Shown: piece by piece, positions 1-64,000 of the stretch
Position numbering within the stretch: the stretch's first letter is position 1
How the letters are laid out: each line of letters starts with the position of its first letter
Source of the DNA: Candidatus Methanoperedens sp. BLZ2
GTDB lineage: Archaea > Halobacteriota > Methanosarcinia > Methanosarcinales > Methanoperedenaceae
Assembly (NCBI RefSeq): GCF_002487355.1
Contig: NZ_NTMG01000054.1
Location: forward strand, 1-64,000
Direction: 5' to 3'
DNA length: 64,000 bases
The notes under the pieces: model-generated
Databases searched by the model: none
Told to the model about the DNA's origin: nothing
What the model saw: only the letters and a program-made list of their open reading frames with translations
Program-made: the position numbers and the translations under genes

Positions 1-134
1 CCCAAACGGAAGGGGTAGCTCTTGGCAATACATGATGTAACTTCTTGTCACGGGCGTTCTTTGCGCCCTTTGCGGTGAAAAGCGCAATACATTTATAATA
101 CTTTAAATATAATTTACATTCAGCTGACATGCTA
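1..134. other. Left edge without a recognisable gene
   Basis: No complete gene is seen. Short open stretches end at stop codons within the first 55 bases and could be the last codons of a gene left of the window, but they are too short to identify. A GC-rich inverted repeat (gggcg...cgccc, about 53-70) lies here and could be a terminator of that gene. An AT-rich stretch follows at 90-115 and leads into the first copy of the duplicated leader. Confidence 0.3.
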
Positions 135-800
135 CCGAAGCAACAAATGCGAATCAAAGACAGAGCAAGACCCCCATTTCGACAGGATGAACAGGATCGA
201 CCGGATCCGAAACCCAAATACATCTTCGCCATATATTTATAACAATTAGAATATTATTACCCCGGCGCACCCGTGTTCCCGCGGCAATCATCTTCATATT
301 ATGAGCATGGCCGGGGAAATATAAGAAAAACCTAAATACATGCTAAATGTAGAGGAAGATAACCTTAGAAGCTGCCTTTTGTGCATCAACCAGGTAATTG
401 TAGGACCCAGGGTCCAATGGTGGTAAAAAATGGTAAATTTCAGTAAATTGATCTCCACAGGCATTCCCGCATTGATCCTCCTGTATGTTTTTTACCTCAT
501 CGCATTTAACGCCCCTGTCATCTATACCATCGATATCGGCTCAGAAGGAGATGTGGACGCAGGCAAAGATGCCTACCTGCGTAATATGACGAGTCAGGCC
601 AGGTTAACCCAGAGCATGTCGATCGAAGGCGATACCTTCAGGAACATGACTGGATCGCCGATAAATTTTTACATTACGCCCGGGAACAGCATCACGGATG
701 AAGCAAAAATAATGACTGAGCTCAGGTTCATGGGGAGGACTTAAAAACCGATACCAGCGTGTGTATAAAAATATTGGAGGCCCCTACACATAAGTCTTCT
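135..800 (+). repeat. Direct repeat copy 1: leader and 5' end of a surface-protein gene
   Basis: This block matches 1681-2330 in the same orientation. The leader (about 228-429) and the first 75 or so codons are almost identical to copy 2, down to the shared stretch that runs through the start codon. Beyond about position 665 the match drops to a degenerate but still recognisable alignment that can be followed to about 800. The sharp change in similarity suggests gene conversion of the 5' part, or a patchwork origin, rather than one simple duplication. Confidence 0.8.
430..800 (+). pseudogene. Truncated copy of the surface-protein gene at 1960
   Basis: The reading frame opens at 430 with the same first residues as the intact gene at 1960 (MVNFSKLISTGIPALILLY) and keeps one N-terminal membrane segment. 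It stops at 744 after 104 codons, against 467 in the intact copy. DNA downstream of the stop still resembles the intact gene with frame-breaking changes, so this is a decayed 5' fragment and not a small gene in its own right. A short membrane-anchored peptide could still be made, because the leader and start region are intact. Confidence 0.75.
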
Positions 801-917
801 TGATATCCATGAACAAATTCAGAGATTCATTAAAGAGCAAGATATTTATAAAATATAGGATAAAAGAATTGAAGAGAATGAACAATATACCAACAATAAT
901 TTCTTGAAATGTGGATT

Positions 918-1208
918 ATGCGGATTAATGAAATCTTGTGGATTGAGAGGTTTGTAACCAAGATCCGAAAAAAGCATAATGTTACAAATGATGAAGTGGA
1001 AGAAGCTATGCATTCAAATGCACTCTTTCGCCGAGTAAAAAGGGGCAGTGTGGATGGGGAGGATGTTTATGTTGGATATGGGAGAACTGTTGCAGGTCGA
1101 TATCTTTTTATAGTTTTCGTATATAAATCATATAATACTGGACTGATAATATCCGCGAGAGAGATGACACTTAAAGAAAGGAAATACTACAATGCCAAGA
1201 AAGCCTGA
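918..1208 (+). CDS. BrnT-like toxin (DUF497 family)
   Basis: About 97 aa. The C-terminal half reads GRYLFIVFVYKS followed by an IISAREMTLKERKYY-type ending, the layout of BrnT/DUF497 toxins, which fold like RelE RNases and are neutralised by a BrnA partner encoded next to them. The N-terminal half, with a charged helix and a VTNDEVEEAM stretch, also fits. I prefer the ATG at 918 over 909 because MRINEILW begins the folded region; no clear ribosome binding site decides it. The gene overlaps the following antitoxin by 17 bases, as usual for such pairs. The module lies between a truncated and an intact copy of a surface-protein gene. Function is inferred from family resemblance. Confidence 0.7.
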   Translation: MRINEILWIERFVTKIRKKHNVTNDEVEEAMHSNALFRRVKRGSVDGEDVYVGYGRTVAGRYLFIVFVYKSYNTGLIISAREMTLKERKYYNAKKA

Positions 1209-1455
1209 GAAAATACCTGAAGAATTCAAAACATACGAGGAAGCCGCAGATTTCTGGGATACTCATGATAGCATGGACTACATAGATAACCTTGAAGAAA
1301 TTGAAATGGAAGTAAATATTCAAAAGAAACACTTTCTAATAGAAGTTGATATGAAAATTGCTGGAATACTTCAGGAAAGCGCCAGGAAAAAAGGGGTATC
1401 TGCAAGTTATTTGGCAAATGAACTCCTTCACAAACAACTTGCTGATGCAGTTTAA
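1192..1455 (+). CDS. BrnA/CopG-type antitoxin
   Basis: 87 aa. The N-terminal part (IPEEFKTYEEAADFWDTHDS) is the typical toxin-binding lead of CopG/BrnA antitoxins, with the FWDTHD motif. The C-terminal part (FLIEVDMKIAGILQESARKKGVS) is a ribbon-helix-helix DNA-binding segment. It should neutralise the toxin encoded just upstream and repress their common promoter. Its start overlaps the end of the toxin gene by 17 bases, so the two are translationally coupled. The toxin-first order matches brnT-brnA modules. Confidence 0.72.
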   Translation: MPRKPEKIPEEFKTYEEAADFWDTHDSMDYIDNLEEIEMEVNIQKKHFLIEVDMKIAGILQESARKKGVSASYLANELLHKQLADAV

Positions 1456-1959
1456 GAGCTCTCCATACGTTGTTAATTCCAATTATATATTGCGCCAGAG
1501 AATTATTAAATCCTAATCATTCAATTGCCGGAGCCAATGCTTCCCTCACACAAAAGAGCCTTAGCAATCCGAACCCGCATGTGAACGCAGATAAAAAAAC
1601 CCATTGCTGCGCAAATATATGTGCCCTCTCGCATAATTATTACTTATAAAATATTTATACCCTGGCGCAGACGCATACCCAAAGCAACAAACATGAGTCA
1701 AAGCCATGTCAAGAACCATATCGACAGGATCGACCAAATCCAAACCGAAAATACATCTTCGCCGCACATTTATAACAATTAGAATATTATTACCCCGGCG
1801 CACCCGTGTTCCCGCAGCAATCACCTTCATATCATGAGCATGGGGAATTATATAGAAAAAACCTAAATACATGCTAAATGTAGAGGAAGATAACCTTAGA
1901 AGCTGCCTTTTGTGCATCAACCAGGTAATTGTAGGACCCAGGTCCAATGGTGGTAAAAA
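1456..1959. other. Gene-free stretch with second leader copy
   Basis: No convincing gene on either strand. A 128-codon open frame on the minus strand (1561-1947) overlaps the repeated leader and has no family features, so I read it as chance. From about 1681 the stretch is the second copy of the duplicated leader upstream of the gene at 1960. The last 150 bases before the start are nearly identical in both copies, so they probably hold the promoter and translation start. Confidence 0.55.
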
Positions 1960-2330
1960 ATGGTAAATTTCAGTAAATTGATCTCCACAGGCATTCCCGC
2001 ATTGATCCTCCTGTATGTTTTTTACCTCATTGCATTTAAAGTCCCTGTCATCTATACCATCGATATCGGCTCCGAAGGAGATGTGGACGCAGGCAAAGAT
2101 GCCTACCTGCGTAATATGACGAGTCAGGGCAGGTTAACCCGGAGCATGTCGATTGAAGGCGATACCTTCAGGAACATGACCGGATCGCCGTTATATTTTT
2201 ATATTACGCCCGGGAACAGCATTTCGAACCATACAAATATCACCGTCGAGCTAAAGTTCAAGGGAGATTCAGATCTGGATATCGGCGTGTACCCGGATTA
2301 TGCATGGAAGCCCCTGCATATAAAAAATCT
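1681..2330 (+). repeat. Direct repeat copy 2: leader and 5' end of the intact surface-protein gene
   Basis: Partner of the block at 135-800. Both begin with an aagcaacaaa-type stretch, share the leader containing ttataacaattagaatatta, and continue through the start codon of the surface-protein gene. The brnT/brnA pair lies between the two copies. Confidence 0.8.
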
Positions 2331-3363
2331 TGAGAACTATACTCCTGTCAAGCAATTTGGTGATGTTGTTATTTATGCGAAGAATGACAGCGGGAATTAT
2401 ACAGATTATGATACTATAAATGAATGGATATCAGAGAATATACCCGGAGGTTCAACAATAGGATTGTATGATTATGAGATGGACTCTGAAATACTTATGA
2501 ACAGGTTTGTCACGGATGAAAATGCATATACGGAGATCAACCAGACATTTCGCGGGTCACTCTCTTTTTTAATAAACCTGAATGACAGCCTTAACCTAAC
2601 GCTGAGCAAGCAGGATATGAACTGGTATGACGGCAGCGATGAGTATTTGATCGAGCTTTACGATGCTGATGGCGGTCTAATCTTTAGCGATATCATACCC
2701 GATGACGGGATCATTGATAACTCCAGCAAAAGAAAGCCTCCGCAAATTCAAACGTTTTTCAGAGGTAGTATCAGAGAAGGGTCATACGAACTCAGGCTTG
2801 TTAATATTCAGGGAGAAAACAAAGCCGCAGATTCGACCATAACAAGCTTAGGAATAAATACAGACAAGATCATAACACAGGGGACTATTTTGCCTTTAAA
2901 CCCAGCTAAACTATTTTTCGATCTTAAACAAAATACAACATTGAAATTTAATGTATGGCAGGGTAAAGCAGTACAGAACATAAGCATCCATGGGGAAATG
3001 GATAAAGAAATTGTTATCAATAAGAGTCTCTTAGGAAAATGGGTGCCAGTTGAACTGCCTGAAGGTAGTTACAATATGGACATTAAAGGCAATCTCTATA
3101 TTTCAGGCGCTGACTTTGCTTTTATTCAAGAATCTCTTTTTCAGCCATATAAATATGAGATCAACAATGAGAACAACCAGTGGGTTATAATCTCAAATTA
3201 TCAGATTGAGAAGGATAGTTACGGCTGGACTTCAGCAAAGAAGAACTTCAAAGGCTCAGACCTCGAACTTTATAACGACAAAATGATCGTATTTGGCTTA
3301 ACGAACAAAACGAATAGCGAGGTGATGTTAAACGAATTTAAAGTTACCCTTACTCCCAGATAA
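1960..3363 (+). CDS. Membrane-anchored surface protein of unknown function
   Basis: 467 aa. Residues 9-27 form one hydrophobic segment (a signal anchor); the rest is hydrophilic, with many NxS/T sites, and is predicted to lie outside the cell. I recognise no catalytic domain. The sequence looks beta-rich, with a jelly-roll-like texture in the middle (LSFLINLNDSLNLTLSKQD) and paired exterior segments. It is followed within 26 bases by a GT39-type glycosyltransferase, which suggests a role in surface glycosylation or as its target. The start is fixed by a GGTGG upstream and by conservation of the start in the truncated copy at 430. Confidence 0.6.
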   Translation: MVNFSKLISTGIPALILLYVFYLIAFKVPVIYTIDIGSEGDVDAGKDAYLRNMTSQGRLTRSMSIEGDTFRNMTGSPLYFYITPGNSISNHTNITVELKFKGDSDLDIGVYPDYAWKPLHIKNLENYTPVKQFGDVVIYAKNDSGNYTDYDTINEWISENIPGGSTIGLYDYEMDSEILMNRFVTDENAYTEINQTFRGSLSFLINLNDSLNLTLSKQDMNWYDGSDEYLIELYDADGGLIFSDIIPDDGIIDNSSKRKPPQIQTFFRGSIREGSYELRLVNIQGENKAADSTITSLGINTDKIITQGTILPLNPAKLFFDLKQNTTLKFNVWQGKAVQNISIHGEMDKEIVINKSLLGKWVPVELPEGSYNMDIKGNLYISGADFAFIQESLFQPYKYEINNENNQWVIISNYQIEKDSYGWTSAKKNFKGSDLELYNDKMIVFGLTNKTNSEVMLNEFKVTLTPR

Positions 3364-3388
3364 AGATACACTTTCAAAGCTAATCTTT

Positions 3389-5305
3389 GTGATTTTAAGA
3401 AATCTGCTGGTCGTTTATGTTATACTGCTTCTATTTGACAATATATCCCCAGGAAATGTAGGGTTCTATTTTGATTTGAATAATTTTCTTTATCTTTTAA
3501 TCGGGCTGGGGGCTGTATATCTTCTCTTTTATTTAGAGAAACTTGAGAAATTTGACAAAATTAAGTTTGATATTGTCAATAAATACATCTCTTATGCATT
3601 TCTTGGATTGCTTATGATTCTGGTGGTGCAGTCAATATTACCACAAATTGTACCTGAATTGGCAAAGACACCCCTGATGGTTGCGGTTGTTGCAATGGGA
3701 GCGGTTACTTTCTATCTAGGCCGGGATAAGCTTGAAGCTATTGAAAAGGAGGCACAACAGGAAAAAAATGATGAGAAAAAACGAGAGATGGAGTTTAGGG
3801 AGGTGTATTCGGGAGTAAATCGAATATGGGGTGTGCGGTATGTTGCTAAGAAGATATATATAGAGGGATTTTACTTTTGGGGATTAATATCAATTTTCAT
3901 ATTATTAGTAATTCTTTATTTTTTAAATTTAAGTACAATAAAATATATCAATACAGATGAAGCGAGATTATTTTATGATGCTAAATTAATAATAGAAGGA
4001 AGTATTCCTTTCAAGGATTTTGATGCCAGATCTCCATTAATTATTTACTTTTTATCCATTTTTATTAAAATTTTCGGTGAATCTTTAGAAAGAATATATA
4101 TAATATCAATTTGTTTAGTTATTTTAACCACTTTTCTCCTTTATATTCTGGTAAAAAGGTTAACTAATAAGCAAATCGCTTTGATTACAATTTTTATTTT
4201 CGGAATCGCACCCATAAATATAATGATGCTTTATGTAAAAACACAAACTTTTCAGATTCCATTAATATTGTATTCAATACTATCGTATGATAATTATCTG
4301 ATAAAGAAAAATAACAAATATTTAATTTTATCCGGTTTATTTATGTTATTTGCTCTAGTGTGTCGAGAATCATCTTTGTTTTTTTTATCTGCATTTATGG
4401 TATTAATATTTATCAGAGAAAAAGAACAAAGAATAAGTAAACTTAAAGTCTTAATAATTTTTTCAGCTATTATTACCGTCATATTTTTTGTAATCTTTTC
4501 TTTGTTTTTTACAAATAAGGATGTACAAATGACAAGTTATTTAGCAAAAATTTCATTGAATATTGATATGGAAAATAATGCAAGAATCCTAAATGTCCCC
4601 TTTTATTTTTCTTATGGATATTTATTATTATTCTTTATTTCTTTTATAAACTTACCTCTAATTCTACCATACAGGAATAAACTCAAAGATAAAATCTATC
4701 CTATCTTATTACCATATATTGTTATTTTTTGTCTAATTCCATTTTATATATACCTATTGTTATATAATGGTTTTTGGGAACAATATTTAATGGAATTTGC
4801 CCCCTTTTATTCAATGATTATCGGTATAACTATCTATATATTAATAAGATCTATGAATACAAAAATTTTAAGAATTTTATGCTTTATCTTAATTTTTGCT
4901 CTAATAATACCTTATAATTTGGATTCATATATATTCATTAAAGGTGATACTGGTGCATATAATCTTGAAGGGGTAAAAGCAGTTTCAGCTTATATACATG
5001 AAACAACATTGGAAGGAGAATATATTTTTGGAGGTAACCCTATATATTCCTTTTTAGCAGATAGGCCGCATTTTATGAAGTTGTCTGCTATGTACTATGA
5101 ACCGGAAGATGTGATTAGGGTTTTTCAAAACATGGAAATAACTCCACCTGTAATTATAATTGAAGATTCTTATATAAGGAGATATTATTTAATAAATGAT
5201 GAGTTTAAAAAGTTCCTCGAATCAAAATATTCAATAGATAAAGAATTTTCATATGAAGCATATGGAAGAAAATGGAGTGCCAAAGTGTATAGATTTATAG
5301 AATGA
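3389..5305 (+). CDS. GT39/ArnT-like membrane glycosyltransferase
   Basis: 638 aa, many membrane segments. After an N-terminal part with three hydrophobic segments and a charged cytosolic linker (about residues 110-150), the second part starts a typical GT39/PMT fold: TDEARLFYD at about residue 188 carries the acidic pair that binds the lipid-linked sugar in this superfamily, followed by IPFKDFDARSPL. It probably transfers a sugar from a polyprenyl carrier to a protein or glycan at the outer face. It starts with GTG. Base composition changes inside the gene: up to about 3850 it resembles its upstream neighbour, after that it is extremely AT-rich like the next genes, so the gene may be a fusion or recombinant. 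Substrate unknown. Confidence 0.72.
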   Translation: MILRNLLVVYVILLLFDNISPGNVGFYFDLNNFLYLLIGLGAVYLLFYLEKLEKFDKIKFDIVNKYISYAFLGLLMILVVQSILPQIVPELAKTPLMVAVVAMGAVTFYLGRDKLEAIEKEAQQEKNDEKKREMEFREVYSGVNRIWGVRYVAKKIYIEGFYFWGLISIFILLVILYFLNLSTIKYINTDEARLFYDAKLIIEGSIPFKDFDARSPLIIYFLSIFIKIFGESLERIYIISICLVILTTFLLYILVKRLTNKQIALITIFIFGIAPINIMMLYVKTQTFQIPLILYSILSYDNYLIKKNNKYLILSGLFMLFALVCRESSLFFLSAFMVLIFIREKEQRISKLKVLIIFSAIITVIFFVIFSLFFTNKDVQMTSYLAKISLNIDMENNARILNVPFYFSYGYLLLFFISFINLPLILPYRNKLKDKIYPILLPYIVIFCLIPFYIYLLLYNGFWEQYLMEFAPFYSMIIGITIYILIRSMNTKILRILCFILIFALIIPYNLDSYIFIKGDTGAYNLEGVKAVSAYIHETTLEGEYIFGGNPIYSFLADRPHFMKLSAMYYEPEDVIRVFQNMEITPPVIIIEDSYIRRYYLINDEFKKFLESKYSIDKEFSYEAYGRKWSAKVYRFIE

Positions 5306-5352
5306 TTCTATTTCTATTATTTCATGGAAATTTATAATATCAATTTGAAATT

Positions 5353-6330
5353 ATGAAGCGAAAATTACTAGCGACTCTTATAGGTATTACGATCACAATT
5401 ATTTTAGTTAGCTTACTGCTATCACAAATTCAGATGGATGATATTGTTAGTACTCTGACAACCATTAACACTTTGTATATATTATTCGGTTTTATTTTGT
5501 ATATTATTATAAATTTTTTTAGAACTTTGAGATTTTATATATTGCTGGACCGAAAGATTGCGATAAGGAATTTATTTAATATCGTTTGTGTGCATAATAT
5601 GGTAAATAATATTCTACCAGCAAGAACCGGAGAATTATCATATATATATCTCTTGAAAAAGCATTACAATACAAAAATTGGTGATGGTATTGCAACATTA
5701 TTTGTTGCAAGAATTTTCGATTTTATTGCTATTTTCTTGATGTTTTTTATTGCTTTTATATTGACAAAAGATTTACCTATATTAGTCACAAAAGTTGTAT
5801 GGTATATTGTTTTTTTATTTATAATATGTATAGTTTTATTAGTAGGTTTATTATTTTTTGGCAAATCTGTTTTAAAATTGGCCATCATATTTAGTAATAA
5901 AATGGGATTGAAAGAAACACGAATAGTAAAGTATTTATTAGGTAAAGGAAGGGAAACTATGGAAAGTTTTGAGGAAATTAAATCAAAAAAGTTAATTTTT
6001 TCGCTTCTTCTGTGTTCAATCTTAATTATTGGTTTTAGCTATCTTTTAATTTATATCATACTTTATGGTATGAACATTTTTTTACCATTTCAAAAAGTTT
6101 TATTGGGATCTACTTTTTTATTATTGTCAACTGTTTTACCAATATATGGGATAGGAGGATTTGGAACAACTGAAGGATTCTGGGCATTAGTATTTGTACC
6201 TTTAGGTCTTACTCTAGAAACTGCAATAATATCTGGATTTAGTTATCATATTATCATTTTAATTTATTTATTGGTTACTGGAGGCTATGGTCTATTGATA
6301 ATCTATCTGAGCCACAAGCAAACATCGTAA
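5353..6330 (+). CDS. Flippase-like membrane protein (LPG synthase TM / UPF0104 family)
   Basis: 325 aa with about eight hydrophobic segments. The motif NNILPARTGELSY (about residues 83-95) and the late GGFGTTEGFW are hallmarks of the lysylphosphatidylglycerol synthase transmembrane / UPF0104 family, which in archaea often sits with lipid-linked glycan genes and is proposed to flip or modify polyprenyl-linked sugars. It lies 47 bases after the GT39 gene on the same strand and shares its AT-rich codon use, so the two are probably one operon. The exact substrate cannot be read from the sequence. Confidence 0.75.
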   Translation: MKRKLLATLIGITITIILVSLLLSQIQMDDIVSTLTTINTLYILFGFILYIIINFFRTLRFYILLDRKIAIRNLFNIVCVHNMVNNILPARTGELSYIYLLKKHYNTKIGDGIATLFVARIFDFIAIFLMFFIAFILTKDLPILVTKVVWYIVFLFIICIVLLVGLLFFGKSVLKLAIIFSNKMGLKETRIVKYLLGKGRETMESFEEIKSKKLIFSLLLCSILIIGFSYLLIYIILYGMNIFLPFQKVLLGSTFLLLSTVLPIYGIGGFGTTEGFWALVFVPLGLTLETAIISGFSYHIIILIYLLVTGGYGLLIIYLSHKQTS

Positions 6331-6433
6331 TTACAGCTTGAGACTCAAAAAAACCTAATCCAAAACTTAATCCTAAATGCCTAAAATGTTAACCGCGGAG
6401 TAGATTTCCTCAATTATGGCGGAATAATTTTCC

Positions 6434-8785
6434 CTACATATGTCTTTTTCTCCAGAGATAATATCCATACAGTGCACTAGAAATCGCTATTGTTAAGATA
6501 ACTCCATTTGACGGATTTGGTAACGATTTCTGATTACTTTCACTTGCATAGAATTGTATTTCAGAATAACCATCTGAATAGATGAAAGTAATAGCACCTG
6601 TTGAATTGCTAGGGAAGTTTCCATATGTGGCCCCATTTTTTAGAACAATCACATTTGTATGTATTGGGAAGTCGCCAATTGTATGCTGTGTGGTTACACT
6701 GTGATTTGATGATGATTCATTCCAAACTTTGCGATAATCTCCCGTAGTGTTCCATATGGATACAGTAATATTAACTGAATCAGATGATGGAATCAATGAT
6801 ATATTTATAGCCTGATTTATTGATGGTCGTTGAGAATTTCTATTCCAAGTTACGACACCAGCGGAATCAATTGAATAACTACCTACTTTTGATATTTTTG
6901 GATAAGGATAGGTTAATCTTTTGAGTGGAAACATTATAGATACTTGACCTGAACTGTCCGCTGGATTTGGTACAATGAAAGAAGTCACGTTTGTGGTTCC
7001 TATAAAAACTGAGGTAGTGATAGGTACATTAAATGTAATCCCTTCTAAATCATCTACAGTAGGCGTAAAGTTTCGTATAGTGCTATTTACCGAATTTATT
7101 GTTATCTTACTTCCATCATAAGTATAATTTAAAAATGTTGAAACCTCAGCATATCTCAATAATTTGCCTGTAGTCGTAACATAAATACTTTTATTCTTTC
7201 CATTTGTTCCTTTATTGTAGTCAGCCAATGTATGGAGCTGTGTAGTTGTGTTAGAATCAAAAATAGTTCTAAATGTGTTTGTTGAAGTGTTGCCAGAACT
7301 ACCGAAATGTGATGGTATGATAGAATATAAATTATGTTGAATTAAATTATTTAAAATTAAATCAGTAATTTGTTTCGATAGGTTTCTATTATATGCTGAA
7401 TTTGGGTATGGGTCTATACATTGTTTACCTTTAGAACAACGGCCTTGATTCCTCCAAAATCCATAAATTAAACTTGAATCGTTTAGAGTTGCAAAATATA
7501 AGGGATTTGATATACCTGGATAGAATTTATATGAGACCACAGGTGAATTCTCCCAAAAATATACTAAATTCGGAAGCGATGTTTTTGTTCTATTCCAATG
7601 ATAATGGGCACTATTTTCAGGATTATCCCCCACAAAGTTATTATTATAAATTCCTATATTTTGAGGAACTTCTGAATGGTCGACCCAATAAGTAATTGGA
7701 TGGCTACTTTGATTTAGAACTGAAATGGCATCCAAATACCAAGATAAATTTGTAGCCATATCCACATTATTTGGGGACATTGTATGTGGGGCATCAAAAT
7801 ATCCCATATTTAAATAATCTAAAAATATATTTGATTTATCACACAATAAGGTTGTTTCAAGTGTATTATCAGAATAATAACACAATGTATCAATAGCTCC
7901 TGAAGCTGAACCTCCATTCATCCAAAAGTTTTGTGATACTTCTAAATCTACTCCACTATCAGTACCATTTACAGAATGATTTGTATTAAGATAATCAAGC
8001 GCATCATAGGTTTCATTCGTATCCATGCTGTCAATATCACTTGAAATGGACATTGCTGAAACATATGGGTATGGGAATTTTCGGGTTGTTTCTGGTAGAT
8101 TTGGTAGCGAATCATCATAAAATGAAATATTATCTAAGAATAATGAACAATTTGAATACGCACGAGTACCAACTGAAACATGATTTAATTCGGTAACATT
8201 ATTTATATAAATCCCAGAATTTAAATATATTCCATCTAAATACGTATCCATTGTAAAATTTACTGAATTAAAGACCGTAGTTAAATTATGCCAATTATTC
8301 AAAGTATAATATCCTAAAAGAATATATGTTGTAGAATTTCTATATTTTAACATATTATAAGTCGAATTATATCTAGTTGAATAATAATAATATCCCATAA
8401 CGGAACCAATCGAATTTTGGAAATAATCCCAATCAGGATTAGTTGAACTGTTTATATTTGTGAGATTAAACCATATAGTAGTAGAACCTTTCACTATATT
8501 TTTTGTAGGATATATTTTTGCAGATGCAAACCCTGTTGAATAATTAAAATCATCTAATCTTAAACTTTTATTTCCGTTATTTGATGTTGTGTTTGATACA
8601 GTTATATCCACCCTAAGTGAAGATGAATTTATTAAACTTAAATATCCTGTTAAAGAATCGATTGGTGTATACGTTCCTACTGTATCGTTTTCAAATGAAT
8701 AGGATATATCTTCAATTGCTGACGCAAAAGGTAGCATCAAAAATAATACAATAAGTCCGACTTGTATTATATTTACTTGTTTCAT
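6434..8785 (-). CDS. Large surface protein, possibly a divergent polysaccharide deacetylase
   Basis: 783 aa. A signal peptide (residues 1-23, ending ...FASA) is followed by a LamG-like lectin region (about 25-225), then a middle region beginning YPYVSAMSISSDIDSMDT that resembles the start of NodB-type deacetylase barrels, with later His-containing segments (YFDAPHTMSP, YWVDHSEVP). The C-terminus has a beta-rich domain, a hydrophobic segment and a basic tail (YYLWRKRHM), so it is anchored in the membrane and exposed outside. NxS/T sites are very frequent. The catalytic call is tentative because the canonical metal triad is not obvious. It is convergent with the flippase gene and strongly AT-rich. 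Confidence 0.5.
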   Translation of the reverse strand: MKQVNIIQVGLIVLFLMLPFASAIEDISYSFENDTVGTYTPIDSLTGYLSLINSSSLRVDITVSNTTSNNGNKSLRLDDFNYSTGFASAKIYPTKNIVKGSTTIWFNLTNINSSTNPDWDYFQNSIGSVMGYYYYSTRYNSTYNMLKYRNSTTYILLGYYTLNNWHNLTTVFNSVNFTMDTYLDGIYLNSGIYINNVTELNHVSVGTRAYSNCSLFLDNISFYDDSLPNLPETTRKFPYPYVSAMSISSDIDSMDTNETYDALDYLNTNHSVNGTDSGVDLEVSQNFWMNGGSASGAIDTLCYYSDNTLETTLLCDKSNIFLDYLNMGYFDAPHTMSPNNVDMATNLSWYLDAISVLNQSSHPITYWVDHSEVPQNIGIYNNNFVGDNPENSAHYHWNRTKTSLPNLVYFWENSPVVSYKFYPGISNPLYFATLNDSSLIYGFWRNQGRCSKGKQCIDPYPNSAYNRNLSKQITDLILNNLIQHNLYSIIPSHFGSSGNTSTNTFRTIFDSNTTTQLHTLADYNKGTNGKNKSIYVTTTGKLLRYAEVSTFLNYTYDGSKITINSVNSTIRNFTPTVDDLEGITFNVPITTSVFIGTTNVTSFIVPNPADSSGQVSIMFPLKRLTYPYPKISKVGSYSIDSAGVVTWNRNSQRPSINQAINISLIPSSDSVNITVSIWNTTGDYRKVWNESSSNHSVTTQHTIGDFPIHTNVIVLKNGATYGNFPSNSTGAITFIYSDGYSEIQFYASESNQKSLPNPSNGVILTIAISSALYGYYLWRKRHM

Positions 8786-8882
8786 ATTATATCAACTCAT
8801 AATCAAATTATTTATTTTATATTTACATAATCAATCTTTTGGGAAAACCGTAGACAGAGCTTATTTTAGATGAATTCACACA

Positions 8883-9590
8883 TTACTTTTTTGCTTCTAC
8901 CCAAAAATTTGAATTTAAATATACAGGCATTTTATTTAATAAATATAAAATTATTACTAAGAGCTTTCCAAAATACTTAATTTTCTTAACCTTGTTTATT
9001 TTGTATTCTGTCAAAATATGACGCTTTCTGATGGAAATGTCAACAAATCCATTATCTTTTAAAATGTTTCTTAAATCCCAATATGTTTGTAGTGAACAAT
9101 GATATATTTGCCATTTAGTCAAACTTTTTGTTATTAAGATTGTCCATGGGATATTGATAATTTTATTTGGAGTTTGAAAAAGATACATTCCATTGGGTTT
9201 TAACACTCTATTTACTTCTTTAAGATGATTATTAACATTTGGTATATGTTCTAAAACATCAAAAGATATGACAATGTCAAATTCGTTATCATTAAATGGA
9301 AGTTTATCCCCATTATAAATAAATAATTTATTTTTCAAATTTTTGTATTCATTCATCCCATAAGACACAGCAGCGGACGTGATATCAACACCAATGATTT
9401 TTGAATAACCAGACTTTGATAATAAGTTCAATAAACTTCCAATATTGCATCCAACTTCTAGAATATTTGAATTTTTTGGGAGTTTATTCTCCATTAAGAA
9501 ATTATAACTGTCACTTATATCCCCATACTCTTTACGATATTCTATATTCTCTAAAAAAATTTTGTCGTATATTGAATTTGCAATCATCAA
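8883..9590 (-). CDS. Class I SAM-dependent methyltransferase
   Basis: 235 aa. Motif I is ILEVGCNIGSLLNLL (about residues 43-57), followed by the acidic end of strand 2 (IGVDIT), then FDIVISFDVLEHIP and RVLKPNGMYLFQTPNK, the usual layout of Methyltransf_11/23 enzymes. Such genes in glycan clusters methylate sugars or lipid-linked intermediates; the acceptor here is unknown. It lies 17 bases downstream of another methyltransferase gene on the same strand and shares its low GC content, which suggests co-transcription and common ancestry in a transferred glycan island. Confidence 0.75.
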   Translation of the reverse strand: MMIANSIYDKIFLENIEYRKEYGDISDSYNFLMENKLPKNSNILEVGCNIGSLLNLLSKSGYSKIIGVDITSAAVSYGMNEYKNLKNKLFIYNGDKLPFNDNEFDIVISFDVLEHIPNVNNHLKEVNRVLKPNGMYLFQTPNKIINIPWTILITKSLTKWQIYHCSLQTYWDLRNILKDNGFVDISIRKRHILTEYKINKVKKIKYFGKLLVIILYLLNKMPVYLNSNFWVEAKK

Positions 9591-9607
9591 AATTTCCTAG
9601 CATTATA

Positions 9608-10354
9608 TTAAATTTTCATATTATTTTTTTTGAAGCCCACAGCTATAATTGACTTAGTAAAAATCTTCGTCTTTCTGCCGTACATTAAAAAAATTATTCT
9701 GAAAGTTAAGTTCATAAATTTTGAAAAATATTTTGCTATATAATTCAAAGGATTAGTGTAGAAGATATAAATGTCTTGGGGATATACTTTGACGTCTTCA
9801 AAACTACATACTTTTAAAATTTGAGATAAGCTTTCTTCTGTAAAGCTAATTTCATGAGTGAAATCTATATATCTTCCACTATTAGCTAAAAATGGATTTG
9901 AAGAATTTAACGTTTTTACAATTACTTTTCCATTATCACATAAATTATTATTGATAAGGTTCAATATTTGAACTATCTCATTTTTATCAAAATGTTCAAT
10001 AATATCATTCATTACAATCACATCAAATGGTTCAATATTTTTCTCTAAGAAATCAAATGCATCAATATATTCAACATGAAATCCTTTGTTCTTACAAAAT
10101 TCAATATTTTCATTACTGATATCTATTCCTAAATTATTTTTATAACCCTCTTTTTCAAGAAAGTAAAGAAAATGTCCCATACCAGACCCGATATCTAAAA
10201 TTTTTAGTTTTTTATCTTCATTCAAGTGTTTTGAGTAATTAATCTTGAAATATTTATGGTAGGTTTTAAATTCATTATACTCATTTTCATGCGCTGCCTG
10301 AAAATGGGTTGTTAGGTATTTTTCATAAATTTGTTTTTTTTCAATAATTTTCAT
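9608..10354 (-). CDS. Class I SAM-dependent methyltransferase
   Basis: 248 aa. It shows a SAM-binding motif I (LKILDIGSGMGHFLYFL), acidic motif II (LGIDIS), and FDVIVMNDIIEHFD as the motif IV region. The C-terminal part includes FTHEISFTEESL, typical of methyltransferases from O-antigen and other glycan clusters. It is probably a sugar or lipid-carrier methyltransferase acting with the neighbouring glycosyltransferases. It lies 63 bases downstream of the GT4 gene and 17 bases upstream of the second methyltransferase on the same strand, so the three look like an operon. Confidence 0.75.
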   Translation of the reverse strand: MKIIEKKQIYEKYLTTHFQAAHENEYNEFKTYHKYFKINYSKHLNEDKKLKILDIGSGMGHFLYFLEKEGYKNNLGIDISNENIEFCKNKGFHVEYIDAFDFLEKNIEPFDVIVMNDIIEHFDKNEIVQILNLINNNLCDNGKVIVKTLNSSNPFLANSGRYIDFTHEISFTEESLSQILKVCSFEDVKVYPQDIYIFYTNPLNYIAKYFSKFMNLTFRIIFLMYGRKTKIFTKSIIAVGFKKNNMKI

Positions 10355-10417
10355 AAGATCAACTCTTTGTCAATAAAGCAAATAGCAGCTATGATAACAG
10401 ACATGTACACTTCATTG

Positions 10418-11560
10418 TTAAATTTTATTAATTTTTATGTTTTCTTTTTCTTCGATTTCACTTTTGTAAATATTCTCGTATTGTTTTGCAACTTTTTTCC
10501 AATTAAATTTCTCTTCCAATCTTTGTCGAGCTTTATTACCAAATTCATTGAAAAGTCTATCATTACTTATGAGTTTATTTAACGCATTTCTAATGTTTTC
10601 CGAACTGTTAGGTCTTACAACTAATGCACTATCCCCAACAACTTCCGGGCATCCACAAACATCTGTTGTAATAATCGCACAGCCAGCCGCCATAGCCTCT
10701 AATAGCACAGTCGGAAAGTTTTCAGCAGTGGATGGAAATACAAAAATCGAAGATGTCTCATACAATTTTTTTAGCTCTACGGATTTATTATCTAACCAAC
10801 CAATAAAATTTACCTTTACTTTAAGATCTTTTGCTTTTTGCACCAATGCCTCTTTATACGGTCCCTCCCCCACTATATTTATCTCATAATCGATATCCAT
10901 ATCCTCAATTGCATCCAAAAAATACTGGAAGCCCTTGAATTCGAATAATCGGCTTACTAATAATATCTTCTTCTCTTTTTTCTTTGGATCAAAATTGAAT
11001 GATCCGATATCAAATCCATTAGGAATAACTGTTACATTATCAGTATCGACGTTTTTCAAGATCATATCTTTTAGATATTTCGATGGTGTTACTACACACT
11101 CAGCATTTTGAACTATCTTTCGCCAGAATGGTTTAAGTAGTTCGTGCTGTATTGAAAACCTGTTGGGATTATGACCCGGGACATCACTCCCATGACTTGT
11201 AATAATATATGGAATTTTACTTTTATTCAAATAAGAAACAACACCAGTTGGAATAATAAAATGAGTATGGCAAATATTGTATTTATTTTCCTTCAATAAT
11301 TTCGGTAGAAAACGATATGCAGAATAGCAATATGAAAGCATCTCATGCGTTTGGCATACACTCTGCTCCTTTCTGATACTTGGAACTCTATAAACTGTTA
11401 CTCCATTAGTCTCTTCTTTCTGCTTCAGTCCCTTAAAGCCCATGGTAACGACATCTACAGTATGACCCAAATTAACAAGCTCTTCAGACAACGATTTTGT
11501 TACTGGAGACGCGCCTCCCCCCAGCGGCGGGTACTCATAATTCAGCATCAGTATTCTCAT
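10418..11560 (-). CDS. GT4 family glycosyltransferase (intact)
   Basis: 380 aa, two Rossmann domains. The N-terminus MRILMLNYEYPPLGGG gives the acceptor-side glycine loop; HGSDVPGHNP and VIPNGFD mark the domain interface; the EX7E element ENFPTVLLE (about residue 280) binds the donor sugar nucleotide. It should transfer a sugar from a nucleotide donor to a lipid-linked or surface glycan in the cytosol. The first 49 bases are GC-rich and identical to those of two truncated genes upstream (11512-11560), while the rest of the gene is AT-rich and belongs to a different GT4 paralogue, so the 5' tip looks transplanted. Substrate unknown. Confidence 0.85.
   Translation of the reverse strand: MRILMLNYEYPPLGGGASPVTKSLSEELVNLGHTVDVVTMGFKGLKQKEETNGVTVYRVPSIRKEQSVCQTHEMLSYCYSAYRFLPKLLKENKYNICHTHFIIPTGVVSYLNKSKIPYIITSHGSDVPGHNPNRFSIQHELLKPFWRKIVQNAECVVTPSKYLKDMILKNVDTDNVTVIPNGFDIGSFNFDPKKKEKKILLVSRLFEFKGFQYFLDAIEDMDIDYEINIVGEGPYKEALVQKAKDLKVKVNFIGWLDNKSVELKKLYETSSIFVFPSTAENFPTVLLEAMAAGCAIITTDVCGCPEVVGDSALVVRPNSSENIRNALNKLISNDRLFNEFGNKARQRLEEKFNWKKVAKQYENIYKSEIEEKENIKINKI
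11512..11560 (-). repeat. GT4 5' tag, copy A (49 bp)
   Basis: Identical over 49 bases to copy D (15651-15699), with unrelated sequence on both sides. It covers the start codon and first 16 codons of the intact GT4 gene. Confidence 0.85.
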
Positions 11561-11591
11561 GTTCTCTCAAAGTAATTCCATGCTTTTTATC

Positions 11592-11903
11592 TCAAGCACG
11601 CCCTTTTTGAGACTTCGCCGTTTCTTCGGCGGTCTTAATTCCCCTCGTGAACCGATCATAACTAATACTTGCTTTAACATGGTATTTTTCCAGGAGTTCA
11701 TTTACTTCATACATATCCAGGTCAAGCAGCTCTGCCAGTTTATCCTTGCTTGTTTTGCCGTTTGAATATTGATTAATAAGATATAATTCAGCACCTTCTC
11801 GGATCATCTGTTTTAATACAGATAGGGTATCAATATGCTCTTCCCGTGAACGCTGATGCAAAACTGCATCAATATTTTTGGGTAAATCAATCGTAACACT
11901 CAT
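11592..11903 (-). CDS. UPF0175-like antitoxin of a PIN TA pair
   Basis: 103 aa. An N-terminal ribbon-like strand (SVTIDLPKNIDAVLHQRS) is followed by helices with an HTH texture (KDKLAELLDLDMYEVNELLEKY), the layout of UPF0175/HTH antitoxins that accompany PIN nucleases. The start overlaps the stop of the PIN gene upstream by four bases (ATGA), so they are translationally coupled. It should block the PIN nuclease and bind the promoter. It resembles the gene at 16233-16550 in fold but not closely in sequence. Confidence 0.65.
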   Translation of the reverse strand: MSVTIDLPKNIDAVLHQRSREEHIDTLSVLKQMIREGAELYLINQYSNGKTSKDKLAELLDLDMYEVNELLEKYHVKASISYDRFTRGIKTAEETAKSQKGRA

Positions 11904-12391
11904 TTTAATTCCTCGATTTTACTTTTTATAAAGAACATGTGCTCTTCCTTTATCATAGGTTTTAACAATTCTAAATACTTTAAACCTTTCTCCTTGTTAA
12001 ACAATCCATTCATAACACACATTAAAATTATACCGGCTACAGGCGTAAAAGGTATCTCATAAATATCCAGCATCCTGAGGAACGCTTCATCATCTGAGAC
12101 AATTAAATCCATATCGTTCGCCAGATAATAATCCAGCACACTTTTTTCTCCCGCGCCCAGCCTAAAATTTTCAACTGAAGATTTTCCTATAACCTCTGAT
12201 ACTGTAATTTTACCTTCATGGACAAGTTTTTCCATTCTTTTTGCATCTGGAAGATTCCTTTTCAGACCTGCAGTCACCTGTTCTTTATACACCTGCTCAG
12301 TTAAGATTACATCAAATCCAGAAGCAACTATCTCCATGACATTAATTTTTGTCAACTTAATAGATGCATCGGTATCCAACAATATCCTCAT
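11900..12391 (-). CDS. PIN-domain RNase toxin
   Basis: 163 aa. It begins MRILLDTDASIKLTK, the first PIN acidic motif; ENFRLGAGEKSVLDYY contributes the second acidic position, and IVSDDEAFLRMLD the C-terminal aspartates. These are the metal-binding carboxylates of PIN-type RNases, so it is a probable toxin paired with the UPF0175-like protein downstream. The start overlaps the stop of a duplicated GT2 3' end by four bases, exactly where another copy of that GT2 gene is followed by a GT4 start. The module thus occupies the position of a glycosyltransferase. Confidence 0.75.
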   Translation of the reverse strand: MRILLDTDASIKLTKINVMEIVASGFDVILTEQVYKEQVTAGLKRNLPDAKRMEKLVHEGKITVSEVIGKSSVENFRLGAGEKSVLDYYLANDMDLIVSDDEAFLRMLDIYEIPFTPVAGIILMCVMNGLFNKEKGLKYLELLKPMIKEEHMFFIKSKIEELK

Positions 12392-12825
12392 TCCACCACC
12401 CTCTCTATCAAATAATTCTTCCTCTGGTTCTGCCCATAATAAACCTTGAGCATAATATCAGCAAGTATCCCTGAAACAACAAACTGCACCCCGATTATCA
12501 CCATCAATACAGCCAGTAAAAATAATGGCCTATCCGAAAGACTTTTCCCAAAAAACAGCCTCTCCATGCCCATAAACCCTCCCAGCATTGCACCTGAGAT
12601 GCCCAGCAGCAGCCCCAATCCCCCGAACACATGGATCGGTCTTGCTGAGAACTTCTGCCAGAAGCTGATAACGATGAGGTCAAAGAAGCCTTTTGCTAGT
12701 CTTTGCAACCCATACTTAGAAACATATTCTTTATTTCTTATGGAGCCTTTATCAATAAAGTAATCTACACCCAGCGGCGGGTACTCATAGTTCAGCATCA
12801 GTATTCTCTTATGCGTCATTTTCAT
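12388..12825 (-). pseudogene. Chimera: GT4 tip + regulator scrap + GT2 C-terminus
   Basis: An open 145-codon frame made of three pieces. Residues 7-19 (RILMLNYEYPPLG) are the GT4 5' tag; residues 20-37 (VDYFIDKGSIRNKEYVSK) match a segment near the C-terminus of the AlbA-type regulator encoded at 14012-15415; from residue 38 to the end it matches the last 105 or so residues of the GT2 at 16659-17594, including both membrane helices and the LIERVVE ending. It has no glycosyltransferase active site. It could yield a two-helix membrane protein but is best read as recombination debris that keeps an open frame. Its start overlaps the preceding chimera's stop. Confidence 0.8.
12770..12808 (-). repeat. 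GT4 5' tag, copy B (39 bp)
   Basis: It matches 39 bases of copy A with one mismatch (position 12790). The original start codon is missing; the tag is read from an upstream ATG inside the chimera at 12388-12825. Confidence 0.8.
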
Positions 12826-13367
12826 TCGTTCTGCTGGATTTCCCAGCGCCCTCCTTTACTTGGTCCCTTCCATGAAATAATGCCTTCCTTTGTCAATTTC
12901 CTGATATGATACTTGACACCGTCTAACTTGATATTCAACTGCCCCGCAATTTCTTCCTTTGTCATAACCGGATTTTCCCTGATAAGAAGCAAAATCTCAT
13001 CCCTGGTTTTGGGGGTAGTTTTGGGGGTAATGCCCTCCTCTGTTCTGTAAAATACAACTAAAAATCCCGTCTTGAGGTCTTTGAATTCAACCTTCATGTT
13101 ACCGGCCTTACACTCTTCACAAATCCTTTTCAGCCCGGAGCCCCATCGTTCGATCTCTTTTGATTTATATAATATTTCAGCGATCAAAGGATTTCTAAGG
13201 ACTGACTGCTCATCGCCCGTAATGAAATCCTCAGGCGTGAGTCCTTCTGGAAATGTTCCAGGATTCCATATTTCCACACGGTTCAGGTTTTTTAATGTAT
13301 TGCTTAATTGTTCATAGAGCGGTTCAATGTTATCTTCTTCGTTGTAAAAAGGGACGATGACTGACAT
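12822..13367 (-). pseudogene. Chimera: GT2 N-terminus fused to AlbA-type regulator C-terminus
   Basis: About 181 aa. The first 30 residues (MSVIVPFYNEEDNIEPLYEQ...LNR) match the start of the GT2 at 17594. From VEIWNPGTFPEGLTPEDF onward it is the C-terminal part of an ATP-binding AlbA/Schlafen-type regulator, ending with a winged-helix segment (MTKEEIAGQLNIKLDGVKYHIRKL). At the junction both parents have an Asn-Arg pair, a hint of micro-homology joining. It lacks the GT2 active site and the regulator's AlbA and most of its ATP-binding region. The winged helix could still fold. I chose the ATG at 13367 over the GTG at 13370 because it overlaps the upstream stop in a TGATG. Confidence 0.8.
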
Positions 13368-13426
13368 CACTGAAAATTACTCCTGTGCTTTTGCAGGAGC
13401 CATAGACTGAATTTTATGTTTTTCAT
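13367..13426 (-). pseudogene. 19-codon stub of a secreted-peptide-like start
   Basis: An AAGGTGGTATC ribosome binding region and ATG, very like those of the 58-aa secreted peptide gene at 18714, open a 19-codon frame (MKNIKFSLWLLQK...) whose stop overlaps the GT2-derived start in a TGATG. Near its end a hairpin (13380-13399) is present. It is probably the remnant of a second copy of the small secreted gene that heads the intact operon. Confidence 0.45.
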
Positions 13427-13562
13427 CTTAGATACCACCTTGATCCAATTCATGCAATATTTGCCTGGAAATGCAGGAATCTTAATGGTATGTTACTATT
13501 TAATAACATCTATGGTATATCATTGAAAATATTAAAATAATTATGCTTATAATGATAGAAAA
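13427..13562. other. Gene-free AT-rich spacer
   Basis: No coding potential seen on either strand. It probably carries the promoter for the chimera operon to its left: AT-rich runs occur around 13500-13560. Confidence 0.35.
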
Positions 13563-13943
13563 TTAATGGCATAATATGGAACATGTGATCTTATATTCAA
13601 GCCCGCCATCGGCGGCGCATCCCCGGGGTAAGGGGTCGTAACCCCGGCGCAGTAAAGATGAAATTGAGTGCTTTAAAAAATTTTTAATAAAGCTGTGCGC
13701 CTTCAGCCTGTATGTTATGATTTCCCGCTGGGTCCAGTAGTGGATGTCCTTTTTATTGATTGGAAGTTTGTAAATGCTGATAGTACTGCCCATCTTTTCT
13801 GTCTCAAAGGTATTCGCTGGAGAAGATGTAACAAGATCAACTTCAAGATTCTTCTTCGCAAATTCCTTCAATATATATTTGCAGGCATTGCTCCCGCCTC
13901 CCCCCAGTGGCGGGTACTCATAATTCAGCATCAGTATTCTCAC
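13563..13943 (-). pseudogene. Truncated GT4 gene (copy C)
   Basis: A GTG start opens the sequence MRILMLNYEYPPLGGGGSNA, and about 86 codons match the first part of a GT4 enzyme. After ...AHSFIKN the frame runs into unrelated GC-rich sequence with inverted repeats (about 13604-13655) and stops. The acceptor loop is present but the donor-binding domain is missing, so it cannot be an active transferase. It is almost the same as the fragment at 15406-15699; both diverge at the same codon. Confidence 0.85.
13681..13943 (-). repeat. 263-bp direct repeat, copy C
   Basis: It matches 15437-15699 over the full 263 bases without gaps; by eye I count about 14 mismatches. Same orientation. The AlbA-type regulator gene lies between the two copies. 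The last 49 bases are the GT4 tag (13895-13943, two differences from copy A, one of which changes ATG to GTG). Confidence 0.85.
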
Positions 13944-14011
13944 GAGTTCCTCCGATTAATCTTGCCAGAGCTTGTCCTTTGCTTGAGTTCCTTATGAGAG
14001 ATCAAAAAGTA

Positions 14012-15415
14012 TCAACTTCCATTTTGCGTATTTTTTTGCGTAATTTTTGCGTAATCTGGCAAGACATAGAGTATGTTTCGCTTTCCATCGCCCACTCTGG
14101 TCAATAATCCTTTCATGACCAGTTGTTTCAGGTCAGTCGTAGCAGTCTTACGTGAAATAATGTTTAGAGAAACATATTCTTTATTGCTGATAGAGCCTTT
14201 CTCAATAATGTAATTCATTGCTTGTATTTGTCTTTCATTAAGCCCCATTTTTTCAAGTTCCTCTGGATTATGAGGCAATCTAAAAGTAACCACAAACGCT
14301 CCTGAAATATGTTCAAACAAAGGTTCAGGGATCCCCCATTCTCTGCATTGGTTAATCATATCCAGAGTTCCTCCACCTACATCCTCCACATATTTTACCC
14401 ATAACAATTGTTTGAATAAGAGAGGATTACGTGGTACAGATATGTGTTCTCTCCTGAGGTCTTCTATAGTGATTTCATCCGGAAGTTTTCCAGGATTCCA
14501 AACTTCTAATCTATTATCGAATATCCTGACCTGTACCTTGGATGGCGATTCATAATCCCTGTGTGCAATAGCATTAACAACAGCTTCCCTTATCGCATCG
14601 GATGGGTACTGATATTTTTCTTCTCTTTGAACCTTCCCGGGCACCAATCGTATTGATTTTCCGATATTACGCAACACAAAGTCCATTGCTCTATCGATCA
14701 AATCAAACACAGTCCCTTCGATTGTCTGGAAATCAATATACGGCTTAACAGGTTCATTTCCAGAAAACCTTATGCATTTCACTTCTGATTGTAAAAAAAA
14801 TGATTCCTTATAAAATAGCAAAAGTGCGGCGTTTGTCAATTCCCCATTTTTCAATAATTTCAATTTCATTAAAGATTCTTTGATCGGAGAATCAACTGGA
14901 AGATTTAATCCTCTCTGTTTTCTGGATTCTTCTAAAAACCATCTCAGTTTTTCTCTATCGATGAAATCCAGATTTCCTTCTTCACTTATTCTTTCATCCC
15001 AGTAATTTTTTGCGCCACTTTCTTTCGCCAATTTTCTTATTTCACTCGATGAAATTCTTAAGTTTGTAGTTCCAACTCTTTTATAAGCATGGTTTTTGAA
15101 AAAGACTGGCTTTTCTGGATTTTCTTTTATTTCGACCTTAATAATATCTCTTTCATCAATATCGATTGTATTTATACAAGGGAATATCTGTGGATCAGTA
15201 TTCCTTTTTATGTAATTCGCTAATTCTTCTAATGAGTTATTTCCGATGTCAACTCCGAGAATTTTTCGATTGTCTGAAACTCCAATAATGACAAACCCAT
15301 CATTTGAATTCGAGAATGCTGAAATGGTTTCTCCGATTTCGTTTAATAATCCTAATGATTCTTTGAACTCAAGACACTGTGATTCACCACCATCAATGAG
15401 TTTTTTTAAGAGCAT
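14012..15415 (-). CDS. AlbA/Schlafen-type ATP-binding transcriptional regulator
   Basis: 467 aa. Residues 1-125 form an AlbA_2 (Schlafen-like) domain: ECLEFKESLG, ISAFSNSNDGFVIIGVSD. The middle (about 255-400) is a GHKL-like ATP-binding domain of the HATPase_c_4 type: YPSDAIREAVVNAIAHRDYE, RLEVWNPGKLPDEI, and VGGGTLDMINQCREWGIPEP. The C-terminus is a winged helix (ISNKEYVSLNIISRKTATTDLKQL). Such proteins are usually regulators found near mobile or defence loci. The gene overlaps the end of a truncated GT4 fragment and sits exactly between two 263-bp direct repeats. Part of its C-terminus is also copied into the chimeras at 12388-13367. Confidence 0.8.
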   Translation of the reverse strand: MLLKKLIDGGESQCLEFKESLGLLNEIGETISAFSNSNDGFVIIGVSDNRKILGVDIGNNSLEELANYIKRNTDPQIFPCINTIDIDERDIIKVEIKENPEKPVFFKNHAYKRVGTTNLRISSSEIRKLAKESGAKNYWDERISEEGNLDFIDREKLRWFLEESRKQRGLNLPVDSPIKESLMKLKLLKNGELTNAALLLFYKESFFLQSEVKCIRFSGNEPVKPYIDFQTIEGTVFDLIDRAMDFVLRNIGKSIRLVPGKVQREEKYQYPSDAIREAVVNAIAHRDYESPSKVQVRIFDNRLEVWNPGKLPDEITIEDLRREHISVPRNPLLFKQLLWVKYVEDVGGGTLDMINQCREWGIPEPLFEHISGAFVVTFRLPHNPEELEKMGLNERQIQAMNYIIEKGSISNKEYVSLNIISRKTATTDLKQLVMKGLLTRVGDGKRNILYVLPDYAKITQKNTQNGS

Positions 15416-15699
15416 GATCCTCTGAATTTTGTTATGTTTTTAATAAAGCTGTGCGCCTTCAGGCTGTATGTTATGATTTCCCGCTGGGTCCAGTAATGGA
15501 TGTCCTTTTTATTAACTGGAAGTTTGTAAATGCTGATAGTACTGCCCATCTTTTCGGTCTCAAAGGTGTTCACTGATGAGGATGTAACAAGATCAACTTC
15601 AAGGTTCTTCTTCGCAAATTCCTTCAATATATATTTGCAGGCATTACTCCCGCCTCCCCCCAGCGGCGGGTACTCATAATTCAGCATCAGTATTCTCAT
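15406..15699 (-). pseudogene. Truncated GT4 gene (copy D)
   Basis: ATG start, then about 85 codons of a GT4 N-terminal domain (MRILMLNYEYPPLGGGGSNA, later DIHYWTQREIITY), ending in a short unrelated tail and a stop inside the start of the AlbA-type regulator. It lacks the donor-binding half. It is the sister of the fragment at 13563-13943; the first 49 bases also match the intact GT4 at 11560 although the rest belongs to another GT4 paralogue. Confidence 0.85.
15437..15699 (-). repeat. 263-bp direct repeat, copy D
   Basis: Partner of 13681-13943; ungapped and about 95% identical by eye. It contains the GT4 tag at 15651-15699, identical over 49 bases to copy A. Confidence 0.85.
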
Positions 15700-15757
15700 C
15701 TAAATCCTCTGGTGCATGGGCATTTCACAAATCCATATCTTAAATATATCAATGAGA

Positions 15758-16249
15758 TCATAGCAACCGTTTCCTCATATCGTCACTGAATTCGTAATAG
15801 TCTTTAATTTTCAAATCTTGTATGATGCACGAAATCTCATAAGTATTCAGAAATGCTGCACTTTTACACGCAAGCAAAAAAGCTGGTATGTTGATTGCCA
15901 TTACACCTTGTTTTCTGGCTATATCGAGTGCCTTTTTATCGCTTGTCAACAACAATGATTTTCTATAGTTTTTACAAAGAGCAATACATTCTTTTTCCCC
16001 ATTGCCCAAATTATCAAAATCCATGTCCAAATTCGCAATGCTTTTTTCGTCAACTGTCTCTATTTGCAGATATTTCACTTCAAACACATGTTTTACAAGT
16101 TTCGTTCTTGCGATTTCATTGAAAACTGCAACTGGAATAAATAATTTTTCCACTTTGAAAAAATTCTTTATTAAAGCCAATTTGCCTATTTTTAAAAAAG
16201 AGCTGAGGAAGTCAGCATCTATAATGACAACGCTATTTTCTTCCTGCAA
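15758..16249 (-). CDS. PIN-domain RNase toxin (DUF3368-like)
   Basis: 163 aa. Acidic motifs fit a PIN nuclease: VVIIDADFLSSFLKIGKL at the N-terminus, GNGEKECIALC in the middle and LLTSDKKALDIARKQG near the C-terminus, the DUF3368-like order. It overlaps the upstream antitoxin-like gene by 17 bases. It is a probable toxin acting on RNA in the cytosol. It lies between the GT4 tag copies E and D, mirroring the TA pair at 11592-12391 between tags B and A. Confidence 0.7.
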   Translation of the reverse strand: MQEENSVVIIDADFLSSFLKIGKLALIKNFFKVEKLFIPVAVFNEIARTKLVKHVFEVKYLQIETVDEKSIANLDMDFDNLGNGEKECIALCKNYRKSLLLTSDKKALDIARKQGVMAINIPAFLLACKSAAFLNTYEISCIIQDLKIKDYYEFSDDMRKRLL

Positions 16250-16550
16250 ATTTCACCGCCTCTTCGGCAATAAATTCAATTTCTTTTAGTTCCATTCCTG
16301 ATTCCCTCACAATCCCTTTTTTATGCAGGATTTCTTTCATTTCTTCCATATCAACTTGGGCGATCTCAACGGCTTTTCCGAATGATATCTCACCTTGCTT
16401 ATATAATTCGCTGGCGATAGCGACCCTCACGTCTTTCCTGGCAGCTAAAAGCGTATTTATGGCATCTCTGATAAAATCATCCCCGCTTTTATAAAGCCCC
16501 GTACTCGGGATCACACTTATTTCTTTGTCTATTAAGGTTCCTGACATCAT
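16233..16550 (-). CDS. UPF0175-like antitoxin
   Basis: 105 aa. The central part (AIASELYKQGEISFGKAVEIAQVDMEEM) has the helix-turn-helix layout of UPF0175 antitoxins that pair with PIN toxins, with an N-terminal TGLYKSGDDFIRDAINTLLAA segment as dimerisation arm. It overlaps the PIN gene downstream by 17 bases. It should neutralise that PIN protein and repress the module. Confidence 0.68.
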   Translation of the reverse strand: MMSGTLIDKEISVIPSTGLYKSGDDFIRDAINTLLAARKDVRVAIASELYKQGEISFGKAVEIAQVDMEEMKEILHKKGIVRESGMELKEIEFIAEEAVKFAGRK

Positions 16551-16584
16551 TTAAATCACTTCAATCAAACTAGATGTTTTCATA

Positions 16585-16662
16585 TTAATAAGATATCATC
16601 ATAGCAATAAATATATCTCGTAAATTATAGATGTACTCATAATTCAGCATCAGAATTCTCAT
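16585..16662 (-). pseudogene. 10-codon GT4 stub after the intact GT2 gene
   Basis: ATGA overlap with the GT2 stop, then MRILMLNYEY followed by 15 unrelated codons and a stop. It contains tag copy E. The overlap shows that a GT4 gene originally followed this GT2 gene in the operon; it has been cut after ten codons and replaced by the PIN TA pair. Confidence 0.75.
16633..16662 (-). repeat. GT4 5' tag, copy E (30 bp)
   Basis: Matches the last 30 bases of copy A with one mismatch (16654). Confidence 0.78.
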
Positions 16663-17594
16663 TCCACCACCCTCTCGATCAAATAATTCTTCCTCTCGTT
16701 CTGCCCGTAATAAACCTTGAGCATAATATCAGCCAGTATCCCTGAAACAACAAACTGCACGCCGATTATCACCATCAATACAGCCAGCAAGAATAACGGC
16801 CTGTCCGAAAGACCCTTCCCAAAGAACAGCCTCTCTATACCCATATATCCGCCCAGCAGCACGCCTGAGATGCCCAGCAGCAGCCCCAATCCCCCGAACA
16901 CATGGATCGGCCTGGCTGAGAACTTCTGCCAGAAGCTGATAACGATGAGGTCGAGGAAGCCTTTTCCAAGTCTCAACAATCCGTACTTCGTCTTTCCGTA
17001 TTTCCTGGGATGGTGTTTAACTTTCACTTCCCCGATCCTGTAGCCTTTCCAGGAAAGCATTGCAGGGATGTATCTGTGCGTCTCTCCATACAGATCAAGG
17101 TTCTTCACACATCCGTTCCTGTACGCCCTGAAAGTGCATCCTGAATCGTGTATTTTGCTATTTGTAGTCAATTTGCGCAGCATGTTGGCAAATTTTGAAG
17201 TGATTTTTTTAGAAAACGTGTCTTTACGGTCAGCACGCCATCCGCACACTACATCATAATCCTCCTTCCCGATCTTCTCGATCAGCTTCGGAATATCAGC
17301 AGGGTCATTCTGCAGGTCGCCGTCCATGCTGATAGTGATATTCCCCTCTGCATGATCAAACCCGGCCTTCAGGGCTGCGGTCTGCCCGAAGTTCTTCCTG
17401 AACTTTATTATCCTGACATTGGTATCCTTCTCACGAGCCTTTAGCATATTCTTGAAGGTATTATCAGTTGATCCGTCATCAACGAAAATGATTTTGTGCT
17501 CCCTGTTCAAACTTTTCAGGACATCGCTCAATTGCGCGTGCAGGGGTTCAATATTATCTTCCTCGTTGTAAAAAGGAACTACTACCGATATCAT
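16659..17594 (-). CDS. GT2 glycosyltransferase (GtrB/ArnC/DPM1-like)
   Basis: 311 aa. The GT-A domain reads ISVVVPFYNEEDNIEPL, IIFVDDGSTDNT, SMDGDLQNDP (the metal-binding DxD-like region) and GCTFRAYR; two C-terminal membrane helices start at about residue 225 (HVFGGLGLLLGISG, PLFLLAVLMVIIGVQF). Members move a sugar from a nucleotide donor to polyprenyl phosphate at the inner face of the membrane. It overlaps the epimerase gene upstream (ATGA), so both are in one operon, and its stop overlaps the GT4 stub. Parts of a second copy of this gene are found in the chimeras at 12388-13367. Confidence 0.88.
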   Translation of the reverse strand: MISVVVPFYNEEDNIEPLHAQLSDVLKSLNREHKIIFVDDGSTDNTFKNMLKAREKDTNVRIIKFRKNFGQTAALKAGFDHAEGNITISMDGDLQNDPADIPKLIEKIGKEDYDVVCGWRADRKDTFSKKITSKFANMLRKLTTNSKIHDSGCTFRAYRNGCVKNLDLYGETHRYIPAMLSWKGYRIGEVKVKHHPRKYGKTKYGLLRLGKGFLDLIVISFWQKFSARPIHVFGGLGLLLGISGVLLGGYMGIERLFFGKGLSDRPLFLLAVLMVIIGVQFVVSGILADIMLKVYYGQNERKNYLIERVVE

Positions 17595-18541
17595 CGAGCC
17601 ACATCCTTATACCAATTTACAAAATTCTCGATCCCCTGTTCAATGCGAACCTCAGGTTCATAACCGAGAAGCATTTGCGCTTTTGATATATCAGCATAAG
17701 TCACTGGAACATCCCCTGGCTGATCTGGCATTTTTTGGATCCGGGCGCTCTTTCCCAGGTTCTCTTCAATTAATTGTATCAAATACCTCAATTCCACTAC
17801 ATTTGAATTACCGAGGTTGATTATTTCATAACCCAGTTTCTTATTAACAGCCGCTATTATCCCGTTCACGATATCGCTGATATAGGTATAATCCCTTCTT
17901 GACTTACCATCGCCATACATTTCAATAATTTTACCCTCATCTATTGATCTTGTGAATTTATGGATCGCCATTTCAGGTCTTTGCCGTGGCCCGTAGACAG
18001 TGAAAAACCGAAGACTTGTTATCGGTATTCCATAAAGATGATGATAGGTATAACAGAATGTTTCACATGCTTTCTTTGTGGCTGCATAGGGAGAGATGGC
18101 TTTATCAACGGGATCATCTTCCCCAAATGGTATTTTTTCATTTATTCCATATACAGATGAACTTGAACCGAAAATAAAGTTTTTAATGCCATGCTCTCTG
18201 CTTATTTCAAGGAGATTCATCGTTCCTCTGATGTTTACATCCTGGTATAGCAATGGATCCTGTATTGAAGGCCTCACCCCGGCTCTTGCTGCAAGATGGA
18301 TCATGGTATCGATCTCATCATTATTAAATATTTTTTCCATCCGGGCTTTTTCCCTGATATCTGCCCTGTAAAAAGTGAAATTTTCGTTATCAAGATTATG
18401 ATGTATATTTTTCATCTTGATAGGCTGATCATAGAATGGGTCAAAATTATCAATACCCACAACATTTTTTTCCATATCCAGGAGTTTATCCACCACATGC
18501 GAGCCGATAAATCCTGCGCAGCCAGTTATTATGATCGTCAT
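17591..18541 (-). CDS. NAD-dependent UDP-sugar epimerase, UDP-glucuronate 4-epimerase-like
   Basis: 316 aa, short-chain dehydrogenase family. GCAGFIGSHVVDKLL is the NAD-binding glycine motif, SSSSVYG and YAATKKACE give the catalytic Ser/Tyr/Lys, and FFTVYGPRQRPEMA matches UDP-glucuronate 4-epimerases (CapI-like). It would supply UDP-galacturonate or a related sugar nucleotide for the adjacent GT2. The start ATG overlaps the stop of the small secreted gene (ATATGA). Sugar specificity is inferred. Confidence 0.82.
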   Translation of the reverse strand: MTIIITGCAGFIGSHVVDKLLDMEKNVVGIDNFDPFYDQPIKMKNIHHNLDNENFTFYRADIREKARMEKIFNNDEIDTMIHLAARAGVRPSIQDPLLYQDVNIRGTMNLLEISREHGIKNFIFGSSSSVYGINEKIPFGEDDPVDKAISPYAATKKACETFCYTYHHLYGIPITSLRFFTVYGPRQRPEMAIHKFTRSIDEGKIIEMYGDGKSRRDYTYISDIVNGIIAAVNKKLGYEIINLGNSNVVELRYLIQLIEENLGKSARIQKMPDQPGDVPVTYADISKAQMLLGYEPEVRIEQGIENFVNWYKDVAR

Positions 18542-18714
18542 ATTCCAGGAATCTGAACTTCATCAAAAGCGCCAGAATTGTCGCCAAATGTGGCGTTTCC
18601 TCCAGGGAGATTCAAAATATCTTCTTCCGGGGCTGAGCTTGCCGATATTGCAGAAGCCGACTGCATGAAAAATGCAATAATTGATACAACAGGTAAAATC
18701 ATTTTTCTTTTCAT
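18538..18714 (-). CDS. 58-aa secreted peptide, unknown function
   Basis: A short gene with a good ribosome binding site (GGTGGTATC) ahead of ATG. The product has a signal peptide (MKRKMILPVVSIIAFFMQSA, then SA) followed by about 36 mature residues containing LPGGNATFGDN; no cysteines. The stop overlaps the epimerase start by four bases (ATGA), so it is translated in the same operon. Its initiation region is echoed by the stub at 13367-13426. I do not recognise the family; the context suggests an exported partner of the sugar-transfer operon. Confidence 0.55.
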   Translation of the reverse strand: MKRKMILPVVSIIAFFMQSASAISASSAPEEDILNLPGGNATFGDNSGAFDEVQIPGI

Positions 18715-18870
18715 TTGATACCACCTTTGACTTATAATAAAGTCATGAATCTAATTTATCTGTACATCAAAAAGATACATAAATCTTTCTACTTTTAAAA
18801 ATTTTTTATTATAATGATTATAATCACTACCCCCGGGTGGTTTGAAGAATTATAAATAAGTTAATGTTAA
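18715..18870. other. Promoter spacer of the epimerase operon
   Basis: No gene seen. It separates two minus-strand units; the AT-rich stretch at about 18780-18815 is a likely promoter for the operon starting at 18714. Confidence 0.35.
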
Positions 18871-20205
18871 TTATCTTAACCTTGAAACGCCCTGCTTTAC
18901 TTTGAGTATCAAATTGTCAGGAACACTATCAAGAAGTTCAGGAGAAGTATATACGGCTTTAATGAACGCCTGTGATGCTTTCTCATAACTCTTAAGTTCA
19001 TAAAATGAAAGTCCCATTCCATAATGAGCATCTGCAAAATCAGGATCGGTATCCAGGGCACTCTGGAATTCTTTTATTGCTTCATCATACTTGCCCGACT
19101 CCAGGAAAAAATTCCCGATATTCGTATGGGCAGCAGGATAACTGGGGTCAATACGAAGCGCCTCCTTGAACTCGTTTATTGCTTCCGTACTTCTTTTTTG
19201 AAGAGCGTAGATCTCTGCGAGACTATTATGGGCTGGAGCATGTTCGGGATTTATCCTCAAAGCCTCATTAAGTTCAAAAAGCGCTTCCTCCAATTTACCT
19301 GTACATGCATAGATATTTCCAAGGTTGCAGTGTGCTTCCGGATATCCGGGATTAAGCCTTATAGCTTCCTTCAGTTCCTTTTCCGCCTCATCTATCAGAC
19401 CCATTTTATAATAAGTTACCCCAAGGTTATTGTGGACTTCAATATAACCCGGATCAAGATGCAAAGCCTCATGAAGCTCCTGTATTGCTTTTTCGAACAT
19501 TCCTATTTTATCATAGGCAAGACCGAGGTTATTATGGATATTATGGTTCAGGCCAATTCCTGAAGTCAACTGGAAAAATGAGTAATATTCAGTTAGATAA
19601 TGCGCAGTCTCTGGATCAAGAGCCGATAGATTCCGGTCTTTTTTCAACTTCCAATTTTTTCCATTCACATCATAAAGGCTTACATTTACTTCTCTAATCG
19701 AATCTATACTGAAATCAACGAATATCTTTGAATCCGCACGAAAACTATCAATTACCAGGAAAACATGCTCTCCCGAACTTGCGGCTTTTACTTCGGAAAC
19801 AAGACATTTTAACAGGATATATCCAAGCTGAGTAATGGCTGCGCATGATGCAAGAAACTCCATTTCCTTTAGTTTTTCTTCCATTGGTATTTTTGCCCTG
19901 GCAATGATATAAAAGATGTCTTCGTTGTTGATATTAAGTCCATTGACCAGCTGCTTTATCAGGTGTATGGGCGCATCGGGACGGTAAATGCTTTTTCCTT
20001 CAAGAAGGAACATGAGGTCCTTAAGGGATTTGATGAATCCATCCGTATCCTCGACCCGGGCGGCCTGGCTTGCTCTTTGTTTTATGCTGTCAAAATCTAT
20101 ATCTTTAAACAATTTATTAAGCTGTGCGCTTATGTCTTCTATGAAGTTCACAGGATAACCAAGATCATGAAGGCAATTTATTAAGTTATTAGTCTCCTGT
20201 TCCAT
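18871..20205 (-). CDS. TPR-repeat protein with unknown N-terminal domain
   Basis: 444 aa, no signal peptide or membrane segment. Residues 1-210 are helical with no recognised family; from about 215 onward there are six to seven tetratricopeptide repeats (for example AHSNLAEIYALQ-type units with YPEAHCNLGNIY and YPAAHTNIGNFF). Such repeats form scaffolds for protein complexes. It lies 12 bases downstream of a membrane protein on the same strand, so the pair may be a membrane-linked scaffold. The substrate is not readable from the sequence. Confidence 0.75.
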   Translation of the reverse strand: MEQETNNLINCLHDLGYPVNFIEDISAQLNKLFKDIDFDSIKQRASQAARVEDTDGFIKSLKDLMFLLEGKSIYRPDAPIHLIKQLVNGLNINNEDIFYIIARAKIPMEEKLKEMEFLASCAAITQLGYILLKCLVSEVKAASSGEHVFLVIDSFRADSKIFVDFSIDSIREVNVSLYDVNGKNWKLKKDRNLSALDPETAHYLTEYYSFFQLTSGIGLNHNIHNNLGLAYDKIGMFEKAIQELHEALHLDPGYIEVHNNLGVTYYKMGLIDEAEKELKEAIRLNPGYPEAHCNLGNIYACTGKLEEALFELNEALRINPEHAPAHNSLAEIYALQKRSTEAINEFKEALRIDPSYPAAHTNIGNFFLESGKYDEAIKEFQSALDTDPDFADAHYGMGLSFYELKSYEKASQAFIKAVYTSPELLDSVPDNLILKVKQGVSRLR

Positions 20206-20217
20206 AATTTGCCTGAC

Positions 20218-20844
20218 CTATGGATTTGATGATATTTTTTTACTGCGGAAAAGTGGCTCTATAAGCAAAATATCATCCTGTGAAGCATCTTTCAATTCTC
20301 CATTTTCAATTTTTTCCGCAAGTATCTCATAAAGCCTTCTTGGTTCTAATTTATCCAGAAATTCTTTTTGTTTATTACGATAACATTTATATTTGTACCA
20401 TACTGAAAATAATTTTTCATCAATGGCGCTTGTTTTTCCGGACGGAAATATAATATTTATCTTCAAAAAATAGAGGATCAGGATAAGAGAACTAAATAGC
20501 ATGAAAGTAAGTACTCTGGAAGCAATTAAAATATTATAGTCAATTGTATTGGGGTTTATTAAAGGCATATTTTTCTCAATTGTATAAACGATAATAAGAA
20601 ATGTGGCACTGATCAAAATGAAAATAAGCAATATCATATCTGTAAGTTCACAGATTTCCCTGGAATAAGATTCTACTTTGCTGCATAATGCTTTTTTATC
20701 AGTATCAGAATTATTCTCTGGATCGGAATAGACGATTTCTTTAATCCATAGTGCATAAGCTTCCCTGTACTGGATAATATATTGGGAAGATATGACTCCG
20801 AATAAGCCGAAAAGCAATACCAAGAAAACAAGAAGACTCATCAT
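20218..20844 (-). CDS. Small multi-pass membrane protein, unknown function
   Basis: 208 aa with three or four hydrophobic segments (residues 2-20, about 68-90, 108-130) and a charged C-terminal cytosolic tail (about 140-208, with RRLYEILAEKIENGELKDAS). No family recognised. It is encoded 12 bases before the TPR protein and downstream of a 28-codon membrane microprotein gene, which suggests one membrane complex. Confidence 0.6.
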   Translation of the reverse strand: MMSLLVFLVLLFGLFGVISSQYIIQYREAYALWIKEIVYSDPENNSDTDKKALCSKVESYSREICELTDMILLIFILISATFLIIVYTIEKNMPLINPNTIDYNILIASRVLTFMLFSSLILILYFLKINIIFPSGKTSAIDEKLFSVWYKYKCYRNKQKEFLDKLEPRRLYEILAEKIENGELKDASQDDILLIEPLFRSKKISSNP

Positions 20845-20878
20845 AAAAATACGGCCATTGAAATACGCAAAATATACT

Positions 20879-20965
20879 TTAAAATACGAAAATAAGAATT
20901 AATGCTATTATCAATGTTCCAAAATAAATAATTTGTAGATTCTTTGCGAGTCTTATAATTCCCAT
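20879..20965 (-). CDS. 28-aa membrane microprotein
   Basis: A strong ribosome binding site (CAGGAGAA) precedes an ATG that opens a 28-codon frame: a short basic lead (MGIIRLAKN) and one hydrophobic helix (GTLIIALILIFVF). It lies 34 bases upstream of the membrane protein gene on the same strand. Length is minimal, so the call rests on the binding site, the helix and position. Confidence 0.4.
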   Translation of the reverse strand: MGIIRLAKNLQIIYFGTLIIALILIFVF

Positions 20966-21053
20966 TTTTTTTCTCCTGAATCGATTATATTATTATTAGC
21001 GGTAAGTATTTATAATTTATCTACCTTTAACATTTTTATCAGTTTATTAGAGT

Positions 21054-22962
<1,909 letters not shown>

Positions 22963-22963
22963 T

Positions 22964-23980
<1,017 letters not shown>

Positions 23981-24059
23981 TTATTTAAAAGCATATTGGT
24001 TTTGTTCTGCAATTTCTTCTGGAATTCAGTGGTTTTCCAGCAAGCTATGAATTTTGGAA

Positions 24060-24093
24060 ATAAAAAAAAAGAAAGGGGAAAATAGCCCCTTTA
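24060..24093 (-). terminator. Hairpin terminator after the PGF-pre-PGF gene
   Basis: On the minus strand AAAGGGG (24092-24086 side) pairs with CCCCTTT (24078-24072 side) around a seven-base loop, followed by a T-rich run (complement of the A run at 24062-24070). It lies just after the stop at 24096. Confidence 0.6.
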
Positions 24094-24095
24094 TG

Positions 24096-25166
24096 TTACT
24101 TCTTCCTGATCATAAAGAAGTATGCTGTCGCCCCAACGGCTGCCACGACCAGTAAATAAATTATCCAGTTCCATGGAGTTGGCGGTGTTTCCGGTAGTAA
24201 TGCAGGTGTTCCCTCTACAGCAGGAATGGAAGTCTCTGCAGCCGCTGGATTTGTGGTAATTCCCGTAATCCCGGAAATCGCAAACGGCGAGAAACCATCG
24301 GTTCCTGATTCAAAGTAGGTGGTTGTTGCATCCTTCCTTATTTCATTTGTATCCAGTGTGATCCACTTGCTTCCGTCCCATCTGAGGAGTTTGAGCTGAC
24401 TTGCGGTAATCTTATTATCTGTAAGCCATGAGTTTTGCACATTGAACACGATCTTTGATTCCTTTAAATTAGCTGGCGTGGCAAAATTTTTCGTACCCAC
24501 CCATATATTGACATTTTTGTATACCTTGCCAGGCGCTGCGCTTGAAACCAGACTCGATGTGCCCTTGAGGACTTCAACAGTTGTGGTTATCAAACCTGCA
24601 TTGACATTGCCCGTAACATTACTGAATCTTATCGGATTAAGGGCATGGGTGAATCTATATGATGTAAGAATGTCTTTGAAAATCTCAAGTTCGTAGGATT
24701 CTTTCACATCTATATTGGATAGGTTCTCTCCTGAAGTTGTTCCTCCACCGCCTCCACCACTTGACCCACCGTTTGAACTTCCGCCCGGGCCTGATGGGAC
24801 TGTGAAACTCAAGTCAACCCTGTTATCAGTCTCAGGCCCTGCGAATGTGCTGGTCTGCTGAGCTGCTACATCATTCAAATAGAAAGTCACAGTAGAGTTA
24901 ATTTCATTCTGGTATCCTCTTATCCAGAGTTTTGTCGGACCCTGGTTGTCACCATAGAAACCTGATGCTTTGGTGGTTATGGAACCTCTTACTTCTCCTC
25001 CAATCTTAGCAATAATTGTTGTCCCTTGAGGTGCTGGCTGCCCGTTCACTGTCACAGTTCCGTAATAACTCGATGGATTTAAAGGTTCATTTTGTGCTGA
25101 AGCTATCCCTGAAGTTATTAGAATGGTCAATACCATCATTAAGATTATATTTTTTTTCATTTTCAT
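24096..25166 (-). CDS. Surface protein with PGF-pre-PGF domain
   Basis: 356 aa. Signal peptide (MKMKKNIILMMVLTILITSG, about 1-24), a carboxypeptidase-regulatory/cohesin-like beta domain (30-120), a glycine/serine linker, then a PGF-pre-PGF domain (about 150-300) with SYRFTHALNPIRFSN and LLRWDGSKWITLDT. A C-terminal helix (WIIYLLVVAAVGATAYFFM) and RKK anchor it. Such proteins are displayed on archaeal cells. It lies next to the giant haem/copper protein gene on the same strand, with a hairpin between them. Confidence 0.75.
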   Translation of the reverse strand: MKMKKNIILMMVLTILITSGIASAQNEPLNPSSYYGTVTVNGQPAPQGTTIIAKIGGEVRGSITTKASGFYGDNQGPTKLWIRGYQNEINSTVTFYLNDVAAQQTSTFAGPETDNRVDLSFTVPSGPGGSSNGGSSGGGGGGTTSGENLSNIDVKESYELEIFKDILTSYRFTHALNPIRFSNVTGNVNAGLITTTVEVLKGTSSLVSSAAPGKVYKNVNIWVGTKNFATPANLKESKIVFNVQNSWLTDNKITASQLKLLRWDGSKWITLDTNEIRKDATTTYFESGTDGFSPFAISGITGITTNPAAAETSIPAVEGTPALLPETPPTPWNWIIYLLVVAAVGATAYFFMIRKK

Positions 25167-25181
25167 TGTATCACCAAAAAT

Positions 25182-25212
25182 TAGAAAAGGGATTATTCGA
25201 TTCCCTTTTCTT
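25182..25212 (-). terminator. Hairpin between the giant surface gene and the PGF gene
   Basis: A nine-base perfect stem (gaaaaggga 25184-25192 with tcccttttc 25202-25210), loop of nine. On the minus strand it lies just after the stop at 25216 and is followed by a short T-rich run, so it could end or attenuate transcription of the giant gene. Confidence 0.55.
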
Positions 25213-25215
25213 TAT

Positions 25216-28200
25216 TTAATTAGGCAGCCATGGCTTTCCTGCCCAAACCAGGCTGTCCTTGTTTGTACCGGTCAATGTATTCATAAAGAGCCAGTATCCC
25301 TGTCCCTTATTCAATGGTGTACGAGCTGTCAGATCATCGCCGACAGTGTAAGTATTGTGGGGATCCTTATAGGATACCAGGTATGAATACAGCGGTTTTC
25401 CATCTGCCTGGAGGGGCTGGAAAAGCAGGCCTGCGTCCAGTTCTCTATTCTGCTCCTGCTTACTTGCAACGACCCCGATAAGATTCCAGCCTTCAAAGAG
25501 GTCCCTGCTTGGCGGTACGGATCTGATATTCGTATCTGCAATGAATCCAATACTCTGGTTGGGTGCAGTAACATTGATCCAGTACCCATACAGGGGTTGC
25601 AGGTCAGCAGGCGTGGAGAAGGTCTTATTTCCAGGATCGTATCCGGCAACTCCGTTGTTCTTCACGTTCTTCAGTATCATGTCAACACTGCCCGGATCTG
25701 CGAAGTTCGGGACAGATATTAAATTCCAGCCCGGATCCAGGTCAAATACCATGTCTGCGAATGCGATCTCTGTGCTGCCTGTTATGCTGCCGCTTGTTGC
25801 TGTAACCGTTACGAACTGAGCCATATTTGAAGTCACTGGCAGGATAGCGATCCCATTGCTGAATGTTACGTTTGGCTGATATATTACAGCGCTTGCATTC
25901 TTGCTTGCATTAACAGTTATATTCGCCATTTCATTAAAGGTCGTATCTGTTACATTAGCATTTAGAGCTTTTATGGTTATGGTTATGGTGCTTCCTTTCA
26001 GTGCAGCAGTTTTACCGGGTGTTAACTCGAAGGATGTTACATTTGGTTGCGACGGATGTGCTGATACTGTAACATTTGCACTTCCTGTGATATTGCCGCT
26101 TGCTGCAATTACCATTGCGGTTCCTGCTCCTGCTGCCTTGAACGCGGCTGTTGCGATTCCGTCTGCGCCTGTTATTGATGTCTCAGGAGATATAGTTCCA
26201 ACAGCGGTATCATTGCTTGTAAAGGTTATATTGATTCCCGCTATCGGAGCGCCATTTTGATCCAGTGCTGTTGCATTGAATACCTGACTATTTCCAACAT
26301 TCATTATGGCAGTTGACGGTGAAATTGTTATTGATCTCAATTCTTGAAGAACTCCGGATGCTGTAATCTGTCCCCGGATCTCGCCTCCAGGATACTGATT
26401 TGTATGGACATTTACATAGGTGTTACCTTTTATCATAGCTCCTAACAGGGCATTGAGAGGTTGTCCTGCCAACGGACCGGAAAGGTTGATCGACGTGATA
26501 TTTCCTTCAACAAGGAGCCCGTCGAATCTTCCGGGAATCAATACTGCTGGCGGAACCTCCGGATATAGCCACGCAACAACAGGACCATCTACCCCGGCAG
26601 GAGCTAGATGTATATGAGCCATGCTTACATTTTCAATATTTTCCACCATAATCTTGTAATGCAGCCTTGTGCCATTATCACTGAGCTCAAAAGTTGCATT
26701 GCCTTTTGCAGAGCTGACCACTGGTTGCTGCACGATCTCGTTACTCGATAGGTTGGCTGTGAAATTATTGGGTATTGTGAACTGCTTGATCTTGTATATC
26801 TTGCCAGTATTGTTCGTTGGTCCCAGCATCTGCGAGGTCAGAACATACAACTCATGGTCAGCATCCTGTCCAAAGGAGCGCACGAATTCATTGATGCGTC
26901 CATTGCTGCTCGTGGCAACCCGCAACTCTTTAGTTGACCACATTCCTTCTCCGGAAGAGGGGGGCCTGGCAACGAACAAACTGCCGTTGCCTGCGGTAGG
27001 TCCTTTGCTGAAGTCGCCAAAGATATAATTCCCGTTGAACTGCGGAAGTTCACTTCCTCTATAAACATATCCGCCAACAACCACTACGCCAATTCCTCCG
27101 GGTTGTCTGGCATTCGCATATTCGATAACCGGATCGATCAGGGGCTGGCCATTTGCATCTACATCCGGACAGCTCTGGTTCGAGAGGTTGGGATTATTAG
27201 GATCGAAACAATGGGCACCTTCCTTGATGTTCCATCCATAATTTCCACCTCTGGCAACAATATCCACTTCTTCCCAGGCATTCTGCCCCGCGTTGCTGGC
27301 GAACAGGGAATGGTTCCCGCCAGTATCGAATGAAATGTGGAATGGATTTCTGAATCCTGAGGCAAAGATCTCATCAAGCCCATCTTTCCCTACATATGGG
27401 TTGTCCGGAGGAATACCATAGGGATCTCCATTATCAACATCGATACGAAGGATTTTTCCGAGCAAAGTTGAAGTATTCTGTCCATTGCCAGGGGGTGGAT
27501 GGCCAATGCCGAAATCATCCGCTCCACCTCCATCTCCCAGCGGTATATAGAGGTATCCATCAGGCCCGAAGGCGATCTGGCCGGCATTGTGATTGGCCTG
27601 GGGTTTATCAATCTGAAGCAAAACCCTTTCTGAACTATCATTGGCCCTGTTCTGATTGTCCTGTAAGACCTTGAATTCAGATACAATACTGGTGTGATTC
27701 CAGTTAGAAGGCGCCTGAGTTCGCAGGGGCGAACTGTAGTAGACAAAGAAGCGTCCATTTTGCGAAAAGTTAGGATGGAAAGCCAATCCCAGCAGGCCAC
27801 GCTCATCATACTGTGGTGCTAATGCCACTATCCTGGACCTGAGGTCAAGAAATGGCTCTTCAATTACCTGTCCGCTTGTATTGATGATTTTGATCAAACC
27901 TATCTGGTCGACAATGAACCTCCGTCCCGTTCCATCTTCAGGAGAAACAAGAGCAACTGGGGATGTGAAGTTATCAGCTACAAGTTCAAGCCCGATTCCA
28001 ATTTCCTCCATCGGAGGTATGGTTGGAGCCGGAGCGGCTATTACGATTATTTCTCCATGCATAGTTGGATGGAGCGCACAATGATACTTAAAAGTCCCGG
28101 TATCATTGAACATAAATTCAAAAGTGTTTCCCTGATTGAGAGTACCTGAATCAAAGACTCCGGTATCGCTCGTCACAGTGTGTGCATCAACATCATTATT

Positions 28201-29844
28201 CGTCCAGGTTACAGATGTTCCTTTTAATACCGTAATGTTTGCTGGATTGAAAGCAAAACTTTGGATGGCAATGTTCACAGCTGTTGGAGGCCGTACTATC
28301 CAATCCCATTTATGTATATCCGTTCCATTAATGTTCGAGGCAACTGCTGTAACATTCCATGTACCCACAGCTGCACTGCTTACATAAGAAGATGAGATCA
28401 CGTTTGTAGCGCTGGATACTTCAGTGCCGTTGATCTGCCAGGATATATCCGCCAGCTGGTCAACTGTAATGCTGAAGGTTCTATTTTCGCCAGCCTGATT
28501 ATTCACGATTTCAGTGGATGGTAATATACTGATAATATTCGCGCCTGAGATGTTGGGTTTTTCTCCTGGCTGTAACTGCCTGTTAGTGAAATTCTGGTTC
28601 ATCATATCTGTGCCGTTTATGGTGACTGCCATAGGCATCACAGATACATTCATCCATCCTGGCTGCATCTGTTCCGCGATAGTATATGTGCCGTTTGACA
28701 GATTCATGAACTGGTACATGCCACCTGCATCGGTTACATTGTTCTGGATTGTGCCATCTGGTTTTGTCAGGCTGATATTCCAGTTCGCAAGACCCATTCC
28801 TGTACTATTATCGATCTTGAATCCTGAAATGTTGAATGTTCCTTCTGGCGGTAATGATGGTGTCAGGGCAAAGTTCTGCGTGGCTGTGGCTCCAGAGGTT
28901 ACTGTGACGCTTGTGCTGTTGCTCTGGTATCCGGCTGCACCTGCTGTTAAAGTGTATGTCCCGGACCCGATGCTTATAGTGTAGTTGCCATTGATATCTG
29001 TATTATTGCTCTGGCTGTCTGCTGCCACGGTTGCATCTGCTATCGCTGAGCCTGATGCGTTGGTCACTGTCCCAGCTATTGTGCCGTTAGCAGCAACCAC
29101 TGCAGGATCAACGAACCCGCTTGCATCTCCTCCAGGGCCATTGTGGCACTTGAAGCACCAGCCACCGCTTGAAGTGTTTAGCGGGATTATATTCGCATAA
29201 TTCGGCTGTTTAAAGGCCAAGTTACCATGGCATCCACTGCATGTGTCTGTGCCATTATACACTATTCCATGATTATTTGATCCAAGGATCCATGTCTGGA
29301 ATGGATGTGTGATTCCGGTGGTTGAAAAGTTACTCAATTCCTCTGAAGTGTTAACTGCGCGCACTTCGATCTTGCTTGTAAGTGCCGAAACTATCACAAA
29401 GGGATACTTTGTTTCATTCGCGCCTGTATTGTAATTCACAACCGGGTGTCTTCCCCCCGACCTTGCCTTGATCCTGTAGATCGCCGGGGTCGTTTCATTA
29501 CCGATGACGCTATTTATCAGCCTCATTCCGACGGACTGGTTGATGTCGGATTCGTTGCTGTCAATGCGCGTAGGCACGCGGTCATCTGCAAGACCGTTGA
29601 CTTCTATAAAGTAGTCACCCGGTGTTATGCCATTCAGGTCAAACTGTGCTGTCATGTTGTCTGGTAATACTGCTGTTTCGATGATTGCGCCCGCCCTGTC
29701 AAGCAAGACTGCACCAGTGATGCTGGTCACTGTCGCATTCCCACCATCCATTGTGCTATTCAGGGTCAGGGTAATGTTTGGCGCGGCCGAAGCCATTGCA
29801 CCTAATATGGTTAATATAAATACTGATATTACTATTCGTTTCAT
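25216..29844 (-). CDS. Giant extracellular redox protein: c-haem, cupredoxin, PQQ-type dehydrogenase, CHRD
   Basis: 1542 aa, signal peptide (1-20). Two c-haem motifs are seen, CSGCH at 202-206 and CFKCH at 230-234. Two carboxypeptidase-regulatory-like domains follow (about 245-430). A cupredoxin (about 517-600) has all four type-1 copper ligands: His555 in DAHTV, then Cys589, His592 and Met595 in YHCALHPTM. A soluble-glucose-dehydrogenase-like propeller (about 611-1000) keeps the catalytic-type His in QANHNAGQIAFGPDGYLYI and Arg in GFRNPFHI. A CHRD domain (about 1028-1163), Ig/invasin-like repeats and two GWNLI-type modules (about 1370, 1453) complete it. No C-terminal anchor is evident. It probably oxidises a substrate outside the cell and passes electrons through copper and haem. 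Function is inferred. Confidence 0.82.
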   Translation of the reverse strand: MKRIVISVFILTILGAMASAAPNITLTLNSTMDGGNATVTSITGAVLLDRAGAIIETAVLPDNMTAQFDLNGITPGDYFIEVNGLADDRVPTRIDSNESDINQSVGMRLINSVIGNETTPAIYRIKARSGGRHPVVNYNTGANETKYPFVIVSALTSKIEVRAVNTSEELSNFSTTGITHPFQTWILGSNNHGIVYNGTDTCSGCHGNLAFKQPNYANIIPLNTSSGGWCFKCHNGPGGDASGFVDPAVVAANGTIAGTVTNASGSAIADATVAADSQSNNTDINGNYTISIGSGTYTLTAGAAGYQSNSTSVTVTSGATATQNFALTPSLPPEGTFNISGFKIDNSTGMGLANWNISLTKPDGTIQNNVTDAGGMYQFMNLSNGTYTIAEQMQPGWMNVSVMPMAVTINGTDMMNQNFTNRQLQPGEKPNISGANIISILPSTEIVNNQAGENRTFSITVDQLADISWQINGTEVSSATNVISSSYVSSAAVGTWNVTAVASNINGTDIHKWDWIVRPPTAVNIAIQSFAFNPANITVLKGTSVTWTNNDVDAHTVTSDTGVFDSGTLNQGNTFEFMFNDTGTFKYHCALHPTMHGEIIVIAAPAPTIPPMEEIGIGLELVADNFTSPVALVSPEDGTGRRFIVDQIGLIKIINTSGQVIEEPFLDLRSRIVALAPQYDERGLLGLAFHPNFSQNGRFFVYYSSPLRTQAPSNWNHTSIVSEFKVLQDNQNRANDSSERVLLQIDKPQANHNAGQIAFGPDGYLYIPLGDGGGADDFGIGHPPPGNGQNTSTLLGKILRIDVDNGDPYGIPPDNPYVGKDGLDEIFASGFRNPFHISFDTGGNHSLFASNAGQNAWEEVDIVARGGNYGWNIKEGAHCFDPNNPNLSNQSCPDVDANGQPLIDPVIEYANARQPGGIGVVVVGGYVYRGSELPQFNGNYIFGDFSKGPTAGNGSLFVARPPSSGEGMWSTKELRVATSSNGRINEFVRSFGQDADHELYVLTSQMLGPTNNTGKIYKIKQFTIPNNFTANLSSNEIVQQPVVSSAKGNATFELSDNGTRLHYKIMVENIENVSMAHIHLAPAGVDGPVVAWLYPEVPPAVLIPGRFDGLLVEGNITSINLSGPLAGQPLNALLGAMIKGNTYVNVHTNQYPGGEIRGQITASGVLQELRSITISPSTAIMNVGNSQVFNATALDQNGAPIAGINITFTSNDTAVGTISPETSITGADGIATAAFKAAGAGTAMVIAASGNITGSANVTVSAHPSQPNVTSFELTPGKTAALKGSTITITIKALNANVTDTTFNEMANITVNASKNASAVIYQPNVTFSNGIAILPVTSNMAQFVTVTATSGSITGSTEIAFADMVFDLDPGWNLISVPNFADPGSVDMILKNVKNNGVAGYDPGNKTFSTPADLQPLYGYWINVTAPNQSIGFIADTNIRSVPPSRDLFEGWNLIGVVASKQEQNRELDAGLLFQPLQADGKPLYSYLVSYKDPHNTYTVGDDLTARTPLNKGQGYWLFMNTLTGTNKDSLVWAGKPWLPN

Positions 29845-30064
29845 ATTCTCACTCCCTTGTTACTTTATTATACTGTTTAATAGGATTTTGCCACCCCACA
29901 GGTAAAATACATGATTAAATGATCATGAAATAACTGTTAGCTTTAATCCCACTAGCTTAACGTTACCACTCGTTTTGTTGGCTATTAAATGTTATAGTTT
30001 TTACTCTTTATAAATCTTGCGGTTGCTGTTTATAAACCCTGAGGTTATTTATATTCAAATATAT
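29845..30064. other. Promoter spacer of the giant surface gene
   Basis: No gene seen. AT-rich elements at about 29985-30055, including TTATAAATC-like boxes on either strand, are candidates for the promoter of the minus-strand gene at 29844. Confidence 0.35.
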
Positions 30065-30688
30065 TCAAAAAAATCGGTTGATTTTTAAGAACAAAATAAT
30101 GGTAACAAATATCATCATTCCCCATAACATTCGGTTGTAGCGCCAGACTTTTGCCCCATCAAGCGGTCCGAAAGGTATCATATTGAAGCCTGCAAGGAAT
30201 ACATTGATAAAGGCTGCTGTTAGCAGAACATCATATGCAACAGGTACTAACATGAAATTTGAACTAATATAAAAAATCGTTGCAAGAACCAGGTTTACCG
30301 CAGCCCCTGAAACAGATATGTATGCCAATTCTTTTTCGGTCTGTTCCATATTCGGGTATTGTTCATAAGGACTGTAAGATACTTTTTTTCCCCTGATCAT
30401 CACTGCGCCAGGTGCTGCGAATACAAAATTCCCACCGGTGAAAATTGACAAACCAATAGCCATTACCAATCCCATGGGGCTTGCCTCGTAATCTGCTACA
30501 TAGCCGTATCTCCGGGCTGTGAACTTGTGAGCAAGTTCATGAAGAAGAAAACCCGTACCAACACCAACGGCGGCTATAGCTAATGCTGCAAAACTTGTAC
30601 TGGGATAAGAAAACGCAATTGTTAGAACAAGTAAAGAAGCTACAAGATGTACAATCTCCCGCAAACTGTTTCTATTCATGAGCCTCAA
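30065..30688 (-). CDS. M50-type membrane metalloprotease (site-2 protease-like)
   Basis: 207 aa, about six hydrophobic segments. LLHELAHKFTARRYG (about residue 48) contains the zinc-binding HExxH motif within a membrane helix, and NMIPFGPLDGAKVW near the C-terminus has the conserved NxxPxxxLDG-type motif. Family members cut transmembrane substrates. It overlaps no neighbour but follows a winged-helix regulator by 21 bases on the same strand. Confidence 0.82.
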   Translation of the reverse strand: MRLMNRNSLREIVHLVASLLVLTIAFSYPSTSFAALAIAAVGVGTGFLLHELAHKFTARRYGYVADYEASPMGLVMAIGLSIFTGGNFVFAAPGAVMIRGKKVSYSPYEQYPNMEQTEKELAYISVSGAAVNLVLATIFYISSNFMLVPVAYDVLLTAAFINVFLAGFNMIPFGPLDGAKVWRYNRMLWGMMIFVTIILFLKINRFF

Positions 30689-30709
30689 GTTAGTTTAAAA
30701 ATATATAAA

Positions 30710-31030
30710 TCATACCATGCCGCATGCAAAGTTTGACAATAACTCATCATCCTGTGGGGCCTTAACGCCATAAAGGCATTGCCGTGCATCCTTGTAATAG
30801 AGTCGCTCTTCCAGTATCCCTTCTTTCTTAAGTATACTCAGGGCATATCGCACAGTGCGGGGAGGAAGGTAGCTTTCAGCGACAATTTCTTTCTGGGTCA
30901 TGAGTCCTTTAAATTCAAGAACTTTGAAGACAAGTTTTACTGAAGGTGATAATTGTAATATTTTCCGTGTATAAACGTTTTGCATTGCCGCAGTTTCAGA
31001 ATATGTATATCCAGCTGTTGATTTTGTCAT
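30710..31030 (-). CDS. Winged-helix transcriptional regulator (MarR/TrmB-like)
   Basis: 106 aa. The core LVFKVLEFKGLMTQKEIVAE and PPRTVRYALSILKKEGILEERLYY is a winged helix. No ligand-binding extension. It sits just upstream of the M50 protease gene and may control it. Confidence 0.65.
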   Translation of the reverse strand: MTKSTAGYTYSETAAMQNVYTRKILQLSPSVKLVFKVLEFKGLMTQKEIVAESYLPPRTVRYALSILKKEGILEERLYYKDARQCLYGVKAPQDDELLSNFACGMV

Positions 31031-31164
31031 GTTAAATATTTGGATTACGATATGATATGATTTAAATCTTTAGGCAAAATATGCCTCTATTGAAAAAACA
31101 AATAATATTTACTTAACAGTAAAAAAACTGATAATTCAGATAGGATATCCGAATCCGAATTATA

Positions 31165-32025
31165 TTATACTATTGCCTTCAATAGATCTTTATCGCGTAC
31201 CAGACCCAGTAGTTTTTTTGTGTTGGTGACGACGGGCAGCTGATCTATTCTATGACGCCTCATTTTACGAGCGCATTCGCTTACAGACGAGCTTAACAAT
31301 GCAGTTTCAGGTTCACCGGTTAACTTTATTATTTTTTTCACAGGCGAATTCGGAAGCTGGATCTTAGAGACGCTGTAATATAAGCTCATAGTGTCCCGCA
31401 TGGATTCCCATGTCCAGGCATCATCATCAGATCCTGCAGACATATTGGACATCTCTGTCTTGTCATCAATTATACTGGCACTAATAAGATCTTTATCAGA
31501 TGCTACCCCAACCAGTGTAAGTGCTGAATCCAATATTGGAACAGCTTTAACATCGGCAATCTCCATGATCTCACCAACTACGCAAAGGGGTGTTTCGCTC
31601 CAGACCGAAACCACGCCATTTCCAATATGATCACTTATCGGGGAAGTGATATTCAGTCTTCCTATTGCGCCCACAATATCGGCTATTGTAATAAGGCCTG
31701 TAAGGACACTATCTTCAACAACCGGCAAACGCCGAATTTTATTATTCAGGATTATCCTGGCTGCATCAACGATTGACTTGTCGGGTGTGATCGTAATGGG
31801 ATTTCTCGTCATCAGGAGCGCTATCTGTTCCTCTTCGGGATGTTTCAACAGATCAGTTCTTGTTACGATACCTACAAGTTCGCTACCCTTTACTATCGGA
31901 ACTCCCGAAATATGCTTTGACTTCAGGATTTCAAGAACTTCATCCCTTGATCCTGGCAATTCAGCGCGGGCAACGTCCCTGACCATCACGTCATCAACTT
32001 TTATGGTATGTGGCGTATTCGGCAT
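31165..32025 (-). CDS. Four-CBS-domain protein
   Basis: 286 aa made of four CBS motifs in two Bateman pairs, for example SGVPIVKGSELVGIVTRTDLL, NNKIRRLPVVEDSVLTGLIT and RIDQLPVVTNTKKLLGLVRD. Such proteins bind adenine nucleotides and act as energy sensors. It follows the UspA gene by 15 bases on the same strand, so the two are likely one stress-response unit. Confidence 0.85.
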   Translation of the reverse strand: MPNTPHTIKVDDVMVRDVARAELPGSRDEVLEILKSKHISGVPIVKGSELVGIVTRTDLLKHPEEEQIALLMTRNPITITPDKSIVDAARIILNNKIRRLPVVEDSVLTGLITIADIVGAIGRLNITSPISDHIGNGVVSVWSETPLCVVGEIMEIADVKAVPILDSALTLVGVASDKDLISASIIDDKTEMSNMSAGSDDDAWTWESMRDTMSLYYSVSKIQLPNSPVKKIIKLTGEPETALLSSSVSECARKMRRHRIDQLPVVTNTKKLLGLVRDKDLLKAIV

Positions 32026-32040
32026 TTTTGTCTCCTTTTG

Positions 32041-32487
32041 TTATTTTTTAGCGTGGACAACCAGCACTGGTATTTTTGAATTGCGAACTACTTTCTCGGC
32101 AACACTCCCCAGAAGGAACCTGTCAAGCCCGCTCTTCCCCAGTGTTCCCATTATTATGACGGAAACCGAGTTTTTTTCAGAATATTTTATTATTTCATCC
32201 GCAGGGTGGCCTTCAATCAAATTCCCTTCAGCTTCTACTCCTTCTGCTTTTGCTTTATCTATCACATATTTTATGGCTGCGTCGCCTTCCTGTCTAAGAA
32301 GTTCATACATGCTCTCCCACGCTGCATCCATCGGGATCGAAGCAAAAGCAGCAGTATCAACCACAAAAATTGTAAGCAGCTTTGCTCCTGTGTTCTTTGC
32401 CAGGTCGATACCGTAATCAACCGCATTTTTTGTATATTCCGAACCATCTGTTGCAATCAATATTTTTTCATACAATTTACTAGCCAT
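32041..32487 (-). CDS. Universal stress protein UspA family
   Basis: 148 aa. KILIATDGSEYTKNAVDYGI at the start and IIMGTLGKSGLDRFLLGSVA near the end are the Usp ATP-binding motifs (Gx2Gx9GS). It is cytosolic and probably binds ATP. It lies 20 bases downstream of an amidohydrolase gene and 15 bases upstream of the CBS gene on the same strand. Confidence 0.88.
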   Translation of the reverse strand: MASKLYEKILIATDGSEYTKNAVDYGIDLAKNTGAKLLTIFVVDTAAFASIPMDAAWESMYELLRQEGDAAIKYVIDKAKAEGVEAEGNLIEGHPADEIIKYSEKNSVSVIIMGTLGKSGLDRFLLGSVAEKVVRNSKIPVLVVHAKK

Positions 32488-32507
32488 AATGTTCCTCCTT
32501 CAAATTT

Positions 32508-33551
32508 TTAAATTATTCTAATAATATCATCCGGTCTGGCCCGCCTCACTAAACCGCTCAATGGATCTCGTAATCCCTGCATATTATAGGATTTTTTAGT
32601 TAAGATCATCAGTCTTGCTTTTTTCCCCATTTTTATGGAACCTGATTCTTTATCCATACCTAATAGTTTTGCTCCATTTAGCGTGCACAGCTTAAATACT
32701 TGTCTATCATCGTAAAGATTAGTTTTAACAAGAAATTCCATCTCAGAAAACATATTAACGGAGTTAAGCATTACATTATCAGTGCCCACAGCAACAAGAA
32801 TTCCTGCATCAAGCATTTTTGCAACCGGGGGAATCCCCGACCTCGTGATGTAATTCGAGCGCGGGCAGACCACAACAGGAATATTGGCATCTGCGATATC
32901 CTTAATATTTTTTTGTCCAGCCGTCGTAAGATGTATCAGAAAATCCGGATGAAGTGCAAGTGCACTGGAAATATCTGTTTGATCCCTTTCGCCTGCATGT
33001 ATTGCAAATTTCTTTCGCCTTTCCCTCGTTTGTTTCACAATATCCCGGATGTATTCATATTCAAGGTCGTTCGTGCTGCTAAGTCCTGTCCCATCGCAGG
33101 ATTCAAGATAATTCATACCCTCATCATCCGGCCGTCCGAAAATTAAAGCTTTAATGCCTGAACCGATTCCGAGGGCGTCATTAAGCGCCTGTATTCCTGT
33201 AGAACCGCCTTCACGAAAGTCACAAAAAGCGTATGTTCCTGTTTTTATCATGTCCTGAATGCTTGCCTTTATTGAAGAGACAAGGTCGGAATAAGAGGTT
33301 TCCCTTAATATCCTGTGTTTTAAACCATCAGGAGGCTGCACGAGTTCGGGAAGAGGTAAAAAAGGAGGGTCTTTCAGGATTGAATCACCTATATGAGTAT
33401 GCGCATTCACAAAGCGGGGAGCGATTATTACATCAGTCGTGATGGTACTTTCTTCAATGTTTTTGATTATGCCATCCTTAATAGTAATATAACCATCGAT
33501 AGGTTCAAACTCATCGCCGTATATTATTGTGCCCTTGAGGGTTTGCTCCAT
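32508..33551 (-). CDS. Amidohydrolase-superfamily protein
   Basis: 347 aa. Metal-binding motifs are in the order NAHTHIGD (about residue 50), FAIHAGERD (about 183) and VAVGTDNV (about 275), which fits the SsnA/cytosine deaminase branch of amidohydrolases. It hydrolyses an amide or amine bond on a ring or chain substrate in the cytosol; the substrate is not readable. The start codon follows seven bases after the PQQ-repeat protein's stop. Confidence 0.75.
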   Translation of the reverse strand: MEQTLKGTIIYGDEFEPIDGYITIKDGIIKNIEESTITTDVIIAPRFVNAHTHIGDSILKDPPFLPLPELVQPPDGLKHRILRETSYSDLVSSIKASIQDMIKTGTYAFCDFREGGSTGIQALNDALGIGSGIKALIFGRPDDEGMNYLESCDGTGLSSTNDLEYEYIRDIVKQTRERRKKFAIHAGERDQTDISSALALHPDFLIHLTTAGQKNIKDIADANIPVVVCPRSNYITRSGIPPVAKMLDAGILVAVGTDNVMLNSVNMFSEMEFLVKTNLYDDRQVFKLCTLNGAKLLGMDKESGSIKMGKKARLMILTKKSYNMQGLRDPLSGLVRRARPDDIIRII

Positions 33552-33557
33552 GTGTAG

Positions 33558-34862
33558 TTATTTTTTCTTACTGTGCATTCGGTACATTCCTATCACTGCT
33601 AACATCAGTAAGACCAAAACCGGGAATTCAAATTCAAATCCTGGAGACTCTTTTGTTTGTGAAGGTTTAACCGTTGTAACAGTCGGGCTGGCAGTTTGTG
33701 CTGCTGGCAGGGGTGTTGTTTCCTTAACAGCAGGCGTTGAGACTCCCACAGTTCCTGAATACGCAAACAATAGCCCGCTATGGGTTGCTGCGAACAGCAT
33801 GTTGCCCGATATGGCAGGAGAAGTTATGTAATCCTTATCATTCTGGCCGGTTGAATTTTTCCAGAGCGTTTTTCCTGAGTTGGCATCAAGTGCATATATA
33901 AAATTATTTCTTGTCCCAAAATAGACGATATCATTTGAAATTGCCGGTCCGCTAAGAACAGAGCCGGAATTTGGGAATTTCCAGATGGCATTTCCGGTTA
34001 ATGCATCAAGTGCAAAGAAATTTGAATCTGTTGAGCCAAAATATACTACGCCATTTCTTACAGATGGCGAAGACTCAACATTATTACTTGTGGAATATTT
34101 CCATTTTAGTGCCCCTTTATCTGTGGTAATTGCATAGACTGATCCGTCATTTGACCCGACAAATAAGGTTCCGTCCGCTATTACAGGTGAAGATTTGATC
34201 TCAATCGCTCCTGTATTGTAATGCCATTTTTCTTTTCCTGTTGAAACATCAAGCGCCACTATATCTCCGCTATCGGTTCCAAATGCAATAATTCCCTCCC
34301 CGACAGCAGGTGAGGATTCAGATGCTTTTCCAATAAGTGTGGACCATATAATTTTTCCATTCATTATATCAAATGCATAAAATGAACCATCTTTTGGCAT
34401 TGCATAAACCATATTGTTTGTAACCGCAGCCGAAGTAGTATAGCCATCCAGAGCTGCATCATTTGTCCATAGAAGGGTTCCATCTTTTGCATTTAATGCA
34501 TAGAACTTGCGGTCATTCGCGCCAAAATACACAACATCATTTGCAACCGCCGGGGCTGATTTTACAAAACCATTAGTATGATATCTCCAGATCTCATTTC
34601 CGGATAATATGTCAAGCGCATGGATACCAAAAGTTGTTCCGATATACAGAACATTATTAACTATCACAGGGGATGAGTCTGTTTCAAATCCAAGATCTTT
34701 TGTCCATTTTAACGTGAGTGGCGGATTAACCGTATCACCTGTATAGCCGGAACGTGAAATGTCGTTTTTGAACATGCTCCAATCGGCAGCATATACCGGC
34801 GTAATAAGCGTAAGCATCGATACAAATACCAGACTTATTATTATCATCCTGTAATTTCCCAT
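33558..34862 (-). CDS. Secreted PQQ-like beta-propeller with PGF-CTERM-like tail
   Basis: 434 aa. A signal peptide (MGNYRMIIISLVFVSMLTLI...) is followed by seven or eight PQQ/YWTD-type blades, each with a VxNxxVYFGxxD-like strand and a W (GTLLWTNDAAL, GNAIWKFPNSG, GKTLWKNSTG). It resembles BamB/PQQ-binding propellers but I see no catalytic residues, so it is probably a binding or assembly protein. The end (SPGFEFEFPVLVLLMLAVIG then RMHSKKK) looks like a PGF-CTERM archaeosortase tail with helix and basic end. Confidence 0.8.
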   Translation of the reverse strand: MGNYRMIIISLVFVSMLTLITPVYAADWSMFKNDISRSGYTGDTVNPPLTLKWTKDLGFETDSSPVIVNNVLYIGTTFGIHALDILSGNEIWRYHTNGFVKSAPAVANDVVYFGANDRKFYALNAKDGTLLWTNDAALDGYTTSAAVTNNMVYAMPKDGSFYAFDIMNGKIIWSTLIGKASESSPAVGEGIIAFGTDSGDIVALDVSTGKEKWHYNTGAIEIKSSPVIADGTLFVGSNDGSVYAITTDKGALKWKYSTSNNVESSPSVRNGVVYFGSTDSNFFALDALTGNAIWKFPNSGSVLSGPAISNDIVYFGTRNNFIYALDANSGKTLWKNSTGQNDKDYITSPAISGNMLFAATHSGLLFAYSGTVGVSTPAVKETTPLPAAQTASPTVTTVKPSQTKESPGFEFEFPVLVLLMLAVIGMYRMHSKKK

Positions 34863-34922
34863 ATTAAATCTCTCACTTGGATATTTTATTTTTATTATTA
34901 TTTCGTTTTCTCCTTTTTAAAG

Positions 34923-35936
34923 TCAGTGTTTTAATTTATGCCGGGCAAGAGTATGTGACGGGTCCAATTCCATTACTTTCCTGAAGCAATCCTGGGCATC
35001 AGCATCACTTCCAAGTTCTTTTGTAATCAATCCTTTCTCATACCATGCATTAGCGCTATCGGGATTTATTTCAATTGACTTATCAAAAGCCTCGAGTGCT
35101 TCATTAGCCTTGCCAAGGTTATTGAGAATAACACCTTTCTCAAACCATAATACCGGATCATCCGGTTTTAATTCCAGTGCTTTTCCATATGCGCCCAAAG
35201 ATGTTTCAAATGCTTTCATTGCATCATATTTCCGGTCTATTGAAATAAAGTCGTTGCCCTTTAATCCCCAGACCTTTCCTTTACCATACCATGCATTCCA
35301 GTTAGACGGTTCGCTCTTAATCGATTTTTCAAGTAAGTCAAAGCTCTCGGCGTATTGTCTTTTCGTTCCTATGATCAATCCTTTCCTGGCAAGAGCCCCT
35401 GCATGTCCGGGATCGATCCCCAGCACTTTCTCATATGACAATAATGCATCAGCATCTTTTCCAAGACCTGATAACATTAATCCCCTCTCAAACCACATTT
35501 TAACATTATTCGGGTCTTTCACAAGAAGCAGGTCATAAATTTTTAATACTTCGGAATCCTTTTTCAATTCCTTCAATATTATTGCCTTTTCATTGAGCAA
35601 TTTCATATTTCCAGGATCGGCTCCCAGGACTTTGTCATAAGCAACAAGTGCTTCTTCCAGTCTCCCAAGATTCACAAGTATGAATCCCATTTCATGCCAT
35701 GCTTTTATATTCCCGGGATCAAGTTCCAGGATGGTCTTATAAGCATCAAGAGCCGGAAGATATTGTTCAAGGGTAAGGTGTATTGAGGCTTTGTCATACC
35801 ATGCTTTAAGATTCTTTGGTTCAATGTTAAGGATGTTCGCATAAGATTCCAGGGCACGGTCGTATTTTCCCGAATTCTTATAATCCTGTGCTTCTTGCAT
35901 CAAATCTTTTTTCTTGAAAAACCCGTTTAATTTCAT
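34923..35936 (-). CDS. TPR-repeat protein
   Basis: 337 aa, cytosolic, built from about nine tetratricopeptide repeats, each with the W-x-x-(K/R)G-x-x-L pattern (NVKMWFERGLMLSGLGKDAD, DSANAWYEKGLITKELGSDA). Probably a scaffold. It faces the atwA gene head to head across 203 bases. Confidence 0.8.
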   Translation of the reverse strand: MKLNGFFKKKDLMQEAQDYKNSGKYDRALESYANILNIEPKNLKAWYDKASIHLTLEQYLPALDAYKTILELDPGNIKAWHEMGFILVNLGRLEEALVAYDKVLGADPGNMKLLNEKAIILKELKKDSEVLKIYDLLLVKDPNNVKMWFERGLMLSGLGKDADALLSYEKVLGIDPGHAGALARKGLIIGTKRQYAESFDLLEKSIKSEPSNWNAWYGKGKVWGLKGNDFISIDRKYDAMKAFETSLGAYGKALELKPDDPVLWFEKGVILNNLGKANEALEAFDKSIEINPDSANAWYEKGLITKELGSDADAQDCFRKVMELDPSHTLARHKLKH

Positions 35937-36139
35937 ATATTATATACCTCAGTCTAAATCATTTAGAGTATTTATACAGTATATACCTTTCTATAGCCGC
36001 ATTGTGAATATTTAGAAAAATTTGATATAAATGGATCGGGGTTTGGCCGAATTACCAATAAGGATATATAGACGTTCAAACATTACGAATTCAGCGTTAT
36101 TAATAATCATTAATTGCCGAATGTTTTGGAGAATCTTAA

Positions 36140-37852
36140 ATGCTCAAAGTTAATAATCTGGTTAAAGACTATGTAATCGATTCTGATACGATCAGAGTAC
36201 TCGATGGTGTAAGTTTTGATGTAAAAGAAGGAGAAATACTTGGTATAATAGGAAGAAGCGGGGGCGGAAAATCAACAATATTAAAGGTATTGCGCGGAAT
36301 GGAACCATTCGTGGGCGGTAGTTTCGAACTTGATGGATTTACGGTAAAACCGGATGCGTCGATAGAAGATAAAAAAACGCTTCAGAAAATGGCGGCGATC
36401 CATCTCCAGAGAAATTTCGGGCTATGGTCCGGTGCTACATATGAGAACGTGCTGCGCCGCGTTTATGCCGAAAAATTCGGATATGAGTCGCTCCCTGATA
36501 GGGATTCTCCTTATTATCAAGAATGTTATGAAAAAAGTCTTGAGTACTTAAAACTTGTAAATCTTGACTCCAAGGCAGAACATTTTTCACAGGTATTAAG
36601 CGGTGGGGAAAAACAAAGGTTGCTGATTGCAAGGCAGTTAGCATCCAAACCCAAACTTCTTCTTCTTGATGAACCGGCCACAATGACATGCCCTGCAACA
36701 AAACAGGGGGTTCTTGACACAATAAAGAATGTCAATAAGAAATTAAAACTTAAGACGATTGTTGTATCCCATCTGCCGGAGATTCATTCATATCTTGCAG
36801 ACCGTGTGTTATGGCTTGAAAACGGAAAAATAATAGATGAAGGCGAACCTGAGGAAATATTGAACAAATTCCTTAAGAAAATGAAACCTGCGATTCCGAT
36901 GCCGGTTAGAACCCTGGATAAGACTGTGATCAAGGTAAATAACCTTTCAAAGAGATACTGGCTTATCAGGCAGGGAGAAGTGCTTGACCTTGATAAGATA
37001 AATCTTGAATTCAAACAGGGTGAGATGGTTGGACTTATTGGCCCAAGCGGTGCAGGAAAGACAACATTGCTTCATGCCATGGATGGGCTTATTTACCCGG
37101 ATGACGGGGACATAGAATTCCGTGTAAATGATGACTGGGTTGAAATGTCAACGTATTCTCCAAAAAGAATGGAGGTCAGAAGGATTACAAGCATAATGTA
37201 CCAGGAATTCGCTCTTACACCTCACTCAACCATTAAGCAGCAGCTTGCATTCAGGCTGGGCGTAAAGGGACAGAATGTTGTTGAAGAAGCAAGAAAACGC
37301 GCAAAGGAGCTTGGTATATCTGATGTGGACCTGGATGAAATGTACAAGATGACCGATATGCCCGAGGAAAATGGGAAGGAGAGGCTTGCCAAGATGGGCT
37401 ATACTCCTGCAATCCTTGGAGTCCTTTTCCCGAGCTATCCGCTTACAGAAGTTTTAAAATTTGCGAAACCTGTTTTTGAGGCAGTGGATTTGCCTATTGA
37501 AGTTCTTGATCTAAAACCGTACCAGATAAGCGGCGGTGAAAATGTGAGGGCTGCTCTTGCTCTTGCTCTTTCTACCCAGCCGTCTATACTGCTTCTTGAT
37601 GAACCGTTTGGCGACCTTGATCCGATTACTTTGAGGGATGTGGCAAATGCTCTTAAGAATGTCAATAAGACTTTTAATACGACAATTATATTCATAAGTC
37701 ACCATATTGATTTCATAAGGGAAGTCGCACAAAGGGCGATATTGATAGATAAAGGACATATTGTCATGGACGGGGCTCCCGGAAAAGTATGTGATGAGTT
37801 CATAAAAGCAAGCAATGCAAGATACCTTGACCACTGTATTGAGGAGAAATAA
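36140..37852 (+). CDS. atwA: Methyl-CoM reductase activation component A2 (ABC-type ATPase)
   Basis: 570 aa with two ABC ATPase domains and no membrane part. Walker A motifs are GRSGGGKST (about 38) and GPSGAGKTT (about 303); signatures LSGGEKQRLL and ISGGENVRAA; Walker B LLLDEPATM and LLLDEPFGDL. The layout and the GLWSGATYENVLRR segment match AtwA of methanogens and ANME, which supplies ATP-dependent activation of methyl-coenzyme M reductase. It is one of the clearest methane-metabolism markers in the window. Start at 36140 after GGAGAATCTTAA. Confidence 0.9.
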   Translation: MLKVNNLVKDYVIDSDTIRVLDGVSFDVKEGEILGIIGRSGGGKSTILKVLRGMEPFVGGSFELDGFTVKPDASIEDKKTLQKMAAIHLQRNFGLWSGATYENVLRRVYAEKFGYESLPDRDSPYYQECYEKSLEYLKLVNLDSKAEHFSQVLSGGEKQRLLIARQLASKPKLLLLDEPATMTCPATKQGVLDTIKNVNKKLKLKTIVVSHLPEIHSYLADRVLWLENGKIIDEGEPEEILNKFLKKMKPAIPMPVRTLDKTVIKVNNLSKRYWLIRQGEVLDLDKINLEFKQGEMVGLIGPSGAGKTTLLHAMDGLIYPDDGDIEFRVNDDWVEMSTYSPKRMEVRRITSIMYQEFALTPHSTIKQQLAFRLGVKGQNVVEEARKRAKELGISDVDLDEMYKMTDMPEENGKERLAKMGYTPAILGVLFPSYPLTEVLKFAKPVFEAVDLPIEVLDLKPYQISGGENVRAALALALSTQPSILLLDEPFGDLDPITLRDVANALKNVNKTFNTTIIFISHHIDFIREVAQRAILIDKGHIVMDGAPGKVCDEFIKASNARYLDHCIEEK

Positions 37853-37884
37853 ATCCCTTTTTCAGGAATAGCATTTTTATTAAA

Positions 37885-38793
37885 ATGACACAATCATCAA
37901 GAAAAATCATACATTTTATTGTTATTGTTCTTATATTATTGTTCATAATAGCAGGCAGCTTTTACTTGATCATGGGGGGTAAGGACCTCGGGATTTCAAC
38001 AAATCGTGTTGAGGTAATTTATGTGCAGGGAGAAATGCTGACAGGGAGTATCCCCACTGGTTTTGGGATAGCAACATCTGAGGATATTGTAAAAAGCCTG
38101 AAGGATGCTAACGAAGATGAAGGCGTTAAAGCCATTGTTATGCGGATAAACAGCCCCGGGGGTTCTCCCGCATCTGCAGAAGAAATTGTGGGCGCAATGA
38201 AAAAAATCGATAAGCCAATTGTTATCTCGATGGGTGATGTAGCGGCAAGCGCTGCTTATTACATAAGCGCTCCTGCTGATAAGATAATTGCTAATCCTGA
38301 TACAATGACAGGAAGCATAGGTGTTATATGGGAATTCCAGAACAGGTCTAAATTTTACGATAAGGAAGGAACATCGTTTTATATTGCAAAATCAGGCGAA
38401 TTAAAGGATATGGGCGGTGACTGGAAAGGATTATCAGATGAAGAAAAACAGTATGTAGACCAGGTGATCACTGATGCTTACAACCGTTTTATTAAAGAAG
38501 TGGCAGATGGCAGGAACCTCTCTCTGGGTAAAGTCAAGGACCTTGCTGACGGCAGGATATACACAGGCGCAAAAGCAAAGGAACTGGGTCTTGTGGATGA
38601 TCTCGGAAGCCTTGATGATGCCATTGAAATCGCCGCAAGACTTGGGGGTATTGTGGGAAAACCCGAAGTGGGATATGCCAACAGGCCATCTCTTTCTCGC
38701 TTATTATTCGGCAGTGAGAAAACTGATGCTTCGGCATTTACAAGTTATTTTTTTGATAATCGTTTCGGACGGCTTTTATCTATTTATCACTAA
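37885..38793 (+). CDS. sppA: Signal peptide peptidase SppA
   Basis: 302 aa, one N-terminal membrane helix (about 12-32) and an external S49 domain. NSPGGSPASAEEIVGA, the SMGDVAASAAYYIS segment (nucleophile Ser) and a Lys in YIAKSGELKDMG (catalytic base) match SppA. It cleaves leftover signal peptides in the membrane. It lies 32 bases after atwA on the same strand. Confidence 0.88.
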   Translation: MTQSSRKIIHFIVIVLILLFIIAGSFYLIMGGKDLGISTNRVEVIYVQGEMLTGSIPTGFGIATSEDIVKSLKDANEDEGVKAIVMRINSPGGSPASAEEIVGAMKKIDKPIVISMGDVAASAAYYISAPADKIIANPDTMTGSIGVIWEFQNRSKFYDKEGTSFYIAKSGELKDMGGDWKGLSDEEKQYVDQVITDAYNRFIKEVADGRNLSLGKVKDLADGRIYTGAKAKELGLVDDLGSLDDAIEIAARLGGIVGKPEVGYANRPSLSRLLFGSEKTDASAFTSYFFDNRFGRLLSIYH

Positions 38794-38888
38794 ACCATAA
38801 CCGGGAACCGTAAGTATTATTTACTTACACATAGATACTGATGGTGATGGCTCAATAGTTTTTCGGATAGAGGGAAATTTAAAAAACA

Positions 38889-40337
38889 ATGAAAAAGAAA
38901 TTCAACAATAAAATTCTTATTATTGGCTATGGCTCAGTTTCACAATGCACACTGCCTGTTCTATTAGACAAAATCGATGTTCCGTTACAAAACATTACGA
39001 TAATTGATTTTGAAGATAAATCAAAAGCTTTGAAAAAATATACAGATCAGGGGTTAAAATATGTTTGTGAAAAAATTACTCCTCAAAATATAGATCAGGT
39101 TTTATCAAAATATCTGGATAACGGGAGCCTGCTAATTGATCTTGCATGGAATATAGGCGCCAATGATATTATTAAATGGTGCCATGATCACGAAGTATTG
39201 TACGTTAATACATCTGTTGAAGTCTGGGATCCTACTGAGGGAGTTTATACAAAAAGTCCGTTTGAAAAATCACTTTATTGGCGGCAAATGCAATTGCTCA
39301 ACCTTTCCCGTGATTGGAAGGATGCGCCAACCGCTGTTATTGACCATGGCGCAAATCCCGGCCTTATTTCTCACTTCGTCAAGGAAGCTTTACTGGATAT
39401 TGCTGCGCGTATCATTTTTGATAAAAAAGCATCTGTACAGGATGAAGAAGAAATTGCCCAGCTTGCAAAAGACAGGAATTTTCCCCGGCTGGCGAAAAAA
39501 TTAGGAATTAAAGTAATTCATTGCAGCGAGCGAGATACTCAAATTGCCAACAGGCCAAAAGAGGTAAACGAATTTGTGGGGACATGGAGCATTGAAGGAT
39601 TGCGGGAAGAAGGGACAGCTCCGGCTGAGATCGGTTGGGGGACGCATGAGAAGAAACTGCCGCCCCTGGCAAATATACCTCCATGTGGACCGAAAAACCA
39701 GATATTTTTACCCCAGATGGGCATTAATACATGGGTCAGATCGTGGATACCGGATCAAGAAATTATCGGTATGATGATCCGGCATGGTGAAGCATTTGGC
39801 CTTTCAGACAGGTTAACTGTCTGTGAAGATGGTTTGGCGGTTTACCGGCCTACCGTAAATTATGCTTATATGCCCTGTCACGATACGCTTTCCTCGCTCT
39901 GGGAATTGCGAGGCAGGAATTACGAACTCCAGCCAAAGATCAGGATTATGACAAATGAAATTATATCTGGCGAGGATACGCTGGGAGCTCTTTTGATGGG
40001 GCATCCTTATAATTCCTGGTGGACAGGCAGCTCTTTGAGTATTGAAGAAGCCAGATCCCTTGCTCCTGGTCAGAACGCTACGACCCTTCAAGTAGCTGCT
40101 GGTATTGTTGCTGCAGTACTCTGGATGCTTGAAAATCCGCGAGAAGGTATTAAATTGCCCGACGATCTGCCCCATGATTTTATCCTGGGTATTGCCAAAC
40201 CTTATCTTGGTAAATTTATTTCGACCCCGTCTGACTGGACGCCTCTTAAAAATCGTAAAATATTTTTTAAAGAACATCCGTCAGCGAAATACAATCCTGA
40301 CCCATGGCAAATTGAAAATTTTCTTTTTATAGGATAA
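38889..40337 (+). CDS. hss: Homospermidine synthase (bacterial-type, NAD-dependent)
   Basis: 482 aa. The start KILIIGYGSVSQCTLPVLL is an NAD-binding fold; WNIGANDIIKWCHD, NTSVEVWDPTEGVYT, DHGANPGLISHFVKEAL and GHPYNSWWTGSSLS are typical of bacterial-type homospermidine synthase (saccharopine dehydrogenase-like fold). It makes homospermidine from putrescine. The decarboxylase downstream supplies putrescine, so the two form a complete short polyamine pathway. This enzyme is more often described in bacteria, so transfer is possible, though base use resembles its neighbours. Confidence 0.85.
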   Translation: MKKKFNNKILIIGYGSVSQCTLPVLLDKIDVPLQNITIIDFEDKSKALKKYTDQGLKYVCEKITPQNIDQVLSKYLDNGSLLIDLAWNIGANDIIKWCHDHEVLYVNTSVEVWDPTEGVYTKSPFEKSLYWRQMQLLNLSRDWKDAPTAVIDHGANPGLISHFVKEALLDIAARIIFDKKASVQDEEEIAQLAKDRNFPRLAKKLGIKVIHCSERDTQIANRPKEVNEFVGTWSIEGLREEGTAPAEIGWGTHEKKLPPLANIPPCGPKNQIFLPQMGINTWVRSWIPDQEIIGMMIRHGEAFGLSDRLTVCEDGLAVYRPTVNYAYMPCHDTLSSLWELRGRNYELQPKIRIMTNEIISGEDTLGALLMGHPYNSWWTGSSLSIEEARSLAPGQNATTLQVAAGIVAAVLWMLENPREGIKLPDDLPHDFILGIAKPYLGKFISTPSDWTPLKNRKIFFKEHPSAKYNPDPWQIENFLFIG

Positions 40338-40339
40338 TA

Positions 40340-41521
40340 ATGATAAACAAACAAAAAACAATGCTGGAAAAAATTGCCCGGGAACATGGTACGCCGGTTT
40401 TTATTATAGATCATAAAAAAATCAGGGAAAATTATAATGAATTCAGGGAAAAATTGCCTGAAGTCCAGGCATATTTCGCTGTCAAAGCCAATTCCAATCC
40501 GGAAATTATCAAAACGATGTACGATATGGGTGCAAGTTTTGACGTGGCTTCTTTCCCTGAATTTATGCTTGTTTATGACAATATCAAGCATCTACCTGAA
40601 GAAGAAAGGCAAGATTTTATCTGGAATAAAATTATTTATGCTAATACCATCAAGCCTGCCGAAGTTCTGGCTAAGTTAAATGCTTATAAGATTTTAGTTA
40701 CTTTTGACAATATTGAAGAATTAAGAAAGATAAAAAAATATGCTCCGGATGTTGGCCTGGTTTTAAGGATACGTGTGCCTAATACCGGTTCCATGGTTGA
40801 GCTGTCTTCAAAATTCGGGGCCCATCCCGGGGAAGCAGTTGATCTTATAGCAGAAGCCATAAATTTTGGGCTTGGAGTTGAAGGGATTAGTTTTCACGTT
40901 GGCAGCCAGTGCAATAATTTTGATAACTATTCACAGGCTTTGAATTTCGCCTCCTCGATTTTCAAGGAAGCACAATTAAGAAATTATCATATCGGGTTTA
41001 CTGGCAAGGAAGAAAAGAAAAGAAAAATTTTAGATATTGGCGGTGGGTTTCCTGTAAAGTATACGCCGGATGTAAAATCTTTTAGCTCTTTATCTGAAAA
41101 ATTGAACTCGGAAATAAAGCGTTTGTTCCCCATTGATGATATTCAGGTTATTGCAGAGCCCGGAAGATTTATAGTGGCGACTGCCTGTACTTTGATCACG
41201 AAAATTGTTGGCAAAGCTGTCCGCGACGGGAAAACATGCTATTACCTGAATGATGGTGTTTACCATACTTTTTCAGGACAGGTTTTTGATCACCAGCCCT
41301 ATCCGCTGCATTCCATAAAGGGCGGAGTGAAAAAAGTATGTGCTACGTTTGGCCCGACTTGCGACGCGTTCGACACTATTTCCCTGGCCGATGAGCTACC
41401 TGAGGATCTGCAAATTGATGACTTGCTTTATGCTGAAAATATTGGGGCATATTCGATCGCTTCAAGCACTCATTTTAATGGTTTCCCGCCAGCTAAAATA
41501 GTGCATTTAAATAAACTTTAA
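40340..41521 (+). CDS. Fold-III ornithine decarboxylase-like enzyme
   Basis: 393 aa PLP enzyme. YFAVKANSNPEIIKTM carries the Schiff-base lysine (about residue 49); HVGSQ, LDIGGGFP and AEPGRFIV bind the phosphate and pyridoxal; FGPTCDAFD contains the active-site cysteine of the dimer. The CDxxD-type motif and pairing with homospermidine synthase argue for ornithine (or lysine/ornithine) decarboxylase over diaminopimelate decarboxylase. It starts two bases after hss, in the same operon. Confidence 0.82.
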   Translation: MINKQKTMLEKIAREHGTPVFIIDHKKIRENYNEFREKLPEVQAYFAVKANSNPEIIKTMYDMGASFDVASFPEFMLVYDNIKHLPEEERQDFIWNKIIYANTIKPAEVLAKLNAYKILVTFDNIEELRKIKKYAPDVGLVLRIRVPNTGSMVELSSKFGAHPGEAVDLIAEAINFGLGVEGISFHVGSQCNNFDNYSQALNFASSIFKEAQLRNYHIGFTGKEEKKRKILDIGGGFPVKYTPDVKSFSSLSEKLNSEIKRLFPIDDIQVIAEPGRFIVATACTLITKIVGKAVRDGKTCYYLNDGVYHTFSGQVFDHQPYPLHSIKGGVKKVCATFGPTCDAFDTISLADELPEDLQIDDLLYAENIGAYSIASSTHFNGFPPAKIVHLNKL

Positions 41522-41889
41522 GAGCCAGTGCAAGTAACCTCATCATTATACCCGAAATTCCGGTTCATATAATCTATGATCTTACTCAAATTTCCCTTTC
41601 TTAATGATACCTTCCTCCCCGACCTGAATAGCTTATATGCCTTCCACTCAGAATCGCTAACCTTTCTTATCATTAATGTGTAAGATAAAACATTACCATG
41701 CAATCTATAGTCTATTTCATGTCCGATTTCTTGCTTACTGTTATCGATTAGCATTTTTGATCTAATTTCAAAAAATCTGAGATATAAATAATATGCCGAC
41801 ATCATCAGGAAGAATAAAAACAAAATAGAGAGTGGCACAAAGATGTTTGTTACTGTGTACTCGCCAGGATGTATTCCATATGTTCCCAA
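41518..41889 (-). CDS. Small membrane protein, unknown function
   Basis: 123 aa, one hydrophobic segment (about 15-38, IFVPLSILFLFFLMMSAYYL) followed by a basic cytosolic domain (about 55-118). No family recognised. Its stop overlaps the decarboxylase stop by four bases on the opposite strand. Confidence 0.55.
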   Translation of the reverse strand: MGTYGIHPGEYTVTNIFVPLSILFLFFLMMSAYYLYLRFFEIRSKMLIDNSKQEIGHEIDYRLHGNVLSYTLMIRKVSDSEWKAYKLFRSGRKVSLRKGNLSKIIDYMNRNFGYNDEVTCTGS

Positions 41890-42008
41890 TTTAGATCACC
41901 CTTTAGAATTTATTATTTTATTATGTAAATCTGCTACAATGAATAATAAAGTTTTCCATGTATCCAGTCATCTGATTTCATCACAGGAGAAAAATGACAC
42001 TTCTTCAG

Positions 42009-42043
42009 GAAAAAAAGAAAAAAGATGTCCTCAAAAGAGGACA
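42009..42043 (-). terminator. Intrinsic terminator after the polyferredoxin gene
   Basis: TGTCCTC/GAGGACA stem of seven (42026-42032 with 42037-42043) with a four-base loop, followed on the minus strand by a long T-rich run. It lies three bases after the stop at 42046, so it is a strong terminator candidate. Confidence 0.65.
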
Positions 42044-42045
42044 GT

Positions 42046-43707
42046 TTAATGGCCGCGTGCTGCCATAGGCACGCCGTACATCCACAGGGCTATCAATCCG
42101 AACATCAGCATCAACACAATATAAGGAAGAACCGATGATTTCGAATTGGGATTATTCTGTGATATCTTATATGCTGTGTAAATAGCTCCCAGAACGCCCA
42201 GTATTGAAAGAATATACTGTATTATCTGAATCGTTGGCATATTCAGGAGCGATGGATCACCTGTAATATTCCATCCCACAAGTGAAGCTGATGTATATAT
42301 CACAGCCAACCCTTCACCCAGGAAATGCTTTGCATTGTGGGCAAGGTGTATTCCAAGTCCCAGGGGGATAAGAGCATATCCATAGCGAATGAAGTTGGAA
42401 AGTGTTGTTTCCGCAGGAATATCCATATCAATATTCAATTCCGCAGACGAGTCAGAGATTACATTTGTATTCTGTGTTTTTGTCGGCAATATACTCGAAA
42501 TGAAACTTGCACCAAGCATTAACAGGAGAGCTATTACCATTGCTGCTGCAAACATTATTGTCCATGCAATTGTGAAATTAGCGATTCCAGTGGTGCTTTC
42601 AAACCATTCCATGAACGGCCCCCATACTTCAAGCATGACCACAGTCTGGACTACCACGATCCCGATCAGGGCTGTTGCAAGGAAAGACTCCTCAAACCGC
42701 GGTTTCTTTATGAACCAGAGTTCACTTGTAGGAGGTCGAGGTGTTATTCTTATGGCATCAAAATGGCATGTCTTTATACAGTTTGAACAGAAATTACAGA
42801 ACCTGTTTGAGTCCATCGTTCTTGGGTACTCGAACATTGAGCACCCGTCAACCTTCCCGTCTCCTTTAAAGCATGTGGGAGTCTTGCAGGCTTTACATTT
42901 TTCACTTTCAGCCCGCAGTTCCAGCGCTGAACTCATGGAATAATTGCTTGACAGGCCGCCAAGGAAACACAGATACCGGCACCAGGCTCTCCTTTCATAT
43001 ACTGCGCCCATAAGGACTACACCCGCGAACACGAAAAGCAGGAGATAGCCTGTGTTCCTTGGATTTTCAACAAGCCCGAGTACTGTATCAACCCATGTTA
43101 TTACCAGGAAAGCAAATATTATGACCCAGACGCCATAAGTCTGGAGGAATTTTGGAACTTTTTTATTCATCCCCACATTTCTTTGCACTTCATCACTGAC
43201 TCGTGACATAGGACAAACTGAGCACCACAACCTTCCGAAAACAAGGAACAAGACCGGCAAGATTGGCCACAGGAGTATCCATACCATTACAGAGCCGAAA
43301 TTAAGAGCTGTTTCCTCATGTCCAAAAAACAGCTGGATGACAAGGATGCCAAATATTAACATTGTTGGCAAAACAAATATCAATGGGTACCATTTGCTTT
43401 TTAAAAGGGATTTAATCTGCGGATTATTAAGGAAATTTATTTTACTGAGCTTCCCGGTGTTGAATGCAACAAATCCTAAAGCCACTGTGCCAAGCAGGAA
43501 TAAAGCTATGACTAACCAGTTGACCTGTCCTTCCATGGAGTGACCGCCTTCACTTGTTGCGGCGGCATGATCTGATGCAGGCATGTCACCCATATCCATA
43601 TTTCCCATGTCCATATTCTGTTCATTTGCAACTGCTGGCAAAACGAATGCAGCCAGAAGTAAAATCGTATATAAGACTAACAATTTTTTAGGTTTCATAT
43701 TTTTCAT
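42046..43707 (-). CDS. Membrane polyferredoxin (NapH/NosR-like) with Met/His-rich N-terminus
   Basis: 553 aa. After a signal-like segment (residues 1-27) comes a Met/His-rich stretch (MDMGNMDMGDMPASDH) likely to bind copper, then at least nine membrane helices. Between helices are RLWCSVCPMSRV, RAWCRYLCFLGG and two ferredoxin-type motifs (CKACKTPTCFKGDGKVDGC, CNFCSNCIKTCHFDAI), the pattern of NapH/NosR/CcoG-type proteins that move electrons between quinol or the membrane and outer redox partners. The promoter region has 20-bp tandem repeats. Exact partner unknown. Confidence 0.72.
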   Translation of the reverse strand: MKNMKPKKLLVLYTILLLAAFVLPAVANEQNMDMGNMDMGDMPASDHAAATSEGGHSMEGQVNWLVIALFLLGTVALGFVAFNTGKLSKINFLNNPQIKSLLKSKWYPLIFVLPTMLIFGILVIQLFFGHEETALNFGSVMVWILLWPILPVLFLVFGRLWCSVCPMSRVSDEVQRNVGMNKKVPKFLQTYGVWVIIFAFLVITWVDTVLGLVENPRNTGYLLLFVFAGVVLMGAVYERRAWCRYLCFLGGLSSNYSMSSALELRAESEKCKACKTPTCFKGDGKVDGCSMFEYPRTMDSNRFCNFCSNCIKTCHFDAIRITPRPPTSELWFIKKPRFEESFLATALIGIVVVQTVVMLEVWGPFMEWFESTTGIANFTIAWTIMFAAAMVIALLLMLGASFISSILPTKTQNTNVISDSSAELNIDMDIPAETTLSNFIRYGYALIPLGLGIHLAHNAKHFLGEGLAVIYTSASLVGWNITGDPSLLNMPTIQIIQYILSILGVLGAIYTAYKISQNNPNSKSSVLPYIVLMLMFGLIALWMYGVPMAARGH

Positions 43708-43720
43708 AATCCCAGTTTAT

Positions 43721-43780
43721 ACTCATCGTGTATTTTTTACACCCATCGTGTGTGTTTTACATTCATTGTAAACAAGTCTT
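43721..43780. promoter_or_regulatory. 20-bp tandem repeats upstream of the polyferredoxin gene
   Basis: Two adjacent 20-base units (43721-43740 and 43741-43760) agree at 17 positions and begin A-C-(T/C)-CATCGTGT, followed by a weaker third unit at 43761-43780. Each contains a TGTA/TACA-like half-site; a further palindrome, TTTACA-N5-TGTAAA type, spans about 43754-43773. Such arrays usually bind a dimeric regulator. They begin 14 bases upstream of the start at 43707 on the minus strand. Confidence 0.55.
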
Positions 43781-43903
43781 ATTCATAATTTCCGGTATAT
43801 AAAGTAATATCATTTAAAACTTAATTATAGTATTTTTGCAGGAACAAACCACAGCTTTGCCTGTTTCAAATCGTGATATCAATGGTTTTATGATGGTCTG
43901 GAT

Positions 43904-43919
43904 AAGTATCCGGATACTT
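43904..43919. promoter_or_regulatory. Perfect 16-bp palindrome upstream of the EB_dh-like gene
   Basis: AAGTATCCGGATACTT reads the same on both strands. It lies about 105 bases before the start at 44024 and 17 bases upstream of a TATA-like acttataag (43936-43944), the usual spot for an archaeal activator or repressor site. Confidence 0.6.
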
Positions 43920-44023
43920 CTGAATGTTTTTGAAAATACTTATAAGCTTTACCAGACAAATAGTAATTAAAGCATTATGAAAAATGGGGAAACGTAATGC
44001 TTGTAATATATGGGAGGAATTAT

Positions 44024-45166
44024 ATGAAAATATGTAACTTCAATAAATCAATAGTGGTAGGATTGTTGATATGGCTGTCGCTAGGCATCGTATTTGGTTC
44101 AGCCGGCACTCTTACTTCCGTAAAGGTGGCAGCCGCACCGGTCATAGATGGCACACCTGAAGCATTGTGGAACCAGGCAACTGCCATGACGGTGAATGTA
44201 GCTGGCGGAGCAAATACAGGCTCGCATGTAGTAACTCTGAAAAGCATTTATACTGATGACTCGGTGTATTTCCTTGCGGCATGGAATGACCCGACAGAAA
44301 GCTTAAGGCGTGAGCCCTGGGTAAAACAGGCGAACAATACATGGATGCAGCTCAAGGATCCGGATGATAAAGGTGGAGACAACAACATGTACTACGAAGA
44401 TAAGTTCGCTCAAATCTGGAACATAAATTCTCCGGGATTCGATACAAGCGGGTGTTTCTCAACATGCCATGCTGGAGAGACTGGAAAAGCATATGGTAAT
44501 AAATATACTGCAAACCCGGGTGAAATGGCGGATATCTGGCATGCAAAACTCGTACGAACAAATCCATCAGGCTATATAGATGACCAATATGTGGATTCCA
44601 CACGTTATAATAAAGACAATGCGCCGGATGCGGGAAGGAAGAGTGATCCCGGACTCGTTCCTTATTATACAAATATCAATGCTGCCGGTACAGCTCCAAA
44701 CTTTACATCGGCAGACCAGCCCGCTCCGCCCTATTGGATTATTGATGCCGGGAAGCAGCCCTTCATGGATACATACATGGCTAATGACGAAATAGCCGCA
44801 ATCATAGCGAGACCTCCTGACGGAGACAGGGCAGATATAATGGCAAGGGCTGTTTATGCTGATGGCACGTGGACAATGGAATATGGCAGGAAGCTGACAA
44901 CAGGAAGCCAGTATGATGTACAGTTCCAGGACATGAATAAGGAGTATTCCTTTGGTACTGCGATCTTTGATGGTGCACAGGTAAGGCATAGTTTCGAGAC
45001 TGGCGTGAGTAAGCTTGTATTTGCAGCGCAGGCTACACCAATATCAACACCAACCTCAACTTCCACTCCAGGTCCGACAGCAACGGCAGAAGCGCCAGCT
45101 TTTGAAGCGATCCTTGCTATTTCAGCACTGTTCGCGGCAGTACTGATAAAAATAAAAAGAAGGTAA
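44024..45166 (+). CDS. Exported c-haem EB_dh-like protein with surface anchor
   Basis: About 380 aa. Signal peptide (MKICNFNKSIVVGLLIWLSL...), then an ethylbenzene-dehydrogenase-like haem domain: APVIDGTPEALWNQA, LKSIYTDDSVYFLAAWNDP, and a haem motif with three residues between the cysteines (CFSTCH, Cys144, Cys148, His149). A TPTSTSTPGPTATAEAP linker leads to a hydrophobic helix and basic end, resembling an archaeosortase-type anchor. It is probably an outside electron carrier. The ATG at 44024 is chosen over 43997 because GGAGGAATTAT lies just before it and the signal peptide starts there. Confidence 0.75.
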   Translation: MKICNFNKSIVVGLLIWLSLGIVFGSAGTLTSVKVAAAPVIDGTPEALWNQATAMTVNVAGGANTGSHVVTLKSIYTDDSVYFLAAWNDPTESLRREPWVKQANNTWMQLKDPDDKGGDNNMYYEDKFAQIWNINSPGFDTSGCFSTCHAGETGKAYGNKYTANPGEMADIWHAKLVRTNPSGYIDDQYVDSTRYNKDNAPDAGRKSDPGLVPYYTNINAAGTAPNFTSADQPAPPYWIIDAGKQPFMDTYMANDEIAAIIARPPDGDRADIMARAVYADGTWTMEYGRKLTTGSQYDVQFQDMNKEYSFGTAIFDGAQVRHSFETGVSKLVFAAQATPISTPTSTSTPGPTATAEAPAFEAILAISALFAAVLIKIKRR

Positions 45167-45195
45167 AAAGATATCTTCTTTTTTAATTTTTATTT
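45164..45195 (+). terminator. Likely transcription end after the EB_dh-like gene
   Basis: A short palindrome (aaagatatcttc) followed by T-rich tracts directly after the stop at 45166. Archaeal terminators are T-rich, so this is a reasonable end. Confidence 0.45.
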
Positions 45196-45306
45196 TGACC
45201 CAGATTATATAATCTTAAACTGTTATTTTAGTTTCAATGTATACCCCATCTGATAAATGAAGTATGAGAAAATGAAGGATATTGGTAAAAATTGAGATGA
45301 TAAAAT

Positions 45307-47055
45307 ATGAAATTCGCCAGCGAAGCAATAGGTATTAGATTAATTGAGACCGTAACATCCGGTCTCTACGATGGTAACCTTAATTGTTTGAGGGAATATG
45401 TACAAAACGGCATAGATGCAGGTGCAAAAAATATTGAGATCTCTTTTGAAAATGGAGACCAAAATCTAATCATACAGGATGATGGCTCTGGTATGAATAA
45501 ATTCGAATTAGAGAATAAGGCGTTAGGTATAGGAGTATCTGACAAAACTGAAGAAGATGCTGGATGGAGAGGCATAGGAATTTGGAGTGGAGTCCCAATA
45601 TGCCAGAGAATTGTTATAATAACTAAAAAATGCGATGATAAAAAATTCAGGATACAAATTAATAACGATGCTCTGCGGAACGAATACATGAGTAATAGAC
45701 CCGTTCTTGATATTTTAAGCAATGCTACAGGAGAAATTGAAGAATTACCATTAGGCAACGACGAATCCTTTGAAAAAGATCATTACACAATAGTAAGGTT
45801 AGAATCTATTTTGTATAATCAAAAAAATATTTTCAACAAAGATGATATACATAGCTATCTATCCAGTGTAGTACCAGCGCCTTTCGATGCAAAACAATTC
45901 GAACTCGCTACTGAGATTGATAAATGGCTTAATGAAAAGGGTGTGAAATATCCATCAGTTAATATCAATTTTTATGGTAGGATCTTTAGACCCCCGTACA
46001 AAAGTGATATTTTCTTTAAAGGTTTTATTCAAAAAGAATTTATAGTAGGTGATAAATTAATTGCAGTTGGTTGGTTTCTTACCACCAATAAAAATGAGAA
46101 ACTTGACAAACCAAACGGTGGAGTTTATTTTAAGAAAAAAGGTTTTACACTTGGAGATGAAAATCTTGTATTAAGACAATATAGTGGTACTTACCACCCG
46201 TGGCAATATGGAGAGATTCATATCATTTCCAGGGAATTACGTGAAAACGCTGCAAGAAATAACTTTGAATATAATAATAGAATTGTACAAACTTTTTTAG
46301 CTAATGTGGAAGAATATATCCGCCAACTTGAGATTCAAAACCACTATCAATCTGATAGAATTGCAGCAAACCAGATTAAAAAAGCACAAAAATATTTAGA
46401 AAATGAAGATTTACAATCTGCAGAAAAACTTGCTGATAAGATAAAAAGAAGATTAAATAAATCTGCACGTTTCCCTGTTGAGCCATCTCTTAAAATTATG
46501 CAACCACTAATAGATTCTAAATTTGAACAGGACAAAAAAGAATTTTCTATTTTAGAGACAAAAATAAACGAAATAAAATCAACTACCAGAGGTAGGAAAA
46601 AAGATTTCTTATTAAATACAGTCATCAACAATCTGTTCAAACCTGTGAGAGATAATGTCACAAAGCTATCTTCAAAAGGTCGGTTGTATCCAGAAATAAG
46701 CATCACAGAAGCCGTTAAAGAAATTCTTGAAAAGAAAACAGGGTTGAAGTTCACAAAGAATGAAATCTTCGAACTAAGTAAAGCTGCTTATGGATGGACT
46801 GATGTAGTTGGAAACAATACTCCAATATTACGTATAGATAAAACTAAAGATCAACATAACCGTCGTTTTGGCGTAATGGTTTATACCTTTTATGACCTGT
46901 TTGTTAATCTATGTAAGCATGAAAAAGGTAACGACTCCTTTAACTGGTTCGAAAATGCTCCTGAAGAAGAAAGGGAGATATTAGTTGCTGAAATGTATGC
47001 TGTAATTGATTTAATCTACAGGTTGATAGATAAATCAGAAAAAAGTCAACCTTAG
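45307..47055 (+). CDS. GHKL-type ATPase, unknown role
   Basis: 582 aa. The N-terminal domain has GHKL/HSP90-type motifs: LREYVQNGIDAGAKNIEI (N box), IQDDGSGMNKFEL (G1), and GWRGIGIWSG (G2). The middle and end are helical, with a likely coiled coil at about 350-460. This fits MORC/HSP90-like ATPases, sometimes linked to mobile or defence loci. No partner gene is evident; a radical SAM gene follows on the same strand after 82 bases. Confidence 0.65.
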   Translation: MKFASEAIGIRLIETVTSGLYDGNLNCLREYVQNGIDAGAKNIEISFENGDQNLIIQDDGSGMNKFELENKALGIGVSDKTEEDAGWRGIGIWSGVPICQRIVIITKKCDDKKFRIQINNDALRNEYMSNRPVLDILSNATGEIEELPLGNDESFEKDHYTIVRLESILYNQKNIFNKDDIHSYLSSVVPAPFDAKQFELATEIDKWLNEKGVKYPSVNINFYGRIFRPPYKSDIFFKGFIQKEFIVGDKLIAVGWFLTTNKNEKLDKPNGGVYFKKKGFTLGDENLVLRQYSGTYHPWQYGEIHIISRELRENAARNNFEYNNRIVQTFLANVEEYIRQLEIQNHYQSDRIAANQIKKAQKYLENEDLQSAEKLADKIKRRLNKSARFPVEPSLKIMQPLIDSKFEQDKKEFSILETKINEIKSTTRGRKKDFLLNTVINNLFKPVRDNVTKLSSKGRLYPEISITEAVKEILEKKTGLKFTKNEIFELSKAAYGWTDVVGNNTPILRIDKTKDQHNRRFGVMVYTFYDLFVNLCKHEKGNDSFNWFENAPEEEREILVAEMYAVIDLIYRLIDKSEKSQP

Positions 47056-47137
47056 GATCTTTCGGTTTGGTTATTTTAAGATCTTAATTTAGGATTTTAT
47101 AGGAATCTTTATAAATAGAGTTGACTTAAATAGTGAT

Positions 47138-48229
47138 GTGAAGATTTTACTTGTCGAACCAGATTATTATACAAAATATCCGCCATTAGGATTGATGAAA
47201 TTAGTCTCATATCATCGGTCTAAGGGGGATCAAGTTAAATTGGTTCGCGGTTTAAAAACCGATTTAAATTTTAATCCAGATAAAATAAAGATTACATCGC
47301 TTTTTACTTATGCCTGGCTCCCAGTTCATAATACGATTGAATTTTACCATGGGCTATTTCCAGATGCTAAGATTGAGGTTGGTGGTATTTATGCATCAAT
47401 AATGCCAGACCGGATTAAGGATTCATACCCTTTTGTAAATGTTCATGTTGGTTTATATGAAGAAGCAGAACTTTATTCGCCAGCTTATGATATTTTATTG
47501 GATGTTGAAAAATGGAAAGATTGGGATAGCTCAATAATATTCACTTCACGGGGATGTATAAGAAACTGTCCATTCTGCATTGTACCAAAAATAGAGGGAA
47601 AAATAAGGTCTGTTGCTTCTGATGTTCAAAATTATATTTATTCAGATCATAAAAGAGTAATATTATGGGATAATAATTTTTTAGCCTCGCCTGATTGGAA
47701 AATCACAATTGAGAATTTACTGGAAACTGGTTTAAAGATAGATTTTAATCAGGGGCTTGATGCAAGATTAATGGATGAAGAAAAAGCTGGATTTTTGGCC
47801 AGTCTTAGAATGCCAATGTTAAGAATGGCTTATGATTGGATTGGTGAAAAAAAAACCATAGTAAATGCTGTTGATTTGTTAGAAGAAGCTGGAGTAAAAA
47901 GGAGAAATATTTTATTTTACACATTGTACAATTTTTACGATCCCATTCAATCACATGGCGACTCGGCAGAAATGTTTTTAGAAAAATTGAAAGATATACA
48001 AAAACTTGGTTGCGTTTCATATCCTATGAGATTCGAACCGTTGAATTCATTGAAAAAGAATCAATATATTTCGCCTATGTGGACTACTGAACAACTAGAA
48101 GCGGTCTCAAAAGCGAGAAGGGTAATAGGATATGGGGGGGCTTTCCCACCTTATGAAGGCTTGATTAAGAAATTCGAGGCTGCAAAAGATTTTAATGAGG
48201 CTTTCCGTTTGCGCCTTTGCAACAATTAA
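47138..48229 (+). CDS. Radical SAM protein
   Basis: 363 aa. The radical SAM cluster motif is TSRGCIRNCPFCIVPK (about residue 135), with an N-terminal cobalamin-like Rossmann region (MKILLVEPDYYTKYPPLGLM) and the YGGAFPPYEG stretch late. Probably an Fe-S enzyme of the B12-dependent class; substrate unknown. It starts with GTG at 47138 because the nearby ATG at 47136 runs into a stop. Confidence 0.7.
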   Translation: MKILLVEPDYYTKYPPLGLMKLVSYHRSKGDQVKLVRGLKTDLNFNPDKIKITSLFTYAWLPVHNTIEFYHGLFPDAKIEVGGIYASIMPDRIKDSYPFVNVHVGLYEEAELYSPAYDILLDVEKWKDWDSSIIFTSRGCIRNCPFCIVPKIEGKIRSVASDVQNYIYSDHKRVILWDNNFLASPDWKITIENLLETGLKIDFNQGLDARLMDEEKAGFLASLRMPMLRMAYDWIGEKKTIVNAVDLLEEAGVKRRNILFYTLYNFYDPIQSHGDSAEMFLEKLKDIQKLGCVSYPMRFEPLNSLKKNQYISPMWTTEQLEAVSKARRVIGYGGAFPPYEGLIKKFEAAKDFNEAFRLRLCNN

Positions 48230-48234
48230 ATAAA

Positions 48235-48684
48235 TCAGGATAGTAATTTTCCGATTACATTGCTCCCTGTTTTTTCCCGGATATATCTATCTACCGACAG
48301 TTCGCCTCCACCGTTGATCACAAGATATAACGCCATCAAAAGCAGCGCGAATACGTATTCAAATCCTATCTTATCGCCTGCTATGAAAAATCCCTGCGAA
48401 AGGTGGACCGTGAACAGCGCTACAGCCATGGTTGCAGCTATACCTGCAGCACCGATACGGGTGAAGAATCCGAGGAGTACCATGAGCCCTCCGAAGAACT
48501 CAGCCAGGATCGCAAGCGTGCCAAGAGCAGGCGGTATGCCCATCTGCTGGAAAAACTGGACGGTTGCATCAAAACCATATCCTCCGTACCAGCCGAGAAG
48601 CTTCTGGGAGCCGTGGGCGAAAAAGATTATGCCCAGGGCTGCACGCAGAAATACCAGGCTGAAATTTTGCGTTTTTTCCGACAT
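48235..48684 (-). CDS. DoxX family membrane protein
   Basis: 149 aa with four helices. FFAHGSQKLLGWYGGYG and AILAEFFGGLMVLLGFF are typical of DoxX/YphA. The ATG at 48684 is preceded by GGAGTGAGC and overlaps the stop region of the Cys-rich small gene by a few bases' spacing, so I prefer it to the upstream in-frame ATG at 48768. DoxX proteins sit in the membrane and are often controlled by HxlR regulators, as here. Confidence 0.8.
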   Translation of the reverse strand: MSEKTQNFSLVFLRAALGIIFFAHGSQKLLGWYGGYGFDATVQFFQQMGIPPALGTLAILAEFFGGLMVLLGFFTRIGAAGIAATMAVALFTVHLSQGFFIAGDKIGFEYVFALLLMALYLVINGGGELSVDRYIREKTGSNVIGKLLS

Positions 48685-48689
48685 CTGGC

Positions 48690-48821
48690 TCACTCCACGG
48701 ATTTCAAAGCCTGCCTTGCCATACTTACCGGGCATTCGTTGGTGTGGCTGCTGCCGCAGTGAAGGCATGCATCGTTTACAGCATTGAGTGCTGTTTCTAT
48801 TTTTTCTTTGTCAAAATTCAT
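48690..48821 (-). CDS. 43-aa Cys-rich small protein
   Basis: A short gene starting MNFDKEKIETALNAV, with four residues that can bind metal (CLHCGSSHTNEC: three cysteines and a His in one small loop). It sits five bases before the DoxX start on the same strand, in the operon faced by the HxlR gene. It is a likely metal or disulfide redox partner. Unknown family. Confidence 0.55.
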   Translation of the reverse strand: MNFDKEKIETALNAVNDACLHCGSSHTNECPVSMARQALKSVE

Positions 48822-48872
48822 ATTTTAAAACCTCAAATCCCTATTAATTATTATATTATATTTAAAATTAAA

Positions 48873-48888
48873 GTTACCAACAGGTAAC
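48873..48888. promoter_or_regulatory. GTTACC-N4-GGTAAC palindrome between HxlR and DoxX operons
   Basis: A perfect dyad with a four-base spacer, in the 134-base gap between divergent genes. HxlR-family regulators commonly bind such dyads near the promoter of a divergent target, so this is the likely operator for the redox-sensitive regulator at 48956. Confidence 0.65.
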
Positions 48889-48955
48889 CTCATGTAAAAA
48901 GACCATCATTCAAAAGACCAAAGATATATTATATAACACTTATATATACCGAATT

Positions 48956-49357
48956 GTGACTCCTGGTACATCAACTTCAAATAAAGAGATTTGTCCTGTA
49001 GTAGAATCGATATATACAATAGGGAATAAGTGGTCTCTTGTTATTACGTATAATTTAATGAAATCACCAAAAAGGTTCAATGAATTGAAAGCCTGCATTC
49101 CCGGGATATCTTCCAAGGTTCTCACCCAGAATTTATCCGAACTTCAAAAGAACGGGATTATCGAAAAAAAGACAACTTTGGACCAGCCCGAAAAAACAGA
49201 ATATATACTTACAGAGAAGGGCGAAGACCTGAGAAATTTAATGCAGGAGGTAAAAACCTGGGGTGAAAAATGGCTCACCGGGCAGCAACAGCCAGAGTCT
49301 GGTCAGGGGCTGGAACAGATAAATGCCCTCCTTACCATCCCTGCTCAATCTGTATAA
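48956..49357 (+). CDS. HxlR-family winged-helix regulator
   Basis: 133 aa. The conserved cysteine near the N-terminus (Cys13 in ICPVVESIYTIGNKW) is the redox/quinone/electrophile sensor in YodB- and HypR-like proteins. FNELKACIPGISSKVLTQ and KTEYILTEKG are the DNA-binding wing elements. It starts with GTG. It faces the Cys-rich gene/DoxX operon. Confidence 0.85.
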   Translation: MTPGTSTSNKEICPVVESIYTIGNKWSLVITYNLMKSPKRFNELKACIPGISSKVLTQNLSELQKNGIIEKKTTLDQPEKTEYILTEKGEDLRNLMQEVKTWGEKWLTGQQQPESGQGLEQINALLTIPAQSV

Positions 49358-49433
49358 CTTTATATGTAAGTAGAACATGTTTCTTAACTTCCGGTCCATT
49401 TTTTGGGATTCAGTCCACTGAAGAATCCTGCAT

Positions 49434-50153
49434 CTATTTTTTGCCTCCGTACATTGTAAATATTCCATATTTATAGAAGCAATCCACATCTTTGAAGCCG
49501 ATATATTTTAAGGCTTCAATCTGTGCATCTAAAGTATCAGGTTTATTTTCCGCAAGTTTATATCTTTTGATGATCTCGTCAAAATAATTACCTTCTATTT
49601 TTAAGAGGGTTTTTCTTTCATCAATCCATTCTTTCCAGAGCAAGAGATACCATCGCTCAAGGGCCTCTGTCGGAGCAAGGACAACATCAATGTTCAGAAA
49701 GTATCCATCTGTATCCAGATGGGAATAGATACTCCTGAATAGTGCTTCTTTCTCATCCATTGTTATATGATGTATTGCCAGTGAAGAAACTATAAAATCA
49801 AAATTTCCTTGTACAAGGTTTTTATCAATAATCTCTTGAAAACTTGCTTTAATAAAATGAGTATGATTAAAGCCAGTTAGACGCTTTCTAGCTTTATTGA
49901 GCATATCCTCCGAACCATCTATCAAAGTGGCTGATATTGAGTTATTAACTTTCAAAAGTTCATGAGTAATAATTCCATCTCCACATCCAAGATCAAGAAT
50001 TCTAATATTTGGTTTTTTGTTGATAAAATGGTTGTAAAAAGATCTCAGAATCTCAAGCAACCTTCTGCGCTCAACGATATAGATATCCGAATTTTCTATG
50101 TATTCTTGAGAAAACTCAGCATTTGCCCATTCAGATTTATTGAATTCGATCAT
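49434..50153 (-). CDS. SAM-dependent methyltransferase
   Basis: About 239 aa. ILDLGCGDGIITHELL is the SAM-binding motif, with FDFIVSSLAIHHITMDEKEA as motif IV region; a long C-terminal part (about 150-239) may bind the acceptor. I chose the ATG at 50153 because it follows a GAGGTT; the in-frame ATG at 50225 adds an unusual hydrophobic extension. The acceptor is unknown. Confidence 0.7.
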   Translation of the reverse strand: MIEFNKSEWANAEFSQEYIENSDIYIVERRRLLEILRSFYNHFINKKPNIRILDLGCGDGIITHELLKVNNSISATLIDGSEDMLNKARKRLTGFNHTHFIKASFQEIIDKNLVQGNFDFIVSSLAIHHITMDEKEALFRSIYSHLDTDGYFLNIDVVLAPTEALERWYLLLWKEWIDERKTLLKIEGNYFDEIIKRYKLAENKPDTLDAQIEALKYIGFKDVDCFYKYGIFTMYGGKK

Positions 50154-50327
50154 AACCTCGAAAAGCAATAGAAAAATGCCGGGAATGGGCACGTACGGGG
50201 GGTTTAAGATGGCTGACATACGCAAAGCTTCGCTTGATTCTCATGCTCCAGGTGCTCCTATCCTCCGGAAATGATATGAAAATAAAAAACCTGCAATGTC
50301 AATCTAAAATGATAGGTATGAAGCAGC

Positions 50328-50564
50328 TCATTCCATCTCCCGAATACTGACAACACCATGCTTAAAGACCACTATTTTCTTCGGCTTTTTCGATTTTATA
50401 TCCTTCGTTTCTATCAGAATAAGTTCGTACTTGCTATATTCAGTCAATACGCCAGTTATTGTTTTTCCGCTAAATGTTTCACAAACAACTATCTTATTGA
50501 TTAAATCAGATAAATATTCTGATTGCTGTAACTTTTCATTCCTGATTATTTCCTTTTCAGCCAT
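50328..50564 (-). CDS. Lsm/Sm-like RNA-binding protein
   Basis: 78 aa. GKTITGVLTEYSKYELIL followed by KIVVFKHGVVSIRE matches the Sm1 and Sm2 motifs of Lsm/Hfq-type proteins, which form rings on RNA. It sits alone between the methyltransferase and the nitrogen-control genes. Confidence 0.55.
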   Translation of the reverse strand: MAEKEIIRNEKLQQSEYLSDLINKIVVCETFSGKTITGVLTEYSKYELILIETKDIKSKKPKKIVVFKHGVVSIREME

Positions 50565-50706
50565 ATTTATATCATCCCTTATTCAGCATTTAACCATATC
50601 AATCCAATCCATAAAGTTAGCCACCAGTCTCCATAACATATATTAAAGCTGACTGGAGATACGATAAAGTTATCCAGGGAGCAATACCTTCCGCCTCCCG
50701 GCTTTT

Positions 50707-51458
<752 letters not shown>

Positions 51459-51472
51459 CTTAAATCAACTCC

Positions 51473-52789
51473 TTATAAGTATGCCTTCTCGCCATGCTGG
51501 GAAACGTCAAGTCCTTCAACTTCATGTTCATCCTTTACCCGCAGGCCCATTGTCGCATCAAGAACCTTGAGTATAATGGCCGTCATAACAAATGAATAAG
51601 CCAATACAGCCACGATCGCTATCATCTGCTTCACTACAAGTCCCGGATTCCCGTAAATAAGACCGTCTGCCCCGGCAGTGTTAATTGCAACGGAAGCAAA
51701 TATCCCTGTTGCAAGAGCACCCCAGATACCTCCGACCCCATGACATGCCATGACGTCAAGAGAATCATCGATACTGGTCCTTTTAGACCTCAGATGCATC
51801 GCAAAGTAGCAGAATATTCCTGCTCCTATGCCGATAATTATTGCAGGGACTACACCCACAAAGCCAGATCCTGGGGTTATTGCCACAAGACCTGCGACAC
51901 CACCGGTAACGATCCCGACCGCATTCGGTTTTCCTCCATGTGTCCAGCTTACGAATGTCCAGGTAAGAGCTGCTGCTGCCGCAGCCGTGTTAGTGACGAT
52001 AAAAGCGTTAGCTGCAAGCCCGTTGGCAGCAAGTGCGCTTCCTGCGTTAAAGCCGAACCAGCCAAACCACAGGAGTACACCACCGATTATGGTCATCGGG
52101 ACGTTGTGCGGCGCCATGTCCTCGCTTCCGTATCCGAGGCGCTTTCCTATAATTATCGCTGCTGCAAACGCTGAAATTCCCGCAGTGATGTGGACGACTG
52201 TACCGCCTGCAAAGTCAAGAGCGCCAAGTGTGCGTATCCATCCGCCTACACCCCATACCCAGTGCGCCACCGGGTCATAAACAAGAGTTGCCCAGAGTAC
52301 ACTGAAAACCATCATTGTGCTGAATTTCATCCTGTCTGCAAAAGATCCGGTTATTAATGCGGGTGTGATAATTGCGAACATTGCCTGGAATATCATGAAT
52401 ACAGATGCAGGTATCGTGGCAGCATAATCAGGGTTCGGGGCTGCTCCCACACCATTAAGGCCAAGCCACTCAAGGCCCCCTATCAAACCTCTTCCGGTAT
52501 CATGACCGAATGCCAGGCTGTATCCGAAAAGCACCCACTGGATGCTTATTATTGCCAGTATTATGAAGCTTTGCATGATGATAGCCAGGACGTTCTTTTT
52601 CCTGACCATCCCGCCATAGAAAAGCCCGACAGCAGGAGTCATTAACATGACAAGGGCAGCAGAAACAAGTACCCATGCCGTGTCTCCTGAATTGACCACT
52701 CCTGCTTCTTCAGCCAGAGCAGGCATTACTATTATTGAAAAGATCGCCACTATCAATGCAGCAGATCTTGCATTTCCTATCTTGTACAC
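51473..52789 (-). CDS. amtB: Ammonium channel AmtB
   Basis: 438 aa, signal peptide-like start and 11 helices. MTPAVGLFYGGMVRKKNVL, FDFAGGTVVHITAGISAF-type region (as LDFAGGTVVHITAGISA), MACHGVGGIWGALATGIFAS and the paired pore histidines (VHI, CHGVGG) match Amt/Mep. It moves ammonium across the membrane and is gated by GlnK. It starts with GTG after GAGGTGAT. The promoter region facing nifH carries a palindrome. Confidence 0.92.
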   Translation of the reverse strand: MYKIGNARSAALIVAIFSIIVMPALAEEAGVVNSGDTAWVLVSAALVMLMTPAVGLFYGGMVRKKNVLAIIMQSFIILAIISIQWVLFGYSLAFGHDTGRGLIGGLEWLGLNGVGAAPNPDYAATIPASVFMIFQAMFAIITPALITGSFADRMKFSTMMVFSVLWATLVYDPVAHWVWGVGGWIRTLGALDFAGGTVVHITAGISAFAAAIIIGKRLGYGSEDMAPHNVPMTIIGGVLLWFGWFGFNAGSALAANGLAANAFIVTNTAAAAAALTWTFVSWTHGGKPNAVGIVTGGVAGLVAITPGSGFVGVVPAIIIGIGAGIFCYFAMHLRSKRTSIDDSLDVMACHGVGGIWGALATGIFASVAINTAGADGLIYGNPGLVVKQMIAIVAVLAYSFVMTAIILKVLDATMGLRVKDEHEVEGLDVSQHGEKAYL

Positions 52790-52834
52790 CGAATATCACC
52801 TCATTTATTTTTGTTTACCTTTTTTTAACAGGCA

Positions 52835-52851
52835 TACGGTAACTTACTGTA
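52835..52851. promoter_or_regulatory. 17-bp dyad at the amtB promoter
   Basis: TAC-g-GTAA-c-TTAC-t-GTA is an imperfect palindrome (52835-52851). It lies between the amtB start and a TATA-like stretch on the minus strand (52858-52866), about where transcription should begin, so it is a good repressor site; a nitrogen regulator such as NrpR is a candidate. Confidence 0.5.
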
Positions 52852-52886
52852 TATTTGTTAATATAAATACTTTTTTCTTATTATAG

Positions 52887-53771
<885 letters not shown>

Positions 53772-53775
53772 GAAT

Positions 53776-54093
53776 ATGAAGATGATACGTGCAATAATAA
53801 GGCCAAACAAGGAAGAAAAAGTTGTTGAGCACCTGGAAAAAGAAGGGTTTGTGTCCCTCACCAAGATGAACGTGTTTGGGCGCGGCAAGCAAAAAGGGAT
53901 CAGGGTAGGGACGGTATGTTACGACGAGCTGCCTAAAGTGATGCTGATGCTGGTCGTGGATGACACGGAAGTTCAAAAGGCGATAAACGTTATCCAGAAC
54001 AGCGCCCGCACCGGGAATATCGGCGACGGTAAGATATTCGTGACCGATGTTTCAGAAGCGTATACTGTGAGGACAGGCGCATCAGGATTATAG
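53776..54093 (+). CDS. nifI1: Nitrogenase-associated PII protein NifI1
   Basis: 105 aa, four bases after nifH. MIRAIIRPNKEEKVVEHLEK, the T-loop GKQKGIRVGTVCYDELPKVM, and GNIGDGKIFVTDVSEA identify it. NifI1 and NifI2 form a complex that blocks NifDK when ammonium is sensed, as in methanogens. Confidence 0.92.
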   Translation: MKMIRAIIRPNKEEKVVEHLEKEGFVSLTKMNVFGRGKQKGIRVGTVCYDELPKVMLMLVVDDTEVQKAINVIQNSARTGNIGDGKIFVTDVSEAYTVRTGASGL

Positions 54094-54101
54094 GTGAAAA
54101 T

Positions 54102-54479
54102 ATGAAGGAAGTTATTGCCATAATCCGAAGGCACAATTTGCAGGAGACAAAAGCAGGTCTTCTGGGAATAGGAGTGCCAGCGATCACAATGATAAGCGTA
54201 GAAGGCAGAGGCAAACAGAAAGGGCTGCCTGGCTGGAATTATGAACTCGATCCCGCACTCATAGAGTTAGAGGAAAAAAATTTAGGGGCTGCCATGCGCT
54301 TTATCCCCAAAAGGATGATCTCAACAGTGGTTGAGGATGATGATGTCCCGAAAGTGGTTGAGACCATAATCAGGACGAATCAGACAGGGCATATTGGAGA
54401 TGGCAAGATCTTCGTGTGTCCTGTGGAAGATGCAGTGAGAGTAAGAACAGGAGAAAGCAAAGAACAGGCATTGAATTGA
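54102..54479 (+). CDS. nifI2: Nitrogenase-associated PII protein NifI2
   Basis: 125 aa. EVIAIIRRHNLQETKAGLL, a long T-loop with GWNYELDPALIELEEKN, and GHIGDGKIFVCPVEDAVRVR identify it. The larger T-loop distinguishes NifI2 from NifI1. It lies eight bases after nifI1. Confidence 0.92.
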   Translation: MKEVIAIIRRHNLQETKAGLLGIGVPAITMISVEGRGKQKGLPGWNYELDPALIELEEKNLGAAMRFIPKRMISTVVEDDDVPKVVETIIRTNQTGHIGDGKIFVCPVEDAVRVRTGESKEQALN

Positions 54480-54497
54480 GATCGATCAGTATTGATA

Positions 54498-54566
54498 AAC
54501 CACAGAGCACACAAAGGACGCAGAGAAAAACAACATCTCTCTGTGAACTCTGTGTTCTCTGTGGTT
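54498..54566. repeat. Long inverted repeat between nifI2 and nifD
   Basis: The arms start aaccacagagca... and end ...tctctgtggtt, with an internal imperfect pairing of cacagag/ctctgtg units, so the RNA can fold into a long hairpin. It matches the element at 57689-57756 in design. Such cacagag-type palindromic repeats are scattered in many genomes. Here it lies inside the operon and could stop ribosomes or RNases or balance expression of downstream genes. Confidence 0.75.
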
Positions 54567-54598
54567 GATTTTATTTGAATAAAAAAAGGAGTAAAAAA

Positions 54599-55969
54599 AT
54601 GACAACAATATTACCTGAATGCGATATCCCCATACCGCAGCGTCAGCCACACATTATTTGCCATGATCCGGCGAATATCATATTGCCCATGTGCAATGTC
54701 CAGACAGTCCCGGGCGACATGACCGAGCGCGGCTGCACGTTCGCAGGATGCAGGGGCGTAGTTGGCGGGCCTGTAAAGGACGCAATACAACTGGTGCACG
54801 GACCGATTGGATGTGCCTATTATACCTGGGGCACGCGCAGGAACCTTTCAGACACGAAACTGCACAGAAAGTACTGCTTCAGTACTGACCTGACAGAAGA
54901 AAGTGTGATATACGGCGGTGCAAAAAAGCTACTAAATTCTATTATAGAGTCGCATGAGCTTTTTCCCGAAGGAAAGGCGGTATTCGTGTATTCCACATGC
55001 GTGGTCGGGTTGATTGGTGATGATACCGAAGCTATATGCAAGCAGGCCCAGGAAAAGATCGGGATACCCGTGATACCTTTCCATTGCGAAGGTTTCAGGG
55101 GCGTGAGCCAGTCCCTGGGGCATCACATCGCCAACCGCACACTGTTTGAGAAAGTGGTTGGAACAGAAGAACCGCAAGAGACCACACCATACGATATGTG
55201 CATAGTAGGTGAATTCAACATCGACGGCGATGCGTGGATCGTCAAGCCTTTATTTGAAAGGATGGGCGTGAGAGTTCTTTCGGTATTTACAGGCAATGCC
55301 TCGTATAGTGATATTCCGCCCATGCACAGGGCAAAGCTGAATATCGTGCAGTGCCAGAGGTCATCCACATATATCGCAAAGATGATCCAGGATAAGTACG
55401 GAGTCCAATATATCAACGTATCCCTGTTTGGCATGACTCAAACTGCACAAGCTCTTCGAGATGTGGGAAAATTCTTCCGCCTTGAAGAAAATGCAGAAAA
55501 AGTGATAGCAGAAGAGCTTGCATTGTACCAGTCCAGGATCGATCATTATAGAAAGAAACTTGAGGGTAAGAAGTGCTTCATATACCAGGGGGCTCCGCGT
55601 GCCTGGCACTGGATGGGGCCGATGCGCGAACTGGGCATCGAAACGATCCTCACTGCTACCACGTTCGGTCATAAGGACGACTATGAAAAAATAATGGAAA
55701 AGGCAAAGCCAGGACATATCTGCATAGACAACCCGAATGCTCTTGAGATAGAGGAATATCTGGTAAAGCTCAAGCCTGATTTCTTTATCGGAGGATTGAA
55801 GGAGAAATACCTGACATACAAGCTTGGCATTCCCTTTATCAACGGTCATTCCTACGAAGAAGGACCTTATGCAGGTTTTGAGGGATTCGTGAATTTCGCA
55901 AAGGATATTGATGTTGCAGTGAACAGCCCGGTATGGAAGTTCATAAACCAGCCCCTGGAGGCGAAGTAA
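54599..55969 (+). CDS. nifD: Nitrogenase alpha subunit, Mo-type group III-like
   Basis: 456 aa. The P-cluster cysteines are Cys46 (GCTFAGC), Cys72 (HGPIGCAYY) and Cys134 (STCVVGLIGDD); the cofactor-binding Cys252 (VQCQRSSTYI) and His417 (NGHSYEEG) are kept, as is CEGFRGVSQSLGHHIAN, which is Mo-type rather than V- or Fe-only-type. A delta-subunit gene (G) is absent between D and K, also arguing for Mo. The ATG at 54599 follows AAAGGAG and is preferred to 54575. It works with NifK and NifH to reduce N2. Confidence 0.93.
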   Translation: MTTILPECDIPIPQRQPHIICHDPANIILPMCNVQTVPGDMTERGCTFAGCRGVVGGPVKDAIQLVHGPIGCAYYTWGTRRNLSDTKLHRKYCFSTDLTEESVIYGGAKKLLNSIIESHELFPEGKAVFVYSTCVVGLIGDDTEAICKQAQEKIGIPVIPFHCEGFRGVSQSLGHHIANRTLFEKVVGTEEPQETTPYDMCIVGEFNIDGDAWIVKPLFERMGVRVLSVFTGNASYSDIPPMHRAKLNIVQCQRSSTYIAKMIQDKYGVQYINVSLFGMTQTAQALRDVGKFFRLEENAEKVIAEELALYQSRIDHYRKKLEGKKCFIYQGAPRAWHWMGPMRELGIETILTATTFGHKDDYEKIMEKAKPGHICIDNPNALEIEEYLVKLKPDFFIGGLKEKYLTYKLGIPFINGHSYEEGPYAGFEGFVNFAKDIDVAVNSPVWKFINQPLEAK

Positions 55970-57337
55970 ATGGCTTTGATAAATAAAAGTTTACCTGTTA
56001 AGACGGTTCGAAAACCTCGAAGCGTTACAATTAATCCTCCCAAAATGTGCCAGCCCATGGGCGCTATACTTGCTTACATGGGAGTTCACCGCTGTGTGCC
56101 GCTTGTGCACGGTTCCCAGGGATGCAGCACATATCCCCGCTACAATATTGCGCGCCATTTTAGGGAATCAGCAGAAGTTGCAGTTTCCTCGCTTGCTGAG
56201 GATGCAGCAGTATATGGCGGAGCAAAAAACCTGACTGAAGCCATAAAGAACGTAAAGTCGCGTCTCAATCCTGCTCTTATCGGAATATGCACAACATGCA
56301 TGAGCGAGACAATTGGCGATGATGTAAGACTGATCTCAAAGAAGGCGATGGCGCCCGATGATACTATGAGGATAATTCCTGCGTCCACTCCAAGCTATGT
56401 GGGAACTCATCTTACTGGCTACGATAATGCCATGCGGGCTCTTGTGGAAACACTGGCTGCAAAGGGTAAGGGTGAACCCAACAACAAAATAAACATCATC
56501 ACGGGCATAATCAACCCCGGAGATATCAGGGAGATAAAGAATATGCTTCGCATCATGAATGTGAATAACATATTCCTGTCCGATATCTCGGAGACCCTTG
56601 ATACGCCAATCATGCCTGGCGGTCATAAGCCCTTGCTGCCTGACGGAGGGACGGAACCATCCGATATCATTGATTCGGCAAATTCACTGGGTACAATCGC
56701 GATTTGCAGGACAGCAGGTTCTGCTGCAACGTATCTCCAGAACAAGTTCAAAGTACCGGCTGTGCTTGCAGAAGCACCAATAGGTGTTGCAAATACTGAC
56801 AGGTTTGTGCAAAACATCAGCATGTTAAGCGGTGCCTTCATCCCGGATGAGATAAAGAAAGATCGCGGGCGCCTGATAGACAGCATGGTGGACGTTCATC
56901 ACTATATGTACGGGCGCAAAGTCGCGATTTTCGGCGACCCTGATCTTGTGTCAGCCATCGTCAGGTTCTGCGCTGAAGCAGGGATGAACCCCACAGTAGC
57001 GATGACAGCTACAAAGCATAAGGATTTTGCACCTGACATAAAGGCAGTGAATAGTGAATATAAGACAGATACGCAGATCCTTGAAGGTACAGACCTGTAT
57101 GAATTCCACGAGGTTGTAAAAGCGCAGGGGGCAGAATTGATACTTGGCAACTCAAAGGGCAAGGACGTTGCAGACGATGAGGGCGTTCCGCTTGTGCGCT
57201 TTGGTTTTCCTGTTTATGACCGTGTTGGTGTGTACAGGTATTCCATTATGGGCTACAACGGTTCGATATACCTGCTTGACCAGATGACAAATGCCATCCT
57301 GGGACATAAGTATGATCCCAATAAGCTGCATCAGTGA
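55970..57337 (+). CDS. nifK: Nitrogenase beta subunit
   Basis: 455 aa. CQPMGAILAYMG, HGSQGCSTYPRYN, TTCMSETIGDD and SSLAEDAAVYGGA carry P-cluster ligands. NKINIITGIINPGDIREIKN and FPVYDRVGVYRYSIMGY are typical of the family. It directly follows nifD without a gap. It lacks the N-terminal extension found in many bacterial NifK, as in group III enzymes. Confidence 0.93.
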   Translation: MALINKSLPVKTVRKPRSVTINPPKMCQPMGAILAYMGVHRCVPLVHGSQGCSTYPRYNIARHFRESAEVAVSSLAEDAAVYGGAKNLTEAIKNVKSRLNPALIGICTTCMSETIGDDVRLISKKAMAPDDTMRIIPASTPSYVGTHLTGYDNAMRALVETLAAKGKGEPNNKINIITGIINPGDIREIKNMLRIMNVNNIFLSDISETLDTPIMPGGHKPLLPDGGTEPSDIIDSANSLGTIAICRTAGSAATYLQNKFKVPAVLAEAPIGVANTDRFVQNISMLSGAFIPDEIKKDRGRLIDSMVDVHHYMYGRKVAIFGDPDLVSAIVRFCAEAGMNPTVAMTATKHKDFAPDIKAVNSEYKTDTQILEGTDLYEFHEVVKAQGAELILGNSKGKDVADDEGVPLVRFGFPVYDRVGVYRYSIMGYNGSIYLLDQMTNAILGHKYDPNKLHQ

Positions 57338-57357
57338 GTGCCCGGTGAGGTGAAAAC

Positions 57358-57657
57358 ATGGAATACATAACCGGAATAACTGCATCGGGCGGGAGCTGGA
57401 CTCCTGCCTTTGTTGTAAGAAGCAATATCAACGACTGCGGATGCTGCGGAAAATGTTTCAAGATATGCGGACGTGGCGTGTTCGAATATATCGACCATCC
57501 CAATGCTGATGACCTGTGCGGCGCAAAGGTCATGACAGTGGCGCATCCCGGGAACTGCATCGGCTGCGGCGCCTGCGCGCGCAGGTGCCCGAAGAAGAAT
57601 ATTGTGTGCGAGCCGAAGGTCATGTTTGGGGTAAGAGAAGGATCGGAGGTAACATAG
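57358..57657 (+). CDS. fdxB: Nif-specific ferredoxin III (FdxB-type)
   Basis: 99 aa, two 4Fe-4S clusters. The N-terminus MEYITGITASGGSWTPAFV matches the nif-specific ferredoxin III family; clusters are in NDCGCCGKCFKICGR and PGNCIGCGACARRCPKK. It is the last gene of the nif operon and probably feeds electrons to NifH or to cofactor assembly. It has the spacer of about 18 residues between clusters seen in this type. Confidence 0.88.
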   Translation: MEYITGITASGGSWTPAFVVRSNINDCGCCGKCFKICGRGVFEYIDHPNADDLCGAKVMTVAHPGNCIGCGACARRCPKKNIVCEPKVMFGVREGSEVT

Positions 57658-57688
57658 AACTCACAACACGAAGCTTGCAAAGAAAATC

Positions 57689-57756
57689 AACCACAGAGGA
57701 CTCGGAGTCCACAGAGAAGTGTTTTTTTCTCTGTGCCCTCTGTGGACTCTGTGGTT
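57689..57756. repeat. Long inverted repeat after the nif operon
   Basis: Outer arms aaccacagag...ctctgtggtt, with extra flanking pairing ttgca/tgcaa. Sister element of 54498-54566; the two bracket nifD-nifK-fdxB. It may end the nif message. Confidence 0.75.
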
Positions 57757-57822
57757 TTTGCAATATTCCAGAAATAATAAAAAGTCGTTCTCGTTTAATA
57801 TAATTAATAGAGGTTTGAAAAC

Positions 57823-58209
57823 ATGTCCAAAATAAGCCATATCCTCCTGAAAAACCCGGTGGTTGTTCCCACCGGGACAAAACTCTGGGAGGCTGCAAAG
57901 CTCATGAAGATTAAAAAGGTTGCAAGTGTACTTGTAAGTAAAAACGGCAGGCTTGCTGGCATTATCTCGGTAGAAGATATTATGAATACTGCGGCAGAAA
58001 GAGCCAAACTTGACATTCCTGTAGATGATGTCATGCACTCACCCAAGCTAACGATCGACTCGGATAAATGGATCCTTGATGCGATCGTAATGTTTGAGCG
58101 CTGTAAAGCATCATACTTAGGCGTGATCGAAAATGGAGAGAAAATAGGCATTATAAGGGCGGATGATTTGTTGCATACTTACAGGTTTAATAATGAGACG
58201 CAAAGATAA
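57823..58209 (+). CDS. Two-CBS-domain protein
   Basis: 128 aa, one Bateman pair (for example ILLKNPVVVPTGTKLWEAAK and VDDVMHSPKLTIDSDKWILD). It would bind adenine nucleotides. It lies downstream of nif and overlaps the flavin-binding gene's start by 17 bases. It could link nitrogen fixation to energy status; that is inference. Confidence 0.8.
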   Translation: MSKISHILLKNPVVVPTGTKLWEAAKLMKIKKVASVLVSKNGRLAGIISVEDIMNTAAERAKLDIPVDDVMHSPKLTIDSDKWILDAIVMFERCKASYLGVIENGEKIGIIRADDLLHTYRFNNETQR

Positions 58210-58648
58210 AGAAATCAAGGATATGGAAGAGATAGAGTCCATCATAAACAAATCAAATGTTTGCAGGATCGCTTTTTCTGAAAACGATTCTCCATATATT
58301 GTTCCTGTTTGTTTCGGTTATAAGGATAATTGCCTTTATTTTCATTCCGCCAATGCTGGTAAAAAAATAGATATCATTGGAAAAAATAATAAGATATGTT
58401 TTGAATTTGATGATTATAGTGGATTATTGTTATCTGAAAATCCATGTGATTGGAATATAAAATATTCCAGTGTTATTGGATTCGGCAAGGCTTCTATTAT
58501 CGATGACTTTGATGAAAAAATAAAAGCAATGAATATCATAATTGAACATTATTCAAATGGTTTACATGAATTTCAAAAAAAAATTGATACTGTAACAATT
58601 ATTAAGGTTGATATAGAGAATATTACTGGCAAAAGATCAGGATATTAA
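58193..58648 (+). CDS. Pyridoxamine 5'-phosphate oxidase-like flavin protein (NimA-like)
   Basis: About 151 aa split-barrel protein. VCRIAFSENDSPYIVPVCFGYKDNCLYFHSA and GFGKASII are typical of NimA/PNPOx-like proteins that bind FMN and reduce nitro- or oxygen compounds. The ATG at 58193 overlaps the end of the CBS gene, so they are co-translated. Substrate unknown. Confidence 0.72.
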   Translation: MRRKDKEIKDMEEIESIINKSNVCRIAFSENDSPYIVPVCFGYKDNCLYFHSANAGKKIDIIGKNNKICFEFDDYSGLLLSENPCDWNIKYSSVIGFGKASIIDDFDEKIKAMNIIIEHYSNGLHEFQKKIDTVTIIKVDIENITGKRSGY

Positions 58649-58679
58649 AGAATATAACTATGTAATACAATTGATATAT

Positions 58680-58847
58680 ATGAGTGAGATGATTAAAGAA
58701 ACGATCCGGAAATTTACAGCAAAAAGCTTTACTGAGAGAAAACTTTCATTTGATGAACTTGTTGATTTTCCGGGTTATGAAGATGCCACGAAAGTAGCAT
58801 ATTATAAAAACATTGCAGAATTATCCTTTGCGCAGGGTCTGGTATAA
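58680..58847 (+). CDS. 55-aa small protein heading the ATPase operon
   Basis: ATG opens a 55-codon frame (MSEMIKETIRKFTAKSFTER...) that is acidic/basic and soluble, ending three bases before the ATPase start at 58851. It is not a signal peptide or membrane protein. It has no known family. Its place suggests a partner or antidote of the ATPase/TOPRIM-like pair. Confidence 0.5.
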   Translation: MSEMIKETIRKFTAKSFTERKLSFDELVDFPGYEDATKVAYYKNIAELSFAQGLV

Positions 58848-58850
58848 AAC

Positions 58851-60104
58851 ATGGCTATAAATAGAATCCGATTATCGAATTTTAAGAGTTTCAAGGATTT
58901 AGATGTAGAGCTTGGAAAGTTCAATGTATTTGTTGGCGCCAACGCGTCTGGGAAATCTAATTTTATCCAGAGTTTCAAATTTCTACGAGATATGAATAAT
59001 CATGGTCTTGATAATGCAATATCCATGCAGGGGGGTATTGAATATCTCAGAAATATAAGTCTTGGTCAATCTGAAGAATTTTCATTAGAAGTGACTACTG
59101 ATGATCTATTTATGAGTTTTTTGCCTGAAGTAAGTAAAGATGAAAGAATAAGAATTGACAGATACGAAACAATTTATAAAATTACAATAAAATTTAAAAA
59201 TGAAGGTGAAGAATATGAAATTATTAAAGAAACAATTGAGCAGAAATGTAACTTTGTAAAATTAGAGAGAATCAACTCTGATGATAAATTTTATGAAAAG
59301 GAAATTCCTGGAAAAGGAAAAATTATAATTTCAAAACTTAATGGGAAAATTAAGTTCAGTTCAATTCAACCGGATGAAGTGAAAATAAGAGAAGAGGATA
59401 TACTTCCATCGTTCTTAAGAGACGACAAATTCGAATCTAAAAGTCTTCTTCTCCAATATTTATTCTTTATAATGTCACCTTTTTTCATTGATTTTTCAAT
59501 TTATGATATCGATCCAAATCTCCCCAAAAAAGCTACTCCAATAACTGGAAAAGCTGATCTTGAAGAGGATGGGAGTAATTTAGCCATAGTTCTAAAGAAC
59601 ATTTTGGAAAATGAAGATAATAAAAGAAAACTTTCGAATTTAGTGAGAGATGTTTTACCATTTGTTGAGGATATGGATGTAGAAAAATTAACAGATAAAT
59701 CTTTGTTATTTAAATTACGTGAAATCTATTCTAAAAACCAATACTTACCTGCATCATTTTTATCTGATGGAACAATCTACATTACTGCTTTAATTATCGC
59801 ATTATATTTTGACAGAAAGCCAATCATAATAATTGAAGAACCAGAAAGGAATATACACCCTTACCTGATTTCCAGATTGGTAAACATGATGAAGGAAGTC
59901 TCTGAAGAAAAACAGATCATTATTACAACCCATAATCCAGAGGTAATAAAACATGCTGGATTAGAGAATATCTATCTTTTATCAAGAAATGAAGAAGGCT
60001 TTTCCACAATTTCAAAGCCATCTGATAAAGAGGAAATAAAAATATTTCTGGAAAATGAAATGGGAATAGAAGAACTTTATGTCCAGAATTTATTGGAGAT
60101 ATGA
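58851..60104 (+). CDS. AAA-type (AAA_21, RecF/SMC-like) ATPase, candidate defence component
   Basis: 417 aa. Walker A is FVGANASGKSNFIQSF (about 31-46), signature-like LSDGTIYITALI, Walker B IIIIEEPERNIHPYL, and an H-loop TTHNPEVI. It resembles OLD/AbiL/PARIS-type ATPases that work with a nuclease. It is followed after three bases by a TOPRIM-like gene, the same order as in PARIS (AriA/AriB) and AbiL. Defence function is inferred from this order, not shown by sequence alone. Confidence 0.78.
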   Translation: MAINRIRLSNFKSFKDLDVELGKFNVFVGANASGKSNFIQSFKFLRDMNNHGLDNAISMQGGIEYLRNISLGQSEEFSLEVTTDDLFMSFLPEVSKDERIRIDRYETIYKITIKFKNEGEEYEIIKETIEQKCNFVKLERINSDDKFYEKEIPGKGKIIISKLNGKIKFSSIQPDEVKIREEDILPSFLRDDKFESKSLLLQYLFFIMSPFFIDFSIYDIDPNLPKKATPITGKADLEEDGSNLAIVLKNILENEDNKRKLSNLVRDVLPFVEDMDVEKLTDKSLLFKLREIYSKNQYLPASFLSDGTIYITALIIALYFDRKPIIIIEEPERNIHPYLISRLVNMMKEVSEEKQIIITTHNPEVIKHAGLENIYLLSRNEEGFSTISKPSDKEEIKIFLENEMGIEELYVQNLLEI

Positions 60105-60107
60105 GAG

Positions 60108-60626
60108 ATGGGGTCTAAATTATTCATCTTTATCGAAGGCGATGATGATGAGAGATTTTTCAATAGAATCATTAAACCTATGTTTGAAAATAAATATGAA
60201 GTTCATTTGTGGAAATATGCACAGAAAAAAAACGAAAAAATCTTCCAATTCCTCAATAGCATTCAAGCGATGAATGATGCTGATTACATTTATGTGGCAG
60301 ATAATAATGGCTCTCCATGCATAACGGATAGAAAACAAAGAATAGAAAATGATTTCAAAAATATTGATAAAAATAAAATATTAGTTGTGGTAAGAGAAAT
60401 AGAGGGCTGGTATCTTGCTGGAATTGATGAGGGATCTTCCAAGAAATTTGGAATAAAATCTTTTCACAATACAGAACACATTAATAAAAGCGCTTTTAAT
60501 GACGTGAAACCCAAAAAATTCAGTTCACGAATAGACTTTATGTCCGAAATATTGAAATTATTTTGTATAGATACGGCAAAAAAGAAGAATGGATCATTCA
60601 GTTATTTCGTTGAAAATTATATTTGA
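60108..60626 (+). CDS. TOPRIM/DUF4276-like partner of the ATPase
   Basis: 172 aa. FIFIEGDDDERFF carries a possible TOPRIM-type acidic motif, DADYIYVADNNGSPCI a second one, and VVVREIEGWYLAGI the third (REIE-W-L-A). This resembles DUF4276/RloB-like proteins, likely nuclease components. It is likely translated together with the ATPase. It is probably a target-cleaving or RNA-cutting partner; that is inferred. Confidence 0.65.
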   Translation: MGSKLFIFIEGDDDERFFNRIIKPMFENKYEVHLWKYAQKKNEKIFQFLNSIQAMNDADYIYVADNNGSPCITDRKQRIENDFKNIDKNKILVVVREIEGWYLAGIDEGSSKKFGIKSFHNTEHINKSAFNDVKPKKFSSRIDFMSEILKLFCIDTAKKKNGSFSYFVENYI

Positions 60627-60658
60627 AATATAACTCACAGTGCGTCTGATGGTTAAAT

Positions 60659-60925
60659 ATGTCAGTCCATATGAAACAATCGGGTTTGAAAGAGTTTGAA
60701 CATATCCCTGGTGTCAACAAGAAGATATCCCTGGACTTATGGAGCATGGGTTTACGTTCAGTGGAAGACCTGAAAGATTATGAAAGGCAGGGCATTCAGG
60801 TTGAAAGGTGTATGCTTTATGTGTTTTATTGTGTCGTTTACTATGAACATGATCCTGAACTGCTGAAATGGTGGAATTGGAAAGATAATAAATGGAGGAA
60901 AAGCGATGAGAATTCATTCACTTGA
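60659..60925 (+). CDS. Helix-hairpin-helix protein (Cdd1-like)
   Basis: 88 aa. HIPGVNKKISLDLWSMGLRS VED is a helix-hairpin-helix, and RCMLYVFYCVVYYEHDPELL with LKWWNWKDNKW fits the pathogenicity-locus Cdd1 family. It probably binds DNA. Its end overlaps the start of the GATase gene by 20 bases. Confidence 0.75.
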   Translation: MSVHMKQSGLKEFEHIPGVNKKISLDLWSMGLRSVEDLKDYERQGIQVERCMLYVFYCVVYYEHDPELLKWWNWKDNKWRKSDENSFT

Positions 60926-61607
60926 ACACGAACCCTTTGAGGGACTTGCAAACATCGAAGTATGGGCAAATAGCAAAGGTCATAAGATCACAAGAACCCG
61001 GATATATAAAAATGAAGAATTCCCGGATATCGATGACTTTGACTGGTTAATAATCATGGGCGGCTCAATGAGTACCTATGAGGAAGAAAAATATCCCTGG
61101 CTGATCCCTGAAAAGAAATTCATTGGTGATGCGATCGCAAAGAAAAAATTATTGCTGGGGATTTGCCTTGGTTCCCAGCTTATTGCAGATGTTCTTGGCG
61201 GGAAGGTCAGCCCGAACACATATAAAGAAATTGGCTGGTTCCCGGTTTTTTTAACTCCGCAAAGTAAGAAGTCATCGATTTTCAATGATTTTCCCCGAGA
61301 ATTCATGCCAATCCACTGGCATGGAGATACGTTCAGTATCCCGGATGGCGCAACATGGATCGCAAAAAGCCTGGCCTGTGCGAATCAGGCCTTTGAATAT
61401 GATGATGGAAGAGTTATAGGGCTTCAATTTCATCTTGAATACAATGCTAAAAGTATTGATCTCATGTTCAGGAACTGCCTTGAGGATATCACGGAAGGGA
61501 AATATATCCAGAAACCTTATGAAATCCTGAGAAATATTAATAATGTCCAGGAAACGACCAGATTATTGAATCTTCTTCTGGACAAGATGGCAGAAAAATT
61601 TGAATAA
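60906..61607 (+). CDS. Class I glutamine amidotransferase-like protein
   Basis: 233 aa. LLGICLGSQLIADVLGG carries the nucleophilic cysteine, and LQFHLEY the catalytic histidine-glutamate pair, of GMP-synthase-like GATases. It releases ammonia from glutamine; a synthetase partner is not next to it, so the acceptor is unknown. Confidence 0.85.
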   Translation: MRIHSLEHEPFEGLANIEVWANSKGHKITRTRIYKNEEFPDIDDFDWLIIMGGSMSTYEEEKYPWLIPEKKFIGDAIAKKKLLLGICLGSQLIADVLGGKVSPNTYKEIGWFPVFLTPQSKKSSIFNDFPREFMPIHWHGDTFSIPDGATWIAKSLACANQAFEYDDGRVIGLQFHLEYNAKSIDLMFRNCLEDITEGKYIQKPYEILRNINNVQETTRLLNLLLDKMAEKFE

Positions 61608-61616
61608 CCAATAATC

Positions 61617-62351
61617 ATGGATGACATAATTATTCTTTCCGGCCTTATATTTGCAGCAGGATTGTTGTATTCCTCAGTGGGTCATGCCGGAGCTTCAGGC
61701 TACCTGGCAGTAATGGCACTTTTCGGCCTTGCTCCCGATACAATGAAACCCACAGCGCTTGTCCTGAATATCCTTGTTGCAGCAATAGCAGCAGCGCAAT
61801 TCCAAAGGGCTGGTTATTTTTCATGGGATACTTTCTGGCCTTTTGCGATCAGTTCGATCCCGTTTGCGTTCATAGGCGGCGCCATGTCCATCCCTGGTAA
61901 TATTTACAAACAAATCGTGGGTCTTGTCCTGTTATTCGCAGCTTACCACTTTTTTAGCAAAAAGCAATCAGCGATCGCAAATGCCTCCAAACAAATTCCA
62001 GTTCTGGCAGCAATACTCGCAGGCGCCGGAATAGGTATGCTCTCCGGAATGGTGGGTGTGGGCGGCGGTATTTTCCTCACCCCTCTTATCCTGTACATGG
62101 GCTGGGCAGGAACAAAGCAGACAGCAGGCGTATCTGCCATGTTCATTCTTGTGAACTCAATAGCCGGAATAGCAGGACATCTGGCAAGCGTGAAATTTTT
62201 GCCTGATACGATTTATGTTCTGGGTTTTGCGGCAGTTCTTGGGGGAACAATAGGTTCATACATGGGAAGCCGCAGATTTGCGAATGCAACTATTTATCAA
62301 CTGCTTGCAGTGGTTCTTGTCATTGCGGGTGTGAAATTCATGATCGTGTAA
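61617..62351 (+). CDS. TauE/SafE family sulfite exporter-like permease
   Basis: 244 aa, seven to eight helices. SSVGHAGASGYLAVMALFGL and GMLSGMVGVGGGIFLTPLIL are the paired TauE/SafE motifs. It probably exports an organic or inorganic sulfur anion. It lies nine bases after the GATase gene. Confidence 0.85.
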   Translation: MDDIIILSGLIFAAGLLYSSVGHAGASGYLAVMALFGLAPDTMKPTALVLNILVAAIAAAQFQRAGYFSWDTFWPFAISSIPFAFIGGAMSIPGNIYKQIVGLVLLFAAYHFFSKKQSAIANASKQIPVLAAILAGAGIGMLSGMVGVGGGIFLTPLILYMGWAGTKQTAGVSAMFILVNSIAGIAGHLASVKFLPDTIYVLGFAAVLGGTIGSYMGSRRFANATIYQLLAVVLVIAGVKFMIV

Positions 62352-62434
62352 AACTGAGGAGAAAGCTTTTATTACATTACCACGTTAAAGCGGAAAAATA
62401 ATTATTCTATTATTTAAGATCAAAGAGGATTATT

Positions 62435-62821
62435 ATGAAGTTTCAGGGAAAATCAGTAAGAAAATATACAGGCGGAAGACTCATACGGCAAAGAGGTAAG
62501 AAAAAATACGAGCTTGGCGGAGAGCAGGCCAATACTCATCTGGGCGAACCCATTCGCAAAACAGTGAAAACATTGGGTGGCAAGTTGAAAGTACGCCTCT
62601 TAAGAGCGCAAACCGCAGTAGTAACAGATCCGGCAACGAAGACATCAAAGACTGTAAAAATAGAAACTGTTACCGGAAATCCGGCAAATACACACTATGT
62701 AAGGCGAAATATTGTGACAAAAGGCTCTATAATCAAGACTGAAATCGGGAGCGCCCGCGTCACGAACAGGCCTGGACAGGAAGGCAGCATCAACGCTGTT
62801 CTCATACCCGGTACTGCTTAA
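62435..62821 (+). CDS. rps8e: 30S ribosomal protein S8e
   Basis: 128 aa. MKFQGKSVRKYTGGRLIRQR, GEQANTHLGEPIRKTVKTLGG and HYVRRNIVTKGSIIKTEIG are conserved across archaeal S8e. Cytosolic ribosomal protein. Its end overlaps the converging reductase gene by 20 bases. Confidence 0.95.
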   Translation: MKFQGKSVRKYTGGRLIRQRGKKKYELGGEQANTHLGEPIRKTVKTLGGKLKVRLLRAQTAVVTDPATKTSKTVKIETVTGNPANTHYVRRNIVTKGSIIKTEIGSARVTNRPGQEGSINAVLIPGTA

Positions 62822-63839
62822 AAGTAACCCATAATTCAGGAAGATGCTCCTGTAATAACTGATTATTACAGCAGGCATCCATTTTTATTCTTTTTTCAAG
62901 CGCGCGGCCCAGCGGCCTGCCAAGCAATCTGCGTATTTTTGTTTCGTATTCGCAAAGTTGCGCAATATCATCATTTTCCAGCGCTTTGATTATTGTTTTT
63001 CCTGCTACTTCACCCGCAAGTATCGCATTGTTGATGCCTGCGCCCGTTACTGGGTCTGCCATTCCTGCGCTGTCCCCTGCAAGAATAACATTGCCAAATA
63101 CAAGTTTTTCCCGAAGTCCTCCGATTGGCAAAGCTCCTGCAATATATCCTGTTATTTTACCTGAAAGCCGGTTCGCGATTTTTGATCCGGCTATAAATGC
63201 ATCAAGGTTCTGCCGTGGGGATTTTTTGTTTTTGTCTTTTATCATTCCCAGCCCGACTTTAGCTGAATTTTCTCCTGTCGGATAAATCCAGATATATCCG
63301 CCCGGGGCATAATCAGAATCAAAAAATATCTCACACGTTTGCGCAATGGGCTCAATATCCTTAATATGATACTGGGCGCAGGCCGCAAATCTTTGCGGCT
63401 GCAATCCCAGTATTGAAGCAGTTTTTGAAAAAACACCATCTGCGCCAACGATTATTTTTCCAGGTGCATTACCGTTACGGAATTTCACTATACCGGGACT
63501 TATATCGACCAGCGGTGAATTCCACATGACCTGCGCCCCTGATTCTTTTGCTTTTGATAATAAACTCATATCAAACGAAGGTCTATCCACGACATATCCA
63601 TTCAATGAAAAATCATGATACGACTTGTCAGGAAAATAGGTACGCATTTGTTTTATATCTGACTGGAGAACAGATTCATCCGGTACGTCAAAATTTATGG
63701 TTTTACTGATATACCCGGCGCAGGGTGACCTGCACGTTTCGTTTTTTTCAAGTATGAGGACATCATAACCTGCATGAGCTACTGTTCTTGCAGTAACAGA
63801 CCCGGCAGGCCCTGCTCCTACTATGATCGCATCATACAT
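62802..63839 (-). CDS. Geranylgeranyl reductase family flavoprotein
   Basis: About 345 aa. MYDAIIVGAGPAGSVTART binds FAD; CRSPCAGYISK and AGDSAGMADPVTGAGINNAI are the reductase motifs. In archaea such enzymes saturate isoprenoid chains of membrane lipids. The ATG at 63839 overlaps the stop of the upstream gene (TAATG) and is preferred to 63854. Two vicinal cysteines occur near the C-terminus (ACCNNQ). Confidence 0.85.
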   Translation of the reverse strand: MYDAIIVGAGPAGSVTARTVAHAGYDVLILEKNETCRSPCAGYISKTINFDVPDESVLQSDIKQMRTYFPDKSYHDFSLNGYVVDRPSFDMSLLSKAKESGAQVMWNSPLVDISPGIVKFRNGNAPGKIIVGADGVFSKTASILGLQPQRFAACAQYHIKDIEPIAQTCEIFFDSDYAPGGYIWIYPTGENSAKVGLGMIKDKNKKSPRQNLDAFIAGSKIANRLSGKITGYIAGALPIGGLREKLVFGNVILAGDSAGMADPVTGAGINNAILAGEVAGKTIIKALENDDIAQLCEYETKIRRLLGRPLGRALEKRIKMDACCNNQLLQEHLPELWVTFKQYRV

Positions 63840-64000
63840 TAGCGATAGACCCATTCATCTGAGTAATACTTTGGCAAAAGAGTTTCTGTAAGCTTTATTT
63901 CCTTGCCGCTAAGGGACCCGGATTTTAAACGTATAGAAAAGCGTTCCTCAAATTTCTTTTTCATAACATTTTTTATCTCTTCCATATCACGCTGTTCCCC
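63839..64000 (-). CDS. Partial gene at right edge, C-terminal 53 residues
   Basis: An open frame running in from the right edge ends with ...YYSDEWVYR and a TAA that overlaps the reductase start (TAATG), so the two genes are coupled. The visible part is charged and helical; I do not recognise the family. Confidence 0.6.
   Translation of the reverse strand, partial: GEQRDMEEIKNVMKKKFEERFSIRLKSGSLSGKEIKLTETLLPKYYSDEWVYR

Follow-up and report, generated by a model that had tools for sequence, protein, structure and literature searches.

Restriction-modification systems insert with long, variable target duplications on the order of 100 nt, according to two articles (PMC3874152 and PMC3031569) that cite Nobusato et al. 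(2000) and Furuta et al. (2010). In chromosomal integrons, toxin-antitoxin (TA) pairs are thought to stabilize the array, as reviewed in PMC2654758, and integrons of archaea are treated in PMC9668308. How TA pairs that carry no transposase enter chromosomes and persist there is an old question, and the literature searched, mostly without subscription papers, yielded no description of a duplication scar for them. For restriction-modification systems, that literature does describe such a scar.

The window analyzed here is a 64,000-nt stretch of “Candidatus Methanoperedens” sp. BLZ2 (NZ_NTMG01000054.1) that starts at the left end of contig C50 (C50:1) of G000, a 3.7-Mb, 85-contig archaeal assembly. 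Close to that end, a leader and the start of a gene occur twice, on either side of a TA pair, with the following features:

135-692, plus strand: copy 1, comprising a leader (135-429) and the first 88 codons (430-692); 94% identity over 191-692 to 1724-2222
430-828, plus strand: truncated pseudogene, codons 1-133 with two in-frame TAA (tblastn, 71% identity)
878-1458, plus strand: TA unit common to other loci, 582 nt, 85-87% identical to G021:C46 and G013:C129
909-1208, plus strand: BrnT-family toxin gene, 99 aa (PF04365, 7e-10, 39.5 bits against a cut-off of 34.5; aligned with relatives)
1192-1455, plus strand: antitoxin gene, 87 aa (PF12441 CopG_antitoxin, 4e-12, 47.1 bits against a cut-off of 28)
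1679-2222, plus strand: copy 2, comprising a leader (1679-1959) and the 5' end of the intact gene (self-comparison)
1960-3363, plus strand: intact gene, 467 aa (467-codon ORF from the ORF list; no Pfam family)
3389-5305, plus strand: PMT_2-family membrane glycosyltransferase gene (family search), which adjoins the 467-aa gene in G012 and G021 as well

The core of the duplication, found by self-comparison, pairs 191-692 with 1724-2222 (505 nt, 94.1% identity, E = 0), and gapped extension widens it to 135-692 and 1679-2222 (558 nt, 90%). A preliminary description, made from the letters alone, had placed the two copies at 135-800 and 1681-2330; the duplication is real and well above chance expectation, but at the DNA level it ends at 692 rather than 800. 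Similarity drops sharply after codon 88, and at the protein level copy 1 can be traced to 828. That description was right that the first copy is cut and decayed, that the second is complete, and that an intact TA pair (909-1455) lies between them. It had called the pair BrnT/BrnA-type, which is correct for the toxin. The antitoxin gene lies directly 3' of the toxin gene with a 17-nt overlap, the layout of brnTA type II operons; unlike in those modules, the antitoxin matches CopG_antitoxin, and no BrnA family was listed for it up to E = 1 in the Pfam search. Only positions 878-1458 are common to the window and the BrnTA loci of relatives, and the moving unit is therefore ∼580 nt long; no transposase ORF is found among its ORFs.

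The 467-aa protein has one predicted N-terminal helix, a probable membrane anchor, followed mostly by strands, in a structure model of low confidence (pLDDT 48). A scan of the genome contigs with this protein gave no match, nor did an Rfam search of window positions 1-20000. A third 5' fragment of the gene was observed in the same assembly on G000:C61 (L004), a contig of 6.2 kb (∼1410-1198, minus strand; 86% over 175 nt), where it adjoins a PIN toxin pair (393-1081, plus strand). With C61 attached to the left end of the window, the genes would stand in the order found in G012 and G021. No overlap was seen between C61 and C50, however, so that this join, like a second insertion at the same gene marked by the C61 fragment, is a guess.

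Orthologues of the 467-aa gene are single and intact in G012 and G021 and have no TA pair there (relatives of the protein are 50-63% identical). They adjoin the same PMT_2 gene and are divergent from another PMT gene. The nearest BrnTA pairs (BrnT 80-84% identical) occur in G021 and G013 beside another gene, and they themselves sit between duplicated ends of that neighbor. Comparison with relatives had been proposed in the preliminary description as a test of its reading and did not refute it, and neither do the TA pairs of G021 and G013, which occur away from the window gene's duplication but within that of another gene. No relative was found to hold the window locus in the same surroundings, and none therefore provides an exact empty site for this insertion.

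A second case within the window, at 10.4-17.6 kb, has the same architecture of gene-end duplications around TA pairs, as had been noted earlier. On the minus strand, the order is a glycosyltransferase gene (GT2), a TA pair, the start of a second glycosyltransferase gene (GT4), a Schlafen-like gene, the GT4 start again, the 3' end of GT2, a TA pair, and the intact GT4. Its parts are as follows:

10418-11560, minus strand: intact GT4 gene
11592-12391, minus strand: PIN-like toxin (11900-12391, assigned by eye) and weak UPF0175-like antitoxin (11592-11903), immediately 5' to the intact GT4
12384-12702, minus strand: duplicated GT2 3' end, 91% identical to 16655-16973
13681-13942, minus strand: fragment with the GT4 start (48 nt, 98%); the entire fragment is 95% identical to 15437-15698
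15437-15699, minus strand: fragment with the GT4 start (49 nt, 100%; self-comparison)
15758-16550, minus strand: UPF0175 antitoxin (16233-16550) and PIN-like toxin (15758-16249, assigned by eye), between the intact GT2 and the GT4 fragment
16659-17594, minus strand: intact GT2 gene

The two PIN-like toxins, when compared, showed no mutual similarity.

In the window, elsewhere in G000, and in several congeners, TA pairs were found with an intact gene (or some other local sequence) on one side and a duplicated part of it on the other. The bracketed TA families are BrnT, PIN, HEPN-MNT, TumE, ParE, DUF5615, and PemK. Recurrent loci include those listed below, at which PolD, Top6A, and the TA families of the survey were assigned by family search and several of the other gene names by eye from the translation:

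G021:C46 (L082): hydrolase-like gene, BrnTA between a truncated and an intact copy
G021:C46 (L082), further out: the same hydrolase-like gene, HEPN/MNT pair between two truncated copies
G022:C17 (L085): wecB-like gene, two BrnTA pairs alternating with 5' pieces
L117: deacetylase-like gene, VapBC in front of the gene
L100: DNA polymerase D large subunit gene (PolD), PIN pair behind the gene
L101: topoisomerase VI subunit A gene (Top6A), TumE pair behind the gene
L178: CobB-like gene, TumE pair in front of the gene
L139: Cas6-like gene, nucleotidyltransferase in front of the gene

Could whole genes have been duplicated in tandem first, a TA pair landing later in or beside one copy, which then lost its 3' part? 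The related third fragment on C61 indicates that the window gene's family had several copies. We nonetheless consider this order of events improbable, because the same series would be needed at a large number of unrelated genes, among them PolD and Top6A, of which relatives have a single copy, and because most loci have only a short end piece of about 59-320 nt as the outer copy. Still less probable is an assembly artifact in which a contig combines the gene ends of two strain variants, one on each side of a TA pair. Most of the genomes are metagenome bins, and the window begins at a contig end; against this, the same kind of structure appears in separate assemblies, including “Candidatus Methanoperedens nitroreducens” ANME-2d (brackets in L153, L165, and L168), and the join of TA pair, repeat, and downstream gene at PolD is common to G000 and G005.

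Several further arrangements were observed in these stretches. In L165 (9500-18300, “Candidatus Methanoperedens nitroreducens” ANME-2d), an array of PIN, DUF5615, AbiEii, HEPN/MNT, and PIN pairs has 57-77-nt repeats (88-97% identity) between its members. L162 (1-2379) holds tandem partial copies with the motif LGxIWQKGA, each with different following ORFs, that resemble the orphan C-terminal toxin/immunity cassettes of polymorphic toxins, and the PolD gene of L100 (8776-13641) contains an intein. No local repeat was seen around the BrnTA pairs of L084, L088, and L216. Some brackets of PIN pairs are uninformative, namely, that of L096, formed by two related antitoxin genes, and those of L078, L079, L095, and the PIN gene of L101, whose repeats look intergenic.

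Enrichment of TA modules beside partial duplications, suggested at the outset as a further check, was found in two samples. Among 54 PIN/HEPN genes from fetched stretches, 10 were bracketed by direct repeats (some of them trivial repeats) compared with 26 of 648 offset control intervals (Fisher 2e-4); the remaining 44 were not bracketed. The second sample was a TA-blind survey of 58 stretches (1.16 Mb) picked regardless of TA positions, in which brackets were defined as direct repeats of at least 55 nt and at least 78% identity, 300-2600 nt apart, with copies not both in long ORFs. It returned 19 brackets at 11 loci, and a Pfam-confirmed TA gene lay inside 10 of them (six loci). In 57 length-matched control intervals, no TA family was seen among the best 25 of 43 families (33 of 35 ORFs tallied); 18 families rank below these, so a missed TA family is possible. 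Brackets differ from controls (Fisher 1e-7), with the caveat that brackets within one locus are not independent.

Repeat lengths range from about 57 to 560 nt, and almost all of the repeats occur solely at their own locus. A ∼190-nt repeat was observed between TA pairs in G004:C36, G000:C5, and G021:C51 (L080, L078, and L081), mostly in one orientation per array. Its 77-nt middle part is the start of the duplicated window leader (135-211), and copies of a ∼30-nt core (ACAGGATNNACAGGAT-like) are scattered across the genus. We rejected this dispersed repeat as the sole cause of the duplications, since the duplicated window segment is far longer than ∼77 nt and the repeats at most other brackets are particular to them.

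A comparison with an empty site is available for PolD. In G000:C5, the PolD body is followed by its 232-nt end, a TA unit (752 nt), a second 232-nt end, and the downstream gene; G013:C83 is the exact empty site, with a contiguous PolD body, one 232-nt end, and the downstream gene but no TA unit. Similarly, the 3' end of Top6A is double in G000 and single in nine relatives. The PIN pair found at PolD also occurs elsewhere in G007, between different, 176-nt repeats. As a separate observation, a PolD-type PIN pair in G001:C3 (L200, 1433-2373) has short remains of the PolD 3' end on its flanks although PolD itself lies on another contig, as if the PIN unit had moved together with its flanks.

The preliminary description had hinted that one shared mechanism brings TA modules in at the 5' ends of surface or glycan genes and leaves a working copy. 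Recurrence, the PolD empty site, and the enrichment over controls support a shared mechanism of entry at gene ends that leaves a working copy, but the proposed scope was too narrow: the 3' ends of PolD, Top6A, and GT2 are duplicated as well, and the genes affected include PolD, Top6A, and the CobB-like gene.

The differences between copies bear on where the second copy came from. Over ten loci, 86 of 136 differences fall at third codon positions, including 12 of 16 in PolD, 20 of 27 in GT2, 14 of 22 in the hydrolase-like gene, and 6 of 11 in the window gene, where the bias is not significant. Between-species orthologue controls (PolD and Top6A) have 75-90% at third positions, and neutral decay of one copy would give ∼47%, a rough assumed figure from which the total departs (p = 8e-5). 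Because the differences are mostly at third positions, the second copy at several loci probably came from a related strain together with the TA pair. In four loci (PolD, Top6A, GT4, and the hydrolase-like gene), homology ends within a few nucleotides of a start or stop codon. Such limits are expected for copies that derive from different species, between which intergenic DNA has ceased to align. Judged from sequence, the bias and the limits of homology fit copies that would once have been working genes of different lineages, joined by recombination in the gene end, and this import route is likely in some loci. Counting against insertion with homologous import, most of the PIN/HEPN genes and some BrnTA pairs lack brackets, and we identified no donor molecule or crossover junction; copy-to-orthologue distances, measured over 232 and 116 nt, did not have the resolution to single out a donor.

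The same end product could arise within one genome by a staggered break or template switch that inserts the TA pair and copies a long stretch of the target end, after which the outer copy decays. Such an event has been reported for restriction-modification systems with variable target duplications of ∼100 nt (PMC3874152 and PMC3031569), and in the window the leader is duplicated along with the coding part while copy 1 carries stops. The third-position bias, set against that rough expectation for one-copy decay, argues against local duplication for PolD, GT2, and the hydrolase-like gene, as does the frequent end of homology near start or stop codons, and we regard it as a rather unlikely general explanation. 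At the window locus itself, with its weak bias and duplicated leader, local duplication is equally possible.

We return to insertion of the TA pair by recombination that leaves two copies of a gene end, usually via homologous import, with the pair kept by addiction; this is the account that we think is probably correct. A TA unit of ∼0.6 kb, consisting of toxin and antitoxin alone with no transposase, would enter where a working gene starts, through a recombination event that leaves a truncated gene-end copy beyond the TA pair and the other copy in the working gene. Donor DNA from a related strain or species may carry the TA pair together with the end of the neighboring gene, and it could recombine with the resident gene through a single crossover within this end, the way plasmids integrate (alternatively, through two joints, one homologous and the other illegitimate). 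The gene would stay intact, with a direct repeat on each side of the TA pair, and loop-out of the insert between these repeats would ordinarily be expected. The TA pair would resist loss because a cell losing it also loses the antitoxin, making addiction the putative reason for retention, and this resistance would explain why TA pairs are frequent cargo between such repeats. With repeated rounds, TA pairs and gene-end fragments could accumulate into arrays. A broader version, which we consider possible rather than probable, is that TA pairs spread in the genus as minimal elements: the end of the neighboring gene would serve as a homology arm, host recombination would integrate the element and restore the gene, and loss by recombination between the repeats would be lethal. 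Essential genes, such as PolD and Top6A, would be safe landing sites.

The pattern suggests a route by which selfish TA genes can enter a genome and leave it unbroken. Should this mode prove general, the scars would let genome scans date and trace single TA insertions, unknown TA families could be found as cargo between duplicated gene ends, and whether addiction guards repeat-flanked DNA from deletion becomes testable.

Among known systems, the nearest precedent is the insertion of restriction-modification systems with long target duplication. In those reports, the inserts are also addictive units without a transposase, lying next to or between host genes with a variable target duplication, as inferred from genome comparison. 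The TA inserts are likewise flanked by long direct copies of the target, with a single-copy empty site for PolD (G013:C83) and support from single 3' ends in relatives for Top6A; for the window gene, single-copy orthologues occur only in another context. In contrast to that precedent, the cargo here consists of TA pairs in archaea, the repeats have the lengths given above and often include a gene end, arrays recur, and the copies often resemble xenologues rather than fresh local duplicates. Chromosomal integrons also carry arrays of TA pairs with repeats between them, whereas the repeats described here are almost all locus-specific and often pieces of the neighboring gene, rather than a common, attC-type recombination site. 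Plasmid (Campbell) integration by single crossover similarly places an insert between direct copies, with one gene truncated and one intact, but here no plasmid backbone is left, and the insert consists of a TA pair and short flanks.
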